A stretch of DNA of 64,000 nucleotides from Actinoplanes sichuanensis (GTDB lineage: Bacteria > Actinomycetota > Actinomycetes > Mycobacteriales > Micromonosporaceae): assembly GCF_033097365.1 (NCBI RefSeq), contig NZ_AP028461.1, forward strand, positions 1 through 64,000. The letters run 5' to 3'. Below are positions 1-64,000 of the stretch, piece after piece; position 1 is the stretch's first letter; each line of letters begins with the position of its first letter. The notes beneath the pieces were generated by a model. That model was not told the DNA's origin. It saw nothing but the letters and a program-made list of their open reading frames with translations, and did not search any database. Position numbers and translations under genes: made by a program.

Positions 1-907
1 CCACCGTCGGCTGCCAGCGCCGCCGCAGAACCTCAGCCGTCCACGGCCGTCCGTCCGCCGTCGTGAACACCGGCTCCTCGGCAGCCTTGTCCTCGATCAG
101 GCAGGTGAACAACAGAACCGTCGAGGGCGCCAGGATGATCGTGCGCCGCGACCGCTTCGTCTTCGGCGAACCGAAACCACCGTCGCGCTGCAACGCCCGC
201 TCCACCCGCACCGACGGCTGCGCCGCGTCGAGATCCACGTCCTTGACGCGCAGACCCAGCAGCTCACCTTGCCGCATCCCGGTGCCCAGTGCCGCCAGCA
301 CCAAAGCCCGCAGATCCGGCGAGCAGGCGTCGGCGAGAACACGAGCATGCTCTACGGACAGAAACGCCGCCTCATACGGCGCCGGCCGCGGCAGACCGTT
401 GCCGGGTTGCCCCGGCGGACATTCCAGGGGGTTGTCGTCACGCCACCGCGGTACGGCGTCGCGCATCACCTGGCTCAGCACCAGCCAGTGCTTGCGCACC
501 CCGGCCGGAGCCAGCTCCCGCGCCAGGTCGGCTTTCCAGGGATCCAGATGGTCGTACCGGGTGATGTCACCGACGTGCAGATCACCTAGATCACGTACGA
601 CGCGGTAACGCAGCAGCCGCGCATACTCGGCGTGCGTGGCGGGGGACAGATCCACCTTGAGCCGGACCCAGCGTTCGATCCAGTCCCGCAGCAGCGGCGT
701 CTTCTTGCGTGCCGGCGCCCGGGCGCAGTCCGGGTCGATGGCCGCATACACCTGGCCGCTGTCTACCTGATGCTGGTGGACCTCGACGTACAGCTTCGCC
801 GCGAGCGCCTTGCGGTCCGACGGGCCACGGAACGTGCAGCACATCAGCCGTCCCGCCTTCCGCCAGCGCAGACAATACGAACTTCCTCGTGCAGTCATGT
901 GTGCCAT
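1..907 (-). CDS. Tyrosine recombinase/integrase, C-terminus cut by window edge
   Basis: Site-specific DNA recombinase of the phage-integrase (tyrosine recombinase) family. The frame is open from an ATG at 907 to the left edge, giving 302 residues. Residues 70-160 form an SAM-like core-binding domain (PLLRDWIERW). The catalytic domain starts near residue 185, with the first catalytic Arg in LGTGMRQGELLGLRVKDVD (R212) and the beta-strand Lys in GFGSPKTKRSRR (K249). The HxxR and Tyr boxes lie beyond the edge. Other in-frame starts are an ATG at 946 and one at 898. Its own element cannot be placed from this window. Confidence 0.85.
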   Translation of the reverse strand, partial: MAHMTARGSSYCLRWRKAGRLMCCTFRGPSDRKALAAKLYVEVHQHQVDSGQVYAAIDPDCARAPARKKTPLLRDWIERWVRLKVDLSPATHAEYARLLRYRVVRDLGDLHVGDITRYDHLDPWKADLARELAPAGVRKHWLVLSQVMRDAVPRWRDDNPLECPPGQPGNGLPRPAPYEAAFLSVEHARVLADACSPDLRALVLAALGTGMRQGELLGLRVKDVDLDAAQPSVRVERALQRDGGFGSPKTKRSRRTIILAPSTVLLFTCLIEDKAAEEPVFTTADGRPWTAEVLRRRWQPTV

Positions 908-1140
908 GACTTGAGCGTCTCTCGCCTGGCAGGCCGTGGTGTACATCGATCAGGGTGCGTCGATCGTTATGGTGACCGTGACGACCGCTATCCAGTGACC
1001 TCTGGCCACGGCCAGAGCAAGGGATGCTGTCGCCCATACGAGTGCAGGCCGGTGCGCGGGTCTGGCTGTATCAGCCGTGTCGCTGCTCGGCGACAGTGCG
1101 GTCGGCGGCTCACTGGGTCGAGCTGGGTGAAGTCGTCATC

Positions 1141-1300
1141 GATTCAGACTGCTGGGCGTCGGCGAGCCACCGTTCGATGTGGTCGCGTTTCCACAGGTAG
1201 CCGTCGGGTGGCTGGTAGTGATCGGCAGGCGGGGTGCCTCGACTTGTTGGACCAGTCGCCGTGGTGGACCTCGTCGCCGAGAGGCTTCCGTGACCTTTCG
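1141..1300 (-). pseudogene. Possible helix-turn-helix/excisionase-like remnant
   Basis: The minus strand reads PPDGYLWKRDHIERWLADAQ, which resembles the end of small MerR/excisionase-type DNA-binding proteins where a Trp-Arg segment precedes IExW. No start codon with a ribosome binding site and no full helix-turn-helix could be followed upstream without changing frame, so it looks like a decayed fragment. Its position between an integrase and the XRE-peptidase-PIN operon would suit an excisionase. Weak call. Confidence 0.25.
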
Positions 1301-1313
1301 ACGTGCCGCTTCC

Positions 1314-1940
1314 TTATTGCGGTCCAGCCTTCCACCGAATTGTGGTCAGCAATCCGGTCTTCTCGATGGGCGGCAGTCCGTCATCAAGGTCACGCAGACG
1401 CTGATAGATGTCTCGCATGTCCCTCTTGTCGGCGATGTGCGTGGTGCCGGCGGCCCGCTCCAACACCGTGAGAGTGCTGACCAGCCGGATTGATCCCACA
1501 GTTTCGTCAGTCGTCCGCATCCGGTCAAGGCGGTACTTTTCACTCGTGGCGGTCTTCGCCCCGCGACCGTCATCAATCAGAACGATCACCTCGGCGCCGG
1601 TCTCCGCGGCCACGACAGCGTGTGCGATCACCATGGTCTCGCCCAGGTCCTTGGACTGCTTGACCCGATCCTGCATAGGCTGAGCAGTGATGCGGTGGAC
1701 GACCCGAGCCAGTTCGTCAGTCGGGTCATCGCTGAGGACTTCGATGTATGTCGGCGTCAACCTCTTCCACGCCACTTCCGCAGCCTGGAAACGCCCGTCC
1801 TGAGCAGCCTTGCGCAGTACCTCCTCCTGTACGGCCTCCGGAGCGCTCAGCTTGCCCAGCACGCCGATGAGTAGCTTGGCTTTGTTGATCGACAGGAAGT
1901 TCAAAGCCGGACCGGCGTCGATGATGGGCCGCTGCGTCAT
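1314..1940 (-). CDS. PIN-domain-like protein, third gene of XRE-IrrE-PIN operon
   Basis: 208 residues. The N-terminus IIDAGPALNFLS has the first acidic residue (D8) and small-residue pattern of PIN-type nucleases. A second acidic patch, VLIDDGRGAK, falls near residue 122, where PIN domains place their later metal ligands. The ATG overlaps the stop of the peptidase gene upstream (ATGA-type overlap), so translation is coupled. PIN proteins are often RNases and toxins. Association with an XRE regulator and a COG2856 peptidase is a recurring prokaryotic trio, and the inferred role is an effector released or controlled by them. No RNase activity is shown by sequence alone. Confidence 0.65.
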   Translation of the reverse strand: MTQRPIIDAGPALNFLSINKAKLLIGVLGKLSAPEAVQEEVLRKAAQDGRFQAAEVAWKRLTPTYIEVLSDDPTDELARVVHRITAQPMQDRVKQSKDLGETMVIAHAVVAAETGAEVIVLIDDGRGAKTATSEKYRLDRMRTTDETVGSIRLVSTLTVLERAAGTTHIADKRDMRDIYQRLRDLDDGLPPIEKTGLLTTIRWKAGPQ

Positions 1941-2812
1941 CAGTGCTCCGGCCGCGGGTCGGCTGGCTCATTCACCGCATCGAGTACGTCGTCCAGAGCC
2001 GCGAGATCCACCTCCACGGCCGGAAGGTCGCTGGCTTCAGCCCAAACAACCGGACGCTGAACAGGCCAAATGTTGGCATCCCGCAATTCCGCGGCGACGG
2101 TGTCAACAGGAACCGCCCGCAGGGTGGCAATGGCTTGCACGGAGAGCACGCCCTCCGTGTAGCCCTTTATCGCACGCGCCAGCAGCCGCTGCGGTGCCCG
2201 CCGCTGATTCGCATCAGCTTCCAGTGCCCGGTACTGGTCACTCCAGCCGAAGCGCACCGCCAGCTGAGGAGCTGACATCGCCATCCACTGCTGCTTGGTG
2301 GCGGCATCGATGAAGCCCGCCTGCTCCAAAGCGATCGCGGCGATGGCCGGCGACACCAAAAACCGCTGGACGACCGCCGACAGATCACCGAGACCAGGCT
2401 GTGACAGATCGCCGAGGAACTCCCGCAGCCCTTGCGGAGGCAGCAGAAGATGCCGGGCGAAGGCGTCAGCACGGCTCTCGGCCGGTGACCGCTCGCTCCA
2501 GTCACATTCGCTGTTGTCGGCCCAGTCATCGAACTCGACGTGGCCCAGTTCGTGCGCGAGACTGCTGCGTTGCCGCATGGGGCTCCTGCTGCGTGCTACC
2601 CCGATGAACACGGCACCGCGCTGAGGGTCACGCATTGCCAGGCCATGCTCATCGGGGCCCGCGTCCAGGACCGCCACATCGATGCCCGCAGTCTGCTCGA
2701 TCAGCGCCACGAGGTCACCTAACGGCTGCCACCCCAAACGATGTTGCCGCCGGAACCTCTCGGCGCCTGCGCGGCCTTCGGCTTCGGCGTTCACCGTTGA
2801 CACCGCCATCAC
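1940..2812 (-). CDS. ImmA/IrrE-family metallopeptidase
   Basis: 290 residues. Zinc-protease motif HELGH at residues 87-91 (SSLAHELGHVEFDDW) in the setting typical of the COG2856/DUF955 family. Members such as ImmA and IrrE cleave XRE-type repressors. A helical C-terminal half continues to the end and includes a second helix-rich segment (QQWMAMSAPQLAVRFGWS) that may bind DNA. The start overlaps the stop of the XRE gene by 4 bp, and its stop overlaps the PIN gene start, making a tightly coupled three-gene operon. The likely substrate is the XRE protein encoded just upstream, by analogy. Confidence 0.85.
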   Translation of the reverse strand: MMAVSTVNAEAEGRAGAERFRRQHRLGWQPLGDLVALIEQTAGIDVAVLDAGPDEHGLAMRDPQRGAVFIGVARSRSPMRQRSSLAHELGHVEFDDWADNSECDWSERSPAESRADAFARHLLLPPQGLREFLGDLSQPGLGDLSAVVQRFLVSPAIAAIALEQAGFIDAATKQQWMAMSAPQLAVRFGWSDQYRALEADANQRRAPQRLLARAIKGYTEGVLSVQAIATLRAVPVDTVAAELRDANIWPVQRPVVWAEASDLPAVEVDLAALDDVLDAVNEPADPRPEH

Positions 2813-3147
2813 ACGGAGGCCGCGATGGCTTGCTCGTCCAGGTAGTCGTCGAGCTCCAGGAAACGCAGCAACGCCTCACGCATGTCCTGCATGCCGGAGC
2901 CGTTAGTGGCTCGGGCCGCGCACTGCACCCGGCCAGCCACCGTGCTGGTGCCGGTGAGCTGGGCGACCGTACGCCCCGTGGCCCACGCGATCGACACGAT
3001 CTCCGGTAGTTTTGCTACGCGATCGCCGGAGATGATCCGCGACAACGTCGATTGGGACAGGCCGGTAGCGTCCGCCAACGCGCGCTGGCTCAGGTCTGCC
3101 GCCATGCGAGCCTGCTCTATCAAAGTCCCGACGTGAGTGGTTGTCAT
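2809..3147 (-). CDS. XRE-family transcriptional regulator
   Basis: 112 residues from the ATG at 3147, which has a GGGGA-type ribosome binding site upstream. An alternative ATG at 3162 lacks one and lies against the operator. The helix-turn-helix is at about residues 17-50 (DLSQRALADATGLSQSTLSRIISG). It is followed by a short linker region that could carry the peptidase cleavage site. First gene of the operon with ImmA/IrrE and PIN. Likely an autorepressor acting on the inverted repeat directly upstream. Confidence 0.85.
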   Translation of the reverse strand: MTTTHVGTLIEQARMAADLSQRALADATGLSQSTLSRIISGDRVAKLPEIVSIAWATGRTVAQLTGTSTVAGRVQCAARATNGSGMQDMREALLRFLELDDYLDEQAIAASV

Positions 3148-3163
3148 GACCGCCGTCCCCATG

Positions 3164-3194
3164 ACTGAATCATGATTGGTTCTTGTGATTCAGT
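3164..3194. promoter_or_regulatory. Perfect 9-bp inverted repeat, putative operator of XRE operon
   Basis: ACTGAATCA (3164-3172) and its exact reverse complement TGATTCAGT (3186-3194) are separated by 13 bp. They lie 17 bp upstream of the XRE start in the leader of that minus-strand operon. Size and symmetry suit binding by a dimeric XRE repressor. Binding itself is inferred. Confidence 0.6.
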
Positions 3195-3271
3195 CTACGG
3201 GATTCGCTCCAGCGAAGCCATCAGAGACTCACCACCCGTCCACGAAGCCGACAATTGACGCGGTACCGCCT

Positions 3272-4420
3272 CTATCGGGCGCGTTCCACCAGATGATCCA
3301 GAACACCCACCGTCAGCTGCGCGAGATCGTCCCGGGTGAGTTCCGTAGCGTCGGCTCGCAGCTGAGTCGCCAACCGCAGACCACGATCATGAAAGAACAC
3401 CGGATGCCGCCGACGCGGCTTCTCACCCGCGGCGAGCCGGGCACGCCAAGCAGCCAAAATCTCCGGCGCCGGCCGATGAGCAAGACCGTCGTTCTCCTCG
3501 GCGCTCAACGCGGCCGCAAGTCGGCCGCGCCCCTGATCGATCAACGCCATGCGCACCGCGCTCAGCACCATCGCCGGTTGCAGCTGTACGGCCAAGTCAT
3601 GCGCCTCCAGCAGCGCCGACTGCCCATTACCAACCACATCCACACACGGGCGAACCAGCCAACGGCTCGCAGCCCCACGACCCTCACAGCGCACGTCCAC
3701 GGCGACCCAGGCGTCATCGGATCCGTGCGGATGCCGGCGCCACGCCATGAACATGGGGTTGCCCCCGCTGGTGCGATAGGCGCCAGCCATACTGCCGTCG
3801 CCGAAAGCGCGAAGCTGTACGTCGACCGCGGAGGCGGTGCGTCGACTCACCAGATCCGGCACGTACCAACCGGTGACCTTGCCCATCACGTCGTCTGCTT
3901 CGGCATCCCACGTCCGCAGCACGTCCGCGATCTCACCCGCGAGCCAGACAGCATGCGGATCCCTGGACGTCTTCCAGGTGCCGAACACCTCGATCAGACT
4001 CAGCGCCTGCCAGGGCGCTTCAGGGGCGCTCAGCTCAATATCGAGACTGCAATAGAAGCGTCGCGGCGTAGGTGTGAAACCATCGGCCCACGCGTTGTAC
4101 CGGTCGAGTTGGTCGCCGTGAACGTCCGAGGCGCCCTTCATTTCCAGCACCGCGACCGGGCGAGATTCAGGTTGCCGACGTAGTACCAGATCGAGCCGGC
4201 CTTTCCCGGCGCCAGCTTGAACCTCGCGCTGGCAAGTGTAGGTCCCCGTATCGAGACCCAGCACGCCCAACAACGGCTCCGGATCCATCTCGAACAGCAA
4301 CGCAAGCAAGTCGCTGGCAGAATTCTCATGCGCGACCAGGCGCCCGAGGGCGTTGCGACGACGTTCGCTCGTGTCCACCACCCGATGATTGTCCGTGAGG
4401 AATCTGTCCTCGGACTGCAC
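3272..4420 (-). CDS. PD-(D/E)XK nuclease-superfamily protein
   Basis: 382 residues, no named family recognised. The N-terminal third carries a restriction-endonuclease-like core: AGKGRLDLVLRR supplies the Asp, and PVAVLEMKGASD supplies E-x-K on the following strand, at about residues 70-100. A downstream amphipathic stretch (GDQLDRYNAWADGF) resembles the helix after the core in PDDEXK proteins. The C-terminal 200 residues are uncharacterised and basic near the end (GEKPRRRHPVFF). It lies 86 bp downstream of a second PDDEXK gene in the same direction, so the two may act together. A role in defence against foreign DNA is inferred from fold and neighbours. Confidence 0.7.
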   Translation of the reverse strand: MQSEDRFLTDNHRVVDTSERRRNALGRLVAHENSASDLLALLFEMDPEPLLGVLGLDTGTYTCQREVQAGAGKGRLDLVLRRQPESRPVAVLEMKGASDVHGDQLDRYNAWADGFTPTPRRFYCSLDIELSAPEAPWQALSLIEVFGTWKTSRDPHAVWLAGEIADVLRTWDAEADDVMGKVTGWYVPDLVSRRTASAVDVQLRAFGDGSMAGAYRTSGGNPMFMAWRRHPHGSDDAWVAVDVRCEGRGAASRWLVRPCVDVVGNGQSALLEAHDLAVQLQPAMVLSAVRMALIDQGRGRLAAALSAEENDGLAHRPAPEILAAWRARLAAGEKPRRRHPVFFHDRGLRLATQLRADATELTRDDLAQLTVGVLDHLVERAR

Positions 4421-4506
4421 TGCACGGATACTGTCACCGGCGTATCAACTACGCGCCGAGACTTTGGTTCACCGACGAGCCCGCATCCACGACGACGGTG
4501 CAGACG

Positions 4507-5853
4507 TCACCGGCTATTGAGCGACACCGATAGCAGGCAACCGTCCGGCGCGGTGGCCGCGACAATATTTGTCTCGGCCTCGACCGCCCGGCCTTCGACC
4601 AGTCCTTGGCCGCGGGCAGAGCGATGCTGCCGGTAGGCGGCGCGCCGCTGTGCTGAACCGTCAGCATGGTAGGCGTCGGTGGAAGACAAGAATTCCTCGG
4701 CAACCCCGGTCCGCACGGTGATGATCTCGTTGCCGAACGCGACCCGGGTGGTCTCACAACGGAAGCCAGCACCGTCCGCCTCGACAGTTTCCCGCTGCGC
4801 GAGCACGCCACGGGTTACCTCGCTGGCCTGCCGCAGGTTCTCGCCGACAACGGGAAGTCCCGCAAAGGCGTGCAGCCTGACCTGGTCGAGGTAGAAGGAC
4901 TCTGCGTCAACATCCTCCTGCTCGACGTCAACGGCGAACCGTGGCGTCTGCAAGCCCGGGAACTCGACCGGCCGGACGGCCTCACGTTTTTGAACAACCT
5001 CGAAGGCCCGCAGACGCTCGGCCTCGTCAGGTTCGGGAACTTCGACGGCGTACGCCCTCAAGCGCTTGCCTCGCAGTTCGGTCCCGATGACGATACGGCG
5101 CATCTTCACACCGTGGATCGGGGCCGGAACCAGAACCTGAGCCACGCCGCGCGCCATCTGCTTGATGCAGGCGGTTTTGCCCGAGGTGGTGCCTTTGACC
5201 TCGACCACGACGACTTCCGACACCTGGCCGCCGTCTTCGCGGTACCAGAAGTAGTCCGGCTTGTGCGACGGCAAGGCGGCCATGTCGAAACGCAGCACCG
5301 GGTCGTACTCCACCGCATCGGCGTCAACGACCCGGCTCGGGTTGGGCAGAATGTACCGCTCGATGATGTCGCCGGCGAGCGCGATGCCGAAGCTCTCCGA
5401 TAGCAGCGTTCGCTGGTGGGAGCGCACCTCATCAGTCAGGTCGGACAACTGCAGGTCCGGGCGGACATCAGAGAACGCCCACAGGTAGCGGATGATTGCC
5501 CAGCGGCTGGCCGTGTGCAGCGCAGTCAGCCCAGGCAGCCCGGCCGCGCCAATGCGATGCAACCCGGGCAGTGCACTGGTGAGCCGGCCAAGACCGAGCA
5601 GCAGGTTCAAGGGCGAGACGTCCTCGCGCGTTGCCAGTCCGCTCAGTTCGGCAACGGGCCGGACTTCAGCGTCGACCTTCTCGGTCAACGCGGCCTGGAC
5701 CTTGGCGGCCAGTATGTCGCTCGATTCCAGCGTGTACCGGCCGGTAGTCCACAGGCCGAGCGGCAAGTTCATCGCTGGAATCATCGACATCGTCAGATCA
5801 TCGCACCGAGCGGTGCCGGGCAATGACCGCCATGCGTGCACGATGGCGCTCAC
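4507..5853 (-). CDS. PD-(D/E)XK nuclease-like protein
   Basis: 448 residues, family not recognised. A restriction-endonuclease-like motif is visible at about residues 200-225: HKPDYFWYREDG gives the Asp and VVVVEVKGTTSGK gives E-x-K. The preceding 190 residues are helical with no known domain. The C-terminal 170 residues are also unassigned. Several in-frame starts exist; an internal ATG at 5790 is an alternative to the one at 5853. It is the first gene of the likely two-gene unit with the nuclease-like gene at 3272-4420. Probable DNA nuclease, possibly one half of a restriction or plasmid-defence pair (inferred). Confidence 0.65.
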   Translation of the reverse strand: MSAIVHAWRSLPGTARCDDLTMSMIPAMNLPLGLWTTGRYTLESSDILAAKVQAALTEKVDAEVRPVAELSGLATREDVSPLNLLLGLGRLTSALPGLHRIGAAGLPGLTALHTASRWAIIRYLWAFSDVRPDLQLSDLTDEVRSHQRTLLSESFGIALAGDIIERYILPNPSRVVDADAVEYDPVLRFDMAALPSHKPDYFWYREDGGQVSEVVVVEVKGTTSGKTACIKQMARGVAQVLVPAPIHGVKMRRIVIGTELRGKRLRAYAVEVPEPDEAERLRAFEVVQKREAVRPVEFPGLQTPRFAVDVEQEDVDAESFYLDQVRLHAFAGLPVVGENLRQASEVTRGVLAQRETVEADGAGFRCETTRVAFGNEIITVRTGVAEEFLSSTDAYHADGSAQRRAAYRQHRSARGQGLVEGRAVEAETNIVAATAPDGCLLSVSLNSR

Positions 5854-5950
5854 TCACGTGGATGATCAACCGCGGACTTCGGCAGCATCGGTGAACGACG
5901 CGTGATCCGCGCAGCCGGGTTGCGGGCCCGCAATCCCACTGCGGGTCGCC

Positions 5951-6329
5951 TCAGCTCTTCGGGTGCAGCGGGATGCCGAGCAGGGCCTCCATCCGCGCGA
6001 TCGTGCCCGCCGGCTCCTCCGCCAAGATCGTGGCGATGCCGACATTTTCGGCAGGTGCAAGGTTGCGGGCGGTGTCGTCGACGAACACGCACGCCTCACC
6101 GGGCAACTCCATCAGGTCAAGCATGATTGAGTAGATCTCCGGGTCGGGTTTGCGCATCTTGTAGTGCTCGGAGATCAGCACCGTGTCGTAGAGCCGGTCG
6201 AAGTCGTAGCCGGCGTAAACGTCGTACGGCTCGGTGCCGAGGCTGTTGGAGAAGATGCCCACCCTGATCCCGGCGGCACGGGCGGCTTGGGCTGCGGCGA
6301 TGACCGACGGCTGCGGGTGCAGGTCCTGA
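5951..6329 (-). pseudogene. HAD-family hydrolase, C-terminal part, separated by IS5 insertion
   Basis: C-terminal half of a haloacid-dehalogenase-like phosphatase. It reads DLHPQPSVIAAAQAARAAG, then VGIFSNSLG (motif II Ser), MRKPDPEIY (motif III Lys) and ACVFVDDTARN (motif IV Asp pair). It was continuous with 7748-7997 before the IS5-family element entered. Removing the element and one TGA target copy restores the reading ...GRVLQ-DLHPQP... The N-terminal part also carries a one-base frameshift, so the gene is broken twice. Confidence 0.85.
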
Positions 6330-6477
6330 GAGGGCGGTTCGGGATTCTTCAGGGTGATCTATACGTTGAGTCCGTTTGGAGATCGTTCTGCGGGTTCGCT
6401 GTAGATAGTGATCACTCGATGGCGTGAAAGATGAATCACGGTCACGACCGGGTCGGTAGCTGCAGCGTTGGCCGGTC

Positions 6478-7308
6478 ATGGGTGATCGAAAGCCGTACCC
6501 CAGCGATGTGACCGACGCGCAGTGGGCGTTGCTCGGCCCGTTCCTGGAAGCCTGGCGGGCCAAACGCGTTTCGGTAGCCGGCCGCACCGGTGACCATGAT
6601 CTGCGGGAGATCGTGAACGCGATCCTCTACCAGACCCGCACCGGCTGCCAGTGGGCGTATCTGCCGCACGACCTGCCGCAGAAGTCCGCGACCTACTACT
6701 ACTTCGCGTTGTGGCGTGACGACGGCACCGACCAGGTGATCCACGACCTGCTGCGCTGCCAGACCAGAGAACGAGCCGGCCGCCGCGAGGACCCGACCGC
6801 GGTGGCGGTCGACACCCAGTCGGTCCGGGCCGCGAACCACGTGCCTGCGGCCACGACCGGCAAGGACGCCGGCAAGAAGGTGCCCGGCCGCAAACGCGGG
6901 CTGGCGGTGGACGCTCTCGGCCTGATCATCGCGGTGGTGGTCACCGCCGCGTCGGTCACCGACAACGCGATCGGCATCCGACTTCTCGACAAGGTCGCCG
7001 AGCACACCCCGACAGTGACCGTGGCCTGGGTAGACGCCGGGTTCAAGCAGGACGTCGGCGTGCACGGCGCGGTTCTGGGCATCGACGTCGAGGTCGTGAA
7101 GCGATCCGACACCCGGCCCGGGTTCGTGCCGGTCAAGAAGCGGTGGATCGTCGAGCAGGTCTACGGCACCCTGATGCTGCACCGCCGCCTGGCCCGCGAG
7201 TACGAGAGCCGACCGGAATCAGCGGTGTCACGGACATTGTGGGCGTCGATAGCCGGCATGGTCCGCCGGCTGACCGGTACCAACACCCCGACCTGGCGAA
7301 ACGTGTAA
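6478..7308 (+). CDS. IS5-family DDE transposase
   Basis: 276 residues, full length for this group. An N-terminal DUF4096-like region (YPSDVTDAQWALLGPFL) precedes the DDE catalytic domain, with D112 (VAVDTQSV), D186 (AWVDAGF) and E226 (RWIVEQVYG). It cuts and rejoins the ends of the surrounding element. Frame and all three catalytic acids are intact, so the element may still be active. A short second gene follows 11 bp downstream. Confidence 0.95.
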   Translation: MGDRKPYPSDVTDAQWALLGPFLEAWRAKRVSVAGRTGDHDLREIVNAILYQTRTGCQWAYLPHDLPQKSATYYYFALWRDDGTDQVIHDLLRCQTRERAGRREDPTAVAVDTQSVRAANHVPAATTGKDAGKKVPGRKRGLAVDALGLIIAVVVTAASVTDNAIGIRLLDKVAEHTPTVTVAWVDAGFKQDVGVHGAVLGIDVEVVKRSDTRPGFVPVKKRWIVEQVYGTLMLHRRLAREYESRPESAVSRTLWASIAGMVRRLTGTNTPTWRNV

Positions 7309-7319
7309 AGGACCGCCCG

Positions 7320-7727
7320 GTGCACCTCGACACGATCCTCACCCTGATCAGCGAACGCGAGACCACCGCGACCACCACCGCCGGACGGCTACGCGAGCAG
7401 ATCGGCCTGCTATCAGCCGAACTCAGCCGCATCGATCGTGAGCTGGCCGATCTGGCGACCACCCGCAGCATGCTGCAGCACCTCGCCACGACCGAGTTCA
7501 CCGCCGACGATCCCACCATCGTCAGCTCCGCCTACCAGCAGATCCTCGCGGTCCTGGGCACGGCGACCGCCGGGATGCGGGCCAAGGACGTCTGCCTCGC
7601 CCTCGACATCGAACCCCTCCCGAAGAACATCGAAGGCGTCCGAGCGAAGCTGAAACGCCTGGTCAGCCGTGAGGTCGTAATAGAGGACCAGCCCGGACTC
7701 TTCACCCTGATCCAGAAACGGACCTAA
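7320..7727 (+). CDS. IS-borne accessory protein, coiled coil plus winged-helix-like tail
   Basis: 135 residues from a GTG at 7320, with AAAGGA just upstream. The N-terminal half is a heptad-rich helix (TTAGRLREQIGLLSAELSRI). The C-terminal half (AKDVCLALDIEPLPKN, then VRAKLKRLVSREVV) looks like a small winged-helix fold. It lies inside the insertion sequence after the transposase and ends 17 bp before the right terminus. It may modulate transposition. The longer upstream reading in the same frame overlaps the transposase and lacks a ribosome binding site. Confidence 0.65.
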   Translation: MHLDTILTLISERETTATTTAGRLREQIGLLSAELSRIDRELADLATTRSMLQHLATTEFTADDPTIVSSAYQQILAVLGTATAGMRAKDVCLALDIEPLPKNIEGVRAKLKRLVSREVVIEDQPGLFTLIQKRT

Positions 7728-7747
7728 CCTCCCGGAACGCCCTCTGA

Positions 7748-7997
7748 AGGACCCGGCCCAGCAGGTTGGTGCCGTCGATACCGAGTAGAGCGCCGATCCG
7801 TTCATTCCATTGCTTTGGCTGATCGCCCCGCGTTCCAGATCCGCGTAGACAGCGGTGCCCTCAGGATGCTTGGCGATGATGGACAGCAACGTTCCCTCGG
7901 GCAGGCCGGCCCGCCGGTCGAAGCCGGCTGCGCAGGCGGGAATGCTCGTGGTCAGGACCCCGCCGAAGTCGAGGATCAGCCCGGCACGACGGCTCAT
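7748..7997 (-). pseudogene. HAD-family hydrolase, N-terminal part, frameshifted
   Basis: Begins MSRRAGLILDFGGVLTTS with the HAD nucleophile motif (DFGGVLT). The reading stays good to LERGAISQS, then must shift by one base near 7812 to continue QWNERIGALLGIDGTNLLGRVLQ. A single base appears to be missing there. The rest of the protein lies beyond the IS5 element at 5951-6329. Either a true pseudogene mutation or a sequencing indel; the IS insertion alone already inactivates it. Confidence 0.85.
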
Positions 7998-8199
7998 ACA
8001 GTGCTCCCGGTGGTCTTGAGCAGGGTTTGGGTGTCGATCAAGTGCTCACCGGGGCTCCGTGTTCCCGTGGTTTGTGGCTCCCGGGCTGCGGTGTAGTGCG
8101 GTGACGCGGCGCAGATTCTCGCGGTGCTGGACCTGGACGATCAGAGCAAGGGGGCGGTGTGGTCGTCGTCGGAGGCGACCTCGTAACGGAGCTGCCAAG

Positions 8200-9678
8200 T
8201 CAGCCTTCCGTCCGCTGGCGCCAGGTGCTGATGAACTGTTCGTACTGGGCCGCGTGGGCGGCGCGTAGGGCGGCAATGAGGCGCAGGGCGTGGTCAGCCA
8301 GTTGCGCGGCGAGATCTGCCCGGCGATGCACGGGAGCGATCTGGCCGGACTCGGCGAAGCACGTCTCGAGTTCGGCGAAGCAGTTGTTGACGGCGGTCAC
8401 CAATGGAGGGATCGACTGGTGGCCGGTGGCATCGAGGGCGGACAGATCGGCGTCTGTCAGGAGCCTTTCGAGCCCCTGCGGCCCGTCGCTCCAGCTGTTT
8501 GAGAGAGGTCGTGGGGTAGGGAAGCCGGGTATCGCCCCGTTGGCCGTGTCGGCGAGATAGGTGAGGTATTTGAGGGTGTAGACGTAGAGGTCGACGATGG
8601 TGTCGAGGGTGCTTTCGTCTTCGGCGACCTCGGGTTTTTCGGCGACGACGGTGAGCCGGTCAACCTTGCGGGCGATGTTCGCCATGATCGAGATTTGTTC
8701 GCCGCGGCGTTTCCATGAGTCGCCGTAGGCGGCGTCCTTACGCCGGTGCAGCTCGGCCACCGCGGCGCGGAAGGTGTGTGCGGTCTCGGTTTCGTGCCCG
8801 GTGTGGGCGTCGGCATGGAGCACGGTCAGGCTTTGGGCACCGAGGTCGAGGCGGACGGTTCCGCCGCCGAGGCGCCGCAGGGCTCGCCAGGCCGTAAAGC
8901 CGGTGAGGATCGCCTTCTCCCAGTCGGCTGCTCGGTGGGCCGAGACTTCCAAGTGCGCGACCATAACCTGGATGGTGTCCAGGACGTCGTTGTCGATGTG
9001 GTCCTTGCCGTCGAGGTACTGATGGCGGCTGGCGTAGGCGAACACCAGGGCGGAGATGCCTTCTTCGATGGCGATGGCACGGCCGCCGTCTTCGGCCAGG
9101 TCGGTCTGCGGGTCGCTGCGGCGTTTGCGTTTCAGCAGGGCGCGCATGACGGGGGACCAGCCGAGGACGGCGGCGTACGACAGATGGAAGACGTCGTGGA
9201 AGTTGTAGCCGTCGGCGACGTGTGAGGCGTCGGTGATGGGGTCGCCGACCTGCTGGCCGTCGCAGGTCAGGACGGACACGTCGCAGCTGCCGTTATGGGT
9301 GACGGTGAACGTGAAGTCGGCCTGGCGGGGGAGTTGTTCGTGCGGTTCACGGTCGTTGTCGAACGGGATGCCGGGGGCGGGGGTTGGCCTCCACCGGTCA
9401 GTGATCTTGCTGAGGTTGGCGGTCGCGATGTCATCGAGCCCGAGGTTTAGATGGTTGGCGACGGTGGACAGATACCAGAGTGCGTCGCCGAGCTCCTCGC
9501 GCATGCGGGCGCGAAATTCCGGGTCGGCCGGCCCGTCGCGCAGTTGCTTCTTGTAGGCGGTCAGTACGGCTCCGGCTTCACCGGCCAAGCCGAGCAGGGC
9601 GACCACCACGGGGTCGCCGCCGCTGTGCAGGGGCTGGACGGTCTTGGCTGCAGAACCTTGGTACGCCGTCATATCCAC
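8200..9678 (-). CDS. MazG-like/DUF1599 (Nmad1) nucleotide-modification-associated protein
   Basis: 492 residues from a GTG at 9678, which has GGGAG eight bases upstream; an ATG at 9672 is an alternative. The first 90 residues match the MazG pyrophosphohydrolase pattern (LLGLAGEAGAVLTAYKK, EELGDALWYLS). A central segment (YNFHDVFHLSYAAVLGWSP, IAIEEGISALVFAYA) looks like a second helical NTP-pyrophosphohydrolase-like unit. The C-terminal part contains RRKDAAYGDSWKRRG, NIARKVDRL and LDTIVDLYVYTLKYL, typical of DUF1599/Nmad1. Known members lie near DNA-base-modification genes. Divergent from the ACP-XRE-IrrE-TS-like operon. Likely hydrolyses or channels a (modified) dNTP; substrate unknown. Confidence 0.75.
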   Translation of the reverse strand: MDMTAYQGSAAKTVQPLHSGGDPVVVALLGLAGEAGAVLTAYKKQLRDGPADPEFRARMREELGDALWYLSTVANHLNLGLDDIATANLSKITDRWRPTPAPGIPFDNDREPHEQLPRQADFTFTVTHNGSCDVSVLTCDGQQVGDPITDASHVADGYNFHDVFHLSYAAVLGWSPVMRALLKRKRRSDPQTDLAEDGGRAIAIEEGISALVFAYASRHQYLDGKDHIDNDVLDTIQVMVAHLEVSAHRAADWEKAILTGFTAWRALRRLGGGTVRLDLGAQSLTVLHADAHTGHETETAHTFRAAVAELHRRKDAAYGDSWKRRGEQISIMANIARKVDRLTVVAEKPEVAEDESTLDTIVDLYVYTLKYLTYLADTANGAIPGFPTPRPLSNSWSDGPQGLERLLTDADLSALDATGHQSIPPLVTAVNNCFAELETCFAESGQIAPVHRRADLAAQLADHALRLIAALRAAHAAQYEQFISTWRQRTEG

Positions 9679-9694
9679 GGCATGCACTCCCAGG

Positions 9695-9761
9695 GGGATG
9701 TTGGATCTTCCGACAATTCCTGCGGTCCTGTTTGAACATCCCACATGGAACGAGCTACAGT
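9695..9761 (+). promoter_or_regulatory. Promoter of the ACP/XRE/IrrE/TS-like operon with inverted repeat
   Basis: TTGAAC (9732-9737) and TACAGT (9756-9761) are spaced by 18 bp, a good sigma-70-type promoter reading towards the ATG at 9805. GGGATGTT (9695-9702) and AACATCCC (9735-9742) form an inverted repeat, with the right arm overlapping the -35 box. This would suit repression by the XRE protein encoded in the operon and could control the divergent gene too. The sites are seen; control is inferred. Confidence 0.5.
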
Positions 9762-9804
9762 CCAGCAGCAGGACGGAGAATCCGACATCGAGATAGGTTG
9801 ATCT

Positions 9805-10089
9805 ATGCGGAGCACCACTGGTCCCACGGTGGAGGAGATCATCGGCGTCGTCGTGCGTCTGCTCGCAGCCGAGAGCGGCGCCTCCGAGGCCGATGTGCGC
9901 GACGAACTGCAGCAGGGCGGCTGGGAAATGCCCATCGACTCGCTGCGCATCGTCGAAATCCTCACCCAGGTGGAACAGCAGTTCGACGTCGAAGTGCCCG
10001 CCGAGGTCGACTCCGCCCGGGCCACACGATCGGTACGCGCCTTCGCCGAACTCGTGCAAGCCGCCTGCATCACCCGCGATAGGAGCTAA
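9805..10089 (+). CDS. Acyl-carrier-protein-like protein
   Basis: 94 residues with a carrier-protein fold signature. The segment EMPIDSLRIVEILTQVEQQF carries the DSL motif whose Ser (about residue 53) normally receives 4'-phosphopantetheine. The following FDVEVPAEVDS and RAFAELVQAA fit ACP helices III and IV. The start has a helical lead (VEEIIGVVVRLLAAE). It opens an operon with XRE, ImmA/IrrE and thymidylate-synthase-like genes. No ketosynthase, adenylation or other carrier-protein partner lies nearby. Whether it is phosphopantetheinylated, and what it carries, is unknown. Confidence 0.75.
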   Translation: MRSTTGPTVEEIIGVVVRLLAAESGASEADVRDELQQGGWEMPIDSLRIVEILTQVEQQFDVEVPAEVDSARATRSVRAFAELVQAACITRDRS

Positions 10090-10094
10090 CGATC

Positions 10095-10520
10095 ATGACG
10101 ACACCAGGACCCGAGGCCGACAACCTCGGCGACGCGAACCTTCTCAGCGACCGGCTCAAGAAGACCCGGGAATACCTCAACTTCTCCCAGCAGTGGGTCT
10201 CCGAACGCACCGGCATCCCCCGCACCGCGATCAGCGAGATCGAACGAGGCTCCCGGCGCGTCGACAGCCTCGAACTCAAGAAACTAGCCCGGCTCTACCG
10301 CTACCCCGTCGGCTACTTCCTCGACGAGGACCTCGACGCGATCCCCGCCGAACACGCCGTCGTAGCGTTACCCCGCAAGCTGACGACCAACCTGCGCCCG
10401 GAGGACCTGACCCAAGTGATGAAGTTCGCCCAGTTCCTCGAGATGTCGCACCAAGCCGAGACCGAACCAGGCGGCGACAACGACCACCCCGTTCCCGAAC
10501 GCCGAGGAACCGCGTCGTGA
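10095..10520 (+). CDS. XRE-family regulator paired with ImmA/IrrE peptidase
   Basis: 141 residues. Helix-turn-helix at about residues 17-70: LLSDRLKKTREYLNFSQQWV, TGIPRTAISEIERGSRRVDS. The C-terminal part ends in an acidic Pro-rich tail that could be the peptidase-sensitive region. AGGAG lies 10 bases before the ATG. The stop overlaps the GTG of the peptidase gene (GTGA). The two genes form the usual XRE-COG2856 pair, in which a signal-activated peptidase inactivates the repressor. It probably represses this operon through the inverted repeat at 9695-9742. Confidence 0.85.
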   Translation: MTTPGPEADNLGDANLLSDRLKKTREYLNFSQQWVSERTGIPRTAISEIERGSRRVDSLELKKLARLYRYPVGYFLDEDLDAIPAEHAVVALPRKLTTNLRPEDLTQVMKFAQFLEMSHQAETEPGGDNDHPVPERRGTAS

Positions 10521-11464
10521 ACTGGTTGATGGCCCACCGGGTCGCCAGCATCGCTGCAGCCACCCTGCGCCGCCGGCTCGACCTGTCCGAGGACCATTAC
10601 GTCGACGTGTTCGCCGGGTTACGCCGCTGCGGGCTCGCCGTCATGGGCCAGGACATGCCGAGCCTGTTCGGCGTCTACCTCCCGCCGGCGCCCGGCCGTC
10701 ACGGCGGGATCTTCCTCAACACGACGATGGGTGAGGCGACGATCCGGCACACGGCGGCCCACGAACTCGGCCACGCCCAATTCGGCCACGAGCGGTGCCT
10801 CGCCGACGGACCCGACCCGTTCCTGGGCACACCCCGGGACAAATGGCCAGCAGAGGAGAAACAAGCCGAGGCGTTCGCCGCCTGGTTCCTGATGCCGATC
10901 CGGCTGGTCAAAGCGACCCTGACCCGGCTGGGACTGGACATCCCTCGCGAGGCGGCCGACGTGTATCAGCTGTCACTGCACCTGGGCACGTCCTACCGCG
11001 GAACGCTGCGACACCTGCAGCATCTGCGGATGGTGCAGTCGCAGGTGGCCCGCGGCTGGGCGACAGTGCAGCCGGCACGGCTGAGGGCTCGTCTCAGCGG
11101 TCAGGCCGAGCAGAGCCCGCCACGGGTCTGGGACCTGCGCAGCCTGACCGAGGGAAGCCGGCTGGCGGTCGAGCAGGGCGACCGGCTTATCGTGCGGGCG
11201 CCCGGCCTCGGCGCCGACCCTGAGGTCACCGGTCCGGCCGGCATCCGCACGCTCAGCACGCCGTACGCGCTCGCACCCGGTGACGGCGTCGAACTTGACG
11301 TCACCGCCGGCATCGACGCCGAATCGACGCTGACGCTGAGCTCCCACGACCGCACACAGACGTGGTCGGCCACGCTTCTTGCCACACCTGAGGGCCATCG
11401 GGGCCTGATCGCTCCGCCGAGTCGTCACGTCCTGGTCGGCCCGGTGAACGGAGTACGGCAGTGA
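10517..11464 (+). CDS. ImmA/IrrE-family metallopeptidase
   Basis: 315 residues from a GTG at 10517 overlapping the XRE stop. The zinc-binding HELGH is at residues 82-86 (TAAHELGHAQFGHERC), with a downstream acidic helix (EEKQAEAFAAWFLMP) supplying the third ligand. The C-terminal 130 residues (from about WDLRSLTEGSRLAVEQGD) are beta-rich and may be a sensor module. Compared with the peptidase at 1940-2812 it is a different lineage. It is followed with 4-bp overlap by the thymidylate-synthase-like gene, so control and catalysis are coupled in one operon. Confidence 0.85.
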   Translation: MNWLMAHRVASIAAATLRRRLDLSEDHYVDVFAGLRRCGLAVMGQDMPSLFGVYLPPAPGRHGGIFLNTTMGEATIRHTAAHELGHAQFGHERCLADGPDPFLGTPRDKWPAEEKQAEAFAAWFLMPIRLVKATLTRLGLDIPREAADVYQLSLHLGTSYRGTLRHLQHLRMVQSQVARGWATVQPARLRARLSGQAEQSPPRVWDLRSLTEGSRLAVEQGDRLIVRAPGLGADPEVTGPAGIRTLSTPYALAPGDGVELDVTAGIDAESTLTLSSHDRTQTWSATLLATPEGHRGLIAPPSRHVLVGPVNGVRQ

Positions 11465-12231
11465 GTTTGATCAGTGTGCAGGCACCGGACGTCTCCACCG
11501 CGTGGCTGGCCGCCGCACGGCGTCTCATCAGCGAGCCAAAACGTAAGGCGATCCACACCGTGACCCGCATCGTCGATCCGACAGGGGAGACGCCCGCCAT
11601 CCGGGCCGCCGTGGACCAGTTGCTGGCCGGCCCCAACCTGCAGGGCGTCGACACGGTGGCGAACACGATCTTTCCCGAGGCGATCGCCCGCACCTGCCGC
11701 GACCACGCACACCTGGTCGAACGGTACCTTCTGATGTACCCGGTGCTGCGCAAGCGGTTCGCCAAGAACGAACGCGGTACCTACTTCGGCCGGTTGATCC
11801 AGTACCCGACCACTAAGCAACCGTTCGACCAGATCGGCGCTGTCATCAGCCGGATCCTCATCGAGCGCCGCGGCGGTAACCCGAAAACGGCCCGATACGA
11901 GACGACCGTGGCCTTCCCGGAAGACGCCGCGAACGCCCCGATCTACGTTCCCGGAACGGACAACAGCCCGATGGCCTTCCCTTGCCTGAGCCACTGCTCG
12001 TTCCAGGCCGACACCGAAGGCCGGGTCCACCTGCTGGCAACCTACCGCAGCCAGTACCTCGTCCAGCGCGGCTACGGCAACTACCTCGGCCTGGGCCGGC
12101 TCCTGGCCCACGTCGCCCAGCAGGCCGGCATGCAGGTCGGGCACCTGACCGTCGTCGCCGGCCACGCGTACCTCGATCCGCCCGTCACGCCGGTCCGCGA
12201 CATGCTCAAGCGCTTTCCCGACGCTGCCTAA
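11461..12231 (+). CDS. Thymidylate-synthase-like protein
   Basis: 256 residues. The last 90 residues align by motif with thymidylate synthase and dNMP hydroxymethylases: FPCLSHCSFQ holds the candidate nucleophile (Cys175 or Cys179), ATYRSQYLVQRGYGNYLGLG gives the Tyr-Arg-Ser and Asn207 positions that read nucleotide and phosphate, and VVAGHAYL the usual H-x-Y (H235). It is not the housekeeping ThyA: the active-site loop differs and the N-terminal 150 residues diverge. Known relatives methylate or hydroxymethylate dUMP or dCMP. Operonic with an ACP-like protein, XRE and ImmA/IrrE. Likely makes or processes a modified pyrimidine nucleotide; the substrate is not predictable. Confidence 0.75.
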   Translation: MSLISVQAPDVSTAWLAAARRLISEPKRKAIHTVTRIVDPTGETPAIRAAVDQLLAGPNLQGVDTVANTIFPEAIARTCRDHAHLVERYLLMYPVLRKRFAKNERGTYFGRLIQYPTTKQPFDQIGAVISRILIERRGGNPKTARYETTVAFPEDAANAPIYVPGTDNSPMAFPCLSHCSFQADTEGRVHLLATYRSQYLVQRGYGNYLGLGRLLAHVAQQAGMQVGHLTVVAGHAYLDPPVTPVRDMLKRFPDAA

Positions 12232-12243
12232 GGGCAGCGACGC

Positions 12244-12513
12244 TCAACGCCCGGACTGTCGATTCCGGCGCGTGCCTGCCGTGTCCAGAACGCTGATGAC
12301 AGCCGGATCATCCAACGCGGTAAGACATTCGTCGGCATAAGCCGAAAACTCGGCCAGCGTCGCCACCAGTCGCGGGTCGGTGACATTGATGTAGCTGCTG
12401 TCCACATGCAGATCCCGGTGGATACGCGCGCCGAGCTGATCCAGCGCGGCAGCCAGGACGGTCACAGCGTCGACGTACGCCGGGTCGTCACCGGTGTGCT
12501 GCTGGGTCGACAT
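12244..12513 (-). CDS. Small hypothetical protein
   Basis: 89 residues, not recognised. It reads as a helical, acidic protein (AYVDAVTVLAAALDQLGARI, LVATLAEFSAYADECLTALD) with no Cys pair, transmembrane segment or DNA-binding motif. A GAG-rich stretch precedes the ATG at 2513+10,000 (12513). It is convergent with the thymidylate-synthase-like operon, ending 12 bp after that stop. Composition and codon use look genuine. Function unknown. Confidence 0.55.
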   Translation of the reverse strand: MSTQQHTGDDPAYVDAVTVLAAALDQLGARIHRDLHVDSSYINVTDPRLVATLAEFSAYADECLTALDDPAVISVLDTAGTRRNRQSGR

Positions 12514-12963
12514 CGAACGCTCCTCAGAGGGTTGGGGACGAGTCTGCGATCATGCCGCAGACGGCGCTGCGACGGCACACCGGCCACTGATCTGCCCGGC
12601 AAACCGGGCCGTCAACGCTGGAGCGGCCCGTCGTCAGCATCAATTCCTGGGAAGAGACCACCGAACGGGTAGTCGGACCCCTCAGACGAACAACGCAGTC
12701 ACCGGCCCGCGCGTTGCGCTGCCCCCACATTCCGGTGACACGCGAGGGGAACCCGCCGCGATCGCGTCGACGCCGCAGCGCCGGTGCAAGCCACGACGAA
12801 CCCTGATCGCTGGAGTTCCGTCACCCACGCAGCCGGCGTCCCCACCACCGACCTCGACACCCGCACCCTGACCCACCGGAAACCACCCTGGGACAACCAG
12901 AACCGCCCACCCAGCGTCCCTGCTCCATCAGCACCGGGCTGACACAACCTCAAAGGAGCCGCC
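12514..12963. other. Intergenic region, 450 bp
   Basis: No convincing coding frame. It separates the small minus-strand gene from the methyltransferase gene and must hold promoters for both. AAAGGAG at about 12952-12958 is the ribosome binding site of the methyltransferase gene. Confidence 0.5.
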
Positions 12964-13923
12964 ATGCACGACGACGACCTCACCAAACTCGCCGCCGACC
13001 TCGAAACCGAACTGCTCAACGGCGCCACGACCGTAGCCATCCTCGGCGCCACCCCCACCGCCCTCAGAATCATCGCGCGGCTCGCCGCCACCGGACTTGA
13101 CACCTGCATCCACGGCATCTACACCGACCAGTGCATCACTGCATCGCTGCGTGTGCCCCTGCGAGCTCTGCACGAACTACGCGATCCCGCGATCGACGTC
13201 GTGGTCGTCGCTGACGACGCCGACAAGCAAACACTGCTACAGGCGGCGCTACCGCACCTCACCGGTACCCCGAAAGTCCTGGTCGCCGGCTACGGCCACC
13301 TCGCCTACCGCGACCCCGGCTACCATCGGGAACTGGCCGCCCTGCTGGTGCCGTCACTGGCCAACGGCTACCCCAACACGCTGCCCCACCTGCACCAGTG
13401 CCTGACAAACGCCGCCCGGCTCGGCCTCAACGGCGTCGTCGCCGAGTTCGGCATGCACAAAGGCGGCACCACCATGTTCCTGTCGCGCATCATCGAGCAA
13501 CTCGGCGTCGACTGGCCCGTCATCGGCTTCGACACCTTCACCGGTTTTCCGGCCCGCCGCAGCCCTCTGGACATGTACGACCATCCCGATTGTGTGTTCA
13601 CCGACCTCGACGCCGTACGCCGCTACTTCACCGGCCGCAACGTGGACATCGTCGCCGGTGACATCACCGCCACCGCCGGGCGCCTCGACACCGAAGACCT
13701 GGTCTGCACCTTCATCGACACCGACAACTACACCCCGGCCCGCGCCGCGATCACCATCGTCCAGGAACGCACCGTGGTCGGCGGGGCGATCGTCTTCGAC
13801 CACTTCACCGGCGTCGACCGGTTCCGTTACACCCTCGGCGAACGCATTGCCGCACTACCTCTTCTGGAGGACCCCCGCTACTTCCACCTACACGGAACAG
13901 GTGTCTTCTACCGCCAGCGGTAG
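12964..13923 (+). CDS. TylF/MycF-family SAM-dependent methyltransferase with N-terminal Rossmann-like domain
   Basis: 319 residues. The first 130 residues form a nucleotide-binding-like domain (GATTVAILGATPTALRI, IDVVVVADDADK) of the kind found ahead of some sugar methyltransferases. The C-terminal part has the TylF-family SAM-binding motif VVAEFGMHKGGTTMFLSRII, then VIGFDTFTGFP and the metal/substrate motif FIDTDNYTPARAAI, ending VFDHFTG. Relatives O-methylate sugars. AAAGGAG with good spacing sets the start. It lies 31 bp before the HMUDK-helical-like gene, so both may modify the same product; a nucleotide-linked sugar or base is inferred. Confidence 0.8.
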   Translation: MHDDDLTKLAADLETELLNGATTVAILGATPTALRIIARLAATGLDTCIHGIYTDQCITASLRVPLRALHELRDPAIDVVVVADDADKQTLLQAALPHLTGTPKVLVAGYGHLAYRDPGYHRELAALLVPSLANGYPNTLPHLHQCLTNAARLGLNGVVAEFGMHKGGTTMFLSRIIEQLGVDWPVIGFDTFTGFPARRSPLDMYDHPDCVFTDLDAVRRYFTGRNVDIVAGDITATAGRLDTEDLVCTFIDTDNYTPARAAITIVQERTVVGGAIVFDHFTGVDRFRYTLGERIAALPLLEDPRYFHLHGTGVFYRQR

Positions 13924-13954
13924 CCGCAGGGCTTGCCAAGACCGTTAGGTTGGC

Positions 13955-14992
13955 GTGATGACCCGGCGACCGCCCACGCCCCGCAAAGGCGTCTACGAGC
14001 TGTACTGGTACTACGCCAGCCAACGCCAGGCCATGTTCGAACAACGCGTCGCCGGCGAACCCGCCCCCTGGAGCAGCGACCCCATCCTGGCCGTCTACAA
14101 GTTCTGCAACGTCTACCGCGCCGCCGACCGCGTCAGCCAATACATGATCCGCGATGTCTGCTACCACGACGAAGACTGCAGCCCACAGGACCGGATCTTC
14201 CAGATCATCGCCTTCCGCACCTTCAGCAAGATCGACACCTGGCGGACCGTCCGCGCCCACCTCGGCCGCTACCCCACCCTCGACGACCTCGCCGACGGCA
14301 GCTTCACCACCGCGCTCGAGCACGCCGGCCACACCAACGGCGGCCTCTACACCGGCGCCTTCATTCTCTGCGCCACCGACGCCTACGGCCAGGGCCGCAA
14401 ACACCTCAACCACGTCGAGCTCTGGCGCCACATGTTCCTCGCCGACGACCTCGCCGACCGCATCCTCGACGCGACCAGCCTGCGGCACGTCTACGACCTG
14501 CTGCACGGCTACCCGCTCATGGGCGACTTCATGTCCTACCAGACCGCGATCGACCTCAACTACTCGGCGCTGGTCAACTTCAGCGAGAACGACTTCACCC
14601 AGCCCGGACCCGGAGCCCTGCGCGGCATCCGCAAATGCTTCGAAGATCTCGGCGCCTACAAACCGGCCGACGTGATCATGTGGATGCAGCAACACCAGGC
14701 CGAGGAAATGGACCGTCTTGGCCTACCGTTCAACGGCCTCTACGGCAGGCCCCTGCACGCCATCGACTGCCAAGGCCTGTTCTGCGAAACCGACAAATAC
14801 TGCCGCGAAAAAGTCCCCGAACTCGCCAGTGCCCGCAGCCGCATCAAAGCCCGCTTCACCCAGAACCTTGCGCCCATTCAGCTATTTTTCCCACCGAAGT
14901 GGGGCATAAGCCCAGCCGCGTACGCCGCCACCCACGATGGGCCACCGGCCCAGCTGGCTGTCACACCACCGGGCGAACTGATCGGCCATTGA
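13955..14992 (+). CDS. 5-hmdU DNA kinase helical-domain (aGPT-Pplase) family protein
   Basis: 345 residues. The N-terminal WYYASQRQAMFEQR followed by PWSSDPILAVYKFCNVYRAA and DRVSQYMIRDV matches the pattern of the domain first predicted as alpha-glutamyl/putrescinyl-thymine pyrophosphorylase and later found in 5-hydroxymethyl-dU DNA kinases of phages with hypermodified thymine. No Walker A kinase loop is visible, so this is a stand-alone helical-domain protein. The C-terminal half continues helical with a Cys-rich patch (IDCQGLFCETDKYC). The thymidylate-synthase-like and Nmad1 genes nearby support a base-modification role. Exact activity is unknown. Confidence 0.7.
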   Translation: MMTRRPPTPRKGVYELYWYYASQRQAMFEQRVAGEPAPWSSDPILAVYKFCNVYRAADRVSQYMIRDVCYHDEDCSPQDRIFQIIAFRTFSKIDTWRTVRAHLGRYPTLDDLADGSFTTALEHAGHTNGGLYTGAFILCATDAYGQGRKHLNHVELWRHMFLADDLADRILDATSLRHVYDLLHGYPLMGDFMSYQTAIDLNYSALVNFSENDFTQPGPGALRGIRKCFEDLGAYKPADVIMWMQQHQAEEMDRLGLPFNGLYGRPLHAIDCQGLFCETDKYCREKVPELASARSRIKARFTQNLAPIQLFFPPKWGISPAAYAATHDGPPAQLAVTPPGELIGH

Positions 14993-15182
14993 CAATGGAT
15001 TCCCCGTTCGCGACGTGATGCGGCGGACCCACAACGCAGTGCCAGGATGAGCCCGTCAGCCATGGCAGTGGCACCGTCGGCGCCCCTTGCAACAGCGCAA
15101 CCTTTCCGGCCGGCGCCGAAGACAGCTTGCCAGTGCCGGCCAAACCGTCCTTCGCGTCCCCGCAGCACGGCACACTGAAGCC

Positions 15183-16650
15183 GTGACGATCGGGCACGAC
15201 CACAGCGACGGGGCGCTACGCATCGAGGTCGCCCTCAACTCGCCAACCGGCCGGTTCGATCTCCGGATCGTTGACGAGGGCCCGCGGACGCTGACCGCGC
15301 AGGAGAAGCAACTAATCCTGGCTGACGCCCTACGCAGCGTCACACCCCGGCCCGAGACCACCGGAGGACAGGCGTCGGCTTCACGCATTCCCGTCGGGAG
15401 TTGGGGAACCATCCATCACGTCGAACAAGGACCGGGCAAATGGCGGGCCTGGGCGACGTTCCGGGATACCGACGAGGTGACTCGTGTGGTGCAGGCACAC
15501 GCGAGCAGCCGCCAGCGGGCAGAAACCAAACTGATCGCGAAGCTCGGAGACCGAGCCCACCACGAACTGACCGCCACGACACGGGTGAGCAGCCTGGCCG
15601 ATCTTTGGCTCGAGGAAATCAAGATGGAGGGGCGCATCCTCACGCAGACCGTCGACCGCTACACCGGATGCCTGCGTCAAACCGTGCTCCCCGGGTTCGG
15701 CGAGCTGCGCATCAACGAGCTGACAGTCGGGCGACTCGATCGATTCCTCAAAACGCTCGCCAAGGCCAAACCGTCGCAGGCACGCAACGCCAAAGTCGTG
15801 CTGAAACAGATGCTGTCGATGGCCGTACGGCACGGCGCCATCGCGGCCAACCCCATACGCGAAATTGGGCAGCTTCCCCGGGCCAGACGGCCGGTCAACG
15901 CACTCACGCTCGATGAACTCGGCATCATCCGTGCGGCCATCGAGCTGCGGCAGCATCGACGCGGCGCTGGACCTCGTCGCAACGGCAACCTCGCCGACAT
16001 CGTCGAGCTACTGATCGCCACCGGCGCCCGGGATCGGCGAAGTCCTGGCGCTGCGATGGCAGGACATCGACCTTGACGACGACTGCCCGACCGCAACGAT
16101 CTGCGGAACGATCGTCTTCGTTAAGGGGCAAGGCTTCTCGCGGCAGGACCGCACGAAGACCGACGCCGGGTTCCGGACAGTGATCTTGCCGGGTTTCGTC
16201 GTCGATGTGTTGTGGCGGCGATTCAACGACCGTGCGCATCCGGCCCGCGGCCAGCACAGCATCAACGCTGTCTTCGCGAGCCGCAACGACACCTGGCTTT
16301 CGCCCTACAACGTCGGCCGGCAGTGGCGTGAAGTGCGCAACCAAGCCGGGTTGGAGTGGGTCACGCTGCACGTTTTCCGTAAGACAGTAGCCACGGTGCT
16401 CGACGATGCCGGCAAGACCAAGGAGGCGTCGCGCCAGCTCGGACACGCCAGCGAAGAAGTCACCAAGGCCTATTACATCGCCAAACCGAAGCTCGTGCCG
16501 GACGTCACCGACGTCCTGGACGCACTCGGACCCCGCCCCAGATCGATCACCGAAGCCATCCTGGCCGAAAAGAGCGCGCTTGCTCGGCCGATAGAAGGTG
16601 CCTTGTGCGGCTCTGCGGTGCGGCAAGCGGTCGCCGTGCCGCCACCGTGA
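15183..16650 (+). pseudogene. Tyrosine recombinase (integrase), frameshifted
   Basis: Tyrosine recombinase of about 485 residues starting near the GTG at 15183. The N-terminal arm-binding part (VGSWGTIHHVEQGPGKWRAW) and core-binding domain (LADLWLEEIKMEGRILTQTV) are followed by the catalytic domain. At about 16029-16032 one extra G in CCCGGGATC shifts the frame: ATGAR must be joined to IGEVLALRWQDIDLDDD. The rest is good: LHVFRKTVATVLDDAGKTKE (HxxR variant), QLGHASEEVTKAYY with the Tyr nucleophile. If the indel is real the integrase is dead. Probably belongs to the element carrying the defence island. Confidence 0.85.
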
Positions 16651-17075
16651 GAGGCGCTACCTTTCGGGCGATGGCGGACCGGAATCGTCGTACCGGGTGA
16701 TCTTTGCAGCACAGATCACCGCGGACTCGCCGACGCGACGGCGCCGCAGCCTCGCGTACTGCGTGGGTAAATCGCCGAGGCCGACTGTCGCCGTGGATGC
16801 AGCACGCGATCCTCGTGCAGCGGCAGCACCCCTCATGGCGACGGGTGCGGTCGAAGGCTCCAGCACGTTCGTCTCGCTCGGACGAACAATGATCGTCCGG
16901 CGGACTTGCTGTCCGTCGGCGTTTACGCAGAAGGCACTACCGTTCGTGAAGATCTTTTTGCATATGCGGGGACATCCCATCCGAGTGAGGCCTCGAGTTT
17001 CGTGACGAGGGGGCGATTGTGTCGTACCGACGCCCTAAGCTGCCTCCGGCTTTTAGTGCCGGAAAGGAAGCGAAT
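16651..17075. other. Intergenic region, 425 bp, upstream of pPIWI-RE operon
   Basis: No supported gene in either direction. A CCGGC-loop-GCCGG hairpin near 17046-17062 precedes GGAAAGGAAG, the ribosome binding site of a tiny leader frame. Presumably holds the promoter of the pPIWI-RE operon and may hold attachment-site DNA of the adjacent integrase. Confidence 0.4.
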
Positions 17076-17108
17076 ATGAATCATCCTCACCTGCGGGCGG
17101 TTCGGTGA
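17076..17108 (+). CDS. Possible 10-residue leader peptide
   Basis: ATG at 17076 with GGAAAGGAAG upstream encodes MNHPHLRAVR. Its TGA overlaps the GTG start of the REase gene (GTGA). The REase GTG has no ribosome binding site of its own, so translation could be coupled through this leader. Seen in sequence; expression untested. Confidence 0.3.
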   Translation: MNHPHLRAVR

Positions 17109-18220
17109 ATCCCGCGACCGTCAAGTCGGAAATGATCTTAGCTTTGATCACCTCGGGGCTGATGCGGCTACCCACTTGGATAGGTCCCGAGGACAGCCGG
17201 ACGCCCTACCCGACAGCCTTGCAACAAGGATTCGACCATCTGACGTGGGCGTGCTGGATGGCAGCCGCAGATCCCCCCACCGACATCGGGGACCTGGTCA
17301 CCAACTGGTGCACCAAGCCGCTGTCCACCTGGCCGCTGGAATGGCCAGACGGCGCCATCGGCCCCGGCGACCAATTGGTCATCGACGGCGAGCCGACGGA
17401 AACCTGCCGGGACTGGGCCGTCTCGAATCCCGACGTCATCAGCGAAGTGCTGGAAAGCGCCTTCATGCGCGACGTACGTTCCACCTGCCGCAGCATGGGC
17501 CCACCCGGGCAGACCGTTTACGTCGCGCTGCGCCGCCTTTTGATCGACTCACCGACCTTGACGGGTCTGGAACTGCTTTCCATGCGCAATACCTTCCCGG
17601 ATTTGCCGTCATGGTCCGACTGGCTGAGCGAAGCCTACGAGCCGGCACAACCCGACGACATCCTCGACGGTAACGTCGGTGTCTGCCGCAACTGCGACCA
17701 CCTGGTCAGGCACACCGCCCGCTCCGGATGGCGCTGCGCCACGCCGCGGTGCCAGGCGTTGCCGCGGCCACCGCAGGTAACCACCAAACCGGCCAAGGGC
17801 GTCGTGAAACTACGCCGTGACCTCAGCATCTACATCAGCCTTCCCGGCCGCCCAGAGGCTGACCTCGCCCGGGCCCTCGAGAAAACCGGCGCCACCGTCC
17901 TGTGGTGGCCGGACGTCGACGTCTACGACCTGCTGGCCATCTGGCCCGACGGCCGCCGCTGGGGCATCGACGTCAAGGACTGGCGAACCCCCTACGCCCT
18001 GGCCCGGCGACTGCGCCCGCTGCCGTCGTTCCCCACCGGACACGAGTACGCCTACACCGACGGGTTTGTGGTCATCCCCGATGACCGGACCCGCAAGCAA
18101 CGCAACTACCTGCACATCCTCCGCCGGCACAGCGCAGCACTGCGCGAGCAGCCACAAACTAAAGCCCTGTCCGTGTCGCAGCTGCTGACCAAGGCGAAGG
18201 GACCGACCCGTGGCGCGTGA
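17105..18220 (+). CDS. REase of the pPIWI-RE system (zinc ribbon plus PD-(D/E)XK)
   Basis: 371 residues. After a helical N-terminal part, a zinc ribbon is formed by C194-C197 (VCRNCDH) and C211-C216 (WRCATPRC). A restriction-endonuclease-like domain follows: E251 (RPEADLARAL), D275 (DVYDLLAIW) and D289-x-K291 (WGIDVKDWR). A zinc-ribbon REase next to a DinG-type helicase and a PIWI-like protein is the described layout of pPIWI-RE systems, predicted to act on R-loops of invading DNA. Its 3' end overlaps the helicase start by 11 bp. Confidence 0.8.
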   Translation: MNPATVKSEMILALITSGLMRLPTWIGPEDSRTPYPTALQQGFDHLTWACWMAAADPPTDIGDLVTNWCTKPLSTWPLEWPDGAIGPGDQLVIDGEPTETCRDWAVSNPDVISEVLESAFMRDVRSTCRSMGPPGQTVYVALRRLLIDSPTLTGLELLSMRNTFPDLPSWSDWLSEAYEPAQPDDILDGNVGVCRNCDHLVRHTARSGWRCATPRCQALPRPPQVTTKPAKGVVKLRRDLSIYISLPGRPEADLARALEKTGATVLWWPDVDVYDLLAIWPDGRRWGIDVKDWRTPYALARRLRPLPSFPTGHEYAYTDGFVVIPDDRTRKQRNYLHILRRHSAALREQPQTKALSVSQLLTKAKGPTRGA

Positions 18221-21200
18221 CCGGGGACGCTGGCACGAACGACTCAGCAAGGACATCAAACAGGCAGCCAAGGACCGCGGATGGAAAGTCGACGCCATCG
18301 AACTCGTCACCGTCGAACTGGTCCTGACCCTGGCCCGGCTCGTATCCCCGGGGGAACCAGCTAGCGGCGCCTGGGCTCAGCTCAAGGGCTACCGCTTCAC
18401 CGACGCCGGCGAACACGCAGACCACTCGATGTCCGTGATCGTGTGGCTCGTCGGCGAGCTCAAATCCGAACCGGTGTGGCGCGAAGCTCTATCCGACTAC
18501 CTGTCCATGCCCGAACAACTACGGGCTTACCTGCTCGACGGCCCCGACGACATCGTCCCGCCACACCGCAGACCACCACTGGTCGGCGACCGGCACGACG
18601 ACTACCTCGCCGCCCTCGCACAATTCCCGCCCCACCGCGGCGACGACATGCCCGTCGCGCAAGCCGGCGAGAACTACTGGGTCGCGGCCGACGACGGCCG
18701 AGAGACCATCACCATCCCCACCCACCTGCCCGAACCCGGCCTGCTGACGCGCCACGACTTCAGCGCCGCCCCGCAACGACGGCCCGTACACCTCGACTGG
18801 CAGGAACTGGTCACCTTCGCCGCCGGCCTCGACGACGAAGACCGTCGACACAACCGAGACTCCCAACGCTGGCACAGCCGCTTCGAAGACCTCATCCTGC
18901 GCCTACGGCAAACCGATGACACCTTCACACGAGCAGCCACGCTCGACCTGACCCAACTGCACCACCTCGCCGGTATGGTCGGCGCCGGCAAAAGCACACT
19001 GATGGACCTGCTCGCGATCTGGGCGGCACGCCACCAACACCGCATCACCATCGTGGTCGCCGACGTCGTGTCGGTCCTGAACCGCGTCGAGCTGTACCGC
19101 CGCTACGGCGTCACCGCAGCACCCGTGCTCGGCGCCTCCGGTCGAGGCCGCCACATCCAGCAACTCCACCGCCCCGGCGTACGCCGCACCGACGGACTCA
19201 CCGCGATGGACACTCCACTGCTGCGGTGGGCGTCCTCGGCCTGCGCCCTGAGCAGCCAACGAACCGACCCCCAGCCCTGGCACCTCGACGAGGCACCGTG
19301 CCTACGCCTCAAACAGGACCAGATCGGGCCCCGCGGCGGCAAGACTGTCGTCGACCACGTCTGCCCGCTCTGGACCCGCTGCCAGCGCCACCACGCCTCC
19401 CGCGAACTCGTCGACGCCAAAGTATGGGTGACCACCCCCGCCGGACTGGTCTTCAGTCGAGTCCCGCAGCCGCTGATCGACGTGAACCTGCGCTACCTCG
19501 AACTGGCCTGGTACCGCAGCGACCTGATCATCGTCGACGAAGCCGACCAGGTACAAACCCAGCTCGACGGCATCTTCAGCCCCAGCCAGACCCTTGCCGG
19601 CGACGGCGACGACGCCTGGATGGACGTCATCGACGCCGCCAAGAAGACGGAACTACGCGCCCGCGGACGCGGGCCCATGCGCATCCCGAAGATCGCCCGA
19701 TGGGTGCAACTGGTCGACAACGCCGACATGCTGATCTCGCGTATCTACGCACTACTCGGCGACCAACCCCACCTGCGTGCGTGGGTCGGCGACGGCTACT
19801 TCAACGAATGGACCCTCGCCGTCCGGCTCACCGCCATGTTCGCCAGAGTCCCCACCCGCCCCGATGCCGCCGACAACACCGCCGACGCCGGCAACACTCC
19901 ACCACCGATCGACCCGCAACGGGCCCAAGCCTGGCGCAAAAGCTTCTCCGCCTGGTCCCTGGCACCCACCAAAACCGAACAACCCACCCAGGACCGCCAC
20001 GCCGACAAACTGCGCCGATTCAGCGAGCAAACCGCGTTCCGAGACGACGCCGCGATCACCAAAATGCTGGCGACCTGGCTGTCGACCCTCACCGACATCA
20101 CCCCACCCGAAACCGCCGAAGACCGCACCGACCTGGCCCTGAAACTGCACTTCACGCTCCTGGTCGGCATCCTCACCCACCACATCAGCAGCATCACCGG
20201 CCGCTGGAACGACGTCGAAGGCCCCCTGCGCATGCGCGGCCACGGCTCCAGCCTCGTGCACCGCCCACCCATCGAATACGTCGCGATGGTCCCCGACTCA
20301 CCCATGGGCAACCTCATCGGCCTGCAATACCAGCACGACGACGACGCCCACCCCGACCGGCTCGGCTCCCTGCGGTTCTTCCGCTGCAACGGCATCGGCC
20401 GCTGGCTACTGCTCAACCTGGCCAACCTCTACGCCGACCAGCACGCCCACCCACCCGGCGTACTACTGATGTCAGCCACCAGCTGGGCCGGCACCTCACC
20501 CCGCTACGACCTGCAAGTACCCGTCACCGGCGTCCTGCAAGCCCCACCTCGGGAACTAGCCGGCATCAACGCCAGCGTCTTCCACTACAGCCCACAGCGT
20601 TACGGAACCACCGACAAACGCATCAACATCTCCGGCACCCCACCCGACAAACGGCCCGCCGCCCTAGCCGCCATGGTCGAGCAACTCGCACGCATCATCG
20701 ACGACGGCCTCGGCGCCCAGCCCAGCAAACTCGAACAACAACGCGACGCGCTACCACCCGGCCGGCAACGCATCATGCTGCTCGTCGGCAGCTACAGCGA
20801 ATGCGCCCAGGTCGAAGCCACACTCCTACGCGCCCGGCCCGACTGGAACGAACAGATCCTGCGCCTGATCCCCGACGACGCCAGCTACACCCACCAATGG
20901 ACCGGCCGCACCCTGGCACGTGGCAGCGTCGCCGAACTCCGCCACACCGACGCATGGCTGCTCATCGCCCCGCTACTCGCCGTCGAACGCGGACACAACA
21001 TCCTCAACGACGAACGAGTCGCCGCCCTCGGCGCCGCCTACTTCCTCGTACGCCCCCACCCCCGCCCCGACGACATCTCCTACCACGTCCAAGACATCAA
21101 CCGCTGGGGCGTCGAACAAATCCGCAACGGACTACCCGCAGCCGGCCCCGCCACCATCGCCGCCGAACGAGCCAAAGCATTCATCGCCGAAGCCGGAACC

Positions 21201-21527
21201 CGATGGCGCCGCGCCCTCGCCCACCCACTGATGCTCTCGCGCATGAACGACGACGAACAAACCGCCTTCATGTGGACGCAACTCGTCACCATCTGGCAAG
21301 TCATCGGCCGGCTCGTACGCGGAGGCCAAGCCGCCACCATCCACTTCTGCGACGCCGCCTTCGACCCCAGCTCCGACACCAGCCTGCTCGTCGGCATGCA
21401 CCGCGTCCTCACCGACGCCCGGGCCGGCAAAGGCATCCGCCCGCAAGACGTCGAACTCGCCACCATCCTCTACGAGCCCTTGCACCGCGCTCTGACCACC
21501 CTATTGGAGCCCTACCGTGCGCTATGA
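18210..21527 (+). CDS. DinG/XPD-like Fe-S helicase of the pPIWI-RE system
   Basis: 1105 residues. Walker A GMVGAGKST at about 256-263, Walker B DLIIVDEADQVQ at about 437-446. Between them four Cys (near 344, 363, 384, 390; APCLRLKQ, HVCPLWTRCQRH) are placed like the [4Fe-4S] cluster of XPD/DinG helicases. The C-terminal RecA-like domain includes LLMSATSW, an Arg-rich MLLVGSYSEC strand and QVIGRLVRGG (motif VI). The N-terminal 240 residues are a system-specific domain. Predicted to unwind DNA or R-loops. Overlaps both neighbours by about 11 bp, so the three genes are one transcript. Confidence 0.85.
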   Translation: MARDRGRWHERLSKDIKQAAKDRGWKVDAIELVTVELVLTLARLVSPGEPASGAWAQLKGYRFTDAGEHADHSMSVIVWLVGELKSEPVWREALSDYLSMPEQLRAYLLDGPDDIVPPHRRPPLVGDRHDDYLAALAQFPPHRGDDMPVAQAGENYWVAADDGRETITIPTHLPEPGLLTRHDFSAAPQRRPVHLDWQELVTFAAGLDDEDRRHNRDSQRWHSRFEDLILRLRQTDDTFTRAATLDLTQLHHLAGMVGAGKSTLMDLLAIWAARHQHRITIVVADVVSVLNRVELYRRYGVTAAPVLGASGRGRHIQQLHRPGVRRTDGLTAMDTPLLRWASSACALSSQRTDPQPWHLDEAPCLRLKQDQIGPRGGKTVVDHVCPLWTRCQRHHASRELVDAKVWVTTPAGLVFSRVPQPLIDVNLRYLELAWYRSDLIIVDEADQVQTQLDGIFSPSQTLAGDGDDAWMDVIDAAKKTELRARGRGPMRIPKIARWVQLVDNADMLISRIYALLGDQPHLRAWVGDGYFNEWTLAVRLTAMFARVPTRPDAADNTADAGNTPPPIDPQRAQAWRKSFSAWSLAPTKTEQPTQDRHADKLRRFSEQTAFRDDAAITKMLATWLSTLTDITPPETAEDRTDLALKLHFTLLVGILTHHISSITGRWNDVEGPLRMRGHGSSLVHRPPIEYVAMVPDSPMGNLIGLQYQHDDDAHPDRLGSLRFFRCNGIGRWLLLNLANLYADQHAHPPGVLLMSATSWAGTSPRYDLQVPVTGVLQAPPRELAGINASVFHYSPQRYGTTDKRINISGTPPDKRPAALAAMVEQLARIIDDGLGAQPSKLEQQRDALPPGRQRIMLLVGSYSECAQVEATLLRARPDWNEQILRLIPDDASYTHQWTGRTLARGSVAELRHTDAWLLIAPLLAVERGHNILNDERVAALGAAYFLVRPHPRPDDISYHVQDINRWGVEQIRNGLPAAGPATIAAERAKAFIAEAGTRWRRALAHPLMLSRMNDDEQTAFMWTQLVTIWQVIGRLVRGGQAATIHFCDAAFDPSSDTSLLVGMHRVLTDARAGKGIRPQDVELATILYEPLHRALTTLLEPYRAL

Positions 21528-24189
21528 CCACATCCAGGAGCTGGTGTTCCCCCTCGACCCCACCCTGATGACCGGCCTGCTGCAGCCCTACCAGGCATGC
21601 ACCTTCCCCACCACGTGGAAGACAGCGCTCACCGAATTCCTCAACCCCGGCGCCACCAACGGCCCACGCCGGGCCCCGCTGCGCGACCTGACAACCGCCT
21701 TCTCCACCTTCCAACCGGAAGTGATCGTCAACGACGCCCGCGGCGACAACCAACTCTGGCTCGGCGCCGCCACGAAACCCGACGACGCGGCGCTCACCGC
21801 ACTCATCCACAGCGGCGTAGTCACCACCGCGCACGCATACGCCAAGCGATACCCGCGCCGACAGATACAGCTCCAGCAACTACCGGACCTACTGGCAGGC
21901 ATGAACCCCGACCGGGACCTGACCTGGACCCAAGTCGACCCGGTGCCACGGCCCGGCAAGACCGCCGGAGACCCCGTCTTTCGGCTGCTACCCGACCTGC
22001 TCGCCGCCCAGCTGGTAGGCGACAACGGATTCAGCGTCGACCACGGCGGCGTCGCCACCTCACGATTCCAGCGCATCACCACGACCAACGGCGCCGAACT
22101 GGTGTCCTGGCCGCCGCACTACCATCCCCGCCGCAAACGCCGCTGGCCCTGGTCCTACGTCATCGGCCTCACCGTGCAGACCTACCCCGACAACCCGCAG
22201 CCGCACCTGTTCGTCACCATCGGCCTACGCCGATACGCCAGCGGCAAAATCTTCCTCAAGAACTACAAACGCGCGCTCTCCGTCGCCGTCAAGGCACCCG
22301 CCCCCTGGTACGACGGCCACCTGCCACCGGTATTCGCCCGCTCCAGCATGAAATGGCGACCCGGCGCCTACGGCAAGAAAGACGGCTTCTGGGACTGGAC
22401 CGACGACATCGTCGCCGTCCTGCAGCGCTACCACGCCCAGATGCAGCTCCCCAGCCCCGCTGACCTCGCTAACGACGCCCTGCGACAGATCCCCGAACTG
22501 CCGCAGTACGAGGCCGGCTTCGAAACCGCCGTCTTCTATCGCACCGGCTTCAGAGACAAACACCCCGTCGGTGACGGAGTATCCGCCCACGACCGCTGGC
22601 GGATCTTCGAGGCACTCCGCGACGCCCTCACCCCCCACCTCCAAGCCGTCAAACTCACCGACCGCGTACCCCACGTCAGCACCCCACCCCGGCCGCCGGC
22701 CAAGAAGGACGGCGTCCGCATCGACGCCGACAAGGTCGCCGCCGCCATCGGCCGCAACATCACCTTCGAGATCTGGTGGCAGACCACCACCATCCGCGAC
22801 GAAACACTCGCACAGCTGAGCAGCGTGCTTCAGATGCCACCCCTGACCCCCGGACCAGAACCGGACACCTGGAACACCGAAAACCACGCACTGCGAGTCA
22901 CCGCACGCGCCCGCACCCTCGCCGACCGCGACCTCGCGCAGAAACTGAACACCGACCCCAAGATCATCAAAAAGGCTGATCGGATCCGGGCCGCCGCCAC
23001 CAACCGGATCAGCAACATCCGCGACTGGCTCTTCCAGCAGCCCGCTACCGAACCCACCTTCACGATGGTCGAACTCGACGACGGCGACGCGTTCACCGAC
23101 GAAGACGACCCCAAATTCGCCACCCGCATCGGGGCCGGCCGCACCCACCGCAACACCCAGTTCCTCACCCCATACACCACAGCGGAGAAAAATAAAGATC
23201 GCCGCATCCGCATCGAGCAGTGCCTGAGAGAGCTGTTCGTCCGCCACGCCGGCCTCCCGGCACGCCCCCTGAAACTCGGCCTCGACCACGAGACACTGCC
23301 CGCCACCACCCGAGTCGTCGGCCTCTGGCTCGTCCGCAAGAACAGCCCGCAAAACACCGCCTACCCCATCGCCGTCTGCTGCGACCCCCGCCAGCCCGTC
23401 GTCAAAGTCCGACTACCCGGCGACCGCACGTGGCTGCCCATGCACCAAGCACAGCTACGCCTGAGCACCCTCCACGGCGACGAAGCGCTCATGACCCCCA
23501 AACAGGTCACCGCCTTCATCGACGACCTGCTCGAACAACTCAACTCCCTCAACGGCCCAACGCTGCTGATCAGCCACGCGCAGAACCTGCGCAGCAACTG
23601 GTACAACACCTCCAACGGCAGACTGCGCCTCGACGAGCTCAGCACCAGCGACATCCACGTCCCCGCAACGCGATACCCCAACATCCGGTTCGTCCGCGTC
23701 CGCACGAACCTCAACAAAGAGACCTCGCAACACTTCGCCTACGCCGAACGCAAAGAACAAGACCCCGAAGGCAAACTGACAACCATCAAGACTATCGGGC
23801 TCAGCGCCGGCCTATGGCGACCCGACAGCACGAACAGTCGACTCTTCTTCAGCACACCCGACAAACCCGTCACCGCCTCAAAGACCTCACCCCGAGGATC
23901 CCGCCTCGAGCTACGCGTCAAGAAGGTCAAAGACCGACCCGATGAGTTCGTCCTCGACATCGGTGCCGAAGTCTGGAACCCCCAACTCGTCGAATACTTC
24001 GTCGCCGCGCTGCAACCCGGCGACAACCCCGCACCATGGGCGGCAGCAGCCCACCAATACCGCTACGCCGCCGCGCACTACGACGACCCGACAGTCCTAC
24101 CTCTACCGCTGCATTTGGCCCGCAAAGCGGGTGAGTACCTATTCCCTGCGTATCAGCTCGATGCCAGCATCAGCGAAACCGCTGTGTAG
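21517..24189 (+). CDS. pPIWI-RE protein, Argonaute-like
   Basis: 890 residues from a GTG at 21517, overlapping the helicase stop. It has the layout of pPIWI-RE proteins: an N-terminal module of about 400 residues and a C-terminal RNase-H-fold PIWI-like domain (FVRVRTNLNKETSQHFAYAE, IGLSAGLWRPDSTNSRLFFS) near residues 725-800. The tail (LPLPLHLARKAGEYLFPAY) resembles the conserved PIWI C-terminus. Family members are thought to bind a guide and act with the helicase and REase. Catalytic status of the RNase-H site cannot be judged by eye. Assignment rests mainly on gene order plus the C-terminal motifs. Confidence 0.75.
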   Translation: MRYDHIQELVFPLDPTLMTGLLQPYQACTFPTTWKTALTEFLNPGATNGPRRAPLRDLTTAFSTFQPEVIVNDARGDNQLWLGAATKPDDAALTALIHSGVVTTAHAYAKRYPRRQIQLQQLPDLLAGMNPDRDLTWTQVDPVPRPGKTAGDPVFRLLPDLLAAQLVGDNGFSVDHGGVATSRFQRITTTNGAELVSWPPHYHPRRKRRWPWSYVIGLTVQTYPDNPQPHLFVTIGLRRYASGKIFLKNYKRALSVAVKAPAPWYDGHLPPVFARSSMKWRPGAYGKKDGFWDWTDDIVAVLQRYHAQMQLPSPADLANDALRQIPELPQYEAGFETAVFYRTGFRDKHPVGDGVSAHDRWRIFEALRDALTPHLQAVKLTDRVPHVSTPPRPPAKKDGVRIDADKVAAAIGRNITFEIWWQTTTIRDETLAQLSSVLQMPPLTPGPEPDTWNTENHALRVTARARTLADRDLAQKLNTDPKIIKKADRIRAAATNRISNIRDWLFQQPATEPTFTMVELDDGDAFTDEDDPKFATRIGAGRTHRNTQFLTPYTTAEKNKDRRIRIEQCLRELFVRHAGLPARPLKLGLDHETLPATTRVVGLWLVRKNSPQNTAYPIAVCCDPRQPVVKVRLPGDRTWLPMHQAQLRLSTLHGDEALMTPKQVTAFIDDLLEQLNSLNGPTLLISHAQNLRSNWYNTSNGRLRLDELSTSDIHVPATRYPNIRFVRVRTNLNKETSQHFAYAERKEQDPEGKLTTIKTIGLSAGLWRPDSTNSRLFFSTPDKPVTASKTSPRGSRLELRVKKVKDRPDEFVLDIGAEVWNPQLVEYFVAALQPGDNPAPWAAAAHQYRYAAAHYDDPTVLPLPLHLARKAGEYLFPAYQLDASISETAV

Positions 24190-24270
24190 ATCTGCGGCGT
24201 CTTGCAGATCTCTGATGCGCGGCCGCGGCCACGGCGGGCGCGTGCCGCGGTTCGTGACGGGCGTGCCGCG

Positions 24271-24299
24271 CTGGTGAGGCTTGCTGCCAGCCTCACCAG
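24271..24299. terminator. Hairpin terminator after pPIWI-RE operon
   Basis: CTGGTGAGGCT (24271-24281) and AGCCTCACCAG (24289-24299) form a perfect 11-bp stem with a 7-nt loop. It lies 82 bp after the stop of the PIWI-like gene. There is no T-run, as is usual for high-GC actinobacterial terminators. Confidence 0.65.
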
Positions 24300-24349
24300 A
24301 GCGCCCCGAGTGATGGCGCAGTTGGCTTTTATGTGGTCCATAATGAGAC

Positions 24350-24876
24350 ATGCGTCTTGCTGCCTACGCCGACTTGTCTCGATTCTGCAACGAGAAGGAG
24401 TCTAGTATTTCATTTTTTAAATCCCACTCCATTGTCTCTGAACTTCGGTGGCCAGACGATGTCCTAGAGCAATGGCTGTATGATCATGCCGCCAATGAAT
24501 CCTTCCTTCGAGACTACGGGAATATCGATTTGTCAACCATTGGGTGGGACGTGGAGGCCATATCGGCAAAAGATTTTATCCAGATGCCAACCGGGCGGTC
24601 TGACGGCGACTGTATGGAGAGTATGCAGAAAACCCCGACCACTGGATCGGCAACCGTAAAAGCGGAATACATAAAGGCGTCGCGTTGTGCTGGCAGACGC
24701 ACGGTACCTGGAAACGCTGGCCGCTACTAATCGATCGGTCGCTCCTCGATCCGTCGACGACAGGGCTTCAGGTCATCGAGGGCAGAACGCGGGTGGGAAT
24801 TCTGAAAGGCCGGCACCGAAAGGGAGATCTAGTCTCTGCAAGCCACCTCGCGTGGGTCGGCCGCCCTCGGGCCTGA
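24350..24876 (+). pseudogene. Conserved hypothetical protein, frameshifted
   Basis: About 175 residues when joined. Frame 1 runs MRLAAYADLSRF through ELRWPDDVLEQWLYDHAAN and DFIQMPTGRSDGDCMES; at about 24621 one base is missing. The continuation is YAENPDHWIGNRKS, WKRWPLLIDRSLLDP and RTRVGILKGRHRKG. The downstream part looks like a conserved actinobacterial protein of unknown role. Base composition is noticeably less GC-rich than the flanking genes, a sign of separate transfer. Confidence 0.6.
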
Positions 24877-25147
24877 CCTCATCCAGCCGCGTACCTAATG
24901 AAGCGTTTGGATCGTGGTCTCCCACAGGCGGCGGAGTAGTCCGCGCGTGGCAGCCGATCATCCGAGGGTCCACCAGGTCCCGTCCGGGCGATCCTGAAGT
25001 CGTATGGAGTGACGATGGGGACTGGCGCGCCAGACATCATCGTCGCGGTGCCGAGGTGGCCGAAGCGATGAGCAACGCCGCTGTGATAGACCGTTGCAGG
25101 GCATCCCGGCGAGGAGAGCCGCCGGCACGGTAGCTGAGGGGTATTGC

Positions 25148-27082
25148 ATGCAACTCGAGTCCGTCGCAGTGTCTGGGTTCCGGAGTCTGGAGGAGGTCGA
25201 CTGCATTCCCCTCGGCAAGCCCACCATCCTCACTGGCCACAATGACGGTGGAAAGACGGCCACCCTCGATGCCATCGCCTTTCTTCTCGGCGCTTACACT
25301 CTGCGAGACGCTGACAGGACCTTCTCCCGGCATACCCACGGTGACCCTGCAGGTGACATGCGCCGCACCGATGAGTCGCAGGACACCGGAGCGGCAGCCG
25401 ACGAGGCTGGGCAACGAGTCGCTCACACGTGGGTCGACGGAATATTCGTCCTGAGCCCGACGGAGCAATCGGACCTCGGGCTGCCGCAGCGCGTACGGAT
25501 CCGGCGGTTCGCCGCACAGGAACAGTCGCCGGTGCTCCAAATTCTCCTCAACGTCCCCGCAGATTCGGAACTCCGCGACCTAGACAGCCTGAAAGTCGCA
25601 GACCTGAAGGACCTGGCCACAAAGTACGACCTAAATGCTGAGAAGGCGCCATCGAACAAGGCTGGCTGGATTGAGCTGTTGCAGGCCTTTGCAGATAAGG
25701 CTCCTCACGTCGATGACTGGATCGACGCGCCCTCGAATGTTCAACAGCGACTGCCTCGGCTGCTGAGATTCGGAGGTGAACAAGCATCGGTCGACGCGGC
25801 GGTGAAGACGATCCTCAACGCCCGTTACAAGGTGCACTTCGAGGCGCCTGAGATGCACGTTCGCATCCGAGCGCTGGAGACGGAACTCAGTGACCTGCTG
25901 AAGGACGACGCTGCCGACCTGTGCAAACACATCATGGATCGATGCCCCGATCTAACCGAAGTCGAGGTTCTTCCGGACGTCTCCTTCTCCGGCGCGTTCA
26001 AATCTGCGCGTCTTCAGCTTGCCCGCACCGGCGGAGAAGCCGTTGCCGTAGACGCCGCCGGCGCAGGACGGGCCCGGCGTATCAGCTTGGCAGTGTGGGA
26101 GTGGGCCAGCGAAGTCCTCCAGACCGAAACCGAACCGGCCCCCACCAACCCCGGTTCAGCAGACGCCGGCAACGACGCGAACGACCATCAGGAGGCCCAG
26201 CCCGACGTCGTGATCCTCTACGACGAGCCCGATACTCACCTGGACTACTCGCATCAGCGGCGCGTGATGCAGTTGATCCGCCAGCAGTGCCACCTGCCCC
26301 AAATCCGCATGATGATTGCCACCCACTCGATGAACCTGATCGATGGAGTCGATATCGCCTCCATCGTGCATCTCACCTTGCGCCACAACCGCACCGTGAT
26401 GGAACGACTCGCTGACGAGTCAGGGCATGAGGAAACAGATCGGCACCTCGCGCACATCGCGGCGGCTCTCGGCCTTCGCAACAGCGTGCTCCTGCACGAG
26501 AGACTGTTTGTCGGAGTCGAAGGGCCAACAGAGCAACAATCAATCCCTGTGCTGTTTAAGCTGGCCACCGGAATTCCTCTACAGTCTGCTGGAATTGCGC
26601 TCTGGGCCTGCAACAACAACGAAGGTGCACTTATGTTCGCGAAGTTTCTCGCGAGTCACGACCGCCGAGTCGCTGTCCTTATCGATGCAGACAGCCTCAA
26701 GAGCCAGAAGATCTTCGGTGATGACAAGTTCAAGAAGTACGGTCTCGATCCGAATCGAGACCGCCTTCTGATCGGCGGAGAAGACAGAGAGTTGGAGTAT
26801 CTTTTCACCGACGAGCAATGGGCGGCAGTGGCAAATTCTAAATGGCCGCGAACCGACAATGAGCCATGGACCCCTGACGTGATCGCGAATAAACGCTCAG
26901 AGAAAAAGTTCAGTGAGGCGTTATTGACCGATTTCAAGACTTCCAGCCTTGACGGTCCGCAGACCAAGCCGGAAATGGTGTACGAGCTCGTTGCAACCTT
27001 CAGGGCGCCAGGGGATGTACCCGAAGAGCTTCACCAGCATTTCTTGGCACTGATCGAGCTAGCCAACCCCGCCGATTCGTGA
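25148..27082 (+). CDS. OLD-family ATPase/TOPRIM nuclease
   Basis: 644 residues. N-terminal SMC/ABC-like ATPase: FRSLEEV, Walker A GHNDGGKT (residues 33-40), signature-like AGAGRARRISLAVWEW, Walker B VVILYDEPDTHLD at about 355-367, and H-loop ATHSMNLIDG near 395. The C-terminal TOPRIM domain starts LFVGVEGPTEQQSI (catalytic Glu) and has VAVLIDADSLK. OLD proteins and GajA combine ATPase and nickase functions in phage defence. No UvrD-like GajB gene is adjacent, so it is a stand-alone OLD-type gene. The ATG at 25148 follows GGGG at 25138-25141; a longer frame begins at 25094. Confidence 0.85.
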   Translation: MQLESVAVSGFRSLEEVDCIPLGKPTILTGHNDGGKTATLDAIAFLLGAYTLRDADRTFSRHTHGDPAGDMRRTDESQDTGAAADEAGQRVAHTWVDGIFVLSPTEQSDLGLPQRVRIRRFAAQEQSPVLQILLNVPADSELRDLDSLKVADLKDLATKYDLNAEKAPSNKAGWIELLQAFADKAPHVDDWIDAPSNVQQRLPRLLRFGGEQASVDAAVKTILNARYKVHFEAPEMHVRIRALETELSDLLKDDAADLCKHIMDRCPDLTEVEVLPDVSFSGAFKSARLQLARTGGEAVAVDAAGAGRARRISLAVWEWASEVLQTETEPAPTNPGSADAGNDANDHQEAQPDVVILYDEPDTHLDYSHQRRVMQLIRQQCHLPQIRMMIATHSMNLIDGVDIASIVHLTLRHNRTVMERLADESGHEETDRHLAHIAAALGLRNSVLLHERLFVGVEGPTEQQSIPVLFKLATGIPLQSAGIALWACNNNEGALMFAKFLASHDRRVAVLIDADSLKSQKIFGDDKFKKYGLDPNRDRLLIGGEDRELEYLFTDEQWAAVANSKWPRTDNEPWTPDVIANKRSEKKFSEALLTDFKTSSLDGPQTKPEMVYELVATFRAPGDVPEELHQHFLALIELANPADS

Positions 27083-27313
27083 GGCTCGCCGAGCCTTCAT
27101 ACGCGCCAAACGCTGTTGGGTGGTGGGCGCCGTCCACATGTGCATGCCAGCACCCTTGACCCATCGTTGGCCATGTGAACGTTGCTCGATGCCGCACCAG
27201 CGGCAGCCGCTGGGCGTCGGTGTAGTGGCATGTCGTACGTCGTGTCGCATTTCTGACGGCATGGCCTGCCTCCAAGCCTCGATGCAGTCAAGGATGACAC
27301 GGGGGTATGACAC
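27059..27313 (-). CDS. Small CxxC protein, hypothetical
   Basis: 84 residues. A Cys pair (GCRWCGIEQ) is followed by SHGQRWVKGAGMHMWTAP and a basic helix (QQRLARMKARRASR). This resembles small phage- or plasmid-borne proteins that carry a single zinc-knuckle-like motif, but one CxxC alone does not make a full site. Its 3' end overlaps the stop of the OLD gene convergently. Start could also lie at a later Met. Function unknown. Confidence 0.5.
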   Translation of the reverse strand: MSYPRVILDCIEAWRQAMPSEMRHDVRHATTPTPSGCRWCGIEQRSHGQRWVKGAGMHMWTAPTTQQRLARMKARRASRIGGVG

Positions 27314-27759
27314 TTTCTACCAGCATTCAAGATCAACCTCCGGCCGGCGTATCACCCTGCGCTTCCTGCCCGCTACGCGGCGCTCACGGCTGGGGGGTCA
27401 AAGCATCAACCGCCGCACATAGGGCAGGCACGGCTCGTCGCTCGACACTGTCAGCCACAGCCAAACTGGTGCTTGTTGACACCGCTAGCTGGCGACCAAT
27501 CCGCACTCCCTCGATGGCGGAGACTGGAACGAAGCCCGGCGCAGCGACGGACCTGCCCCGAGCAGGCCGTCCAAACGTTCAGGAGGCGATCCTGATGTCC
27601 CGCAATGTCGGCTGCTCAGCTGTCACAGCTGCCCACCGCTCACTCCCGGGCACAGTCCGACCTACCGCAAGCTGTCACCTCGGCAAAATCCGCCGATGGG
27701 ATGTGCAGACAAACCAAGCTGGCGATCTGGTGGCGGAAGCTGCGCATTAAGATCGACCA
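27314..27759. other. Intergenic region, 446 bp
   Basis: Open plus-strand frames here have no homology-like pattern and no ribosome binding site. A short Cys-rich stretch (SPCASCPLRGAHGW) after 27340 might be a remnant. Likely promoter region for the PD-(D/E)XK gene downstream. Confidence 0.35.
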
Positions 27760-28740
27760 ATGGGAACGGCGACACCGCGCAAGCTGCGACAAGCGATCGG
27801 ACAGGCCCTACGCGATGCAATGAGCGCCCCAAAGGTCGAGCAGTTCTGCACCGGCATCGGACTCGCGCCGCCCAACCCGCCAGACGACGTGGCCAACCTC
27901 AGTAAGGCCGCCTATGTCGAACGCCGCATAGCCGGCAAGACACAACCGGAACTGATCCAACTCGCGCTCCAGGTTCTCGATGAATGCGAGGAAACGGAGT
28001 CCGCAGCAAAACTCGCGGACCTAGTAGCTCGCGGACACGGCTCCGGTATCACCGGCGAGATGAAAAACCTCATCTTCGCCGCCGACGGCCCGAAACCCGA
28101 GTTCGTCTTCAACGACGCCCTCAACAATGACCTCATCGCGGTCAAAAACGCCCAATACTGCCTTATCTACGACCGTCCGCTGGGCATCGAGGGCCTCACC
28201 TGGCGGCAACTCGGAGACTGGTGGACCACCCATGCCAGCCTCAACCACCTGCCTGAAAACCAAATTTGGAGCAACCTGCTCGGTCGGCTTTACCAATCGC
28301 TGGGCGACAACACCGGAGAACGCCGGATTCTCGACGCCTACACAAGGCGCTACAAACGCCTCGGCCCCGATATCCCCGCCCTCATCCCGCAGGTATACCT
28401 GCACTACGACCCCTATCATCAGGCACGCTACGCGCCCAACACTCCGCCACTGGCCCGCCAGCGAATGGACTTCCTCCTGCTCCTGCCCAACCGGATCCGA
28501 ATAGTGATCGAATGGGACGGAGCGCAGCACTACGCCGACGACGAAGTCCTTGACAACGGGCGCCGATACGCCAACCCGAGACGTTACGCCGAAATGGTGG
28601 CCGAGGACCGGTCACTGCGACTGCGCGGCTACGAAGTCTATCGATTCGGAGGCCACGAGCTGGACGAACCTGGCATCGAGCACCGACTCGACCAGTTCTT
28701 CGACGACCTTGAGCGGCGCCACGCCTCTCCAACCGGATAG
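27760..28740 (+). CDS. PD-(D/E)XK nuclease-like protein with defence-type N-terminal domain
   Basis: 326 residues. The C-terminal third has the DUF559/Vsr-like nuclease pattern: RQRMDFLLLLPN (Asp), IVIEWDGAQHYAD (E-x-D-G..H) and YEVYRFGGHEL. The N-terminal 160 residues are helical (VERRIAGKTQPELIQLALQV, GEMKNLIFAADGPKPEFVF) and resemble N-terminal domains of abortive-infection (AbiJ-type) proteins. Located 250 bp before the Hachiman-like pair and after the OLD gene, so a defence role is likely. It may be an accessory of the Hachiman-like system or a separate single-gene system. Confidence 0.65.
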   Translation: MGTATPRKLRQAIGQALRDAMSAPKVEQFCTGIGLAPPNPPDDVANLSKAAYVERRIAGKTQPELIQLALQVLDECEETESAAKLADLVARGHGSGITGEMKNLIFAADGPKPEFVFNDALNNDLIAVKNAQYCLIYDRPLGIEGLTWRQLGDWWTTHASLNHLPENQIWSNLLGRLYQSLGDNTGERRILDAYTRRYKRLGPDIPALIPQVYLHYDPYHQARYAPNTPPLARQRMDFLLLLPNRIRIVIEWDGAQHYADDEVLDNGRRYANPRRYAEMVAEDRSLRLRGYEVYRFGGHELDEPGIEHRLDQFFDDLERRHASPTG

Positions 28741-28990
28741 AAGCTGTTGCAGGCAGCGGCCACTGCTACCAGCAGCATTCCCCAACACGCTGGCCTAAGG
28801 ATCGACCCGCACCTGACGACACCACCAGCCGCAGCGGTAGTGGCGTCGTCGACCGCCCGCGGGCGAGTAAGCATCCGATCGCCCCTCATGGCGAGGCCCG
28901 CTTCCACCGATAATCAAGCCGAAGCGCTCCTGACCAAGGCCAAACAACCGGATCAGGGCCGTGGTCACTCGTCACTGAAGGAGGAACAGA

Positions 28991-29869
28991 TTGGCCGCTG
29001 GCACCAGCCGAGTCATCGACCTTCTCACCGCAGCGGTGGATGACCTTGAGAAATGCGTTGTTTTCAACCCCGGCGTTGCAGCGGCAAGCCACACCGTCGT
29101 CACCATCACCGGAGTGGACTCCGCCGCAGTGCCTGCGGCACTCGGCCGCTACCTGGTTGGCGCACTTTCCGGCGCGATCCAACTCGACGCCCAACTTTCG
29201 CAAGACATGCTGGCCGAGGGCGTAGACCGGCGCGAAGAGATCAGCCGAACCGTAGAATCGCTGATCGGCAGTCACAACTTGTTCGCCACCAAGACGCAGC
29301 GGCTCTTCCGCGACACCCGCCGCAACGCCTGGATCGGCGAAGGCGTCGCTCACGCGCTGCTAGCTCTCAGCGCTAGACGTGAGACCTCGTGTGTTGACGG
29401 CCAAGTATGCGCGCTAAGCGAGATCCACGAAACCCCCAACAGGCAAGGCCTGGACTCCGTGAGCACCTACGTTCAGGGCGGCATCCTCGGAGTCGCGATC
29501 GGCGAGAGCAAATCCACCGCCTCGAACGTCAACGCCAACCTTGGATCCGCAGCAGACCTCTTCATAGATGTAGAAAAGGGAGTACATGGACCCGACCTGC
29601 GGTCGAGGCTGATGGCCTTCCGGCCCATCCTCGCTCCCGGCCTCAAGGAGCAGGTCAAGGACTCGCTCTGGAGCGAAAATGCCTCCTACCTGCCGATCAT
29701 CGTCTACCAAGACGCCGGAGACTTCACGGCGACGCGCGCAAAATTCAACCAGCTCAAAACGCCTCTTCAGCGCCGCCGTCTGATCGTGGTGGAGCTGACC
29801 GACTTCCACCGTTTTTTCGACGCCGTTGCCGACGCGATGCGTCACGCCGTCCCGGAGGTTGTCCTCTAA
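28991..29869 (+). CDS. HamA-like nuclease (DUF1837) of a Hachiman-type system
   Basis: 292 residues from a TTG at 28991 behind a strong AAGGAGG. PD-(D/E)XK-type residues are E117 (IGEGVAHALL), D155 (QGLDSVSTY) and E172-x-K174 (GVAIGESKST), the arrangement seen in DUF1837/HamA. HamA is the effector nuclease of Hachiman, held in check by the HamB helicase. The stop overlaps the ATG of the helicase gene (TAATG), so both are co-translated. Family call rests on motif spacing and partner gene. Confidence 0.65.
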   Translation: MAAGTSRVIDLLTAAVDDLEKCVVFNPGVAAASHTVVTITGVDSAAVPAALGRYLVGALSGAIQLDAQLSQDMLAEGVDRREEISRTVESLIGSHNLFATKTQRLFRDTRRNAWIGEGVAHALLALSARRETSCVDGQVCALSEIHETPNRQGLDSVSTYVQGGILGVAIGESKSTASNVNANLGSAADLFIDVEKGVHGPDLRSRLMAFRPILAPGLKEQVKDSLWSENASYLPIIVYQDAGDFTATRAKFNQLKTPLQRRRLIVVELTDFHRFFDAVADAMRHAVPEVVL

Positions 29870-32800
29870 TGTTCAACCGCGGTATCGACACACTGCTCGG
29901 CGCGCTACCAACAATCTCCGGCCTTGATACCGGCCAGATCCGACGGATGCTCACAGCAGCGTGGCTCGACACCACCGCACCAAGGCTCGGCACCGGCCCC
30001 ACCGCGACCATCCCAGTCCAGACCCTACGCAGGCTTGCCACAGCCCTAGAAGTCCACGCGATCCTGCCCGACCAGACCCCTCCGGCCATGGTCCAAGCCT
30101 GCGCCTTTGTCGCAGCGGAAGCCCTCACCATCGCCCACGAAGGGGCCGCAGCCAGCGCCCCCGCAATTCCAGACGCCGCTGCTACAAACCCACCAGCCCA
30201 GTTCTGGCTGTTCGGCACGGAACGCACCTTCGAACAAGTCGAAGCCGCCCTGCTATACCTGATCGCCGGCTACGACGCCAACGCCGCGCTGACCGTCATA
30301 GACATCGGCGCCGATGACCTCGGCGATGACAACGACGAAGGCCCGATCGCGACATGGGCCGTACAGCGGATTCTGCACCTATGCCGGCTAACGCCCGCCA
30401 CTGACGACGAGCCGCCCACCCTAACAGCGCAGCTTCCGTCGGCCCGGCTCCGAGTACGCCACGAGTTCTGGCGCCGCATCGGCCAACACATCACTGAGCA
30501 CCTCAACTGGATCACATTCCGCGACGGCGGCGATCCTGAAGCCGGCAGCGCTCTACGTGCCCTCGCCAGCCGACTCGAGAACCGTGATCAGGTGCCCCCA
30601 CGGCCAGCCGCCCATCCCGACCTATACCACCTGCTACTCCTGCTGGCGGCCGCATGCGATGAAACCGGAGGCCGAGCACTACGCACCGTACCGCGACCAC
30701 CCAGCGACGCTGGCGACCGCTTCGGCAACTACCAACGCCAACGCGCCACCACAAGGCCACTACTCTGGCCGGCAGCCCAAGAATACGCTCAACAAGCACT
30801 GCCCGGCCCGCACGCTCATGCGGTAGTGGCCGTACCCACAAACTCCGGCAAATCAGCCGTCGCCGAACTCGCCATCAGCCAGGCACTAACCCGAGGCTGG
30901 GTGCTCTACCTAGCACCAACCAACGCACTAGTCGGCCAAATTCGCCGCCAAACAGCAGACATGTTCGGCCGGGCAACAGCCCGCGAGTTCATCGGCGGCG
31001 CCGAATACACCCAACTTGCCAGCGAGTCACTCGAACACATCGAAGACCAGCAAGTCCTCGTCATGACACCCGAAAAATGCTCCCTCGCACTACGACAGAA
31101 CCCCGAGGCCTTCACCACCCTGGCACTCTGTGTCTTCGACGAAGCCCACCTTCTCGGAGACCGCACGCGCGGCGTCATCGCCGAACTAGTCATCGCTGAA
31201 ATCATGCACCGCGCCCACCAAGCCCAACTCCTATTGATGTCAGCCCTGATCGCCAACCCCGCCGAACTCGGCGCCTGGCTAACCCAGGCAACCGGCACCC
31301 CCACCATCGTGATCGACGAGCCCTGGAGACCCACCCGTACCCTACGAGCCATCGCGGGCATCGACCGCGCCCGGGGAAACACCGAAGCCAGAGCCGCATA
31401 CAACCGACTGCTGCAACTACCACAGCACCGCAAGAGACAACGTTTCGACGCACCTATCGCCCTACTCGCCGGCTTGCAAGGAGCCTGGGCGAGTCACGCG
31501 GCCGACGACTATACCCTAATCCAGACTGATATCGGCGCACCCGTCGCCGTCAACCGCGACCGCAAATGGGAACCCGACGGTTACTGCACCCCAGCGACCG
31601 CAGCGATCGTCCAACGCCTCGGCGACCGCGGCGACAAAGTCCTCGCGTTCCTGCCACGCAGCAAACACGACAGCTTCACCGCTGCCCGCCTCACCAACTT
31701 CGCTGAGACCCAGCTGAACACCGTTGTAGAAGCCCTCCTACACCTGGCAGAAATCGAACTTGGCGCACCAACGGCATTACGCGACCACCTACAACGAGGC
31801 GTAGCCGTACACACCAGTGCCCTGATCCGTGAAGAACAGCGCGCCAGCGAGGTCGCCTTCGAACACGGCAACGCCACCGCCATGTACGCCACCGGAACCA
31901 TGGCCCAAGGCCTCAACCTGCCAGCCACCGCCGTCGTTATCGGCGGAACCGAAATCGGCTACGACACCACCAGCAGCCTGCAGCAACGCCGCGACCAAAC
32001 CCGAGCGCAGCTACTTAACGCGATCGGACGAGCTGGACGCGCCCACATCGCCCCTCGCTCGATGGCTGTCGTAGTACCCAACAAAGCTCTCGTCCTCAGT
32101 TCCGCAGCAGACGCCAACAAAGCCGTCCGACGGGCAGAATTCCTCCAGGACGAAGACGCCTCCTCCGAACTGAGCAGCGCCCTCGACGGCCTCATCGCCG
32201 ACGTTATGTCCGGCGAGCTTGCAGTCGACACCCTGACTGCTGCCGAGCACACCGCCTTCAGCTTCCTCATCTTCGAAGACGGCGACGAAAACGAAACCCG
32301 CCAAGTGGTAGCCAAGAGCTGGGCAGTACACCGAGTCCACGCCCAATCTCTGGTCCCCGAAATCACTCGCGTGCTGGGCAGCGCCGGCAACGCGTTCCTC
32401 CGCACGGCTGGCGCCCCACCATGGGTTGCACTAGCGGCCCACCAATCCGGTATAGCCCTGCCTGAAACCACCTCGCTCTACCACGGCCTGCGTACCTTCC
32501 TCGCGGCTGCAACCGGACCAAACACCATCCCCAACTGGGCCGACGTAATGCTCGATCTGCTCAGCCAACTGCCCGGACCACAACTTGAGCGACTTCTGAC
32601 CAACGCCCCGTACGGCACCAGCCGACTGGCCAACATCTACTCCGACAGCAACACCGCCCGAACCCACGCCTGGACCGCCTACCGAACTGCACTACAAGCC
32701 TGGCTCGCTGGCAACCCCATCATTTCTATCGCCGACCACATCCACACCAAACCCGTCGCCGCCAACGCTAAGCGTGGAGCACAGGACCCGCTACCACGAA

Positions 32801-33198
32801 CTATTGCGATCACCAGCGACGCTTTCCGCTTCGGTCTACCACTAGTCGCTGGCGCACTCGCCGCAATCACCACGCTCGGCCGCGAACATGACCCCGAGGG
32901 CCCCTGGCGCCTGCCGGACGACGCGCTCCGAAGCCTGAACCTGCTCCCACTTGCAGTACGTTCAGGCGCCAATTCACCGGAAGTCTTGGGCTGGATCCGC
33001 GCCGGAGTCCACACCCGTGTTGCGGCCCACCAACTTCACCGGCTGCTCCCAGCGCCGCCCGGCCAGTCCGACGACGACCTCCGCCGATGGGCCTCTGGCC
33101 GCCTCAACGAATTGTTCGACGACGCACTCCCTGGCCTGACCACCCCAGAACAAGACCAAATGATCCATGCACTGCGCCTCGTCCGTGAGGCTCGGTGA
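29869..33198 (+). CDS. HamB-like Ski2-type helicase of a Hachiman-type system
   Basis: 1109 residues. SF2 motifs: AVVAVPTNSGKSAVAELAI (Walker A near 321-330), LALCVFDEAHLLGDRTRG (DEAH near 422), LLMSALIANPAELGAWL (motif III), MYATGTMAQGLNLPATAV and LLNAIGRAGRA (motif VI near 714-722). The spacing of the last two is typical of Ski2/Hel308-like enzymes and of HamB. The N-terminal 250 residues and C-terminal 350 residues are system-specific helical regions. Functions with the HamA-like nuclease upstream: DNA damage or invading DNA sensed by the helicase is thought to free the nuclease. Confidence 0.75.
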   Translation: MFNRGIDTLLGALPTISGLDTGQIRRMLTAAWLDTTAPRLGTGPTATIPVQTLRRLATALEVHAILPDQTPPAMVQACAFVAAEALTIAHEGAAASAPAIPDAAATNPPAQFWLFGTERTFEQVEAALLYLIAGYDANAALTVIDIGADDLGDDNDEGPIATWAVQRILHLCRLTPATDDEPPTLTAQLPSARLRVRHEFWRRIGQHITEHLNWITFRDGGDPEAGSALRALASRLENRDQVPPRPAAHPDLYHLLLLLAAACDETGGRALRTVPRPPSDAGDRFGNYQRQRATTRPLLWPAAQEYAQQALPGPHAHAVVAVPTNSGKSAVAELAISQALTRGWVLYLAPTNALVGQIRRQTADMFGRATAREFIGGAEYTQLASESLEHIEDQQVLVMTPEKCSLALRQNPEAFTTLALCVFDEAHLLGDRTRGVIAELVIAEIMHRAHQAQLLLMSALIANPAELGAWLTQATGTPTIVIDEPWRPTRTLRAIAGIDRARGNTEARAAYNRLLQLPQHRKRQRFDAPIALLAGLQGAWASHAADDYTLIQTDIGAPVAVNRDRKWEPDGYCTPATAAIVQRLGDRGDKVLAFLPRSKHDSFTAARLTNFAETQLNTVVEALLHLAEIELGAPTALRDHLQRGVAVHTSALIREEQRASEVAFEHGNATAMYATGTMAQGLNLPATAVVIGGTEIGYDTTSSLQQRRDQTRAQLLNAIGRAGRAHIAPRSMAVVVPNKALVLSSAADANKAVRRAEFLQDEDASSELSSALDGLIADVMSGELAVDTLTAAEHTAFSFLIFEDGDENETRQVVAKSWAVHRVHAQSLVPEITRVLGSAGNAFLRTAGAPPWVALAAHQSGIALPETTSLYHGLRTFLAAATGPNTIPNWADVMLDLLSQLPGPQLERLLTNAPYGTSRLANIYSDSNTARTHAWTAYRTALQAWLAGNPIISIADHIHTKPVAANAKRGAQDPLPRTIAITSDAFRFGLPLVAGALAAITTLGREHDPEGPWRLPDDALRSLNLLPLAVRSGANSPEVLGWIRAGVHTRVAAHQLHRLLPAPPGQSDDDLRRWASGRLNELFDDALPGLTTPEQDQMIHALRLVREAR

Positions 33199-33706
33199 TC
33201 CGTTCACGACCTACTGGGTTGACCTTCGAGCCACGAACTCACCGCCGAGTCCTGCTGCGGGCCAAATCATCCCTCCAGGGGGATGGCAGGGACGTGACAA
33301 GGCGGTGACTAAGAATTCGAGCGGGACAGTATTATTGATTCTGATACGGCGTTCATCGTGTAATCGCCTGTCGCTGGTAGGAAAAGGCTGCGATCCTCAT
33401 GGGCTGTCAAGTGGGCCGCGCCGTGGCTCAGATTGAGCCTCCAATATTCTTTTCTCGGCAAATCTATGCGACGAGCCGCAAATGGCCACGTGCTCTGCAT
33501 GGTCAGGCCCCTCCTTGCGGCTTGGAGGGTCAAACTGGACGGGGTGGCAGGCTCCGCACTTGATAGAGCGTGGTCACGTGCCTGGTCACAGGCTTGATCA
33601 ACTTCTCTGGGATTAGTAGAAATCGGACGGCATGGCACTGTCGTTGTGTCCGGTTCTGTGTATAGAATGACACGATTTGATCTTACTTAATCAAATCGTT
33701 ATGGGA
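33199..33706. other. AT-richer intergenic region left of the tRNA-like repeat
   Basis: No supported gene. Composition becomes distinctly less GC-rich from about 33300. Contains the inverted repeat at 33672-33699. Such AT-rich DNA beside a tRNA 3' half is usual for phage/ICE attachment regions. Confidence 0.5.
33672..33699. repeat. Perfect 10-bp inverted repeat beside attachment core
   Basis: ACGATTTGAT (33672-33681) and ATCAAATCGT (33690-33699) with an 8-bp spacer, 7 bp left of the 43-bp tRNA-like repeat. No T-run follows. Position suits an integrase or excisionase binding site; not proven. Confidence 0.55.
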
Positions 33707-33749
33707 CTGGGGGTCAAGGGGTCGCAGGTTCAAATCCTGTCAGCCCGAC
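33707..33749 (+). repeat. Left copy of 43-bp direct repeat, tRNA-Pro 3' half (putative att)
   Basis: Identical over 43 bp to 57955-57997. It starts CTGGGGGTC, like the anticodon loop of a tRNA-Pro(GGG), continues through a T-arm (GCAGG-TTCAAAT-CCTGT) and ends CAGCCCGAC, the 3' acceptor strand. No matching 5' half (CGGGCTG...) lies upstream, so it is a tRNA fragment, not a gene. tRNA 3' halves are standard attB cores for actinobacterial integrative elements. Confidence 0.8.
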
Positions 33750-33754
33750 TTAAC

Positions 33755-33779
33755 AAAAGGCCAGCGTAGCTGGCCTTTT
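33755..33779 (+). terminator. Rho-independent terminator after tRNA-like repeat
   Basis: AAAAGGCCAGC (33755-33765), 3-nt loop, GCTGGCCTTTT (33769-33779): perfect 11-bp stem ending in a T-run. This is the typical terminator of a tRNA gene and supports the tRNA origin of the repeat just before it. Confidence 0.85.
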
Positions 33780-34500
33780 GCATGTCTGGACATCGATGCA
33801 TTCGCGGTGGCGTGACACGCATTTTTGCACGTACGCGCGTACGGTTTATGCCCGGAGTCCGGCTGATCTTCGTGGCCTGTTCGTGTTCGACGGCCCTGGA
33901 GTCTTTCAGCTGAATCGACCTCGCTTTCAAGAACTTGGTTTGAGCAGGGCGTTCGTGGCCTGAGTGATCCGATCTCGACACGACAGGCCTCCTTGTGGGC
34001 GATGCCGAACATCGAGGCGAGTCTTCCTCCTATATGGATGATCACGACACTTCGATGACACGTACGCCCGTACGGTGATCTTCATTTGGTTCGCCGGCCC
34101 GTTCCTGGGCCGGTGATTCCATGATCGTGGTTGCTCGTGGGGTTCGGAAGCTGGCTGCGGTTGTCCCGGGTTGTCCGCGGTAGTCCCGGCTGGTTGATCG
34201 GACTGTCGGGGCGGCTCCGGAGCCGTTGGCTGGAGTCCGTTGCTCACGAAGTTCAGCGGGTACTCGTCATTGGCGTTTCCTGAGGCGAAGGTGCCGTTGG
34301 TGGAGGCTGGTGCGCACCTGCAGCGGATCGTGGCAGGGTCGGGACCGGCGGTGATAGTCGGGCGGGGATCACTGCGCGGTGCACGCGTGCTCGGCGCGGC
34401 CCCGGAAGCCCGGAGCCCTCGGCCTCCGCGTTCACCACGGACTGCGACCATGCCCAGCCGCCGCGTGTCGCGGCCCGCATCAACCGGGAGCGCCCGCAGC

Positions 34501-34728
34501 GTGCCAGCGCACCACGAGGCTGAACCAGACCTCCATACCGTCGTCTTCGACCTCAACATTCTGTTGGACGTCGCGGACCTGCTCGGACCGCCGTTTACGT
34601 GGGACAAGTTCCGGGATGCGGCGGCCCGCCACAGCCAGGCACCGGTCCCGAACCGAGCCGACAGCCGGATCGACAGCCTGCGAGCCGTCGCGCTCACCAC
34701 GACCGGCCGGTTCGCGGGCCTGCGGTGA
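34501..34728 (+). pseudogene. PIN-domain (VapC-like) N-terminal remnant
   Basis: HTVVFDLNILLDVADLLG with the first PIN Asp, followed by PPFTWDKFRDAA and DSRIDSLRAVALTTTG. It resembles the N-terminal third of actinobacterial PIN proteins and stops after about 65 residues, without the later acidic motifs. The flanking DNA (33.8-35.3 kb) contains only fragments. A decayed toxin gene is the best reading. Confidence 0.5.
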
Positions 34729-35059
34729 CAAGGCGAAGAACGGCAATCCGGGGCAGGCCCGGGTTGGCACGCATGACGATCCGGTCGGCGGGAATCAGCC
34801 AGGACACAAGATGCCGTAGCTGCTGTGCGATGAGTTCCTGTGTGCCGACGTTGAGGCAGCCGAGGGCGAGGATCACGTCGATGAGCCGGCTTGGAGCGGA
34901 GCCTCGAGCAGATGGCAGACCAGGACGGCGGCCGGATTGACCAGGCCGATCCGATCAGGTTGGCGATCCTGCCCCTGAGCAGGTTGTGCCCGCAGACGAC
35001 GTCGGCCATGAATTTGGGTCGCCAGGCGCGTACCTGGTCGACGAGGGCCTAGCCCCCGG

Positions 35060-35280
35060 CATGCCCACCCTCAACGCCTACTGCCCCGCCTTCTTCGCCA
35101 CCGCCCCGACCGCCACGTTCCTGCTCATCGTGTCCGCGATCGTCCTCGGCACCGCGATGCCCGCACCGGCCGGCGACTGCGCTGGCACGGCATCGCCTAC
35201 GCCGCCCTGCTGCCCGCCTTCGCCATCACCGGATTCGTCGTGCAACCCGCCCAGCCTGAACCGGCGTCGCCCTCGCCGCA
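35060..35280 (+). pseudogene. Membrane-protein fragment, frameshifted
   Basis: A hydrophobic stretch ATFLLIVSAIVLGTAMPAPAGD is followed, after a one-base shift near 35176, by WHGIAYAALLPAFAITGFVV in the next frame. Together they look like two transmembrane helices of a small DUF998-like membrane protein. No intact start or end. Remnant. Confidence 0.4.
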
Positions 35281-35346
35281 GCCACCGCAGCACTGGTTGT
35301 GCGGCTTCGGCGAACCACTCGGTGACCGATCGCCCCCAGGTGCCTA

Positions 35347-35877
35347 TCAGGCTGTCAGGCGTATGCGCAGTTGCCGCCGGGCCTGATGGAGCCGGGACTT
35401 CACCGTCCCTTCCGGAACGTGGTGCAGTACGGCGATCTCTGAGCAGCTGAGCCCCACCACGTCCCGCAACGCCAGCGCCTCGGCCAGTTCCGGCCGTAGC
35501 TGCTTCAGGGCCTCGAGCAGGTCTACCCGGGTCGTGGCGACCACGCTGGTTCGCCGCACGTCCGCGATGTCAGCGAGTCCGTCGTCGCGGCCGGTGCGGG
35601 CGTCCGCCCGGTCCCCGCAGCGCGCCGAGCGAGCCCGGTTGGTGGCGATCCGGAACATCCAGGTCCGGAAAGCGCTGCGGCCCTCGAAGCGGGGCAGCCC
35701 CCGGGCCACCGCCAGCAGGGTGTCCTGGCATGCCTCCTCGGCGTCCTCGCGATTGGTCAACAGGCGGCTGCACACCCGGAGAACCTCCGGCCGGACCGTC
35801 ACGAGGAGCACATTAAGCGCCGCCAGATCGCCTGCGGACGCGATCCGGGCGAGGCTTTCAACATCCTGACCAGACAT
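35347..35877 (-). CDS. ECF-type RNA polymerase sigma factor
   Basis: 176 residues. Region 2: LLTNREDAEEACQDTLLAVA and GRSAFRTWMFRIATNRA (DNA melting and -10 reading). Region 4: LDLRDVVGLSCSEIAVLHHV-like helix-turn-helix near 130-160, ending GTVKSRLHQARRQLR. Full length for the ECF family. No anti-sigma gene adjoins it. It is divergent from a secreted protein gene, which could be its target. Start ATG at 35877 lies 4 bp after CCTTTC on the plus strand (GAAAGG on its own), a good ribosome binding site. Confidence 0.9.
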   Translation of the reverse strand: MSGQDVESLARIASAGDLAALNVLLVTVRPEVLRVCSRLLTNREDAEEACQDTLLAVARGLPRFEGRSAFRTWMFRIATNRARSARCGDRADARTGRDDGLADIADVRRTSVVATTRVDLLEALKQLRPELAEALALRDVVGLSCSEIAVLHHVPEGTVKSRLHQARRQLRIRLTA

Positions 35878-36048
35878 AGCACGTCCTTTCCGCGCTCAGT
35901 ATGCGTCCGCGCGAGGCCATGGAAGACGCTCCATCAGTGCCACGTTCCGTAGCGGTGCGGGAACTGTCGGTTGGGCGACAGTGGCGAACCGCAGCGAGGC
36001 AGCGGTGGACGAACTAGTTGACCCTCCCAGCAAGAAACGGAGTTCCAC

Positions 36049-37395
36049 ATGCGTTCAGTAGCACCACAGACCCGCGACCGTGCCACCACCGCCGCCCATC
36101 TCACCGCCGCCGTAGCGCTCTCCGGGGCGTTGCTCGCCACTGGGACGCCGCCCGCCTGGGCGGGCGCCACGGCCACCCGTCCGGCGCTCGTCTCCACCGA
36201 CAAGTCCCCGCCGCAGGTGCGAGACGTCAAGTTCTCTCGGGCCTCCGTCGCGGTCCGTGGTCTCGCCGTCGTGCCCGTACGGGTGTCCATGCGGGTCACC
36301 GACCCGTCGGGGGTACGGGACGACCCGCACGAGATGAACCCGTCCCCGCAGCTCGTGCTCGGGCCGGTCCCGGGCCATCAGTCGAAGCTCCGGCCGGTGC
36401 TGACTCGGACCTCGGGGACCGCCACGGACGGCATCTGGAGCGCCACCGTCAACGTGCCGTCCACCTGGAACGGAACGGTCCGAATCGTCTCGGTCGGCGC
36501 GATGGACAAGGCCGGCAACGAACTGTCCACCGCACTCTCCGGCGCCCGAGCACCGCAACTGCGGGTCCGGGGCACCCACCGGCCCGCGCTGACGTTCCAA
36601 TACTCGATGCTGGCCGGGGGCGGCTTCCGGATCCACGGCCGGGCCTCTTTCACCGACACCGGCCGGCCCCTCTCCCGCCAGAAGCTGGCTACCGCGCTCG
36701 ACAGCGGCTGCGACTTCGACGGCGGCGCGAGGAACAACATCGTCACCGACGCCCGAGGCAACTTCGAGAAGCGGTTCCGCGCCGGCGGCGCGGGCGACGC
36801 GGGTTGTGTCGCACTGATCGGCCCGGCCGCGCGCAACCAACGACCGGCGATCGTCGCCTACCGCATCGCGTCCGCGCCGGCGTACTCCGTCCCCGAGACG
36901 GCAATGCTGCAGGCCGCGGACCTGAACGGGACCGCCACCACGCCGGTCACCGCCAACTCCTGGGTGGCGCTGCGGCCGCCGCAGCCGTGCGGACCATACG
37001 CGTCGGCCAAGCTGCGCCGCGCGGATCGGGCCGTCCAGGCCATGGTCGGCGTGAACGACCGCCCGACGGTCATCGTGAACGACGTGGCCGTTTATGCCTC
37101 TGACGGCGCCCAGCGGTATCTGCGTGACGTGCGCCGGGCCGTAGCCACCTGTGGCCATGGCTGGTCAGTTCGCGCCAGTGGCGTGGCCGGCGACGAGTCC
37201 GTGCTTCTGCGGCATCGGGAGTACATCGACTACGCAGAGACGAACAAGGAAACCTACGTCGTGGTCGCCCGGACCGGGCGCGCCGTGGTGGTCGTGGCCG
37301 ACACCGGCTGGGAGACCGCGGATGGGCACGAGGCCCTCGTCCGCAGCCTGAGCGCGGCGGCAGTGCGACGCGCCGCCGTGGTGAACGGGCGGTAG
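36049..37395 (+). CDS. Secreted protein with Ig-like region and PknH-sensor-like C-terminus
   Basis: 448 residues. Signal peptide at 1-39: basic start, hydrophobic AAHLTAAVALSGALLATG, cleavage after AWA. The mature protein begins with beta-rich segments (VPVRVSMRVTDPSGVRDD, WSATVNVPSTWNGTVRI) like Ig-type repeats. The C-terminal 200 residues have Cys spaced as in extracellular sensor domains (SGCDFDG, DAGCVALIG, QPCGPYAS, VATCGHGW) and end YVVVARTGRAVVVVADTGW. Extracellular or cell-wall associated; role unknown. GTTCCACATG start context is preceded by AAGAAACGGAG. Confidence 0.75.
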   Translation: MRSVAPQTRDRATTAAHLTAAVALSGALLATGTPPAWAGATATRPALVSTDKSPPQVRDVKFSRASVAVRGLAVVPVRVSMRVTDPSGVRDDPHEMNPSPQLVLGPVPGHQSKLRPVLTRTSGTATDGIWSATVNVPSTWNGTVRIVSVGAMDKAGNELSTALSGARAPQLRVRGTHRPALTFQYSMLAGGGFRIHGRASFTDTGRPLSRQKLATALDSGCDFDGGARNNIVTDARGNFEKRFRAGGAGDAGCVALIGPAARNQRPAIVAYRIASAPAYSVPETAMLQAADLNGTATTPVTANSWVALRPPQPCGPYASAKLRRADRAVQAMVGVNDRPTVIVNDVAVYASDGAQRYLRDVRRAVATCGHGWSVRASGVAGDESVLLRHREYIDYAETNKETYVVVARTGRAVVVVADTGWETADGHEALVRSLSAAAVRRAAVVNGR

Positions 37396-37761
37396 TGCGT
37401 AGGGCGCCGCGATTCGTGGCTCCTGGACGATGACGTAATGCGGTCCGTCTGTGGGGGACGGGCCGGCGCTTCCGATGAACGTGGCCGCGGCGGTTGTCCC
37501 TGTCGCGGTCACCGTCGCGTCCGGCCGTCAGCGACGGCCCGGCTCCGCCGCCGCAGACCCCGGGACGCCAGTCGGACGGCATCGGATCTCGACGTGACGA
37601 GCTCCCCTGCCGACGATCGGCGAATGTCGAAGTGCCGTCGCCTCCTGCCTGGACGATCGCGATACCTCGATGACACCGAACCCATTCGGTGTTCTTCGCC
37701 TGTTGTCCGAGGACTCGGCGGTGCTACACGGCAGACACGGTGATGACCGGCTCGTCGTGCT
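37396..37761. other. Intergenic region between convergent genes, 366 bp
   Basis: No supported gene. Lies between the ends of the secreted-protein gene and the glycosyltransferase-associated operon; no clear terminator hairpin with a long stem was found by eye. Confidence 0.4.
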
Positions 37762-38880
37762 CTACGGTCGCGGAGTCGCCGCAGCGGAGATTACGCCCCG
37801 CGGCGCCGTTCTGTGACCGAGACGCGCTCGCGGGTTCTGACCCTCGCTCGCGGTGTGGTGCTGGAGGGTGGAGATGAGGGCGAGGGTGGACTCGGCGCCC
37901 TGGTTGAGGTTCGGTCCGTGCAGCGTCAGTCCGTCGTAGCCGCCGCCGGTCGCCGGGTCCCACATGGCCTGGCCGATGTCGTTGTCACCGAGGAACCAGG
38001 CGATGGACCGGTGCACCCCCGTGTGCCAGTTCCGGCCGCCGGTGACGGCGGCGGCGGTGGCGCAGGCGTCCGCCAGCGCCGCCACCTCGATCGGTTGCTG
38101 GTCGTGGTGCAGCCGTGGACCGCCGTGCTGCCATCCCGCGGACGGCAGGACCGACAGATGACCGTCACTGACCTGGATCGTCAGCAGCCACGTCAGCATC
38201 CGCAAGCCGGCGGCCAGGGCTGGTGGGTCGTCGAGGAGGTCGCCGGCGGCGATGAGGGCTTCGGCGAGGGCGGCATTGGCGTAGGTGAGCTTTTCCTCCG
38301 GCCATGGCCAGTGCGGGTCGGGACCGGGCGTCCCGATGGCGATCGTGGCGTCGGCCAGAAGCTCGGCGGCCGTCTCGTTGCCGGGATCGGCCCGGAGAAG
38401 TTCGGCGGCGCCGAGCGCGGCGAAGGCCATCGCCCGCGGGTCGGTGGATCGGCAGGAGGCTCCCAGAGTGAAGGCGAGGAGCGCTTCCTGGCGGATCCAC
38501 CGGGCCGGCGAGCGTGCGGCGGCTGTTCCCAGGCCCCAGAGGGCGCGGCCCCACCAGTCGCCGACGCCTGGCTGATCGGTCCAGGTCCGGTTGAAGTCCA
38601 GCCGGTTGTGGAAGGCGCCGTCGGTGCTCTGGGCGTGGGTGAGGAACGCCAGATACCGCTCGGCGAGCCGGAGGATGTCAGTGGACGGGTCCGGCTCGCG
38701 GCTGGTCACGACGAGACCCCGGGCGACGTCATCGGTGCAGTAACCGTGCTCGCGGCGGACAGTGGCGTGCCGGGCGTGTTCGAACAGGCCGGTGTCGTCG
38801 GTGAGCCGCAGCAGGTGGGTGAAGGGCACAGCGGGAACAGCCCGGGCGGACCCCGCCGTGGTGGTCGCGCCCTCGGTCAT
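37762..38880 (-). CDS. Conserved protein of a glycosyltransferase operon, (alpha/alpha) toroid-like
   Basis: 372 residues from the ATG at 38880. Repeated helical pairs (ERYLAFLTHAQSTDGAFHN, RALWGLGTAAARSP, LAEALIAAGDLLDDPPALAA, RSIAWFLGDNDIG) suggest an alpha/alpha-toroid as in glycoside hydrolases and N-acyl-glucosamine epimerases. GDWWGRALWG and YDGLTLHGPN carry conserved aromatic residues. Its start overlaps the stop of the glycosyltransferase gene upstream. Similar trios occur in actinobacteria, with the protein annotated only as glycosyltransferase-associated. Probable carbohydrate-active enzyme; substrate unknown. Confidence 0.65.
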   Translation of the reverse strand: MTEGATTTAGSARAVPAVPFTHLLRLTDDTGLFEHARHATVRREHGYCTDDVARGLVVTSREPDPSTDILRLAERYLAFLTHAQSTDGAFHNRLDFNRTWTDQPGVGDWWGRALWGLGTAAARSPARWIRQEALLAFTLGASCRSTDPRAMAFAALGAAELLRADPGNETAAELLADATIAIGTPGPDPHWPWPEEKLTYANAALAEALIAAGDLLDDPPALAAGLRMLTWLLTIQVSDGHLSVLPSAGWQHGGPRLHHDQQPIEVAALADACATAAAVTGGRNWHTGVHRSIAWFLGDNDIGQAMWDPATGGGYDGLTLHGPNLNQGAESTLALISTLQHHTASEGQNPRARLGHRTAPRGVISAAATPRP

Positions 38881-40019
38881 ACGCCGGCCGCCGTGACCGG
38901 GCGGACGCCGGCGCCGACGAGTGTCGAGGCGAGTTGCTGGTAGCGCAGGGCGACTGCGGGCCACCGGACTGCCGGTTCGGCGTGGCCGCTGCGCTTTCGT
39001 AGTTCGGCCGCCAGAGCGGGCTTGGTGAGGATCTTCCGGACCGCGGTCGCCAGGGCCGCCGGGCTTTTGTGCGGCACGAGCAGGCCGGGCCCGTCGGTGA
39101 GCAGCTCCACCGCGTGCGGGAAGGCGGTCGCGACGACCGGAATCCGGGCTGCCACCGCCTCGACGAGGACGCCTGAGGTGACCTGTTCGGTGGAGTCGTA
39201 CGGCAATACGACGACGTCGGCGGAGCAGATCAGGTCGCCGAGTGCCGCGTTGTCGAGGTACGCCGACTCGTAGTGCACGTCATGCGCGACGCCGAGAGCC
39301 GCCCCGAGCCGGTGCAGGCTCGCCCGGTACGCCTCGCCGTGCTGTTCGACGACCTTGGGGTGGGTTCGGCCGGCCACGGTGTAGACCGGTGCCGGATCGA
39401 GGTTCCGCAGGCGGGCCAGGGCGCGCAGGGCCCACTCGATGCCCTTTCCCGGGCCCAGCAGGCCCCAGGTGAGCAGATGCGGCCGGTTGTCGTGGCGGCG
39501 GGCCGGTCCCCCGGTGTAGTCGGAGGCGCCGTGCGGGATGACGCTCACCTTCGCCGCGTCCACGGCATAGCCGAGAAGGAGCCGGTCGTGGGCCGCCTCG
39601 GTGATGGTCACGACCGCGCCGGCGGCGGCGGCGATCTGTTCGAGCAGCGATTTCTGCCTCGGGGTGGGATTGGTCAGTACGGTGTGCAGGACGACGATGC
39701 TCGGCACGGTGAGCCGGCGTAGTACGGACAGGACTTCTCCGCCGTCGCGGCCGGGGTAGATGCCGTACTCATGCTGGACGACGGCGACGTCGAAGGTGTT
39801 CAGCACTTCGGCGCTGTCACGCCAGCCGGACGGTGCGGTGTCCATCCAGGTGTGCACCACACCGGGTGTGGGTCTGATGTCGTCGCCGTGCGCGGCGACC
39901 CGGACGATGCCGCTCGGCCCGGCGACCTCACTGAGGTGAGTGGAGAGCGCGGCGTTGAAAGTCGCCAGGCCGCACCGAGTGGGCGGGTGGGTGCTGAGGA
40001 ATCCGTACCTGATGGTCAT
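38877..40019 (-). CDS. Glycosyltransferase, GT4-like
   Basis: 380 residues from the ATG at 40019. GT-B fold: N-terminal MTIRYGFLSTHPPTRCGLAT (GCG-like nucleotide loop), middle VQHEYGIYPGRDGGEVL and VVTITEAAHDRLL, then LLTWGLLGPGKGIEWAL and VVLPYDSTEQVTSGVLVEAVA, which is the E-x7-E-type donor-binding motif. Transfers a sugar from an activated donor. Overlaps the next gene by 4 bp and follows another glycosyltransferase in the same direction. Cytoplasmic. Product unknown, perhaps a stress-linked mannan or glycan. Confidence 0.85.
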   Translation of the reverse strand: MTIRYGFLSTHPPTRCGLATFNAALSTHLSEVAGPSGIVRVAAHGDDIRPTPGVVHTWMDTAPSGWRDSAEVLNTFDVAVVQHEYGIYPGRDGGEVLSVLRRLTVPSIVVLHTVLTNPTPRQKSLLEQIAAAAGAVVTITEAAHDRLLLGYAVDAAKVSVIPHGASDYTGGPARRHDNRPHLLTWGLLGPGKGIEWALRALARLRNLDPAPVYTVAGRTHPKVVEQHGEAYRASLHRLGAALGVAHDVHYESAYLDNAALGDLICSADVVVLPYDSTEQVTSGVLVEAVAARIPVVATAFPHAVELLTDGPGLLVPHKSPAALATAVRKILTKPALAAELRKRSGHAEPAVRWPAVALRYQQLASTLVGAGVRPVTAAGV

Positions 40020-40101
40020 GGGGTGCCTTTCTGTAGCCCGCCGGGTAGCGGTCGACACGCGACCGCGTGCGAGGCGCGGTGCTTGGGTGTGCGCGGGCCG
40101 G

Positions 40102-41112
40102 TCAACCCCTGCTGCTGCCGATGAGCTGCTCGTAGACGGCCAGATAGTCGGCGACCATGCGGTGCGCGTCGAAGCGTTTGCGGGCCTGTTCCCGGCAGCC
40201 GGCCCGGTCGATGGTGTGAACAGCGCCGACAGCGGCGACGGCCTGGTCGACGCCGCATACCAGAAACCCGGTGACACCGTCGTCGACGATTTCGGGCATG
40301 GAGCCCCGCGGGTAGGCGATGACCGGTGTACCGCAGACCATCGACTCCACGACCGACAGGCCGAACGGCTCGTCGAAGTCGATCGGGTGCAGAAGCGCCT
40401 CTGCCCGGCCGAGGATCTCACCGCGGCGCTGTGCCCCGACCGCGCCGAGGAAGACCACGTGTTCGCCGTCGATGTGCGGCGCCACCCGCTCGTCGAAATA
40501 CCGCTCATCCTGAACGATGCCGCAGATGGTGAGCGTACGCCCGGCGCGGCGGGCGATCTCGATCGCCGTGTGGGTGCCCTTGTCCGGGTGGATTCTGCCG
40601 AAGCTCACCAGCCCGGGTGCCCCGGCCGGTGAGAACGGGAGCCCGCCCGCGTCCACCCCGTGATGGACCGTCGCGACATAGTCGAGGTCGGGGTGCCGGT
40701 CGGCATCGGAGATCGACACGAACGAGGAGCGACTCGAACGGTAGGCCGGCAGGATCGTGGGGCCGGAGAATCCGTGCACGGTGGTGAGCAGCGGGGCACG
40801 GCAGTGATCCGCGAAGGCGAGCGGGAGCCAGTCGAGGTGGTTGTGGACGATGTCGAAATCACCGGAGCGGGCCAGGGTGTACGAGACATGCATGGCCTCG
40901 GCGACTCGGCCGTCCGCCGACGCATCGTCCGCATACCCCCGCGGGCACACACCATCGAGCCGCGCCGCTGTGATCGAGTCCAATGTCGCGAAGAGCGTCA
41001 CCTCAACGCCGGCTTTCACCAGACCGTCCGCAAGCAACCCCGTGACCTGTTCCCAAGGCCCATATGCGTACGGCGGGGTACGCCAGGCCACCGGCCCCAG
41101 GATGCCGACCAT
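40102..41112 (-). CDS. Glycosyltransferase family 4 protein
   Basis: 336 residues from the ATG at 41112; a GTG at 41115 is an alternative start. GT-B motifs: GILGPVAWRTPPYAYGPWEQ, DIVHNHLDWLPL, FSPAGAPGLVSFGRIHPDKG (donor binding) and HPIDFDEPFGLSVVESMVCGTPVI (the E-x7-E catalytic segment) and IVDDGVTGFLV. Sugar transfer from a nucleotide donor. It heads the glycosyltransferase operon after a short coupled small gene whose stop overlaps its start. Confidence 0.9.
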   Translation of the reverse strand: MVGILGPVAWRTPPYAYGPWEQVTGLLADGLVKAGVEVTLFATLDSITAARLDGVCPRGYADDASADGRVAEAMHVSYTLARSGDFDIVHNHLDWLPLAFADHCRAPLLTTVHGFSGPTILPAYRSSRSSFVSISDADRHPDLDYVATVHHGVDAGGLPFSPAGAPGLVSFGRIHPDKGTHTAIEIARRAGRTLTICGIVQDERYFDERVAPHIDGEHVVFLGAVGAQRRGEILGRAEALLHPIDFDEPFGLSVVESMVCGTPVIAYPRGSMPEIVDDGVTGFLVCGVDQAVAAVGAVHTIDRAGCREQARKRFDAHRMVADYLAVYEQLIGSSRG

Positions 41113-41282
41113 CACAAGGATGCTCTTCGGGCCGATGCCGCCGGCTCGAGGTGGAGCATGGCCAGCAACCCGCCATGTTCGGAGGTGTCGATGTGCTCGG
41201 GCAGTTCCCGTTCGACGAAGGCAGCTCTGACGTGCTGCCGCTCACGTAGAACAGTGACGACGACTATTCTGAAGATGATCAT
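41112..41282 (-). CDS. Small protein coupled to glycosyltransferase gene
   Basis: 56 residues: MIIFRIVVVTVLRERQHVRA, then AAFVERELPEHIDTSEHGGL and LHLEPAAS. Its TGA overlaps the start of the glycosyltransferase gene. The acidic middle (ELPEHIDTSEHGG) reads like a conserved short protein of these clusters. No domain known. Could be a leader or a small partner. Confidence 0.4.
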   Translation of the reverse strand: MIIFRIVVVTVLRERQHVRAAFVERELPEHIDTSEHGGLLAMLHLEPAASARRASL

Positions 41283-41743
41283 TGTCGGCTCTCTCGGATC
41301 ACTCGTCGGCGGTGGACGGAGCCGCCGGAGTCTGGAGCGACACCGTCAGCCTACGCCTGCCATGACACTCTCTCGACGGCCGGAGAACCGGGCTCCCGGC
41401 ACGTGGTGTCCTCCGCCGCCATGAAAGAGGTCAGAATCTGCGCGAAGCGTGCCGGAGAGTTACTCCACGCGGCCAGGTGAGCCGCAGACGACACCGATTT
41501 CAGCGGATTCGGTCACGGGGGCGTACGGTGAACACGTCACCCGGGACTCCGGTGGCGTGAGCTCTCCGCCGCCCCAGCTGTTCCCCGCCAGTCGTGGATT
41601 ACATCGCCGCCCCCGTCCATCAAGCGTGCCGAAGCCCTCACCTCGTGCGGTGGTAGCCCTCGAGCGGGCAGTGCGGCTCTCGACGATCCGTGTACGTGCT
41701 GGACACGTTGCGGAACATGTGGCATGAACAAATGTGAAGGAAT
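41283..41743. other. Divergent intergenic region, 461 bp
   Basis: Between the glycosyltransferase operon and the DoxX-like gene. No supported gene. Must contain promoters in both directions; none was assigned confidently. Confidence 0.4.
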
Positions 41744-42370
41744 GTGAGTGCGGTGTTAAACATCGCCAACGATCACGGAACCCCGGCTCCGGCCACCGCT
41801 CCGGCAAGGTCGGAAAAGGTGGAACGGGCTGCGAGGCACCAGGCTCACGTACCGGAAGCCAGCCTCTCGGTCACCGGCTGGACGGCCACCGCCGCGCGAC
41901 ATCTTCTGGCCGGCATCCGCATCTCGCTGGGGTGGGTCTTCCTCTGGGCCTTCCTCGACAAACTGTTCGGCCTCGGCCGGAGTACCGCGGCCGCGAACGC
42001 ATGGCTGGACGGCGGGAGCCCCACCGCGGGTTTCCTGGGCAAATCCGCGACCGGCCCGTTCGCCGGCCTCTATCACTCGATCGCCGGCAACGCCGTCGTC
42101 GACGCGATGTTCATGGCGACGCTGCTCGGCATCGGCACAGCGCTCCTGCTCGGGATCGGCATGCGTGTCGCCGCATGTGCCGGAGCCGTGTCGACCGTCC
42201 TGATGTGGACGGCGATGCTGCCGCCGACCACCAATCCGTTCATGGACGACCACCTCGTGTACGCCGCCGTGCTGATCCTGCTGGCCCTGCTCGGCGCCGG
42301 AAATACGTGGGGCCTCGGCCGTCGGTGGGCGGCGACCCCGCTTGTGCGGCGTAACCCCTGGCTCACATAG
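41744..42370 (+). CDS. DoxX/DoxD-like integral membrane protein
   Basis: 208 residues from a GTG. Four membrane segments: ISLGWVFLWAFLDKLFGL (about 68-85), a central region near 120-140 (MFMATLLGIGTALLLGIG), AGAVSTVLMWTAMLPP and LVYAAVLILLALLGAG. The first segment followed by FLDKLFGLG is typical of the DoxX family. Inner-membrane protein, thought to handle redox or sulphur stress by analogy. The first 50 residues are cytoplasmic and Ala-rich. AAGGAATG precedes the start. Neighbours are stress proteins. Confidence 0.8.
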   Translation: MSAVLNIANDHGTPAPATAPARSEKVERAARHQAHVPEASLSVTGWTATAARHLLAGIRISLGWVFLWAFLDKLFGLGRSTAAANAWLDGGSPTAGFLGKSATGPFAGLYHSIAGNAVVDAMFMATLLGIGTALLLGIGMRVAACAGAVSTVLMWTAMLPPTTNPFMDDHLVYAAVLILLALLGAGNTWGLGRRWAATPLVRRNPWLT

Positions 42371-42463
42371 ACCCGGCGGTGTGCTCCATCCACTCGGACC
42401 GCGCACATCGTCGTCGCTGAACCCCCATACCGAGCGGTGGGTTCCTCACCTCAGGAGCTCAAC

Positions 42464-42628
42464 ATGGTCGATCAGCAATCAGCGCCGGATCATCGCATCG
42501 TCGTCGGCATCGACAGCGCCGCCGGCTCGGCGGAGGCGCTGAGCTGGGCGCTCGCGTACGCAAGGCTGACCGGCGGGACCGTCGAGGCCGTCACCGCGTG
42601 GCAGGTTCCCCCGATGTACGCCTCTTGA
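42464..42628 (+). pseudogene. Universal stress protein, N-terminal part
   Basis: Begins MVDQQSAPDHRIVVGIDSAA with the Usp nucleotide-loop (VVGIDSAAGS), then ALSWALAYARLTGGTVEAV. It breaks after PPMYAS, where an IS30-like fragment begins. The 3' part continues at 43136-43400. AGGAGCTCAAC precedes the ATG. The gene cannot make a full Usp protein. Confidence 0.8.
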
Positions 42629-43135
42629 GTTCTAACGGTCGTTGCGAATCTTGATCAGAAGAGGTTCGCATGCCCAGATACGCGCACAACAAGATGTCGC
42701 TGGATGTCAAACGCCGATACTTCGAGCTGATCAGAACAGGGATGCGAGGCGCACGAGCGGCCGCGGAGGTGGGCGTGTCACTCAGTTGCGGGTCGGTGTG
42801 GTTCATCGATGCTGGCAGCGTGAGCTTTGTCGAGACCCCGATCAGTGGACGGTATCTCAGCCAGGACGATCGCATCGAGATCGCCGACGGCCTCGATCGC
42901 GGTGAGCGGGTCAAGGTGATCGCGGCTCGGATCGGCAAGAGCCACCAAAGCGTGTACCGGGAGATCGCCCGCAACCGGAAGCCCAACGGTCACTATCAGC
43001 CCTGGTACGCCCACAATCAGGCCCACCTGCGTCGCCAGCGGCCGAAGTCCCGGCGGTTGGCGACCGACCCGGCATTGCGCGAGGTGGTGGCCGGCAAACT
43101 CCGTTGCGCGTGGTCGCCGGCGCAGATCAGCAAGT
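42629..43135 (+). mobile_element. IS30-like element fragment with transposase N-terminus
   Basis: ATG at 42670 opens a frame MPRYAHNKMSLDVKRRYFEL, followed by RAAAEVGVSLSCGSVW and the IS30 helix-turn-helix ISGRYLSQDDRIEIADGLDR / RIGKSHQSVYREIARNRK, then WSPAQIS. It stops near 43133 where Usp sequence resumes. The DDE domain is missing, so it is a non-autonomous or deleted copy. Insertion lies within the Usp gene. Confidence 0.8.
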
Positions 43136-43400
43136 GCGCGGAGAAGACCCTGGCCGAAACGGTGGCACGGGCGCAGGGTGGTGACGACCACCCCGTGCCC
43201 ATCACCACCCGCGTCATGGAAGGCCCGGCAGCGCAGGTCCTGCTGGTTGCCGGCAGGGGGCCGAGCGGATGGTCCTCGGCAGTCGAGGCCACGGCGCCTT
43301 CTCCGGGATGCTGCTCGGCTCGGTCAGTCAGCACTGCGTCCAGCAAGCCACCTGCCCCACCGTCGTCATCCCGAAACAGCTTCCCACCCCGATAACGGCC
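43136..43400 (+). pseudogene. Universal stress protein, C-terminal part, frameshifted
   Basis: EKTLAETVARAQGG and TTRVMEGPAAQVLLVAGRG, then a one-base shift in the GGGGG run near 43258 to MVLGSRGHGAFSGMLLGSVS, the G-x-R/H-G-x9-GSV signature of ATP-binding Usp proteins, ending CPTVVIPKQLP. Continuous with 42464-42628 before insertion of the IS30 fragment. Confidence 0.8.
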
Positions 43401-43666
43401 GGCTTTCGGTTCTCTGGCCGGATGGGGTCCCGTGGCCTTGCCACTGTGTCGCCGGGAGGCGGCCCTGGAAGCCCTCGAGCTGGTGCCGGCCGCCGGGTGT
43501 GGCGGCTCGGTTCCAGGTGGGGGATAAGGGCGAGATCAGCGGCCGAGCGCTGTCACGGCGAGGGATGAGCGGGATCCGGCGAGCAACACCGTGCCCACGA
43601 CGGCGCTCGGAGGTGATCGATCGGCGATTGGTGGGGGGTGACCGCCGGCCCGTCCGGGAGGCGTGC

Positions 43667-43965
43667 ATGATGACCGTATCCGTGCAGAAGCCGGCGATGT
43701 TCTTCGTCGAGATCGCCGACACGTTGATCGACAAGTTTGACTACATGCGCATGATCACCGAATGAGTCGCCGACCAGACGGCGGCGCCGGCCGTCGGCAT
43801 GCTGCTCGCCGACCAGCAAGGCCGGCTGGAGTTCGTTGCCGGGTCGAACGAGAACATCACCCTCGGGGAGCTGCCAGGCCACGGCGAGACCCTTACGAGC
43901 AGTTGCAAGGAGCCTTGTACAGCCGGCTCATCATCGGGCAGGCCAGGTCGTGGGGCGGTTCAGTC
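43667..43965 (+). pseudogene. GAF-ANTAR protein remnant
   Basis: The start reads MMTVSVQKPAMFFVEIADTL, like MTTVSAQRLASIFVEVADTL at 50294. After an in-frame TGA (43763) the same frame reads VGMLLADQQGRLEFVAGSNE, then a deletion joins to ETL and, one frame over, YEQLQGALYSRLIIGQA, the ANTAR start. About half the GAF domain and the ANTAR end are missing. A decayed paralogue of the intact gene at 49569-50294. Confidence 0.75.
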
Positions 43966-44805
43966 GCCGGCACGGGGTCGGATGACGGCCCAGACGATCT
44001 TGCCGCTGCGGGTGGGCATGGCACCCCAGGTGTCGGCGCCGGCGTGGACGACCCCGAGCCCTGTGCCCCGCTGCGTCAACAACTCTGGCCTGGACAAGGA
44101 CTGAGTGGATCGCATGCTGGGAAGGCTGGTGGTGCCGTCATTGACCCAGAGGTGCAGACCGGTGGCACGGTGCGACAGGGTGACGCGGATGCGGGTGCCG
44201 GCGTGCTCGACGGCGTTGACGACGAGTTCGGACATCACCAGCCTGGCTCGCATCAGCAGCGGCTCGGACAGGTTCCAGTCGTCACCTGCCCGGGTGACCA
44301 GGTCGCGGGCCAAGCCGGCGGCCGTCAGGTCTGGTGGCAGGTCGGCTTGTAGCCGTGGAGTCGGCGCCAGCCGGTGGGTGACCGCCGCTCGGGCTTCGGC
44401 CAGGGTGGCGAACATGAACAGGTGCGGCACCACATCGGTGCGTCGGAGCTCGCGGTTCAGTGCCGTGGCGGTGGGCAGACACAGAGCAAACTGCACGGTT
44501 GGCCGCACCGCGCTCGCGGCACGCCGTGCGGCCTGCCACAGCGGCATGCTGGCGGCATCAGGATCACCGAGGTCGTACAGGTCGGCGATGATGCCCGCCG
44601 GTGGTTCGGCCAGACACCTTCCGATTGCTGCGGACACGCCGGCGCCGAGGTGCCGTGACCAGCGGCCGTGCACGCCGATCTCCACCAGGGAGGTATCGGA
44701 ATCCGCAGTCACCGTCACCAGTGGGCCGATGCGCGGACCCGGCGTGGTGAAAAGGTGCGGAGGCTGGGCGTGCGCACCGGAGGCATCACGGTCGATGACG
44801 CTCAT
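43960..44805 (-). CDS. STAS-like plus HATPase anti-sigma/serine kinase-like protein
   Basis: 281 residues. N-terminal 40-130 reads like a STAS or anti-anti-sigma-type domain (LVEIGVHGRWSRHLGAGVSA, GIIADLYDLGDPDAAS). The C-terminal 120 residues form a GHKL ATPase: RARLVMSELVVNAVEHAGTR (N box), LHLWVNDGTTSLP (G1-like) and QRGTGLGVVHAGADTWG (G2). RsbW-like proteins phosphorylate or bind sigma-regulatory partners. Its start overlaps a 38-residue small frame. Likely in the stress-signalling network of this cluster. Confidence 0.75.
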   Translation of the reverse strand: MSVIDRDASGAHAQPPHLFTTPGPRIGPLVTVTADSDTSLVEIGVHGRWSRHLGAGVSAAIGRCLAEPPAGIIADLYDLGDPDAASMPLWQAARRAASAVRPTVQFALCLPTATALNRELRRTDVVPHLFMFATLAEARAAVTHRLAPTPRLQADLPPDLTAAGLARDLVTRAGDDWNLSEPLLMRARLVMSELVVNAVEHAGTRIRVTLSHRATGLHLWVNDGTTSLPSMRSTQSLSRPELLTQRGTGLGVVHAGADTWGAMPTRSGKIVWAVIRPRAGD

Positions 44806-44918
44806 CGGACGGCAGCGGCCGCGGTGCAGGCGCCGGTACCGGCGAGCCGGTCGTTCTGATGATGGTGACGCGGTGCGAACGACGGCACCACACGGGTGTG
44901 TTGAAGGTCGACGATCAT
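44802..44918 (-). CDS. Possible small protein coupled to HATPase gene
   Basis: 38 residues (MIVDLQHTRVVPSFAPRHHH...) with GGGAG five bases before the ATG and a TGA overlapping the ATG of the HATPase gene. Contains a run of three His and an Ala-rich end. No domain. A leader or small protein; weak call. Confidence 0.35.
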   Translation of the reverse strand: MIVDLQHTRVVPSFAPRHHHQNDRLAGTGACTAAAAVR

Positions 44919-45069
44919 GGCAGCTCCCAGGTACACAGCGGCAAGAGGGCGCACTGCCGGGGTCCTGAGCAGCTGACGGCGGCGCATGACAGCGTCACCG
45001 CTGGCATCGATGATAGAGGTAGCGGCGCCCGGCCGCGGAATACGGCTCGGCCGAAAGAGAACCGCCGGG

Positions 45070-47151
45070 TCACCTGCCGGGCCGCTCCGTGGGGAGCCGG
45101 ACGGTGATCGTTGTGCCGGGTGGTTCGTCGCCCGTGCCGGCGATGATGGTTCCGCCGTGCTGTTCGACGATGACGCGGGCCAGTGAGAGTCCCAGACCGG
45201 TTCCGGGGATGGCGTTGCTGATGGCGCTCGGGGTACGGAAGAAGCGCTGGAAGAGTCGTTCGCGTTCGGCTGTGGGAATGACGGGGCCGGTGTTCGACAC
45301 GGTGAGCTGGGCGGCGGGCCCGTCGGTGGAGACGGCCACGATGATGCGGGTGCCGTCGTCGGCCCAGTCGAGGGCGTTGGCGAGTAGTTCGTCGGTGACC
45401 TGGGCGAGCCGCCTCGAGTCTCCCCACAGAATCGTCTCGTCGGGTACGTCGATGTCGAAGGTGACATCCCGGCCGGCAGACCGGTTGCGGATGGTGGCGA
45501 CCGTGGCCCGCACGACGGCGCTCAGGTCCATGCGGCGCGATTCCACTGCTACGTGACCGGACTGCATCCCGGCGATGTCGAGCAGCTTGGCGATGATGAC
45601 CTGCAGGCGGCCGGTGTTGCGCTGCATCACCCGCAGCATCTCGGCCCGGTCACCGGCCGGCAGATCCGGATCGTCGATCATCATTGTCGTGTACGACAGG
45701 ATGCTGGTCAGTGGCGTGCGAATCTCATGGCCTACCAGGGCGATGTATTCGTCGCGGCTGTGCCCGAGCTGGGCGGTCAGATCCCAGCCGCGGCGGCGTT
45801 CGAGGAACTGCCCGATATGGGCAGCGATACCGGTCATGACAGCGGTGCGAACATCATCAGGATCTTCGGTGTACGCGCTATAGCACACCAGAACCCCTCG
45901 CGTGACCGATCCGATGGGCACCGGCACGGCCACCGCCGATCGCAGCATGCCCCAGTCGAGGGTTTGCGCGCCTGAACCGGCGTCGGTGTTCAGGTTTCTC
46001 GCCCAGACCGTCTCGGAGGTCTGCCAGGCTCGCCCGGGCATGCCCTCCCCCTGGCCGAGCCGGTCCGGTGACCCGGAAGGCAACAGGTTCCGCTCATCGG
46101 TCCAGCACAGACGTCGGCGCAGCACGTTGCCGACCTCGTCGATGGCCCAGAACTCGGTGGCCGCCCAATCGAGCATCTGCCCGACGGTGGTGATGACGTC
46201 GCGCAGCAGCCCGTCGGCGGGGCTGGTATCGGAGCCGGAGAGCAGGCGCCGGATCGTCAGCTCGCAGTCCTTTAGCACGGCCGCGCTGTGCTGCTGGGTC
46301 ACATCCTGCATGGTGACCACGGCGCCCAGTGAGGCGCCGTCGGCGGTGATGATGGGCTGTGCGTCGGCGAGCAGCGTCGAAGGTCGCTGCCTCGGGCGTT
46401 CGACCATGATTTCGACGTCGCGCAAGTGCTCGCCGGCGAGGGCTCGCAGGAGCGGTCCAAGGGCGGGAGGCAACGTCGGGGCCGAGGCCAACCGCTGCCG
46501 GGTCCATGCCCGCAGGTCGACGTCCTGGGGTAACTCGCCGTGCAGGTCCTGGTTCGCCTTGTTCGAGAAGACCAGTCGCCCAGCGGCGTCGCACGCGGCC
46601 ACACCGGTCTGCAAACTCTCCAACAGAGCGACCAGCAGCCTCCGCGTCTCATCCGCCCGTACGGTGGAGTGTTGTTCGATCACTAGACCCGCGCACGCCT
46701 TCGCCCCGTGGTCCACCGCGGTCAGATGCTCCGGCTGCCACGGTCTGGGCCGACGGTCCAGCACCGCGCACACCCCCGTGACCGCCCCATCGGCGTCACG
46801 GATCGGGTGTCCCAGGTAGGCGCGTTCACCCATCACCGATTTCGGTGCCTCAGCTGGGACTTGAGCGTCAGCGATGACGTCGCTGATAACCACGGGTGAC
46901 CCCCTCGCGATCACCAACCCGCTCAGCGTCGACGATACGGATGCCGGAGGTGTGCTCGCCCACTGCGATGGCAGACCGTACCCGCCGACCAGACGCAGCT
47001 GTCGACCGTCCAGCAGGTGAACCATCGCCGCTGGCGCTTGCGCCGCCTGCGCCATGAGGGTCATCAGATGATCGCCTGCGGCCTGCCACAGACCTCCGGA
47101 CCGCGGATCCATCCGGTCCGGCTCAACCCCTCGTTCGTCGGCGATAGCCAT
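45070..47151 (-). CDS. GAF-PAS-GAF sensor histidine kinase
   Basis: 693 residues, no transmembrane segment. GAF domain at about 25-160 (MVHLLDGRQLRLVGGYGLP, YLGHPIRDADGAVTGVCAVL), PAS at about 168-285 (LESLQTGVAACDAAGRLVFSN), second GAF at about 300-450, then HisKA with phospho-acceptor H475 (YIALVGHEIRTPLTSI) and HATPase with RLAQVTDELLANALDWA (N), VSNTGPVI (G1) and GTGLGLSLARVIVEQHGG (G2). Cytoplasmic two-component kinase. No receiver or response regulator gene adjoins it. Phosphorylates an unknown partner in response to a ligand or redox signal. Confidence 0.9.
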   Translation of the reverse strand: MAIADERGVEPDRMDPRSGGLWQAAGDHLMTLMAQAAQAPAAMVHLLDGRQLRLVGGYGLPSQWASTPPASVSSTLSGLVIARGSPVVISDVIADAQVPAEAPKSVMGERAYLGHPIRDADGAVTGVCAVLDRRPRPWQPEHLTAVDHGAKACAGLVIEQHSTVRADETRRLLVALLESLQTGVAACDAAGRLVFSNKANQDLHGELPQDVDLRAWTRQRLASAPTLPPALGPLLRALAGEHLRDVEIMVERPRQRPSTLLADAQPIITADGASLGAVVTMQDVTQQHSAAVLKDCELTIRRLLSGSDTSPADGLLRDVITTVGQMLDWAATEFWAIDEVGNVLRRRLCWTDERNLLPSGSPDRLGQGEGMPGRAWQTSETVWARNLNTDAGSGAQTLDWGMLRSAVAVPVPIGSVTRGVLVCYSAYTEDPDDVRTAVMTGIAAHIGQFLERRRGWDLTAQLGHSRDEYIALVGHEIRTPLTSILSYTTMMIDDPDLPAGDRAEMLRVMQRNTGRLQVIIAKLLDIAGMQSGHVAVESRRMDLSAVVRATVATIRNRSAGRDVTFDIDVPDETILWGDSRRLAQVTDELLANALDWADDGTRIIVAVSTDGPAAQLTVSNTGPVIPTAERERLFQRFFRTPSAISNAIPGTGLGLSLARVIVEQHGGTIIAGTGDEPPGTTITVRLPTERPGR

Positions 47152-47238
47152 GGGAACCTCAGCGATGTCAGGGGCGGATGGTAGCGAGTCGCAGGCCAGG
47201 CGGTCCGACCCCGATCCGCATCACCGGCCCGGCGGTTG

Positions 47239-47953
47239 TCACGCCCGGTCGATGGTCTGCTCGGCGGCCAGCCGCGGCGCATGCGGCGCGGGGTCCGCGG
47301 CCGGGTCGGCGCGGCCGAGCCGCAGCAACAGGTAGGGGTGCCCGACGCTGGCGATCATCGCCCGAATCGCCTGACGGCGTGCAATGACCTCGATCGGTGC
47401 GCTGTACGGCAGCACGGTGGCCCCGCGCATGGTGGCGGTCAGCCAGCCGGCGGACAGGGCAGGCCTCACCGGCGCGGAGCCAGTCGATCGGGTCGTCGCC
47501 GGGGCCGTAGAGCGTGACGAACACCGCTGACTCGTCGTGTGCGGCGCTGACCGGCAGGTCACCGTAATGGCCGAAGTCGCGGCCCGGCACCGTGGTCTGC
47601 GTGGCCCGGTCCGGGATCGCCGCGTCCGGAACACCCGATCCGGGCGGCCGCGTGCCGCCCGCCCACACAGCGAGCTCCGCCTGCCATGCATCCCAGCCCT
47701 GCGCCCGCAACGCCGCGTGTGCGTGATGCAGGTCCGCGCCGCAGCTCAGTGTCGCCAGACGCGCTTCCGGGTCGGTGACCGGCATGATCCGCTCCGAGGC
47801 GAGGCACAGTTCGAGAGTGTCGGCGGCGAGCCGCCACCGCCACGGTTGTGTGTTGCAGTTCGACGGGGCGTACCCGCCGATGGTGGCCGCCTCGGCGAGG
47901 GCGTGGATGCTGACCTGGGTGTCCGTCGGATGGGTGATGGAATCACTGAACAT
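47239..47953 (-). pseudogene. Acg-family nitroreductase-like protein, frameshifted
   Basis: About 235 residues when joined. ATG at 47953 behind AAAGGA. The first frame gives IGGYAPSNCNTQPWRWRLAA (FMN-site-like NTQPW), then ERIMPVTDPEARLATLSCGA and SAVFVTLYGPGDDPIDWLRAGE. Near 47462 the frame shifts by one base to LSAGWLTATMRGATVLPYSA and GHPYLLLRLGRADP. The motif set is that of the Acg subgroup linked to dormancy regulons. Compare the second broken copy at 54123-54897. Confidence 0.75.
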
Positions 47954-48519
47954 CACGAAAGTCCTTTGTGAGCAGGTGACATTCCCCCGTCCGCCCTGGG
48001 GCGACATGGACGGGCCCGAACGGCCGCAGCTCCGGGACCATCAGTTTCCGCGTGGCGGAACAGACTGCTACGGAACGCCGACTCGGTCGAGGTGGCGGAT
48101 GTCGGGTCGTACCCGCGGGGTCCAGGCGGCAGAATCAGTGTCAGCGGATGACTCCGGCCGACGCGGTCATACGTACACGAAATCACCACAAGATTACGCC
48201 GATCCGGCAGACGCCGTGCGGCGATCACCGGCCAGGGCGGCCGCGCCGCACCCCTGTGCAAGAGTGGAGGTTTCGACGATGGTGGCGACCCGTCACGATC
48301 AGGGAACCCTCAGTCACCGCGATCTCAAGCGACACGGTGAACGTACGTTTGCTCGCCTGCCGGCTCTCCGCCGTTTACCGGATCTGCAGCCGGGGTACAG
48401 TCGCGCCGTCACCGGTTTTTCGGTGGCGACCGGCCGTCCAGACTCCGCGGCCTCAACACCGGTTCACGCCCATGGTTGCTTCTGCATGGTGGGCGGTGGC
48501 ACCAAAGGAGTCGTTGCAT

Positions 48520-48841
48520 ATGAGCGAAACCGTCACCCAGCGGCCCCGCGTTGCCGGCAGTGACTTTGCCGCGCTGAACCGCCAGATCACCGAGGCGGGC
48601 CTTCTCGAGCGGCGGCCCGTCTATTACGCGATACGGCGGCCCGTCTATTACGCGATACGGATGAGCGTGGTGGTCGCCATGCTCTGTGGTGTCTGTGCCG
48701 CCTTCGTCCTGGTCGGCTCCTCGTGGTGGACCCTGCTGGTCGCACCTGCACGCCGTCGGAGCGCCGCTGCGCGAGGCCCGGACCGAACCCCGTAGCTCAG
48801 CCCTCGCCGACGCCGGCCGAGTGCCGGCCGGAGATCAGTAA
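48520..48841 (+). pseudogene. Fatty-acid desaturase-like gene, internally deleted
   Basis: ATG at 48520 behind AAAGGAG. Residues GSDFAALNRQITEAGLLERR and MSVVVAMLCGVCAAFVLVGS plus WWTLLV match the start of acyl-CoA/fatty-acid desaturases. The His-box core is absent. After a one-base shift the tail LHAVGAPLREARTEP ends at a TAA (48839-48841), like a desaturase C-terminus. So about 250 residues seem deleted. A 24-bp tandem duplication lies inside the N-terminal part. Confidence 0.65.
48610..48657 (+). repeat. 24-bp tandem duplication within desaturase remnant
   Basis: Two identical 24-bp units, 48610-48633 and 48634-48657, begin CGGCGGCCCGTC and encode RRPVYYAI twice. The duplication keeps frame. 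It is a recent slippage or replication event, since both copies are perfect. Confidence 0.95.
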
Positions 48842-48870
48842 ACAGGTCCCGAGCTTTTCTCGAGTAGAGG

Positions 48871-48912
48871 AATCCTGTGGGCCGCCGAAGGGGGCCGGCG
48901 GCCCACAGGATT
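48871..48912. terminator. Strong bidirectional hairpin terminator
   Basis: AATCCTGTGGGCCGCCG (48871-48887) and CGGCGGCCCACAGGATT (48896-48912) form a perfect 17-bp stem with an 8-nt loop, between the end of the desaturase remnant and the end of the convergent hemerythrin gene. T-run TTT on the right. Confidence 0.85.
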
Positions 48913-48920
48913 TCGTGTAG

Positions 48921-49358
48921 TCAGGCGGCGTCCATGACCTGGACGTCGTGTAGCTCGCCCGCCATCATGTGCAACCGCTGGACCGGCACCTGGACGCGCA
49001 GGATCGGGAACTCGTCCAGTTCCTCCCGGGTGGCGTGGTCCAGGATCGCCCGGTACAGGGCTGCGAACCCGTTCTCGAAATCCAGGTGGCCCGTGCCGAG
49101 GTCGTGCAATGTGGTGACGGACCGCTCGATGGCCTCTCCCTCCAGCATGCGCGCCACGCCGACCATGCTGCCGGTGCCGTTACGGGTCGCTGGATGCACA
49201 ACCGTCCTTGCGCCGCGTTCGTGCAGATGGACCAGATGGGCAAGCTCCGCGAACCGCTGTGCTCTTTCCGGTCCTCGGGAGCGCTCGACGCCGGCACACA
49301 GCCGGCGGATCTCGTCATGCTGCTTCATCAGCAGGTCGATGACGTCGGAGTAGCTCAT
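48921..49358 (-). CDS. Hemerythrin HHE cation-binding domain protein
   Basis: 145 residues from the ATG at 49358; an upstream in-frame ATG at 49451 adds a Pro/Arg-rich stretch that looks non-coding. Four-helix-bundle metal-site residues are visible: MKQHDEIRRLCAG, ELAHLVHLHERG, TTLHDLGTGHLDFENG and ILDHATREELDEFP. These His and Glu/Asp residues bind a di-iron site in hemerythrins. Likely oxygen, NO or iron sensing/storage in the cytoplasm, fitting the stress context. Confidence 0.85.
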   Translation of the reverse strand: MSYSDVIDLLMKQHDEIRRLCAGVERSRGPERAQRFAELAHLVHLHERGARTVVHPATRNGTGSMVGVARMLEGEAIERSVTTLHDLGTGHLDFENGFAALYRAILDHATREELDEFPILRVQVPVQRLHMMAGELHDVQVMDAA

Positions 49359-49568
49359 CAGGACCACCGGGCCACGTGACGCGGATGGGTGGTGGCGTGC
49401 GAGGAGGCGCGGATCGAGAATCTCATGACTGGCCCTCGGATCTTGATTCACAGTGAACGCCGGGGTCCTGAGCGTGGTGGGCTGACACCTCTACGGTACT
49501 CCGTGGCCCGTACAGCATCCCGCTGCGCCGTGCAGGCGTTCCGCCCGACCGCTGAGGGAACTGAACGG

Positions 49569-50294
49569 TCAGTCAAGCTCCGGTGGGGTGCTGCGGTCGT
49601 TGACGAGAGCGTGTGCCACGTCGGTCAGTTTGCGGTTGTGGTTGCGGGCGTAGTTCCGGATCCGTGTGAATGCCTCGTCGACGCTGACCCCATTGGCGTA
49701 GGCGACAGCGCCCTTGGCCTGTTCGATGACGATCCGGCTGTTGAGTGCGCCCTGAAGTTGCTCGGTCAATGCTTCGCCGCGGCGTAGGGCACGCTCTTGC
49801 AGCAGGGCGATGGCGGCCATGTCCGCGAGGGATTGCACGATCGGTACGTCGGCGCCGCTGAAGTCGCCGCCCTTGGTGTCACCGAACACGTTCAATGCTC
49901 CGATGATTTGGCTGCGCAGCCTCAGGGGGAAGGCGTGCACGGACTGGAATCCGGAGGCGGTCGCGCGTGGCGCGAACCGGGGCCACCGGGCGGTTGCGGC
50001 GCTCAGGTCGACGTTGATGACCGCCTGCCCGGTGCGATAGGCCTCCAGGCACGGGCCCTCTCTGGTCTGTAGTTGGAACAGCTCCAGCAGCTTGACGTTC
50101 TCGTTCGATCCGGCCATGAATTCGAGGTTGCCGCGGCCGTCGGCGAGCATGAGCCCGACCGCGGACGCGCCGACCAGGTCCGCGGTGCGGTCGGTGAGCA
50201 TGTGTAGGAAGTCGATCAGGTCGAACTCCTCGACGAGGGTGTCGGCGACCTCGACGAAGATCGACGCCAACCGTTGCGCGGAAACGGTGGTCAT
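49569..50294 (-). CDS. GAF-ANTAR RNA-binding antiterminator protein
   Basis: 241 residues. GAF domain at about 20-160 (ASAVGLMLADGRGNLEFMAG, REGPCLEAYRTGQAVINVD, VHAFPLRLRSQIIGALNVFG). ANTAR domain in the last 65 residues: LTEQLQGALNSRIVIEQAKG, AFTRIRNYARNHNRKL, DVAHALV. ANTAR proteins bind dual-hairpin RNA leaders and prevent termination; GAF supplies the signal. Divergent-free, in a same-strand run with a second GAF-ANTAR gene 40 bp upstream. A decayed paralogue lies at 43667-43965. Confidence 0.9.
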   Translation of the reverse strand: MTTVSAQRLASIFVEVADTLVEEFDLIDFLHMLTDRTADLVGASAVGLMLADGRGNLEFMAGSNENVKLLELFQLQTREGPCLEAYRTGQAVINVDLSAATARWPRFAPRATASGFQSVHAFPLRLRSQIIGALNVFGDTKGGDFSGADVPIVQSLADMAAIALLQERALRRGEALTEQLQGALNSRIVIEQAKGAVAYANGVSVDEAFTRIRNYARNHNRKLTDVAHALVNDRSTPPELD

Positions 50295-50334
50295 CGTTGC
50301 CTCCTGGCTGCTGTGCGGTGCGGCGGCACGGTCA

Positions 50335-51057
50335 TCAGTGGTCCGCTTCGAAGCGCAGGTCGCCCGCGACGATGTCGTGGGCGACTTGGCCGAGGCTGCG
50401 GTTTTCGGCGTAGGCGTACGCCCGGATGCGGGCCGCGGCGTCGGTGATGCTGCCCTGGATCTGGACCATGACCATGCCTTGGGCCTGGAACAACTCCGCC
50501 CGGTTCCCGACCGCTTCGGTCACATCGTCGGGTGCAGGTTCGCCCGGCGCTTCGGCGGCGTCTCTCTGCCGATCGAGCAAGTACTCGACCGCAACATCGG
50601 CGAAGCAGAGGGCATCGGCCAGATGCTGGTCGGACAGGCGGCCGGGGTGCTCGCGGAACACGTCGAAGACACCGAGCCTGGCCGCGCCGACCTGCAACGG
50701 AAACGCGAATACGGCGCGGACACCGCGGTCGTGGGCCTCCGGTGCGTATGCGGGCCATCGGGTCATCGCCTCGCCGGCGAGATCGGGGATCAGCACCGGT
50801 CGGCGGCGGTCGAAGGCCTCCAGGCACGGGCCTTCACCGAGAAGGAACTGGAGTTCCTCCACGTGCTCGCTGAGTGGGTCGGAAGCGGCGTACACGCTGC
50901 GGGTTCCGTCGTCGGTCAGCACGCTGATGCCCGTCCCGGAGGCCGACAACGCTCCTGCCGCGGCCTGGCAGACACACCGCAGGTGATCGACGACTCCACC
51001 GGCGCGCGCCGGCTGAGCGGCGATGAGACCCCGAATCATGGTCGCCCGGTCATCCAT
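50335..51057 (-). CDS. GAF-ANTAR protein
   Basis: 240 residues from the ATG at 51057, which has GGAG six bases upstream. GAF domain: GTGISVLTDDGTRSVYAASD, FLLGEGPCLEAFDRRRPVLI, VFAFPLQVGAARLGVFDVF. ANTAR-like C-terminus: AELFQAQGMVMVQIQGSITD, ARIRAYAYAENRSLGQVAHD. Relative to canonical ANTAR proteins, the Ala-rich region is shortened but the signature Q-A-x-G-M is present. Likely RNA-binding antiterminator. Probably co-transcribed with the GAF-ANTAR gene that follows. Confidence 0.85.
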   Translation of the reverse strand: MDDRATMIRGLIAAQPARAGGVVDHLRCVCQAAAGALSASGTGISVLTDDGTRSVYAASDPLSEHVEELQFLLGEGPCLEAFDRRRPVLIPDLAGEAMTRWPAYAPEAHDRGVRAVFAFPLQVGAARLGVFDVFREHPGRLSDQHLADALCFADVAVEYLLDRQRDAAEAPGEPAPDDVTEAVGNRAELFQAQGMVMVQIQGSITDAAARIRAYAYAENRSLGQVAHDIVAGDLRFEADH

Positions 51058-51279
51058 GGTCCACTCCGGAAGCGGACCGGGCTCGCGGACGGCGCCACGA
51101 TGTGGAGGGACCAAGGGGCCGGTCGCCGCCGGTCGCCAGGTATATGCCCGGCCGGAACAGTTGATAGGGCCGCCGGTCGTGCGGCGACGGCGCCCGGTCG
51201 GCCGCGACGACGGCCCGGTAGAGAGCCTCGTTGGCGAGGCGAGGACTGACCGGGCGGGGCTCGCCGGCCCGGACCGGGG

Positions 51280-51714
51280 TCATCGAACCGCTCGCCAGCG
51301 CGGCAGACCGAGGCCGCCGCCCTCGGTCTCCCAGGCCTCCGCGTCCGAGCCGTCCGAGGTTGAGGGACTCGGGGCGGGCGGGATCACGCGCATCGTGAAG
51401 GTTCCCCCGTCGACACAGACGACTGTCATTGTCCACGGCGACTGGCCGGGCGAGTAGTCGACGGCGACCGTACGCAGGCCCAGCACGACCCGGTCCGGGC
51501 CGACTGCCCAGTCTCTGGCGCTCAGCACCAACTGTCGCACCGGTCCACGGACGTGATCGAGCATGGGCAGCAGAACAGGCAGTTCACTGTCGAGATCGGG
51601 CGAGTCAGGCCACCAACTGCCGTCGAACGAAGTGTGATCGAGTTGTCTCAGCTCTCGCGCTCGAAGGCGCTCGGCAGGCGACAGAAACTCAGGGTGACGG
51701 ACGAATATAGCCAT
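51280..51714 (-). CDS. DUF5994-family protein
   Basis: 144 residues from the ATG at 51714. Reads SFDGSWWPDSPDLDSELPVL, then VRQLVLSARDWAVGPDRVVL and SPWTMTVVCVDGGTFTMRVI, the usual DUF5994 pattern, followed by an acidic tail (AWETEGGG). Actinobacterial family of unknown function, often seen beside Usp, GAF-ANTAR and phosphatase genes. Paralogues at 52004-52201 (short) and 53584-54126. Confidence 0.75.
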   Translation of the reverse strand: MAIFVRHPEFLSPAERLRARELRQLDHTSFDGSWWPDSPDLDSELPVLLPMLDHVRGPVRQLVLSARDWAVGPDRVVLGLRTVAVDYSPGQSPWTMTVVCVDGGTFTMRVIPPAPSPSTSDGSDAEAWETEGGGLGLPRWRAVR

Positions 51715-52003
51715 GACAAGATCCCATCGTCCAGGACCGACGCAGGCGCGGGGCCCAACCTGAAGACAACAGGCAAGGACGAGGTCCACCGAGTCCGGTG
51801 AAAGGCGCGGCATCCGGTAGGCGGGGCGCGCACCGGCCGAGGCCGGCACCGATGACGGAGCCATCGGTCATCCCCAAGTGTACGCACTACCGCCGCCGAG
51901 CGCGGGTACGGTGGACCGGCACCGGCCTCTCGACCTCGGCGGCGAGTCCATGCCGCACCCGCCGCGCGAGGGACGTGGAGGCCGTCCAAAGGGAGGCACT
52001 GTC

Positions 52004-52201
52004 ATGCCCCAGAGCACCTTGAGTCCCAGCCGCCCAATGCGGTTCCGCCGGTACACGTCCCAGCCACCCGGTGTGGTCACCGTGATCAGTGACTTCGGGG
52101 CAGAACGGTTCGATCTTCTGATCGTCCCGCCCGGCGCCATCCAGGCCTCGGCCGACACCGCCGCAGCGGACCCCACCGACAGACGCCACACCCTGAACTG
52201 A
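52004..52201 (+). CDS. Short DUF5994-like protein (C-terminal part)
   Basis: 65 residues with GGGAGG eight bases before the ATG. The sequence MRFRRYTSQPPGVVTVISDF and RFDLLIVPPGAIQASADTAA matches the second half of the DUF5994 proteins nearby, lacking the GSWWP half. It could be a genuine short paralogue or a truncated gene with a new start. Confidence 0.5.
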   Translation: MPQSTLSPSRPMRFRRYTSQPPGVVTVISDFGAERFDLLIVPPGAIQASADTAAADPTDRRHTLN

Positions 52202-52396
52202 TCGCCGGGATCGCACACGCCGACGGATCACCACACCACAGCGTTACCACCGGCCAGCGGCGCGCGACGTCTGGCGTGAGGATTCGATCAAGCGAACACG
52301 GCGGTGCGGTAGGCAATGAATGCGCGGCACCGGACCCGACGAACCAGCAGGTCGCTCCAGACCCCGGCGGCAGCTCGACACCAGCCTGGAGCACCC

Positions 52397-52834
52397 ATGC
52401 GAATCTTCGCCCGCAAAGCGGCCGACCCAATGACACCAACCACGATTCCGCCCAGCACGGGTCCCACCGCGGAGAGCCTCCTCGATTCGGCGGACATGGA
52501 GGCGATCTCGCGCGGCAGCCACCAGGCGTTCGCCGCTCTCGTCGACCGTACGGCCGAGATCCTCGCCGCCGACCTCACGGCACGTCTTACCGAGCCCCGG
52601 CAGCGGACCGCGATTCTCGCCGCCACCTACGTTGAAGTGTGGTGGCTCGCCGGCCGCCGCAGCGACGCGGATGCCGATGTCAAACAGTGGATCGGTCGCA
52701 TCCTGGAGCGGCGGATCGCGGACTCGTGCCGGGTCCCCACCGGCCGGGCTCACCACGAGCCGGGACACTCCCGCGCGGAACACGAGCTGGCCGACCTGCT
52801 GGACCGGCCGATCGACGACCTCTGGCCAGTCTGA
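52397..52834 (+). CDS. Sigma-70 region-2-like protein, short
   Basis: 145 residues from the ATG at 52397 (GGAG six bases upstream). MEAISRGSHQAFAALVDRTA, LTEPRQRTAILAATYVEVWW and DVKQWIGRILERRIADSCRV resemble region 2 of ECF-like sigma factors. No region 4 is present; it ends after LADLLDRPIDDLWPV. May be a stand-alone regulator or a truncated sigma factor. Confidence 0.55.
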   Translation: MRIFARKAADPMTPTTIPPSTGPTAESLLDSADMEAISRGSHQAFAALVDRTAEILAADLTARLTEPRQRTAILAATYVEVWWLAGRRSDADADVKQWIGRILERRIADSCRVPTGRAHHEPGHSRAEHELADLLDRPIDDLWPV

Positions 52835-53148
52835 ACTGTGCCGTCGCCCGTGCTCCTGCGTCACTGGGGCACGCGACATCAGCAGCCTCAGCGGCTGCAC
52901 GAATACGCCACTCAGGGCGGGTCGGAGTCGACCGTCCCGCAGTCTCGCCCGCCGCCTTGCTGACACCCGCCGACAGCAACGCCGACCGGCTTCCGGATGA
53001 ATCACCGCCGCCCGGCAGGAAGAACCAAGTCGGCACCGGAGAGTCGTCTTCGTCGAACCGAACAGGCGTAGGATGGAATCATCCCGGAATCGACGACATC
53101 CCACCTTCGAGGTGCCCGCCACACCGGCTCTCCCCCGAGGGGGCTGTT
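52835..53148. other. Intergenic region, 314 bp
   Basis: No supported gene. GAGGGGG before 53149 is the ribosome binding site of the LapA-like gene. Confidence 0.4.
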
Positions 53149-53496
53149 GTGTCCAGCAATCGCCACCGCCCGCGAACCGCCTCAGCAGCGGACGATGTCT
53201 CCGGCTCGCCGACCACGTCGCCAGCCTCGGCGGCCGGTAACCGGGTACCTCAGACCCGCACCGGCACCGCCTGGTTCGCCGTCTGCTCCGCCGCGTTGCT
53301 GTGCGTGGTGCTCATCATCTTCATGGCGCAGAACACCCGCAGCGTCGAAGTCACCTTCCTGTGGACCCACACCAGCCTGCCACTCGCCCTGGCACTGCTG
53401 ATCGCGGCCGTCGGCGCGACGATCCTGGCCGTCGTGATCGGCACCGCCCGCATCGCCCAACTGCGCCACCTGTACCGCCGCGGCCACGGCAACTGA
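53149..53496 (+). CDS. LapA-domain membrane protein
   Basis: 115 residues from a GTG. A hydrophilic 45-residue N-terminus is followed by two membrane helices: AWFAVCSAALLCVVLIIFMA and LPLALALLIAAVGATILAVV, joined by QNTRSVEVTFLWTHTSL. This Q-N-x-x-x-V-x-x-x-F link is typical of LapA/DUF1049 proteins. Inner membrane. Role unknown in actinobacteria. Confidence 0.8.
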   Translation: MSSNRHRPRTASAADDVSGSPTTSPASAAGNRVPQTRTGTAWFAVCSAALLCVVLIIFMAQNTRSVEVTFLWTHTSLPLALALLIAAVGATILAVVIGTARIAQLRHLYRRGHGN

Positions 53497-53583
53497 CCGG
53501 CCTGATCGAACCCAGCACGCTCATTCCCCGGCCCGCCGCCGGCTTCGGCTCGTGACACCGGCGGCGGGCGGAGAGGCCCTGCC

Positions 53584-54126
53584 ATGACAACATCCACGGC
53601 ACCCCGCGACCGCATGCCACTCGCCTCATTGTCACCGTCCCCACGACTGCGGCTGGAACCCACCGGCTCGAGTCGTACCCTGCTGGACGGCGGCTGGTGG
53701 CCGCGTTCGACCGACCCCGTCACCGAACTGCCCGGCCTCGTGCTGGCCATCGACACCCTCCGTGGACCCGTCACCCGGCTGATCCTCAGCGCCGACGGCT
53801 GGGACACCCACCCTGTGCGTCTGGCTGTTGCCGGCCGCATCCTGCGCCTGGGCTACTTCACCAGCCAGCCTCTCAGGCTGCTCACCGCAATCTGCGCCAA
53901 CCGTTCGCGCGTTGACCTGTTGGTCGTCCCCCCAGACACCACGGCCGCCGCAGCGGGCGCCGCGATGATCGTCGCTGCCACCGCCACCAACCTCATTCGC
54001 GCCCAGCACATCCCCCTGACACTCAGCGCATCACCGGTCGCCGCAGCCGAGGATGCGTGGGAAGACGAGGGCGGCCATCTGGCCGGTAGCAGACTCGCAT
54101 CGCTGCGCCGTCAGGCGATCCGATGA
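53584..54126 (+). CDS. DUF5994-family protein
   Basis: 180 residues, full length for the family. SPRLRLEPTGSSRTLLDGGWW, DPVTELPGLVLAIDTLRGPV, RLILSADGWDTHPVRLAVAG, GYFTSQPLRLLTAICANRSR and VDLLVVPPDTTAAAAGAAMI form the conserved core. The acidic tail EDAWEDEGGHLAG resembles that of the paralogue at 51280. The stop overlaps the start of the Acg-like gene by 4 bp. Function unknown; its clustering with dormancy-type genes is informative. Confidence 0.8.
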   Translation: MTTSTAPRDRMPLASLSPSPRLRLEPTGSSRTLLDGGWWPRSTDPVTELPGLVLAIDTLRGPVTRLILSADGWDTHPVRLAVAGRILRLGYFTSQPLRLLTAICANRSRVDLLVVPPDTTAAAAGAAMIVAATATNLIRAQHIPLTLSASPVAAAEDAWEDEGGHLAGSRLASLRRQAIR

Positions 54127-54897
54127 CCGCGGCCACGCGGCACCCGATACGTCCGGCCAGCCCGAGAGCCCTGCACCACGCCCGTCTCACTCTGGCCGCC
54201 CAGGGCTGGCGGGTGACCGTCCACCGCCGCCCCCGCCCCCGCCCCCGCATCACCCACCAGGTGGCGCACCTGAGCATCGACGGACCCGCCCCCGTGAGCG
54301 CCGGCACCGCCAGACTGGCGCGGGCCATCCGGCAGCGACACACCGACATGAGCCCCGTCACCGGCAGCCCGCTCGGGCCGCTGGATCTGCGGACCCTCAG
54401 CCGGGCATTCACCTCACACGACATCAGCGTGCACATCCTGCGCCCGGATGAAGTCCTCACGCTCACGCTAGCGGCCGCCCACGCGCAGCACATCGAAGCA
54501 ACAGAGGCGCAATGGCACGAACAACTGGCGCTGTGGACCGGCGCCGGCCGCATCCTGGGCACCGTCGGCCGTCTGCGGCTACCCACCCGGCCCGGAGACC
54601 ACGACCGGGCGGCGACCTTCGTCGTGCTACACGGCGGGGGTGATCAAGACATCGAATGGCTGCACGCCGGCGAAGCGCTCTCCACCGGCTGGGTGGTCGC
54701 CACCCAGCCGGGCATGTCGGTCCTACCGTTCAGCGCACCGATCGAGAACACCCAGGCACGCGAAGCCCTGCGCCGTGCCCGACCTCGACCATCCGTACCT
54801 GATGATGCGTCTGGGCAGGCATATGTCCGCAGCCGGCGCGGCACACTCCACGCGGCTGAATACCGCCGAGATCTTCAGGGCACCACACCCCCTATGA
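54123..54897 (+). pseudogene. Acg-family nitroreductase-like protein, frameshifted
   Basis: First frame: LHHARLTLAAQGWRVTVHRR, DISVHILRPDEVLTLTLAAA, TFVVLHGGGDQDIEWLHAGE and VVATQPGMSVLPFSAPIENT. Near 54770 the frame must shift (one extra or two missing bases) to VPDLDHPYLMMRLGRHMSAA. The second copy of the Acg-like family in the window (see 47239-47953), broken in the same manner near the same protein position. Overlaps the DUF5994 stop. Confidence 0.7.
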
Positions 54898-54928
54898 GGC
54901 TGGGCCTGTCCCCTCTACCGGTGGCCTT

Positions 54929-56195
54929 ATGCTGCGGAGCGTGACCGACAGTGTGACCGGCGATACGGATTTGAGTGACGTACTGCTCCAGGTGGAGAAG
55001 GCCGCTCCGGTCGAGGCTGTCGAGGCGGTGACCCGCCGTATCGGCATCGAGGTCGGCGCGTTGTGGGTGTCCTTCCTGATCGCGGACATGAGCGGCCGCG
55101 CTCTGGTCCGGCTCTCGCACGTGCCGTTCGGTGCCGTGTCCGACGGCCGTCAGCAGGACCAGGACGTCGCGATGGTGCTGCCGTTCGACGCCGGTCCCCG
55201 AGAGCAGGCGCTGCGCAGCCAGCGCGTGCTGGTCGACGAAGGTGACGGCCGGTTCGTGATGAGGGCGCCGGTCACTCAGCGCGGCGAAGTCATCGGCCTG
55301 CTCGAGCTCGCCCTGCCCGCCGCACCCACCGAAGCGGTCGTACGTGCGGTGGCGCGGGTCGCGCACACCCTGGCGTTCGTGGTGATCGCCAATCGCCGCC
55401 ACACCGACCTGTTCGAGTGGGGGCAGCGCACCACCCCGTTCACCCTCGCCGCGGATCCAGCGGCGGCTGCTGCCCGCGTCGTTCGTCTGCGAGGCAGACT
55501 CGTTCACCCTGGCCGCGTGGCTGGAGCCCGCGGCCAGCATCGGCGGGGACACCTTCGACTACAGCGTCGCCCGTGACCAGTTGCATCTGAGCATCACCGA
55601 CGCGGTCGGCCACGGCGTGCAGAGTGCGCTCACCGCGACGCTGTGCGTGGGCAGCCTCCGCAATACCCGTCGCGCCGGCGGCAGCCTTCTCGAGCAGGCG
55701 GATGCCGCGAACCTGGCACTGCTCGACAATGCGCCGGGCGGGCCGACGTTCGCCACCGGCATGCTCGGCCGCCTCGACCTGCGTACCGGCATCCTCGCCG
55801 TGGTCAACGCCGGTCATCCCCCGCCGCTGCTGGTCCGCGGCGCGGCTGCCGGGTCCGTGCAGCTTCCGGCCAATCGGCCCTTCGGAGTGCTACGACATCG
55901 CCCCTACGAGCTGACACAGCTCGCGCTGCAGCCCGGGGATCGGCTCGTGATGGTCACCGACGGCATGCTCGAACGCGGCGCGGCAGCCGTCGACTTGTCC
56001 GCCCGCGTTCAGGACCTGAGCGCACTGCACCCGCGGGAAGTCGTCCGAGTCCTCGCCGACCTCGTCCTCGACGTCGCCGGCCCTACCTTGCCCGATGATG
56101 CCTGCCTGCTGATCCTCGACTGGCACGGCAACCACGGCGACACCCGCGACACGGCTGCCGGCGCCGAACCCGCCCGCGCGAGCACACCGTTCTGA
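54929..56195 (+). pseudogene. GAF-SpoIIE (PP2C) serine phosphatase, frameshifted
   Basis: About 420 residues when joined. The first part is a GAF-like sensor domain (VGALWVSFLIADMSGRALVR, RFVMRAPVTQRGEVIGLLEL). At about 55451-55454 the frame changes to IQRRLLPASFVCEADSFTLA, then the PP2C motifs ASIGGDTFDYS (Asp), SITDAVGHGVQSALTATL, GMLGRLDLRTGILAVVNAGH and VTDGMLERGAA; DDACLLILD ends it. RsbU/SpoIIE phosphatases activate anti-anti-sigma factors. If the indel is real, the phosphatase is split. Confidence 0.8.
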
Positions 56196-56572
56196 ACAGT
56201 CGGGCCGGGCCCGATAGAAAGGTGGGTGTGCCGGCAGTGCCCGTTCGTAGGCCGGTGCGATGCCCTCACTCGCGTCCTGGCTCCACGCCCGGGAATCTCG
56301 CAAGGTAGGACCGTGGAGCTCCGCCGTCGAGGCGGTGGTGTATGCGGTCGAGGTTGTCGGGGCTTGTGATCGGCGGCAGCGCGCTTCTCCTCAGCGCTGC
56401 GATGGCCCTTCTCCGGTGGTTCACCCTACCCGGCACTCATCGCCCAGCATGGTGACGCAAGGTCGAAATGCCTTCCACTGAGCCCCGGCAACGTGATGCT
56501 CGACATCGGCTGCCTCGTCGCTTTCGCACTCGCTTCCGACCTTTACGGGTACTAGTTATAGGTTGAGGCAGA
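56196..56572. other. Intergenic region, 377 bp
   Basis: No supported gene between the SpoIIE phosphatase and the ATPase remnant. Confidence 0.4.
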
Positions 56573-56737
56573 TCAGCGTGCCAAGGCGCCATCGGGCATC
56601 GTCATGGTGTGGACCGCGTCGCAGACGCGTTCCACGATGGCGAGTCCGCGACCGCCGACGGACTCGGCCGACGGCATCGCCCGCTCGAACTCTCGCGGGC
56701 CACCGTATTGCAACCCCTCATCGCAGACACCAGCCTG
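56573..56737 (-). pseudogene. RsbW-like HATPase C-terminal remnant
   Basis: The minus strand reads DEGLQYGGPREFERAMPSAE, then SVGGRGLAIVERVCDAVHTM and a stop at 56573-56575. GGRGLAIVERVCDAV is the G2 box of RsbW-type anti-sigma ATPases. The N box and G1 box are missing upstream. A fragment of a regulator that would partner the SpoIIE phosphatase. Confidence 0.5.
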
Positions 56738-56971
56738 CCTGCCCCATCGGACCGAACTGACTGGAACAGCATCTACACCATCACATTCGGGTACTGCAAC
56801 GACTCAATGATCCCCGCGGTTTGGTACCCGGGCCCCGCCGCAATCAGCGAGGGGGTCGAGGATGCCTCCGACGACGAGGAGTAAGAACAAACGCTGATGC
56901 GATCGTCGAGGACGCTGCGGGGACCGAGGTGGTCGGCTCGACAACGTCGGTCGACGACGAGGGCGCAGTCG

Positions 56972-57280
56972 ATGCCGGTGCTGAAGGAGTGCCGGACTTT
57001 CGCCGCCCTGTTTCCCGTCTGTCACTGCGGGGCGGACGACTGCGACGATTGCTCCGGCTTTCAGATGACACCCCGGTCGGCGGCGATCCTATGGGCAGTC
57101 GCAAACCTGCACGCCGATTTCGCCTACGACGACGTCCAGCACTTCGGTGATACTCCGGTGTCGGAGAAGGATGACGGGTGGGCGGCCTTCGCCGACTACC
57201 CACGGATCACCTGGGGCCAGCACGCGGTGTGGCGGCGTCAGGCCGCCCGTGCCCTCGACGACCTTGCTACGGACCTCTGA
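56972..57280 (+). CDS. Conserved hypothetical protein
   Basis: 102 residues. FPVCHCGADDCDDCSGF holds four Cys, a likely metal-binding turn; FQMTPRSAAILWAVANLHAD, FAYDDVQHFGDTPV and YPRITWGQHAVWRRQAARAL look like a helical conserved actinobacterial protein. The true start is unclear; the frame stays open upstream to 56897. Function unknown. Confidence 0.55.
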   Translation: MPVLKECRTFAALFPVCHCGADDCDDCSGFQMTPRSAAILWAVANLHADFAYDDVQHFGDTPVSEKDDGWAAFADYPRITWGQHAVWRRQAARALDDLATDL

Positions 57281-57281
57281 C

Positions 57282-57593
57282 CGGTTCAACCAGCTCGCCG
57301 TCGCCGCGAAGGTCAGGCCGCTGGCCCCGCATCAGATTCGGCACATGCTCGCGTCGAATCTGCTCGACACCGGCTACGGCATCCACGAGGTCGCCGAAAG
57401 GCTCGGCCATGACCCGGCCACACTGATGCGCTACTACGCAAAGGTCAGCGCATCCCGGCGCCGGCAAGCCGGCGACCGGCTCGCCGAACTGGTCGCACCG
57501 ATCGAGTGTCCGAACAACAGCATTGACTCCAGTGCGGTTCCATCCTCGGCGCCTGCCGAGGATGCACGTGCTGAAGACAAGGAGGCGTCGTGA
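57282..57593 (+). pseudogene. Integrase C-terminal remnant
   Basis: LAPHQIRHMLASNLLDTGYG (catalytic H-x-x-R), EVAERLGHDPATLMRYYAKV (second His and Tyr nucleophile). This is the last 70 residues of a tyrosine recombinase with a tail. No catalytic N-terminal part exists upstream. It lies 360 bp left of the right copy of the tRNA-like repeat, where the integrase of an integrated element is expected. Confidence 0.75.
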
Positions 57594-57602
57594 GGCTGAC
57601 CG

Positions 57603-57785
57603 GTGGTGTTCAAATGGCGATACGCCATTTCGGAATGCGGGCTTGATTTGTATTTCGTCTTTGGTTGGCGGCGGGGGAGGGATGCGCTTCTCGTTTCCGA
57701 GTCAAGGGGGCAGGTCGATGTTGGGGTTAGCATGCCGCTCGTTGGTCCGGATCGGCCCATCGAGGCTTCTGCAAAGCGCCGGTAA
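57603..57785 (+). CDS. Possible small protein
   Basis: 60 residues from a GTG: VFKWRYAISECGLDLYFVFG, then WRRGRDALLVSESRGQVDVG. No domain recognised. It lies between the integrase remnant and the attachment repeat. Low support. Confidence 0.3.
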   Translation: MVFKWRYAISECGLDLYFVFGWRRGRDALLVSESRGQVDVGVSMPLVGPDRPIEASAKRR

Positions 57786-57954
57786 ACGCCCGCGAGAAGG
57801 CTTCTGAGGGAATCGACGTCACAAAAGTGCTGTTAGGGAGCCCGGGAGGTGGATCTTCGAGGGGTGGTTGGTGGCGACACCTTAACTCGCCCCTGGTTTG
57901 CTTATCGGTGACCTGGGAAAACGTTATCGAGCACGTCGCTGGGTCTTTCAGGTG

Positions 57955-57997
57955 CTGGGGGTCAAGGGGTCGCAGGTTCAAATCCTGTCAGCCCGAC
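57955..57997 (+). repeat. Right copy of 43-bp direct repeat, tRNA-Pro 3' half (putative att)
   Basis: Identical to 33707-33749 over 43 bp, then diverges on both sides. Again no 5' tRNA half is found upstream. The 24.2 kb between the copies would be one integrated unit. Confidence 0.8.
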
Positions 57998-58015
57998 AAG
58001 GCATGAGCCGAGGTC

Positions 58016-58050
58016 AGAAGGTCGGTCCGAATCAACGGACCGGCCTTCTT
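58016..58050 (+). terminator. Terminator after right tRNA-like repeat
   Basis: AGAAGGTCGGTCCG (58016-58029) pairs with CGGACCGGCCTTCT (58036-58049) with one G-T pair, loop 6 nt, followed by T. Placed like the terminator after the left repeat but different in sequence, so this may be the original chromosomal tRNA terminator. Confidence 0.7.
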
Positions 58051-58085
58051 CGTATGTTGGTGACCACTGGGCCAGTGAGGTGATC

Positions 58086-58928
58086 TCAGAGAGCTTCGGG
58101 TAGGTATCGGTATTCGAAGTGCGTGAGGTGGAGTGCGGCCGCGACGACGTCGCCGATTCTTGTCGGGCTGATGGTGCTGTGCCGCAGCGTTCTCCAGCGG
58201 CCGGTCAGCAGTGCGAAGCCACGTTCGCCCTGCCGGCGCAGGCCACGCAGTAGCCGGTTCACGGTGCGGTTGGCGACGGCGAGGGGTTTACCGTCGGAGG
58301 GTTGCCGGGTCGGAGCTTTGATGCCGTGACCTGCGCCTTTGTAGCCGGCGTCAGCCAACGCGGGCAGGTCGAGCTCGGCGGCCGCCCAGTTCAGGGCGGC
58401 GGTGACGCCGAGTTCCCGAGCGCAACTCAGGTCGTGCAGATGGCCTGGCAAAGCGTCGGCCGTCCAGATCGGAAGGCCGTCCGGGCGCATGACCGCCTGA
58501 ATGTTCGCGCCGAAGTCGCGGTGCTTGCCCGAGTACCAGGCGTCGATCGTCTTGCCTTTGACGCTCGTGGTGGTCTCGGCCAGCCGGTCGCAGTCGAACA
58601 GTTTCCCGTCCAGGATCACGAACGCCCAGCCGTCGTCGGCGGCGCGGCGCAGGGCGTCGTGTAGGTCGGGTCGCTGGGCGGCCAGGACCGCGATGCCCTC
58701 GGCGATGTAGCGGTACGCGGTCGCCCGGGAGATCCCGAACCCGGCACCGAGTAGGGCGGTGTCCTCGGCCTTTCGGAACCAGGCCAGGACCATCAACGCC
58801 TGGTAGTGGCAGGTCAAGGCCCTTGTCCGGCGGCGTGTGCCGAGAAGGCGGCGCTGCGTGGCCAGCAGCCGCGCGAGGTGACGCACGAGTTCCCTGGGCA
58901 CGTCGAGCCTGGCAAGATAAGCGATCAC
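58086..58928 (-). CDS. IS5-family (DDE_Tnp_4) transposase
   Basis: 280 residues. N-terminal HTH (FGISRATAYRYIAEGIAVLA), then catalytic D107 (FVILDGKLFD), D193 (LADAGYKG) and a Glu near 236 (GERGFALLTGRWRT). Frame and catalytic residues are intact. Clear terminal inverted repeats were not resolved by eye. Sits directly right of the attachment repeat and its terminator. Confidence 0.9.
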   Translation of the reverse strand: MIAYLARLDVPRELVRHLARLLATQRRLLGTRRRTRALTCHYQALMVLAWFRKAEDTALLGAGFGISRATAYRYIAEGIAVLAAQRPDLHDALRRAADDGWAFVILDGKLFDCDRLAETTTSVKGKTIDAWYSGKHRDFGANIQAVMRPDGLPIWTADALPGHLHDLSCARELGVTAALNWAAAELDLPALADAGYKGAGHGIKAPTRQPSDGKPLAVANRTVNRLLRGLRRQGERGFALLTGRWRTLRHSTISPTRIGDVVAAALHLTHFEYRYLPEAL

Positions 58929-59278
58929 GTGGAGCCCTCTCGAAGACCTGTCTCTGTCGCAAGAACATGTCTATCGATGGCTCCACGCCTATATCCAGCA
59001 CCGCCTGTTCTGCCCGGTATGCCCGTGTCGATCAGGCCGTGCCCATTCCCCTTGCTGAGATCACCGTCAGTGTCGCAGGATTGTTGCGGATTGCTCGCCA
59101 ACCCGACGGTACAGATCTGCACGTTCCGCTGTAGTAGAGCGGTGTCCTTGCTCCGGGAGAGTTCGAGCGCCGCCGGCGACTGCGTCCGTACGGTGGCCTC
59201 AGATCCGGGAGGACGTACCCCTGGAGGTCGTCGTCGAGTGCAGCGGCGCGGGACTGTGGCGCCCGCGCCGCTGTCACC
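58929..59278. other. Intergenic region, 350 bp
   Basis: No supported gene between the transposase and the secreted EEP protein. Contains the right end of the IS and presumably the terminator of the EEP gene. Confidence 0.4.
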
Positions 59279-62074
59279 TCAGGCCGCGGGTACGACCACC
59301 GGATAGGTCAGCTCGGCCGAGGCGTTGCCGGCCTGGTCGACGGCGGTCACCCGCAGCACGTGCGAACCGGGGGAGACGCCGGTGAGCGGGACCACGCCCC
59401 GCCCCTGGCGCGAGTCGACCCAGCCGGCGTCGCCGGTCACCGGGCCGTCGATCCGGTATCGGTAGTGGTCCACGCCGGCCTCGTCGTACGACCGGACGAT
59501 GACCGTGGCCGACGGTGCCGGAGCTGCGCCCGCCGGATAGCGGGTCACGCCGCCGGTGGTCCACAGTGCGTAGATCGAGCCGGTCGCATCATCGCGGACC
59601 ACGTCGGTGGACCCGGCCCAGGTGCCGGCCGGCACGTGCGGTACCGGTGCGGCGTACCGTCCGGGCTCGGTCTCGGCCGCGGCCGTGGCAGCCCCGTCAG
59701 CCGTCCGAAGGATCACGGCCCGCCGGCCGTCGACCCGGTCGACGTAGACACCGAGCACGCCGGTCGCACCCGCCGCACGGACCGTGACCGGGTCGCCGGC
59801 CACCAGTCCGGCACTCACCGGATAGCCTCGGACGGCGCCGTCGGCGCAGCGGACCACCAGGTCGTCGCGGTCGTCGCCGACAACATCGCCCGCCGCGACC
59901 TCGGCCAGGTCCGAGCCCGGGCACCAACCGGCGACCGGTGCGGTCACCGTGGTACCGGGCGTGGCCGCAGAGTCGCCGGCCGCGAACGGTGTCGCCACCA
60001 CTGCGACGCGCCCGCTGCCCTGCCGGATGACGACGTCGTCACGTGTGTCGCCGACCAGATTCGCCACGGCCAGATCCCGTACGCCGTCCCATCTCATATA
60101 ACTGGCCTGGCCCGCCGCATCGTGCGCCTGCACGCCGGTGATCGAGCCACTGCTCCATCGGCGTAGTTCGGTCGACGATCCGGGGGAGGCGAAGGCGCCG
60201 ACCACGAAGTGCGTGACGTCGGACCAGCCGAACCGGGCCGGTGCCAGCGGAGTCTGCTCGGCGACCGCATCGGCGCGCAGGTCAAAGCGGTGCAGCCGGC
60301 CGTCGTCGCTGGGAATGCCCGCGTTGTCGTCGGCTGGCCGGCGTCGGCTGCGGACGATCAGGTCGTCACGTCCGTCCCCGTCGAAGTCGCCGAGGACAGT
60401 GCCGGCGATCGGGTTCCGACCATCCGACAGGGCGCTGTGCAGGTGCTGCCAGGCCGCGCCGGTGAAGCCGGATGCGCTGCCGGCGAAGGCGTACAGGCTG
60501 CCGCTGTTGAGCCGCAGGAACAGGTCGTCGTGGCCGTCGGTGGTCCCGCGCCCCGGTCCGTACGCGTCACCGAGTGCAATGTGCCGGGTGTCCGAGAGGG
60601 CGTCCGCGGGCAGCAGCTCCCTGGTCGGGCCGACCGTCGTACCGTTGACCTTGAAAGCTCCCAGGGAACCGTTCGCACGTCGGATCACCACCGAGTCGCG
60701 CTTGTCGGACAGGTCGCCGTCCACGTCACCGGCGATCATCTCGGCGACGCCGTCGAGGCTCCACACCGGCAGGACCGACCGGCTTCCGCCGATGCCCTCC
60801 GCCGTGCCGTCGTAGATGAAGAGGCTGTTGCGGCTCCACCGGACGGCGAGGTCGTCCCAACCGTCGCCGGTGAAGTCGCCGGCCGCGATGTCGGTGGCGT
60901 CGATCCAGCCGCCGTCCCGGGAGCTGCGGATCACTCTCGGGGTGTCCAGAGTGCCGTCGGCCCGCCCGGGATAAAGGTCCACCGCCCCGTTCCACCAGCG
61001 GACGATCAGATCGTCGATCCGGTCCGCGGTGAACCGGCCGGAGACCATGTCGACGGCGCCGATCCAGGTCGCTGCGTCCGGTTCCCGCTGCACGGCAGCG
61101 GTGTCGACCACCGGTGTGGCCGGTGCGGTGGTGTCGGTGGCCCAGGTCGCCTCGCCCCGCAGGATCCGGTGGTCGGGCCGGCTCAGGCCCGGCGCCACGG
61201 TGTCGCCGCCGACCCAGCGGACCTGGCCGGCGGAGCCGAACATGTAGTCGAACTTGCGCGGTGGCTGTCCGGTGCCGGCCTCCGTGGTCGGCTCCCCGCT
61301 GCGGCAGGCGGCACGGTGCCGGCAGGACGACGTGAAGTAGCCCTGGTCGGCGTCGTCCACCTCGCGGAAGGCGCCGGTGCCGGCCGCCCCACCGTAGAGC
61401 GGATCGAGCAGCGGGTCCGTCGCGTCCGCGTTGAAGTCGCCCGCGAGGATCACCGGTCGCCCGTTCGCCAGGGTGTGCATCCGGGTCACGGCCTCCGGGA
61501 TGCCGTGGTCGAGCAGGTTGGAGTTCAGGTGGACCGTGCAGAACAGTGCGTCCCGCTGGTCGACGTTCGCGCCCGCGCAGAGCAGGCTGTCCCGGCCCGC
61601 GTCCGCCGCCGAACTGGTCCGGCTCTGGTCCCAGAGCGGCGTGAACCGCATCGGGTCGTACGCGGTTAGCGCCGTCGCCCGCACGAAGATCGCGATGCCG
61701 AAGTCCTGGTTGCCGGTCACCCCCGGTACCAGCCACTTGCCGCACCCGTAGTGGTTCGTTCGCCCCGGCCACCACGCCACTCGGTATCCGGGCAGCCGGT
61801 TCTTCAGCAGCTGCCGTTGCCCGTCGCACACCTCCTGGAAGGTCGCGACGTCGGTGTCCCAGGAGGTCACCTGACCGGCGATCCGGTCAGCCCAGTCGTT
61901 CGCCGCCTCCTCCGGCCGGCAGCCGTCGATGTAACCGCCGCAGAGGTTGAAGTCCAGTACCCGTACCACGCCCTGCGGTGCCACCGCGGCAGCCGCCGGT
62001 GGTGCCGCGGGTCCAGCCATGATCGGTACCGTCAACGCCGCGACGAGCGATATTCGTTTCCACATAGCGCGCAA
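59279..62074 (-). CDS. Secreted EEP-domain protein with FG-GAP repeats
   Basis: 931 residues. Signal peptide at about 1-30 (ISLVAALTVPIMAGPAAPPA). Endonuclease/exonuclease/phosphatase domain at about 38-310: VLDFNLCGG, TFQEVCDGQ (catalytic Glu), PVILAGDFNADATDP (Asp-x-Asn) and LSRPDHRIL (final His). Then FG-GAP/VCBS-type repeats (FTGDGWDDLAVRW, DGDGRDDLIVRS, GDTRDDVVIRQ, GDDRDDLVVRC) and an Ig-like end. Extracellular nuclease or phosphodiesterase. Divergent from the ALF-repeat gene. Confidence 0.9.
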   Translation of the reverse strand: MRAMWKRISLVAALTVPIMAGPAAPPAAAAVAPQGVVRVLDFNLCGGYIDGCRPEEAANDWADRIAGQVTSWDTDVATFQEVCDGQRQLLKNRLPGYRVAWWPGRTNHYGCGKWLVPGVTGNQDFGIAIFVRATALTAYDPMRFTPLWDQSRTSSAADAGRDSLLCAGANVDQRDALFCTVHLNSNLLDHGIPEAVTRMHTLANGRPVILAGDFNADATDPLLDPLYGGAAGTGAFREVDDADQGYFTSSCRHRAACRSGEPTTEAGTGQPPRKFDYMFGSAGQVRWVGGDTVAPGLSRPDHRILRGEATWATDTTAPATPVVDTAAVQREPDAATWIGAVDMVSGRFTADRIDDLIVRWWNGAVDLYPGRADGTLDTPRVIRSSRDGGWIDATDIAAGDFTGDGWDDLAVRWSRNSLFIYDGTAEGIGGSRSVLPVWSLDGVAEMIAGDVDGDLSDKRDSVVIRRANGSLGAFKVNGTTVGPTRELLPADALSDTRHIALGDAYGPGRGTTDGHDDLFLRLNSGSLYAFAGSASGFTGAAWQHLHSALSDGRNPIAGTVLGDFDGDGRDDLIVRSRRRPADDNAGIPSDDGRLHRFDLRADAVAEQTPLAPARFGWSDVTHFVVGAFASPGSSTELRRWSSGSITGVQAHDAAGQASYMRWDGVRDLAVANLVGDTRDDVVIRQGSGRVAVVATPFAAGDSAATPGTTVTAPVAGWCPGSDLAEVAAGDVVGDDRDDLVVRCADGAVRGYPVSAGLVAGDPVTVRAAGATGVLGVYVDRVDGRRAVILRTADGAATAAAETEPGRYAAPVPHVPAGTWAGSTDVVRDDATGSIYALWTTGGVTRYPAGAAPAPSATVIVRSYDEAGVDHYRYRIDGPVTGDAGWVDSRQGRGVVPLTGVSPGSHVLRVTAVDQAGNASAELTYPVVVPAA

Positions 62075-62249
62075 TTGATTCCCCCGTGAGTAACCGTCAA
62101 CGAAATGCTGATCATCGATACCGTACCGGGGAGTTCGGACGGGGTTGCTCTGCCGTTGCGGGCAGACATCGACGGTTCTGGTTGTCTAATGTGCCCGGTG
62201 TCAACGCGCGATCGGATCGCGCGACGGGGACTCGGACACGGGGTGACTC

Positions 62250-64000
62250 ATGGGCAAAAACCATCCACCTGGAGCACGGCGGTGGCGCGCCGCCGTGCTG
62301 ACCTTCGCCATGGTCAGCACCACGATGGCGGCCACGATCAGCGCGCCGGGGCCGGCCGTCGCCGCGCCGGCCGCCGCGCCGAACGGGGCCGCCGACCGTT
62401 ACGGGCTGGTCGACATGCTCGATACCGGTGGCCTGGTCGCCGCCCGCGGTGCCCGCACCGCCCTGCTCGGCACCGACGCCCAGCTCCGCGAGTTTCTGGC
62501 CACCGGCCAGTTCCAGGCTCGCGTGCAGGACGACCGGATCACGCTCGCCCAGCTCATGGCGCTGAGCGGACCGGTTCTGACGAACGCCGCCAAACCGGTG
62601 CTGGCCGGCACCGCCGAGGATGTCCGGGCGTTCCTGGAGACCGGTTTCCAGGAGCCGTTCAACCAGGACATGCGGATCAAAGTGAGCCAGATCATGGCGG
62701 CCGGTGGCCCGGCCACCGAGCGGGCCGCGCAGGCCGCCCTGGCCGCCGGACCGGAGAAGGTCGCCGAGTTCTACCTCTCCGGGTATGCCACGGCGGCCGC
62801 CCAGGACGACCGGATCATGGCGTCGCAGCTCGTCTCGTTCGGTGGCGCCGAGGTCAAGCGCACCGGCGCCCTGGCCCTGCGCGGCACCGCCGACGAGCTG
62901 CGCGAGTGGCTGGACCGTGGGCAGCACATCGCCCGGGCCCGCGACGAGGAGGTGATGACGGTCGCCGAGCTGGCCAAGCTGGCCGTCGAGGCGCGGGCCA
63001 CGGCAGCCGCCGAGACGGTGGCCGCACAGGAGGCGTCGGCGAAAGCCCGTACCGCCTCCGAACTGGCGAAGGCGGCAGCCGAGCGAGCCGCCGACGAAAC
63101 CGAGGCGGCCAAGGACAACGCGGTCAAGGCCGCCGAGGCGGCCGGCCGGGCCGCGGACGCCGCAGTGCAGGCGGCCGACGCCGCCCAACAGGCGATCGCC
63201 GCGGCGAAGGCCGCGAACAACGCGGCCCGGGTGGCCGCCAACGCCGCGTCCCGGGCGGCGTCCGCGGCCGCCGCCGCGGGCCAGGCCTCGACCGACGCCT
63301 ACAACGCCGCCGCCCGCGCCGCGGTCAACGCCGGGCAGGCGACCAGCGCCCGGGTGGCCGCGCAGAAGGCCAAGGACATCGGCAAGGCGGCCAACGAGGC
63401 GGCCGCCGCGTCGCTGGCCGCCGGGGACGCCGCCGACGCGGCCGGGGACGCCGCGAAGGCGGCCCGGTCCGCGATCGGCAACTCACAGGCCGCCGCGGCC
63501 GCCGCCGACCGGGCCGCGAGCCAGGCCGGTGTCTCCGGTCGGGAGGCTGCCAAGGCCCGTGCCGCGGCTGCCAAGGCCCGCCGTCTCGCCGGTGTCGCCG
63601 AGCAGGCCGCGGACCGCACCGAGGTGCTGGCCCGCAAGTCGGCCAAGGCGGCGCGGGAGGCCGCGGCGTTCGCCGCACGGGCCGCCACCCACGCCGACAA
63701 CGCCGCGGCCGAGGCGATCCGGGCCGCCGACCACGCCGGTGACGCGGAGACCGCGGCCGCCCAGTCCAATCTGCACGCGAACAACGCCAAGACGGCCGCC
63801 GCCACCGCCCGCGACGCGGCGGCCAAGGCGGCCGAGGTGGAACAGACCGCCCGCGAGGCCGACGCGCTGCGACTGGAGACCGAGACGGCGGAGGCGGTCG
63901 CCGAGGCGGTCGCGCTGCGCGAGATCGAGGACGCCCAGCCGGCGCGGCCGCTGCCGGACACCCCCGAGTACCAGCGGGTCGACGCGGCCACCCAGCAGCT
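62250..64000 (+). CDS. Secreted ALF-repeat, alanine-rich coiled-coil protein, C-terminus cut by window edge
   Basis: 583 residues to the edge. Signal peptide at about 1-37 (AAVLTFAMVSTTMAATISAP). ALF-type short repeats near 70-240 (DDRITLAQLMALSGPV, EDVRAFLETGF, DQDMRIKVSQIMAAGG-like units, QDDRIMASQLVSFGG). From residue 250 an Ala/Lys/Glu-rich coiled coil (AKAAAERAADETEAAKDNA). Likely a large cell-surface or secreted protein, sometimes with a toxin or nuclease end beyond the window. Confidence 0.85.
   Translation, partial: MGKNHPPGARRWRAAVLTFAMVSTTMAATISAPGPAVAAPAAAPNGAADRYGLVDMLDTGGLVAARGARTALLGTDAQLREFLATGQFQARVQDDRITLAQLMALSGPVLTNAAKPVLAGTAEDVRAFLETGFQEPFNQDMRIKVSQIMAAGGPATERAAQAALAAGPEKVAEFYLSGYATAAAQDDRIMASQLVSFGGAEVKRTGALALRGTADELREWLDRGQHIARARDEEVMTVAELAKLAVEARATAAAETVAAQEASAKARTASELAKAAAERAADETEAAKDNAVKAAEAAGRAADAAVQAADAAQQAIAAAKAANNAARVAANAASRAASAAAAAGQASTDAYNAAARAAVNAGQATSARVAAQKAKDIGKAANEAAAASLAAGDAADAAGDAAKAARSAIGNSQAAAAAADRAASQAGVSGREAAKARAAAAKARRLAGVAEQAADRTEVLARKSAKAAREAAAFAARAATHADNAAAEAIRAADHAGDAETAAAQSNLHANNAKTAAATARDAAAKAAEVEQTAREADALRLETETAEAVAEAVALREIEDAQPARPLPDTPEYQRVDAATQQ

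What the first reader, a model, noticed from the sequence alone, without database searches (positions are those of the whole stretch)
8200..14992. Possible chromosomal pyrimidine or DNA-base hypermodification locus under XRE-ImmA/IrrE control
Six genes bring together a MazG/Nmad1 (DUF1599) protein, an ACP-like protein, an XRE-IrrE switch, a thymidylate-synthase-like protein, a TylF-type methyltransferase and a 5-hmdU-kinase-helical (aGPT-Pplase) protein. Nmad1, TS-like and HMUDK-helical families are each linked to phage base hypermodification. A bacterial accessory locus adding a carrier protein, a methyltransferase and a peptidase-controlled repressor is, to my knowledge, not described. It could make an anti-phage modified nucleotide or DNA base, or destroy phage ones.
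Basis: partly seen in the sequence, partly recalled or inferred. Interest (0 to 1): 0.88.

Follow-up and report, generated by a model that had tools for sequence, protein, structure and literature searches.

The report
Probable nucleotide-modifying bacterial defence operon
A soil bacterium carries, beside known anti-virus genes, a recurring set of genes that looks built to alter DNA building blocks and the bases of DNA, apparently switched on by a damage-sensing protease; what it does has not been tested.

Summary
The genes are real and the neighbourhood is strongly conserved. In order: MazG/MazG_C (-); acyl-carrier protein, XRE repressor, IrrE peptidase and thymidylate-synthase-like (TS) protein (+); TylF methyltransferase and HMUDK_hel protein (+). 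In 26 non-redundant loci with the TS-like gene (Actinomycetota, Cyanobacteriota, Pseudomonadota, viral-collection contigs) XRE and IrrE are present in 26, the carrier protein in 24, MazG_C in 21, HMUDK_hel in 21. Four others carry a uracil-DNA glycosylase instead. The carrier serine is invariant in 19 of 19; five loci encode a holo-ACP synthase. HMUDK_hel's predicted fold resembles a phage 5-phosphomethyl-dU glycinyltransferase and DNA glycosylases; the TS-like fold is nearest MilA and a phage dCMP hydroxylase. The module lies between two integrase-type genes, with pPIWI-RE, OLD-like and HamB-like genes downstream. Best reading (0.45): an XRE-IrrE-controlled defence module that makes a modified pyrimidine nucleotide and acts on that base in invading DNA. 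The DUF1599/Nmad1 call fails, and the window copy has lost one of two HMUDK genes. Related domains were recently validated or predicted as defensive (PMC13092281), so this is a new variant of a known kind. Function is untested.

The parts
8200..9672 (-). MazG NTP-pyrophosphohydrolase-like domain + MazG_C + C-terminal extension (about 490 aa)
   Evidence: PF18722 E 1e-77, PF03819 E 6e-5; start ATG chosen from the translation; conserved next to ACP in relatives
9700..9714 (.). operator-like site GTTGGATCTTCCGAC (1 mismatch to GTCG-N7-CGAC) in the MazG/ACP divergent spacer
   Evidence: motif chosen after seeing the alignment (post hoc)
9772..9786 (.). second operator-like site GACGGAGAATCCGAC (1 mismatch)
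9805..10089 (+). acyl-carrier protein, phosphopantetheine Ser46 in a DSL motif
   Evidence: PF00550 E 2e-4; Ser invariant in 19 of 19
10095..10520 (+). XRE-family repressor
   Evidence: HTH_3 E 3e-10
10517..11464 (+). ImmA/IrrE (M78) metallopeptidase with C-terminal extension; GTGA overlap with XRE
   Evidence: PF06114 E 9e-9; PADLOC capP E 4e-12; HExxH invariant in 11 of 11; junction
11461..12231 (+). thymidylate-synthase-fold protein; GTGA overlap with IrrE
12244..12513 (-). conserved 89-aa protein of unknown function
   Evidence: no family; tblastn 60-71% identity in L001, L002, L018, L020, L021
12577..12949 (.). junction where relatives carry HMUDK-a and a small ORF (deleted here)
   Evidence: flanks align at 12285-12576 (L018) and 12950- (L020)
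12964..13923 (+). TylF-type SAM methyltransferase
   Evidence: PF05711 E 1e-9
13955..14992 (+). HMUDK_hel (aGPT-Pplase-like) protein, type b
   Evidence: PF18723 E 5e-99; model pLDDT 88.3; fold nearest PUGT 8z2n
15087..16650 (+). phage-integrase-type recombinase, split by stop codons/frame, next to the module
   Evidence: PF22022 and PF14659 on one piece, PF00589 on the other
17105..24189 (+). neighbouring pPIWI-RE three-gene defence system (context, not part of the module)
   Evidence: PADLOC PprRE, PprDinG, PprPIWI; PF18154/18156/18155/13032/13111

Best explanation
A mobile, damage-inducible defence (conflict) module that acts on pyrimidine nucleotides and on bases in DNA. Inferred mechanism: (1) XRE holds the divergent MazG/ACP promoters silent through GTCG-N7-CGAC sites. 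(2) On invasion or DNA damage the IrrE peptidase cleaves XRE, as CapP cleaves CapH, and the ACP-XRE-IrrE-TS operon and its partners are expressed. (3) MazG/MazG_C converts dNTPs to dNMPs and the TS-like enzyme modifies C5 of a pyrimidine nucleotide; the phosphopantetheine carrier supplies or carries a further group. (4) The product enters newly made DNA, or is completed on it. (5) The glycosylase-fold protein (HMUDK_hel here, uracil-DNA glycosylase in the other variant) flips that base and alters or removes it, spoiling the invader's DNA. TylF would add an O-methyl group in the TylF-containing versions. Shown: gene content, conservation, linkage, predicted folds, conserved motifs, neighbouring defence genes. 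Inferred: every biochemical step, the anti-phage role and the trigger.
Confidence: 0.45

Rival explanations
1. Recognition of phage-modified DNA: HMUDK_hel or UDG excises or blocks modified thymines that phages bring in (Brig1/Brig2-like), while MazG and TS only clean or rebalance the nucleotide pool.
For: DNA-glycosylase-type fold; UDG swap; glycosylase defences Brig1, Brig2, Dag1/Dag2 exist (passages of PMC13216743).
Against: Those passages present the antiviral glycosylases as single enzymes; here a TS-like enzyme, carrier protein and, in 5 of 26 loci, a holo-ACP synthase are kept with it. Glycosylase catalytic residues were not tested.
Confidence: 0.2
2. Self-marking: the module hypermodifies the DNA of its own cell or mobile element, as phages do, to shield it from restriction.
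For: Phage relatives of HMUDK_hel (414 of 50,697 phage records); copies on plasmids; PUGT-like fold.
Against: The TS-like protein has no match in 50,697 phage records; an IrrE switch suggests inducible, not constant, use; no P-loop kinase among the window proteins; UDG in variant 2 would remove bases, not protect them.
Confidence: 0.15
3. The module makes a modified nucleotide that serves as an immune signal rather than entering DNA; HMUDK_hel and MazG_C form the generator or sensor and other genes the effector.
For: In other contexts HMUDK_hel sits near TIR and Nmad2 genes (L031, L043) and with a CBASS-type phospholipase and MazG (L043).
Against: No such effector was seen in the TS-type module itself; the UDG swap points to DNA.
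Confidence: 0.12
4. Nucleoside natural-product cluster: MilA-like nucleotide modification, carrier protein and TylF make a secreted nucleoside antibiotic.
For: TS fold nearest MilA (mildiomycin pathway by recall); ACP, AcpS and TylF are common in biosynthetic clusters (recall); actinobacterial hosts.
Against: The core recurs in plasmids of cyanobacteria, rhizobia and a Burkholderia without a shared transporter or adenylation gene in the annotations seen; TylF is in only 6 of 26 loci.
Confidence: 0.08

Closest known systems
DefensePredictor systems with thymidylate synthase, 5-hmdU kinase, MazG, MazG-C, aGPT-Pplase domains (PMC13092281)
   Same: Same domain vocabulary; systems with a thymidylate synthase and a 5-hydroxymethyluracil kinase domain were validated against phage in E. 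coli MG1655
   Different: The parts read mention no carrier protein, holo-ACP synthase, IrrE or TylF; whether their 5hmdUk is PF18723, and which genes share a transcription unit, is in figures and tables that could not be read
Phage thymidine hypermodification enzymes (aGPT-Pplase; PUGT, solved structure 8z2n)
   Same: HMUDK_hel family match and predicted fold; TS-superfamily enzyme
   Different: TS-like protein has no match in 50,697 phage records; no P-loop kinase at the locus; carrier protein, IrrE switch and UDG swap are extra
CapH/CapP (XRE/IrrE) switch of CBASS and PprI/DdrO
   Same: Adjacent XRE and HExxH M78 peptidase with operator-like sites in a divergent promoter
   Different: Linked to a nucleotide-modification operon rather than a cyclase; cleavage and ssDNA activation untested
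MilA CMP hydroxymethylase and phage dCMP hydroxylase AfhB
   Different: 14-16% identity; substrate unknown
Brig1/Brig2 anti-phage DNA glycosylases
   Same: Glycosylases in defence (passages of PMC13216743)
   Different: Described there as single enzymes; here embedded in a multi-gene module, and glycosylase activity is untested

Membership tests
PF18723 HMUDK_hel / aGPT-Pplase | profile match over the curated cut-off | tested here: met
   331.5 bits against cut-off 25
PF18723 HMUDK_hel / aGPT-Pplase | amino-acid or amine transfer to 5-phosphomethyl-dU in DNA | not testable with these tools
Nmad1 (PF07659, DUF1599) | profile match | tested here: not met
   no match in the own genome at E<=1; none in the Pfam scan at E<=0.1
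Thymidylate synthase superfamily | fold | tested here: met
Thymidylate synthase superfamily | catalytic Cys and substrate Asn conserved | tested here: met
   C175 and N207 invariant 20/20, aligned to host ThyA; their roles are recalled
Canonical ThyA | His/Tyr sugar-contact motif and curated profile score | tested here: not met
   motif not conserved (role recalled); PF00303 15 bits against cut-off 24.3
Acyl-carrier protein | phosphopantetheine serine | tested here: met
   invariant 19/19
CapH/CapP-type switch | adjacent XRE and HExxH M78 peptidase | tested here: met
CapH/CapP-type switch | ssDNA-activated cleavage of the repressor | not testable with these tools
   biochemistry
Phage 5-hmdU hypermodification pathway | P-loop 5-hmdU DNA kinase in the locus | tested here: not met
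   no P-loop kinase family among the eight window proteins scanned; PF18723 is named after the kinase's helical domain only
DefensePredictor TS/5hmdUk systems | same gene set as the validated E. coli system | tested here: inconclusive
DefensePredictor TS/5hmdUk systems | anti-phage activity | not testable with these tools
   needs plating assays
Brig-type DNA glycosylase defence | glycosylase activity on modified bases | not testable with these tools
PADLOC-DB v2 known systems | model match for module proteins other than IrrE | tested here: not met
   0 of 5 non-IrrE proteins scanned (MazG, ACP, TS, TylF, HMUDK) matched at E<=0.01; XRE was not scanned

The most novel reading that the evidence does not exclude
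A new class of bacterial immunity in which the cell, on sensing single-stranded DNA through IrrE, makes a carrier-protein-derived hypermodified pyrimidine nucleotide, lets it enter the invader's DNA, and then destroys or cross-marks that base with an exchangeable glycosylase-fold enzyme: a make-and-break base-poisoning defence.
Probability: 0.25. Interest if true: 0.92.

Novelty: new variant of a known kind. Interest (0 to 1): 0.66.

Why it matters
If right, bacteria use phage-style base chemistry as a weapon, with a carrier protein as a part not met in the passages read here, and with a glycosylase-fold component that can be swapped for a uracil-DNA glycosylase. It would make testable what MazG_C, HMUDK_hel and TS-like genes scattered through plasmids do, and could yield a new modified nucleoside.

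Tried and rejected
Nmad1/DUF1599 for the MazG protein: rejected. Chagasin fold for the C-terminal part of the window's IrrE: not supported (hhalign probability 3), although variant-2 IrrE proteins carry it. Phage origin of the TS-like gene: no match in the phage collection. TS-like protein as the host's thymidylate synthase: rejected, ThyA lies at G000 10977613; ThyX not found. Sequence-only searches for solved relatives of the TS-like and HMUDK proteins found nothing credible; only fold comparison did. Remnants of HMUDK-a between 12577 and 12949: none at useful E-values. The operator motif at one mismatch is frequent in the window (224 hits against 95.5 in shuffles, mostly in coding DNA by position), so only its presence in the spacer counts. 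Literature: the listings showed no paper describing this gene set, but several were capped (30 of 557 papers, 20 of 40, 20 of 22, 8 of 47, 10 of 107, 10 of 53) and were judged by title and start of abstract; the key predictions (Iyer 2013, Burroughs 2015, Lee 2018 and 2022, known to me from recall and reference lists) are not held. Absence from print is therefore not shown.

Rows dropped or not fetched: L017, L019 and L060 are second copies of L001, L002 and L053 and were not counted; L062 (TS E 2e-6, partial, no XRE or IrrE seen) was left out, so 26 of 27 with it. Plasmid HMUDK records fetched: 17 of 21. Plasmid records with a TS match fetched: 10 of 21 (four through TS hits, six through HMUDK hits of the same records); L046's TS-like gene, in two pieces, was seen only. 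Many training sequences of the HMMs come from the same loci, so presence in those is partly by construction. The 18 viral-contig HMUDK loci include two that look like one sequence (L071, L072).
Full report
What is there. The reported stretch holds a minus-strand MazG/MazG_C gene (8200-9672) facing a plus-strand operon ACP (9805-10089), XRE (10095-10520), IrrE (10517-11464), TS-like (11461-12231); then a small minus-strand gene (12244-12513) and a plus-strand pair TylF (12964-13923) and HMUDK_hel (13955-14992). XRE-IrrE and IrrE-TS overlap by GTGA. PF07659 (Nmad1) does not match. The host is, by inference, an Actinoplanes: the A. regularis contig of L001 (104,820 bases) has the length of contig C44 of G221, which is labelled same genus, and L017 from G221 gives the same matches as L001.

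Conservation. TS-like relatives were found in 2 loci of genome contigs, 4 of 60 relatives (own included, one a weak partial hit), 8 of 300 family genomes (own included), 4 of 396 phylum genomes (own included), 21 plasmid records, 0 of 50,697 phage records and 2 viral-collection loci. All 10 non-own chromosomal loci taken as 20-kb stretches carry HMUDK_hel within about 2 kb of the TS-like gene. PF18723 searched independently in 246 Actinomycetota genomes rang in 4, the same four that have the TS-like gene. In the tabulation non-redundant loci carry the TS-like gene: XRE 26, IrrE 26, ACP 24, MazG_C 21, HMUDK_hel 21, C1 peptidase 7, TylF 6, AcpS 5, UDG 4, dCTP-deaminase-like 4. Named hosts include Actinomycetota, Cyanobacteriota (L034, L041), and Alpha- and Betaproteobacteria (L038, L042, L046, L048, L049, L050). 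L025, from another family of the phylum, has AcpS, ACP, XRE, IrrE, C1 peptidase, TS, HMUDK, TylF and MazG_C together.

Two variants. In four of the 26 loci HMUDK_hel is absent and a uracil-DNA glycosylase stands in its place (L038, L048, L049, L050). There the IrrE protein ends in a chagasin-type inhibitor domain (PF09394 E 7e-8 in L048, 2e-4 in L038, only 0.03 in L049; L050 not scanned); the same domain is in L046 (9e-4) and L057 (4e-6), which have HMUDK_hel. L048, L057 and L025 show that the domain is not universal with the protease: L025 has the C1 peptidase (PF00112 E 6e-7) but no PF09394 match at E<=0.01. The IrrE gene is followed by a papain-family C1 peptidase that keeps the Cys, His and Asn motifs (recalled as catalytic) in 5 of 5 aligned: an apparent inhibitor-protease pair. 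L025, L046 and L057 carry the C1 peptidase together with HMUDK_hel, which ties the variants into one system.

The window copy. Relatives L001, L018, L020 and L021 have two HMUDK genes: type a next to the 89-aa gene, and type b paired with TylF (partial in L018). Flanks of the missing type-a gene align up to 12576 and from 12950, and the genome has a single PF18723 match, so the window has lost type a and kept TylF plus type b. TylF occurs in 8 non-redundant loci (window, L001, L018, L020, L021, L025, L031, L045), each time beside an HMUDK gene.

Proteins. The ACP serine is invariant in 19 of 19 sequences, the most distant 14% identical to the window's, and L042's AcpS matches PF01648 at E 1e-18, so the carrier is probably charged. 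The TS-like family keeps the catalytic-type Cys and the Asn but not the ThyA His/Tyr pair; its model (pTM 0.82, pLDDT 75.6, 5 sequences) is nearest MilA and a phage dCMP hydroxylase. The HMUDK model (pLDDT 88.3) is nearest the phage 5-PmdU glycinyltransferase PUGT, then the queuine salvage enzyme DUF2419 and DNA glycosylases, with weak Foldseek statistics. The roles of single TS residues are from recall.

Control and context. The MazG/ACP spacer holds GTCG-N7-CGAC-like palindromes: exact in 5 of 13, at most one mismatch in 11 of 13 spacers, against 0.035 and 0.70 expected from mononucleotide shuffles; the motif was picked after seeing the alignment of 12 of these spacers. The IrrE protein matches CapP; ssDNA-activated cleavage of CapH by CapP is reported in a passage of PMC10904395. 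The module lies between integrase-type genes at 2-946 and 15087-16650. Downstream follow pPIWI-RE, an OLD/GajA-like gene and a HamB/PDC-M23B-like helicase; a second IrrE gene lies upstream. Among one neighbour protein (the best-scoring long ORF outside the module) taken from each of 10 relatives, 3 matched PADLOC models at E<=1e-10 (L001, L023, and L024 weakly), 7 did not.

Function. The exchange of HMUDK_hel for UDG, the pyrimidine-nucleotide enzymes beside them, and the likely inducible switch suggest that a modified pyrimidine is made and then acted on in DNA. The defence role rests on the neighbouring defence genes, the plasmid and sporadic distribution, and on published work: PMC13092281 (sections 5 and 8 and passages read) validated E. 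coli systems containing a thymidylate synthase and a 5-hydroxymethyluracil kinase domain and lists aGPT-Pplase, MazG and MazG-C among predicted defence domains. Whether those share this architecture could not be read. I therefore rate it a new variant of a known kind, with a categorically new mechanism possible.

Noticed in passing
window 17105-24189: A pPIWI-RE three-gene defence system (PprRE, PprDinG, PprPIWI) directly downstream.
   Followed up: partly
window 25094-27079 and 27760-33195: OLD/GajA-like ATPase-TOPRIM gene, and a HamB/PDC-M23B-like helicase (29407-33195) preceded by a 326-aa gene with no Pfam match at E<=0.001 and no PADLOC match: possibly a divergent Hachiman-like pair.
   Followed up: partly
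window 1314-3153 (-): A second XRE-like/IrrE pair (IrrE capP E 2e-17) with a PDC-S70-like gene behind it.
   Followed up: no
L038, L046, L048, L049, L057: IrrE peptidase with a chagasin-type inhibitor domain (weak in L049), followed by a papain-family protease gene: an apparent protease/inhibitor pair inside the operon.
   Followed up: partly
L031 4686-5830 and L043 3527-4660: TIR gene plus an Nmad2 gene (PF18753 E 5e-71 and 2e-81) near HMUDK_hel; L043 also has a CBASS-type phospholipase gene overlapping HMUDK_hel.
   Followed up: no
L037 7388-13688 and L047 4945-12221: SAM methyltransferase, DnaQ-like exonuclease, HMUDK_hel and a DnaE gene together on Sphingomonadales plasmids.
   Followed up: no
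L052 2825-6840 (Brevibacterium phage LuckyBarnes): Thymidylate synthase, two annotated glucosyltransferases and HMUDK_hel in a row.
   Followed up: no
L042 1662-3638: An extra thymidylate synthase and a dCTP deaminase gene stand just upstream of the module on a Sinorhizobium fredii plasmid.
   Followed up: no
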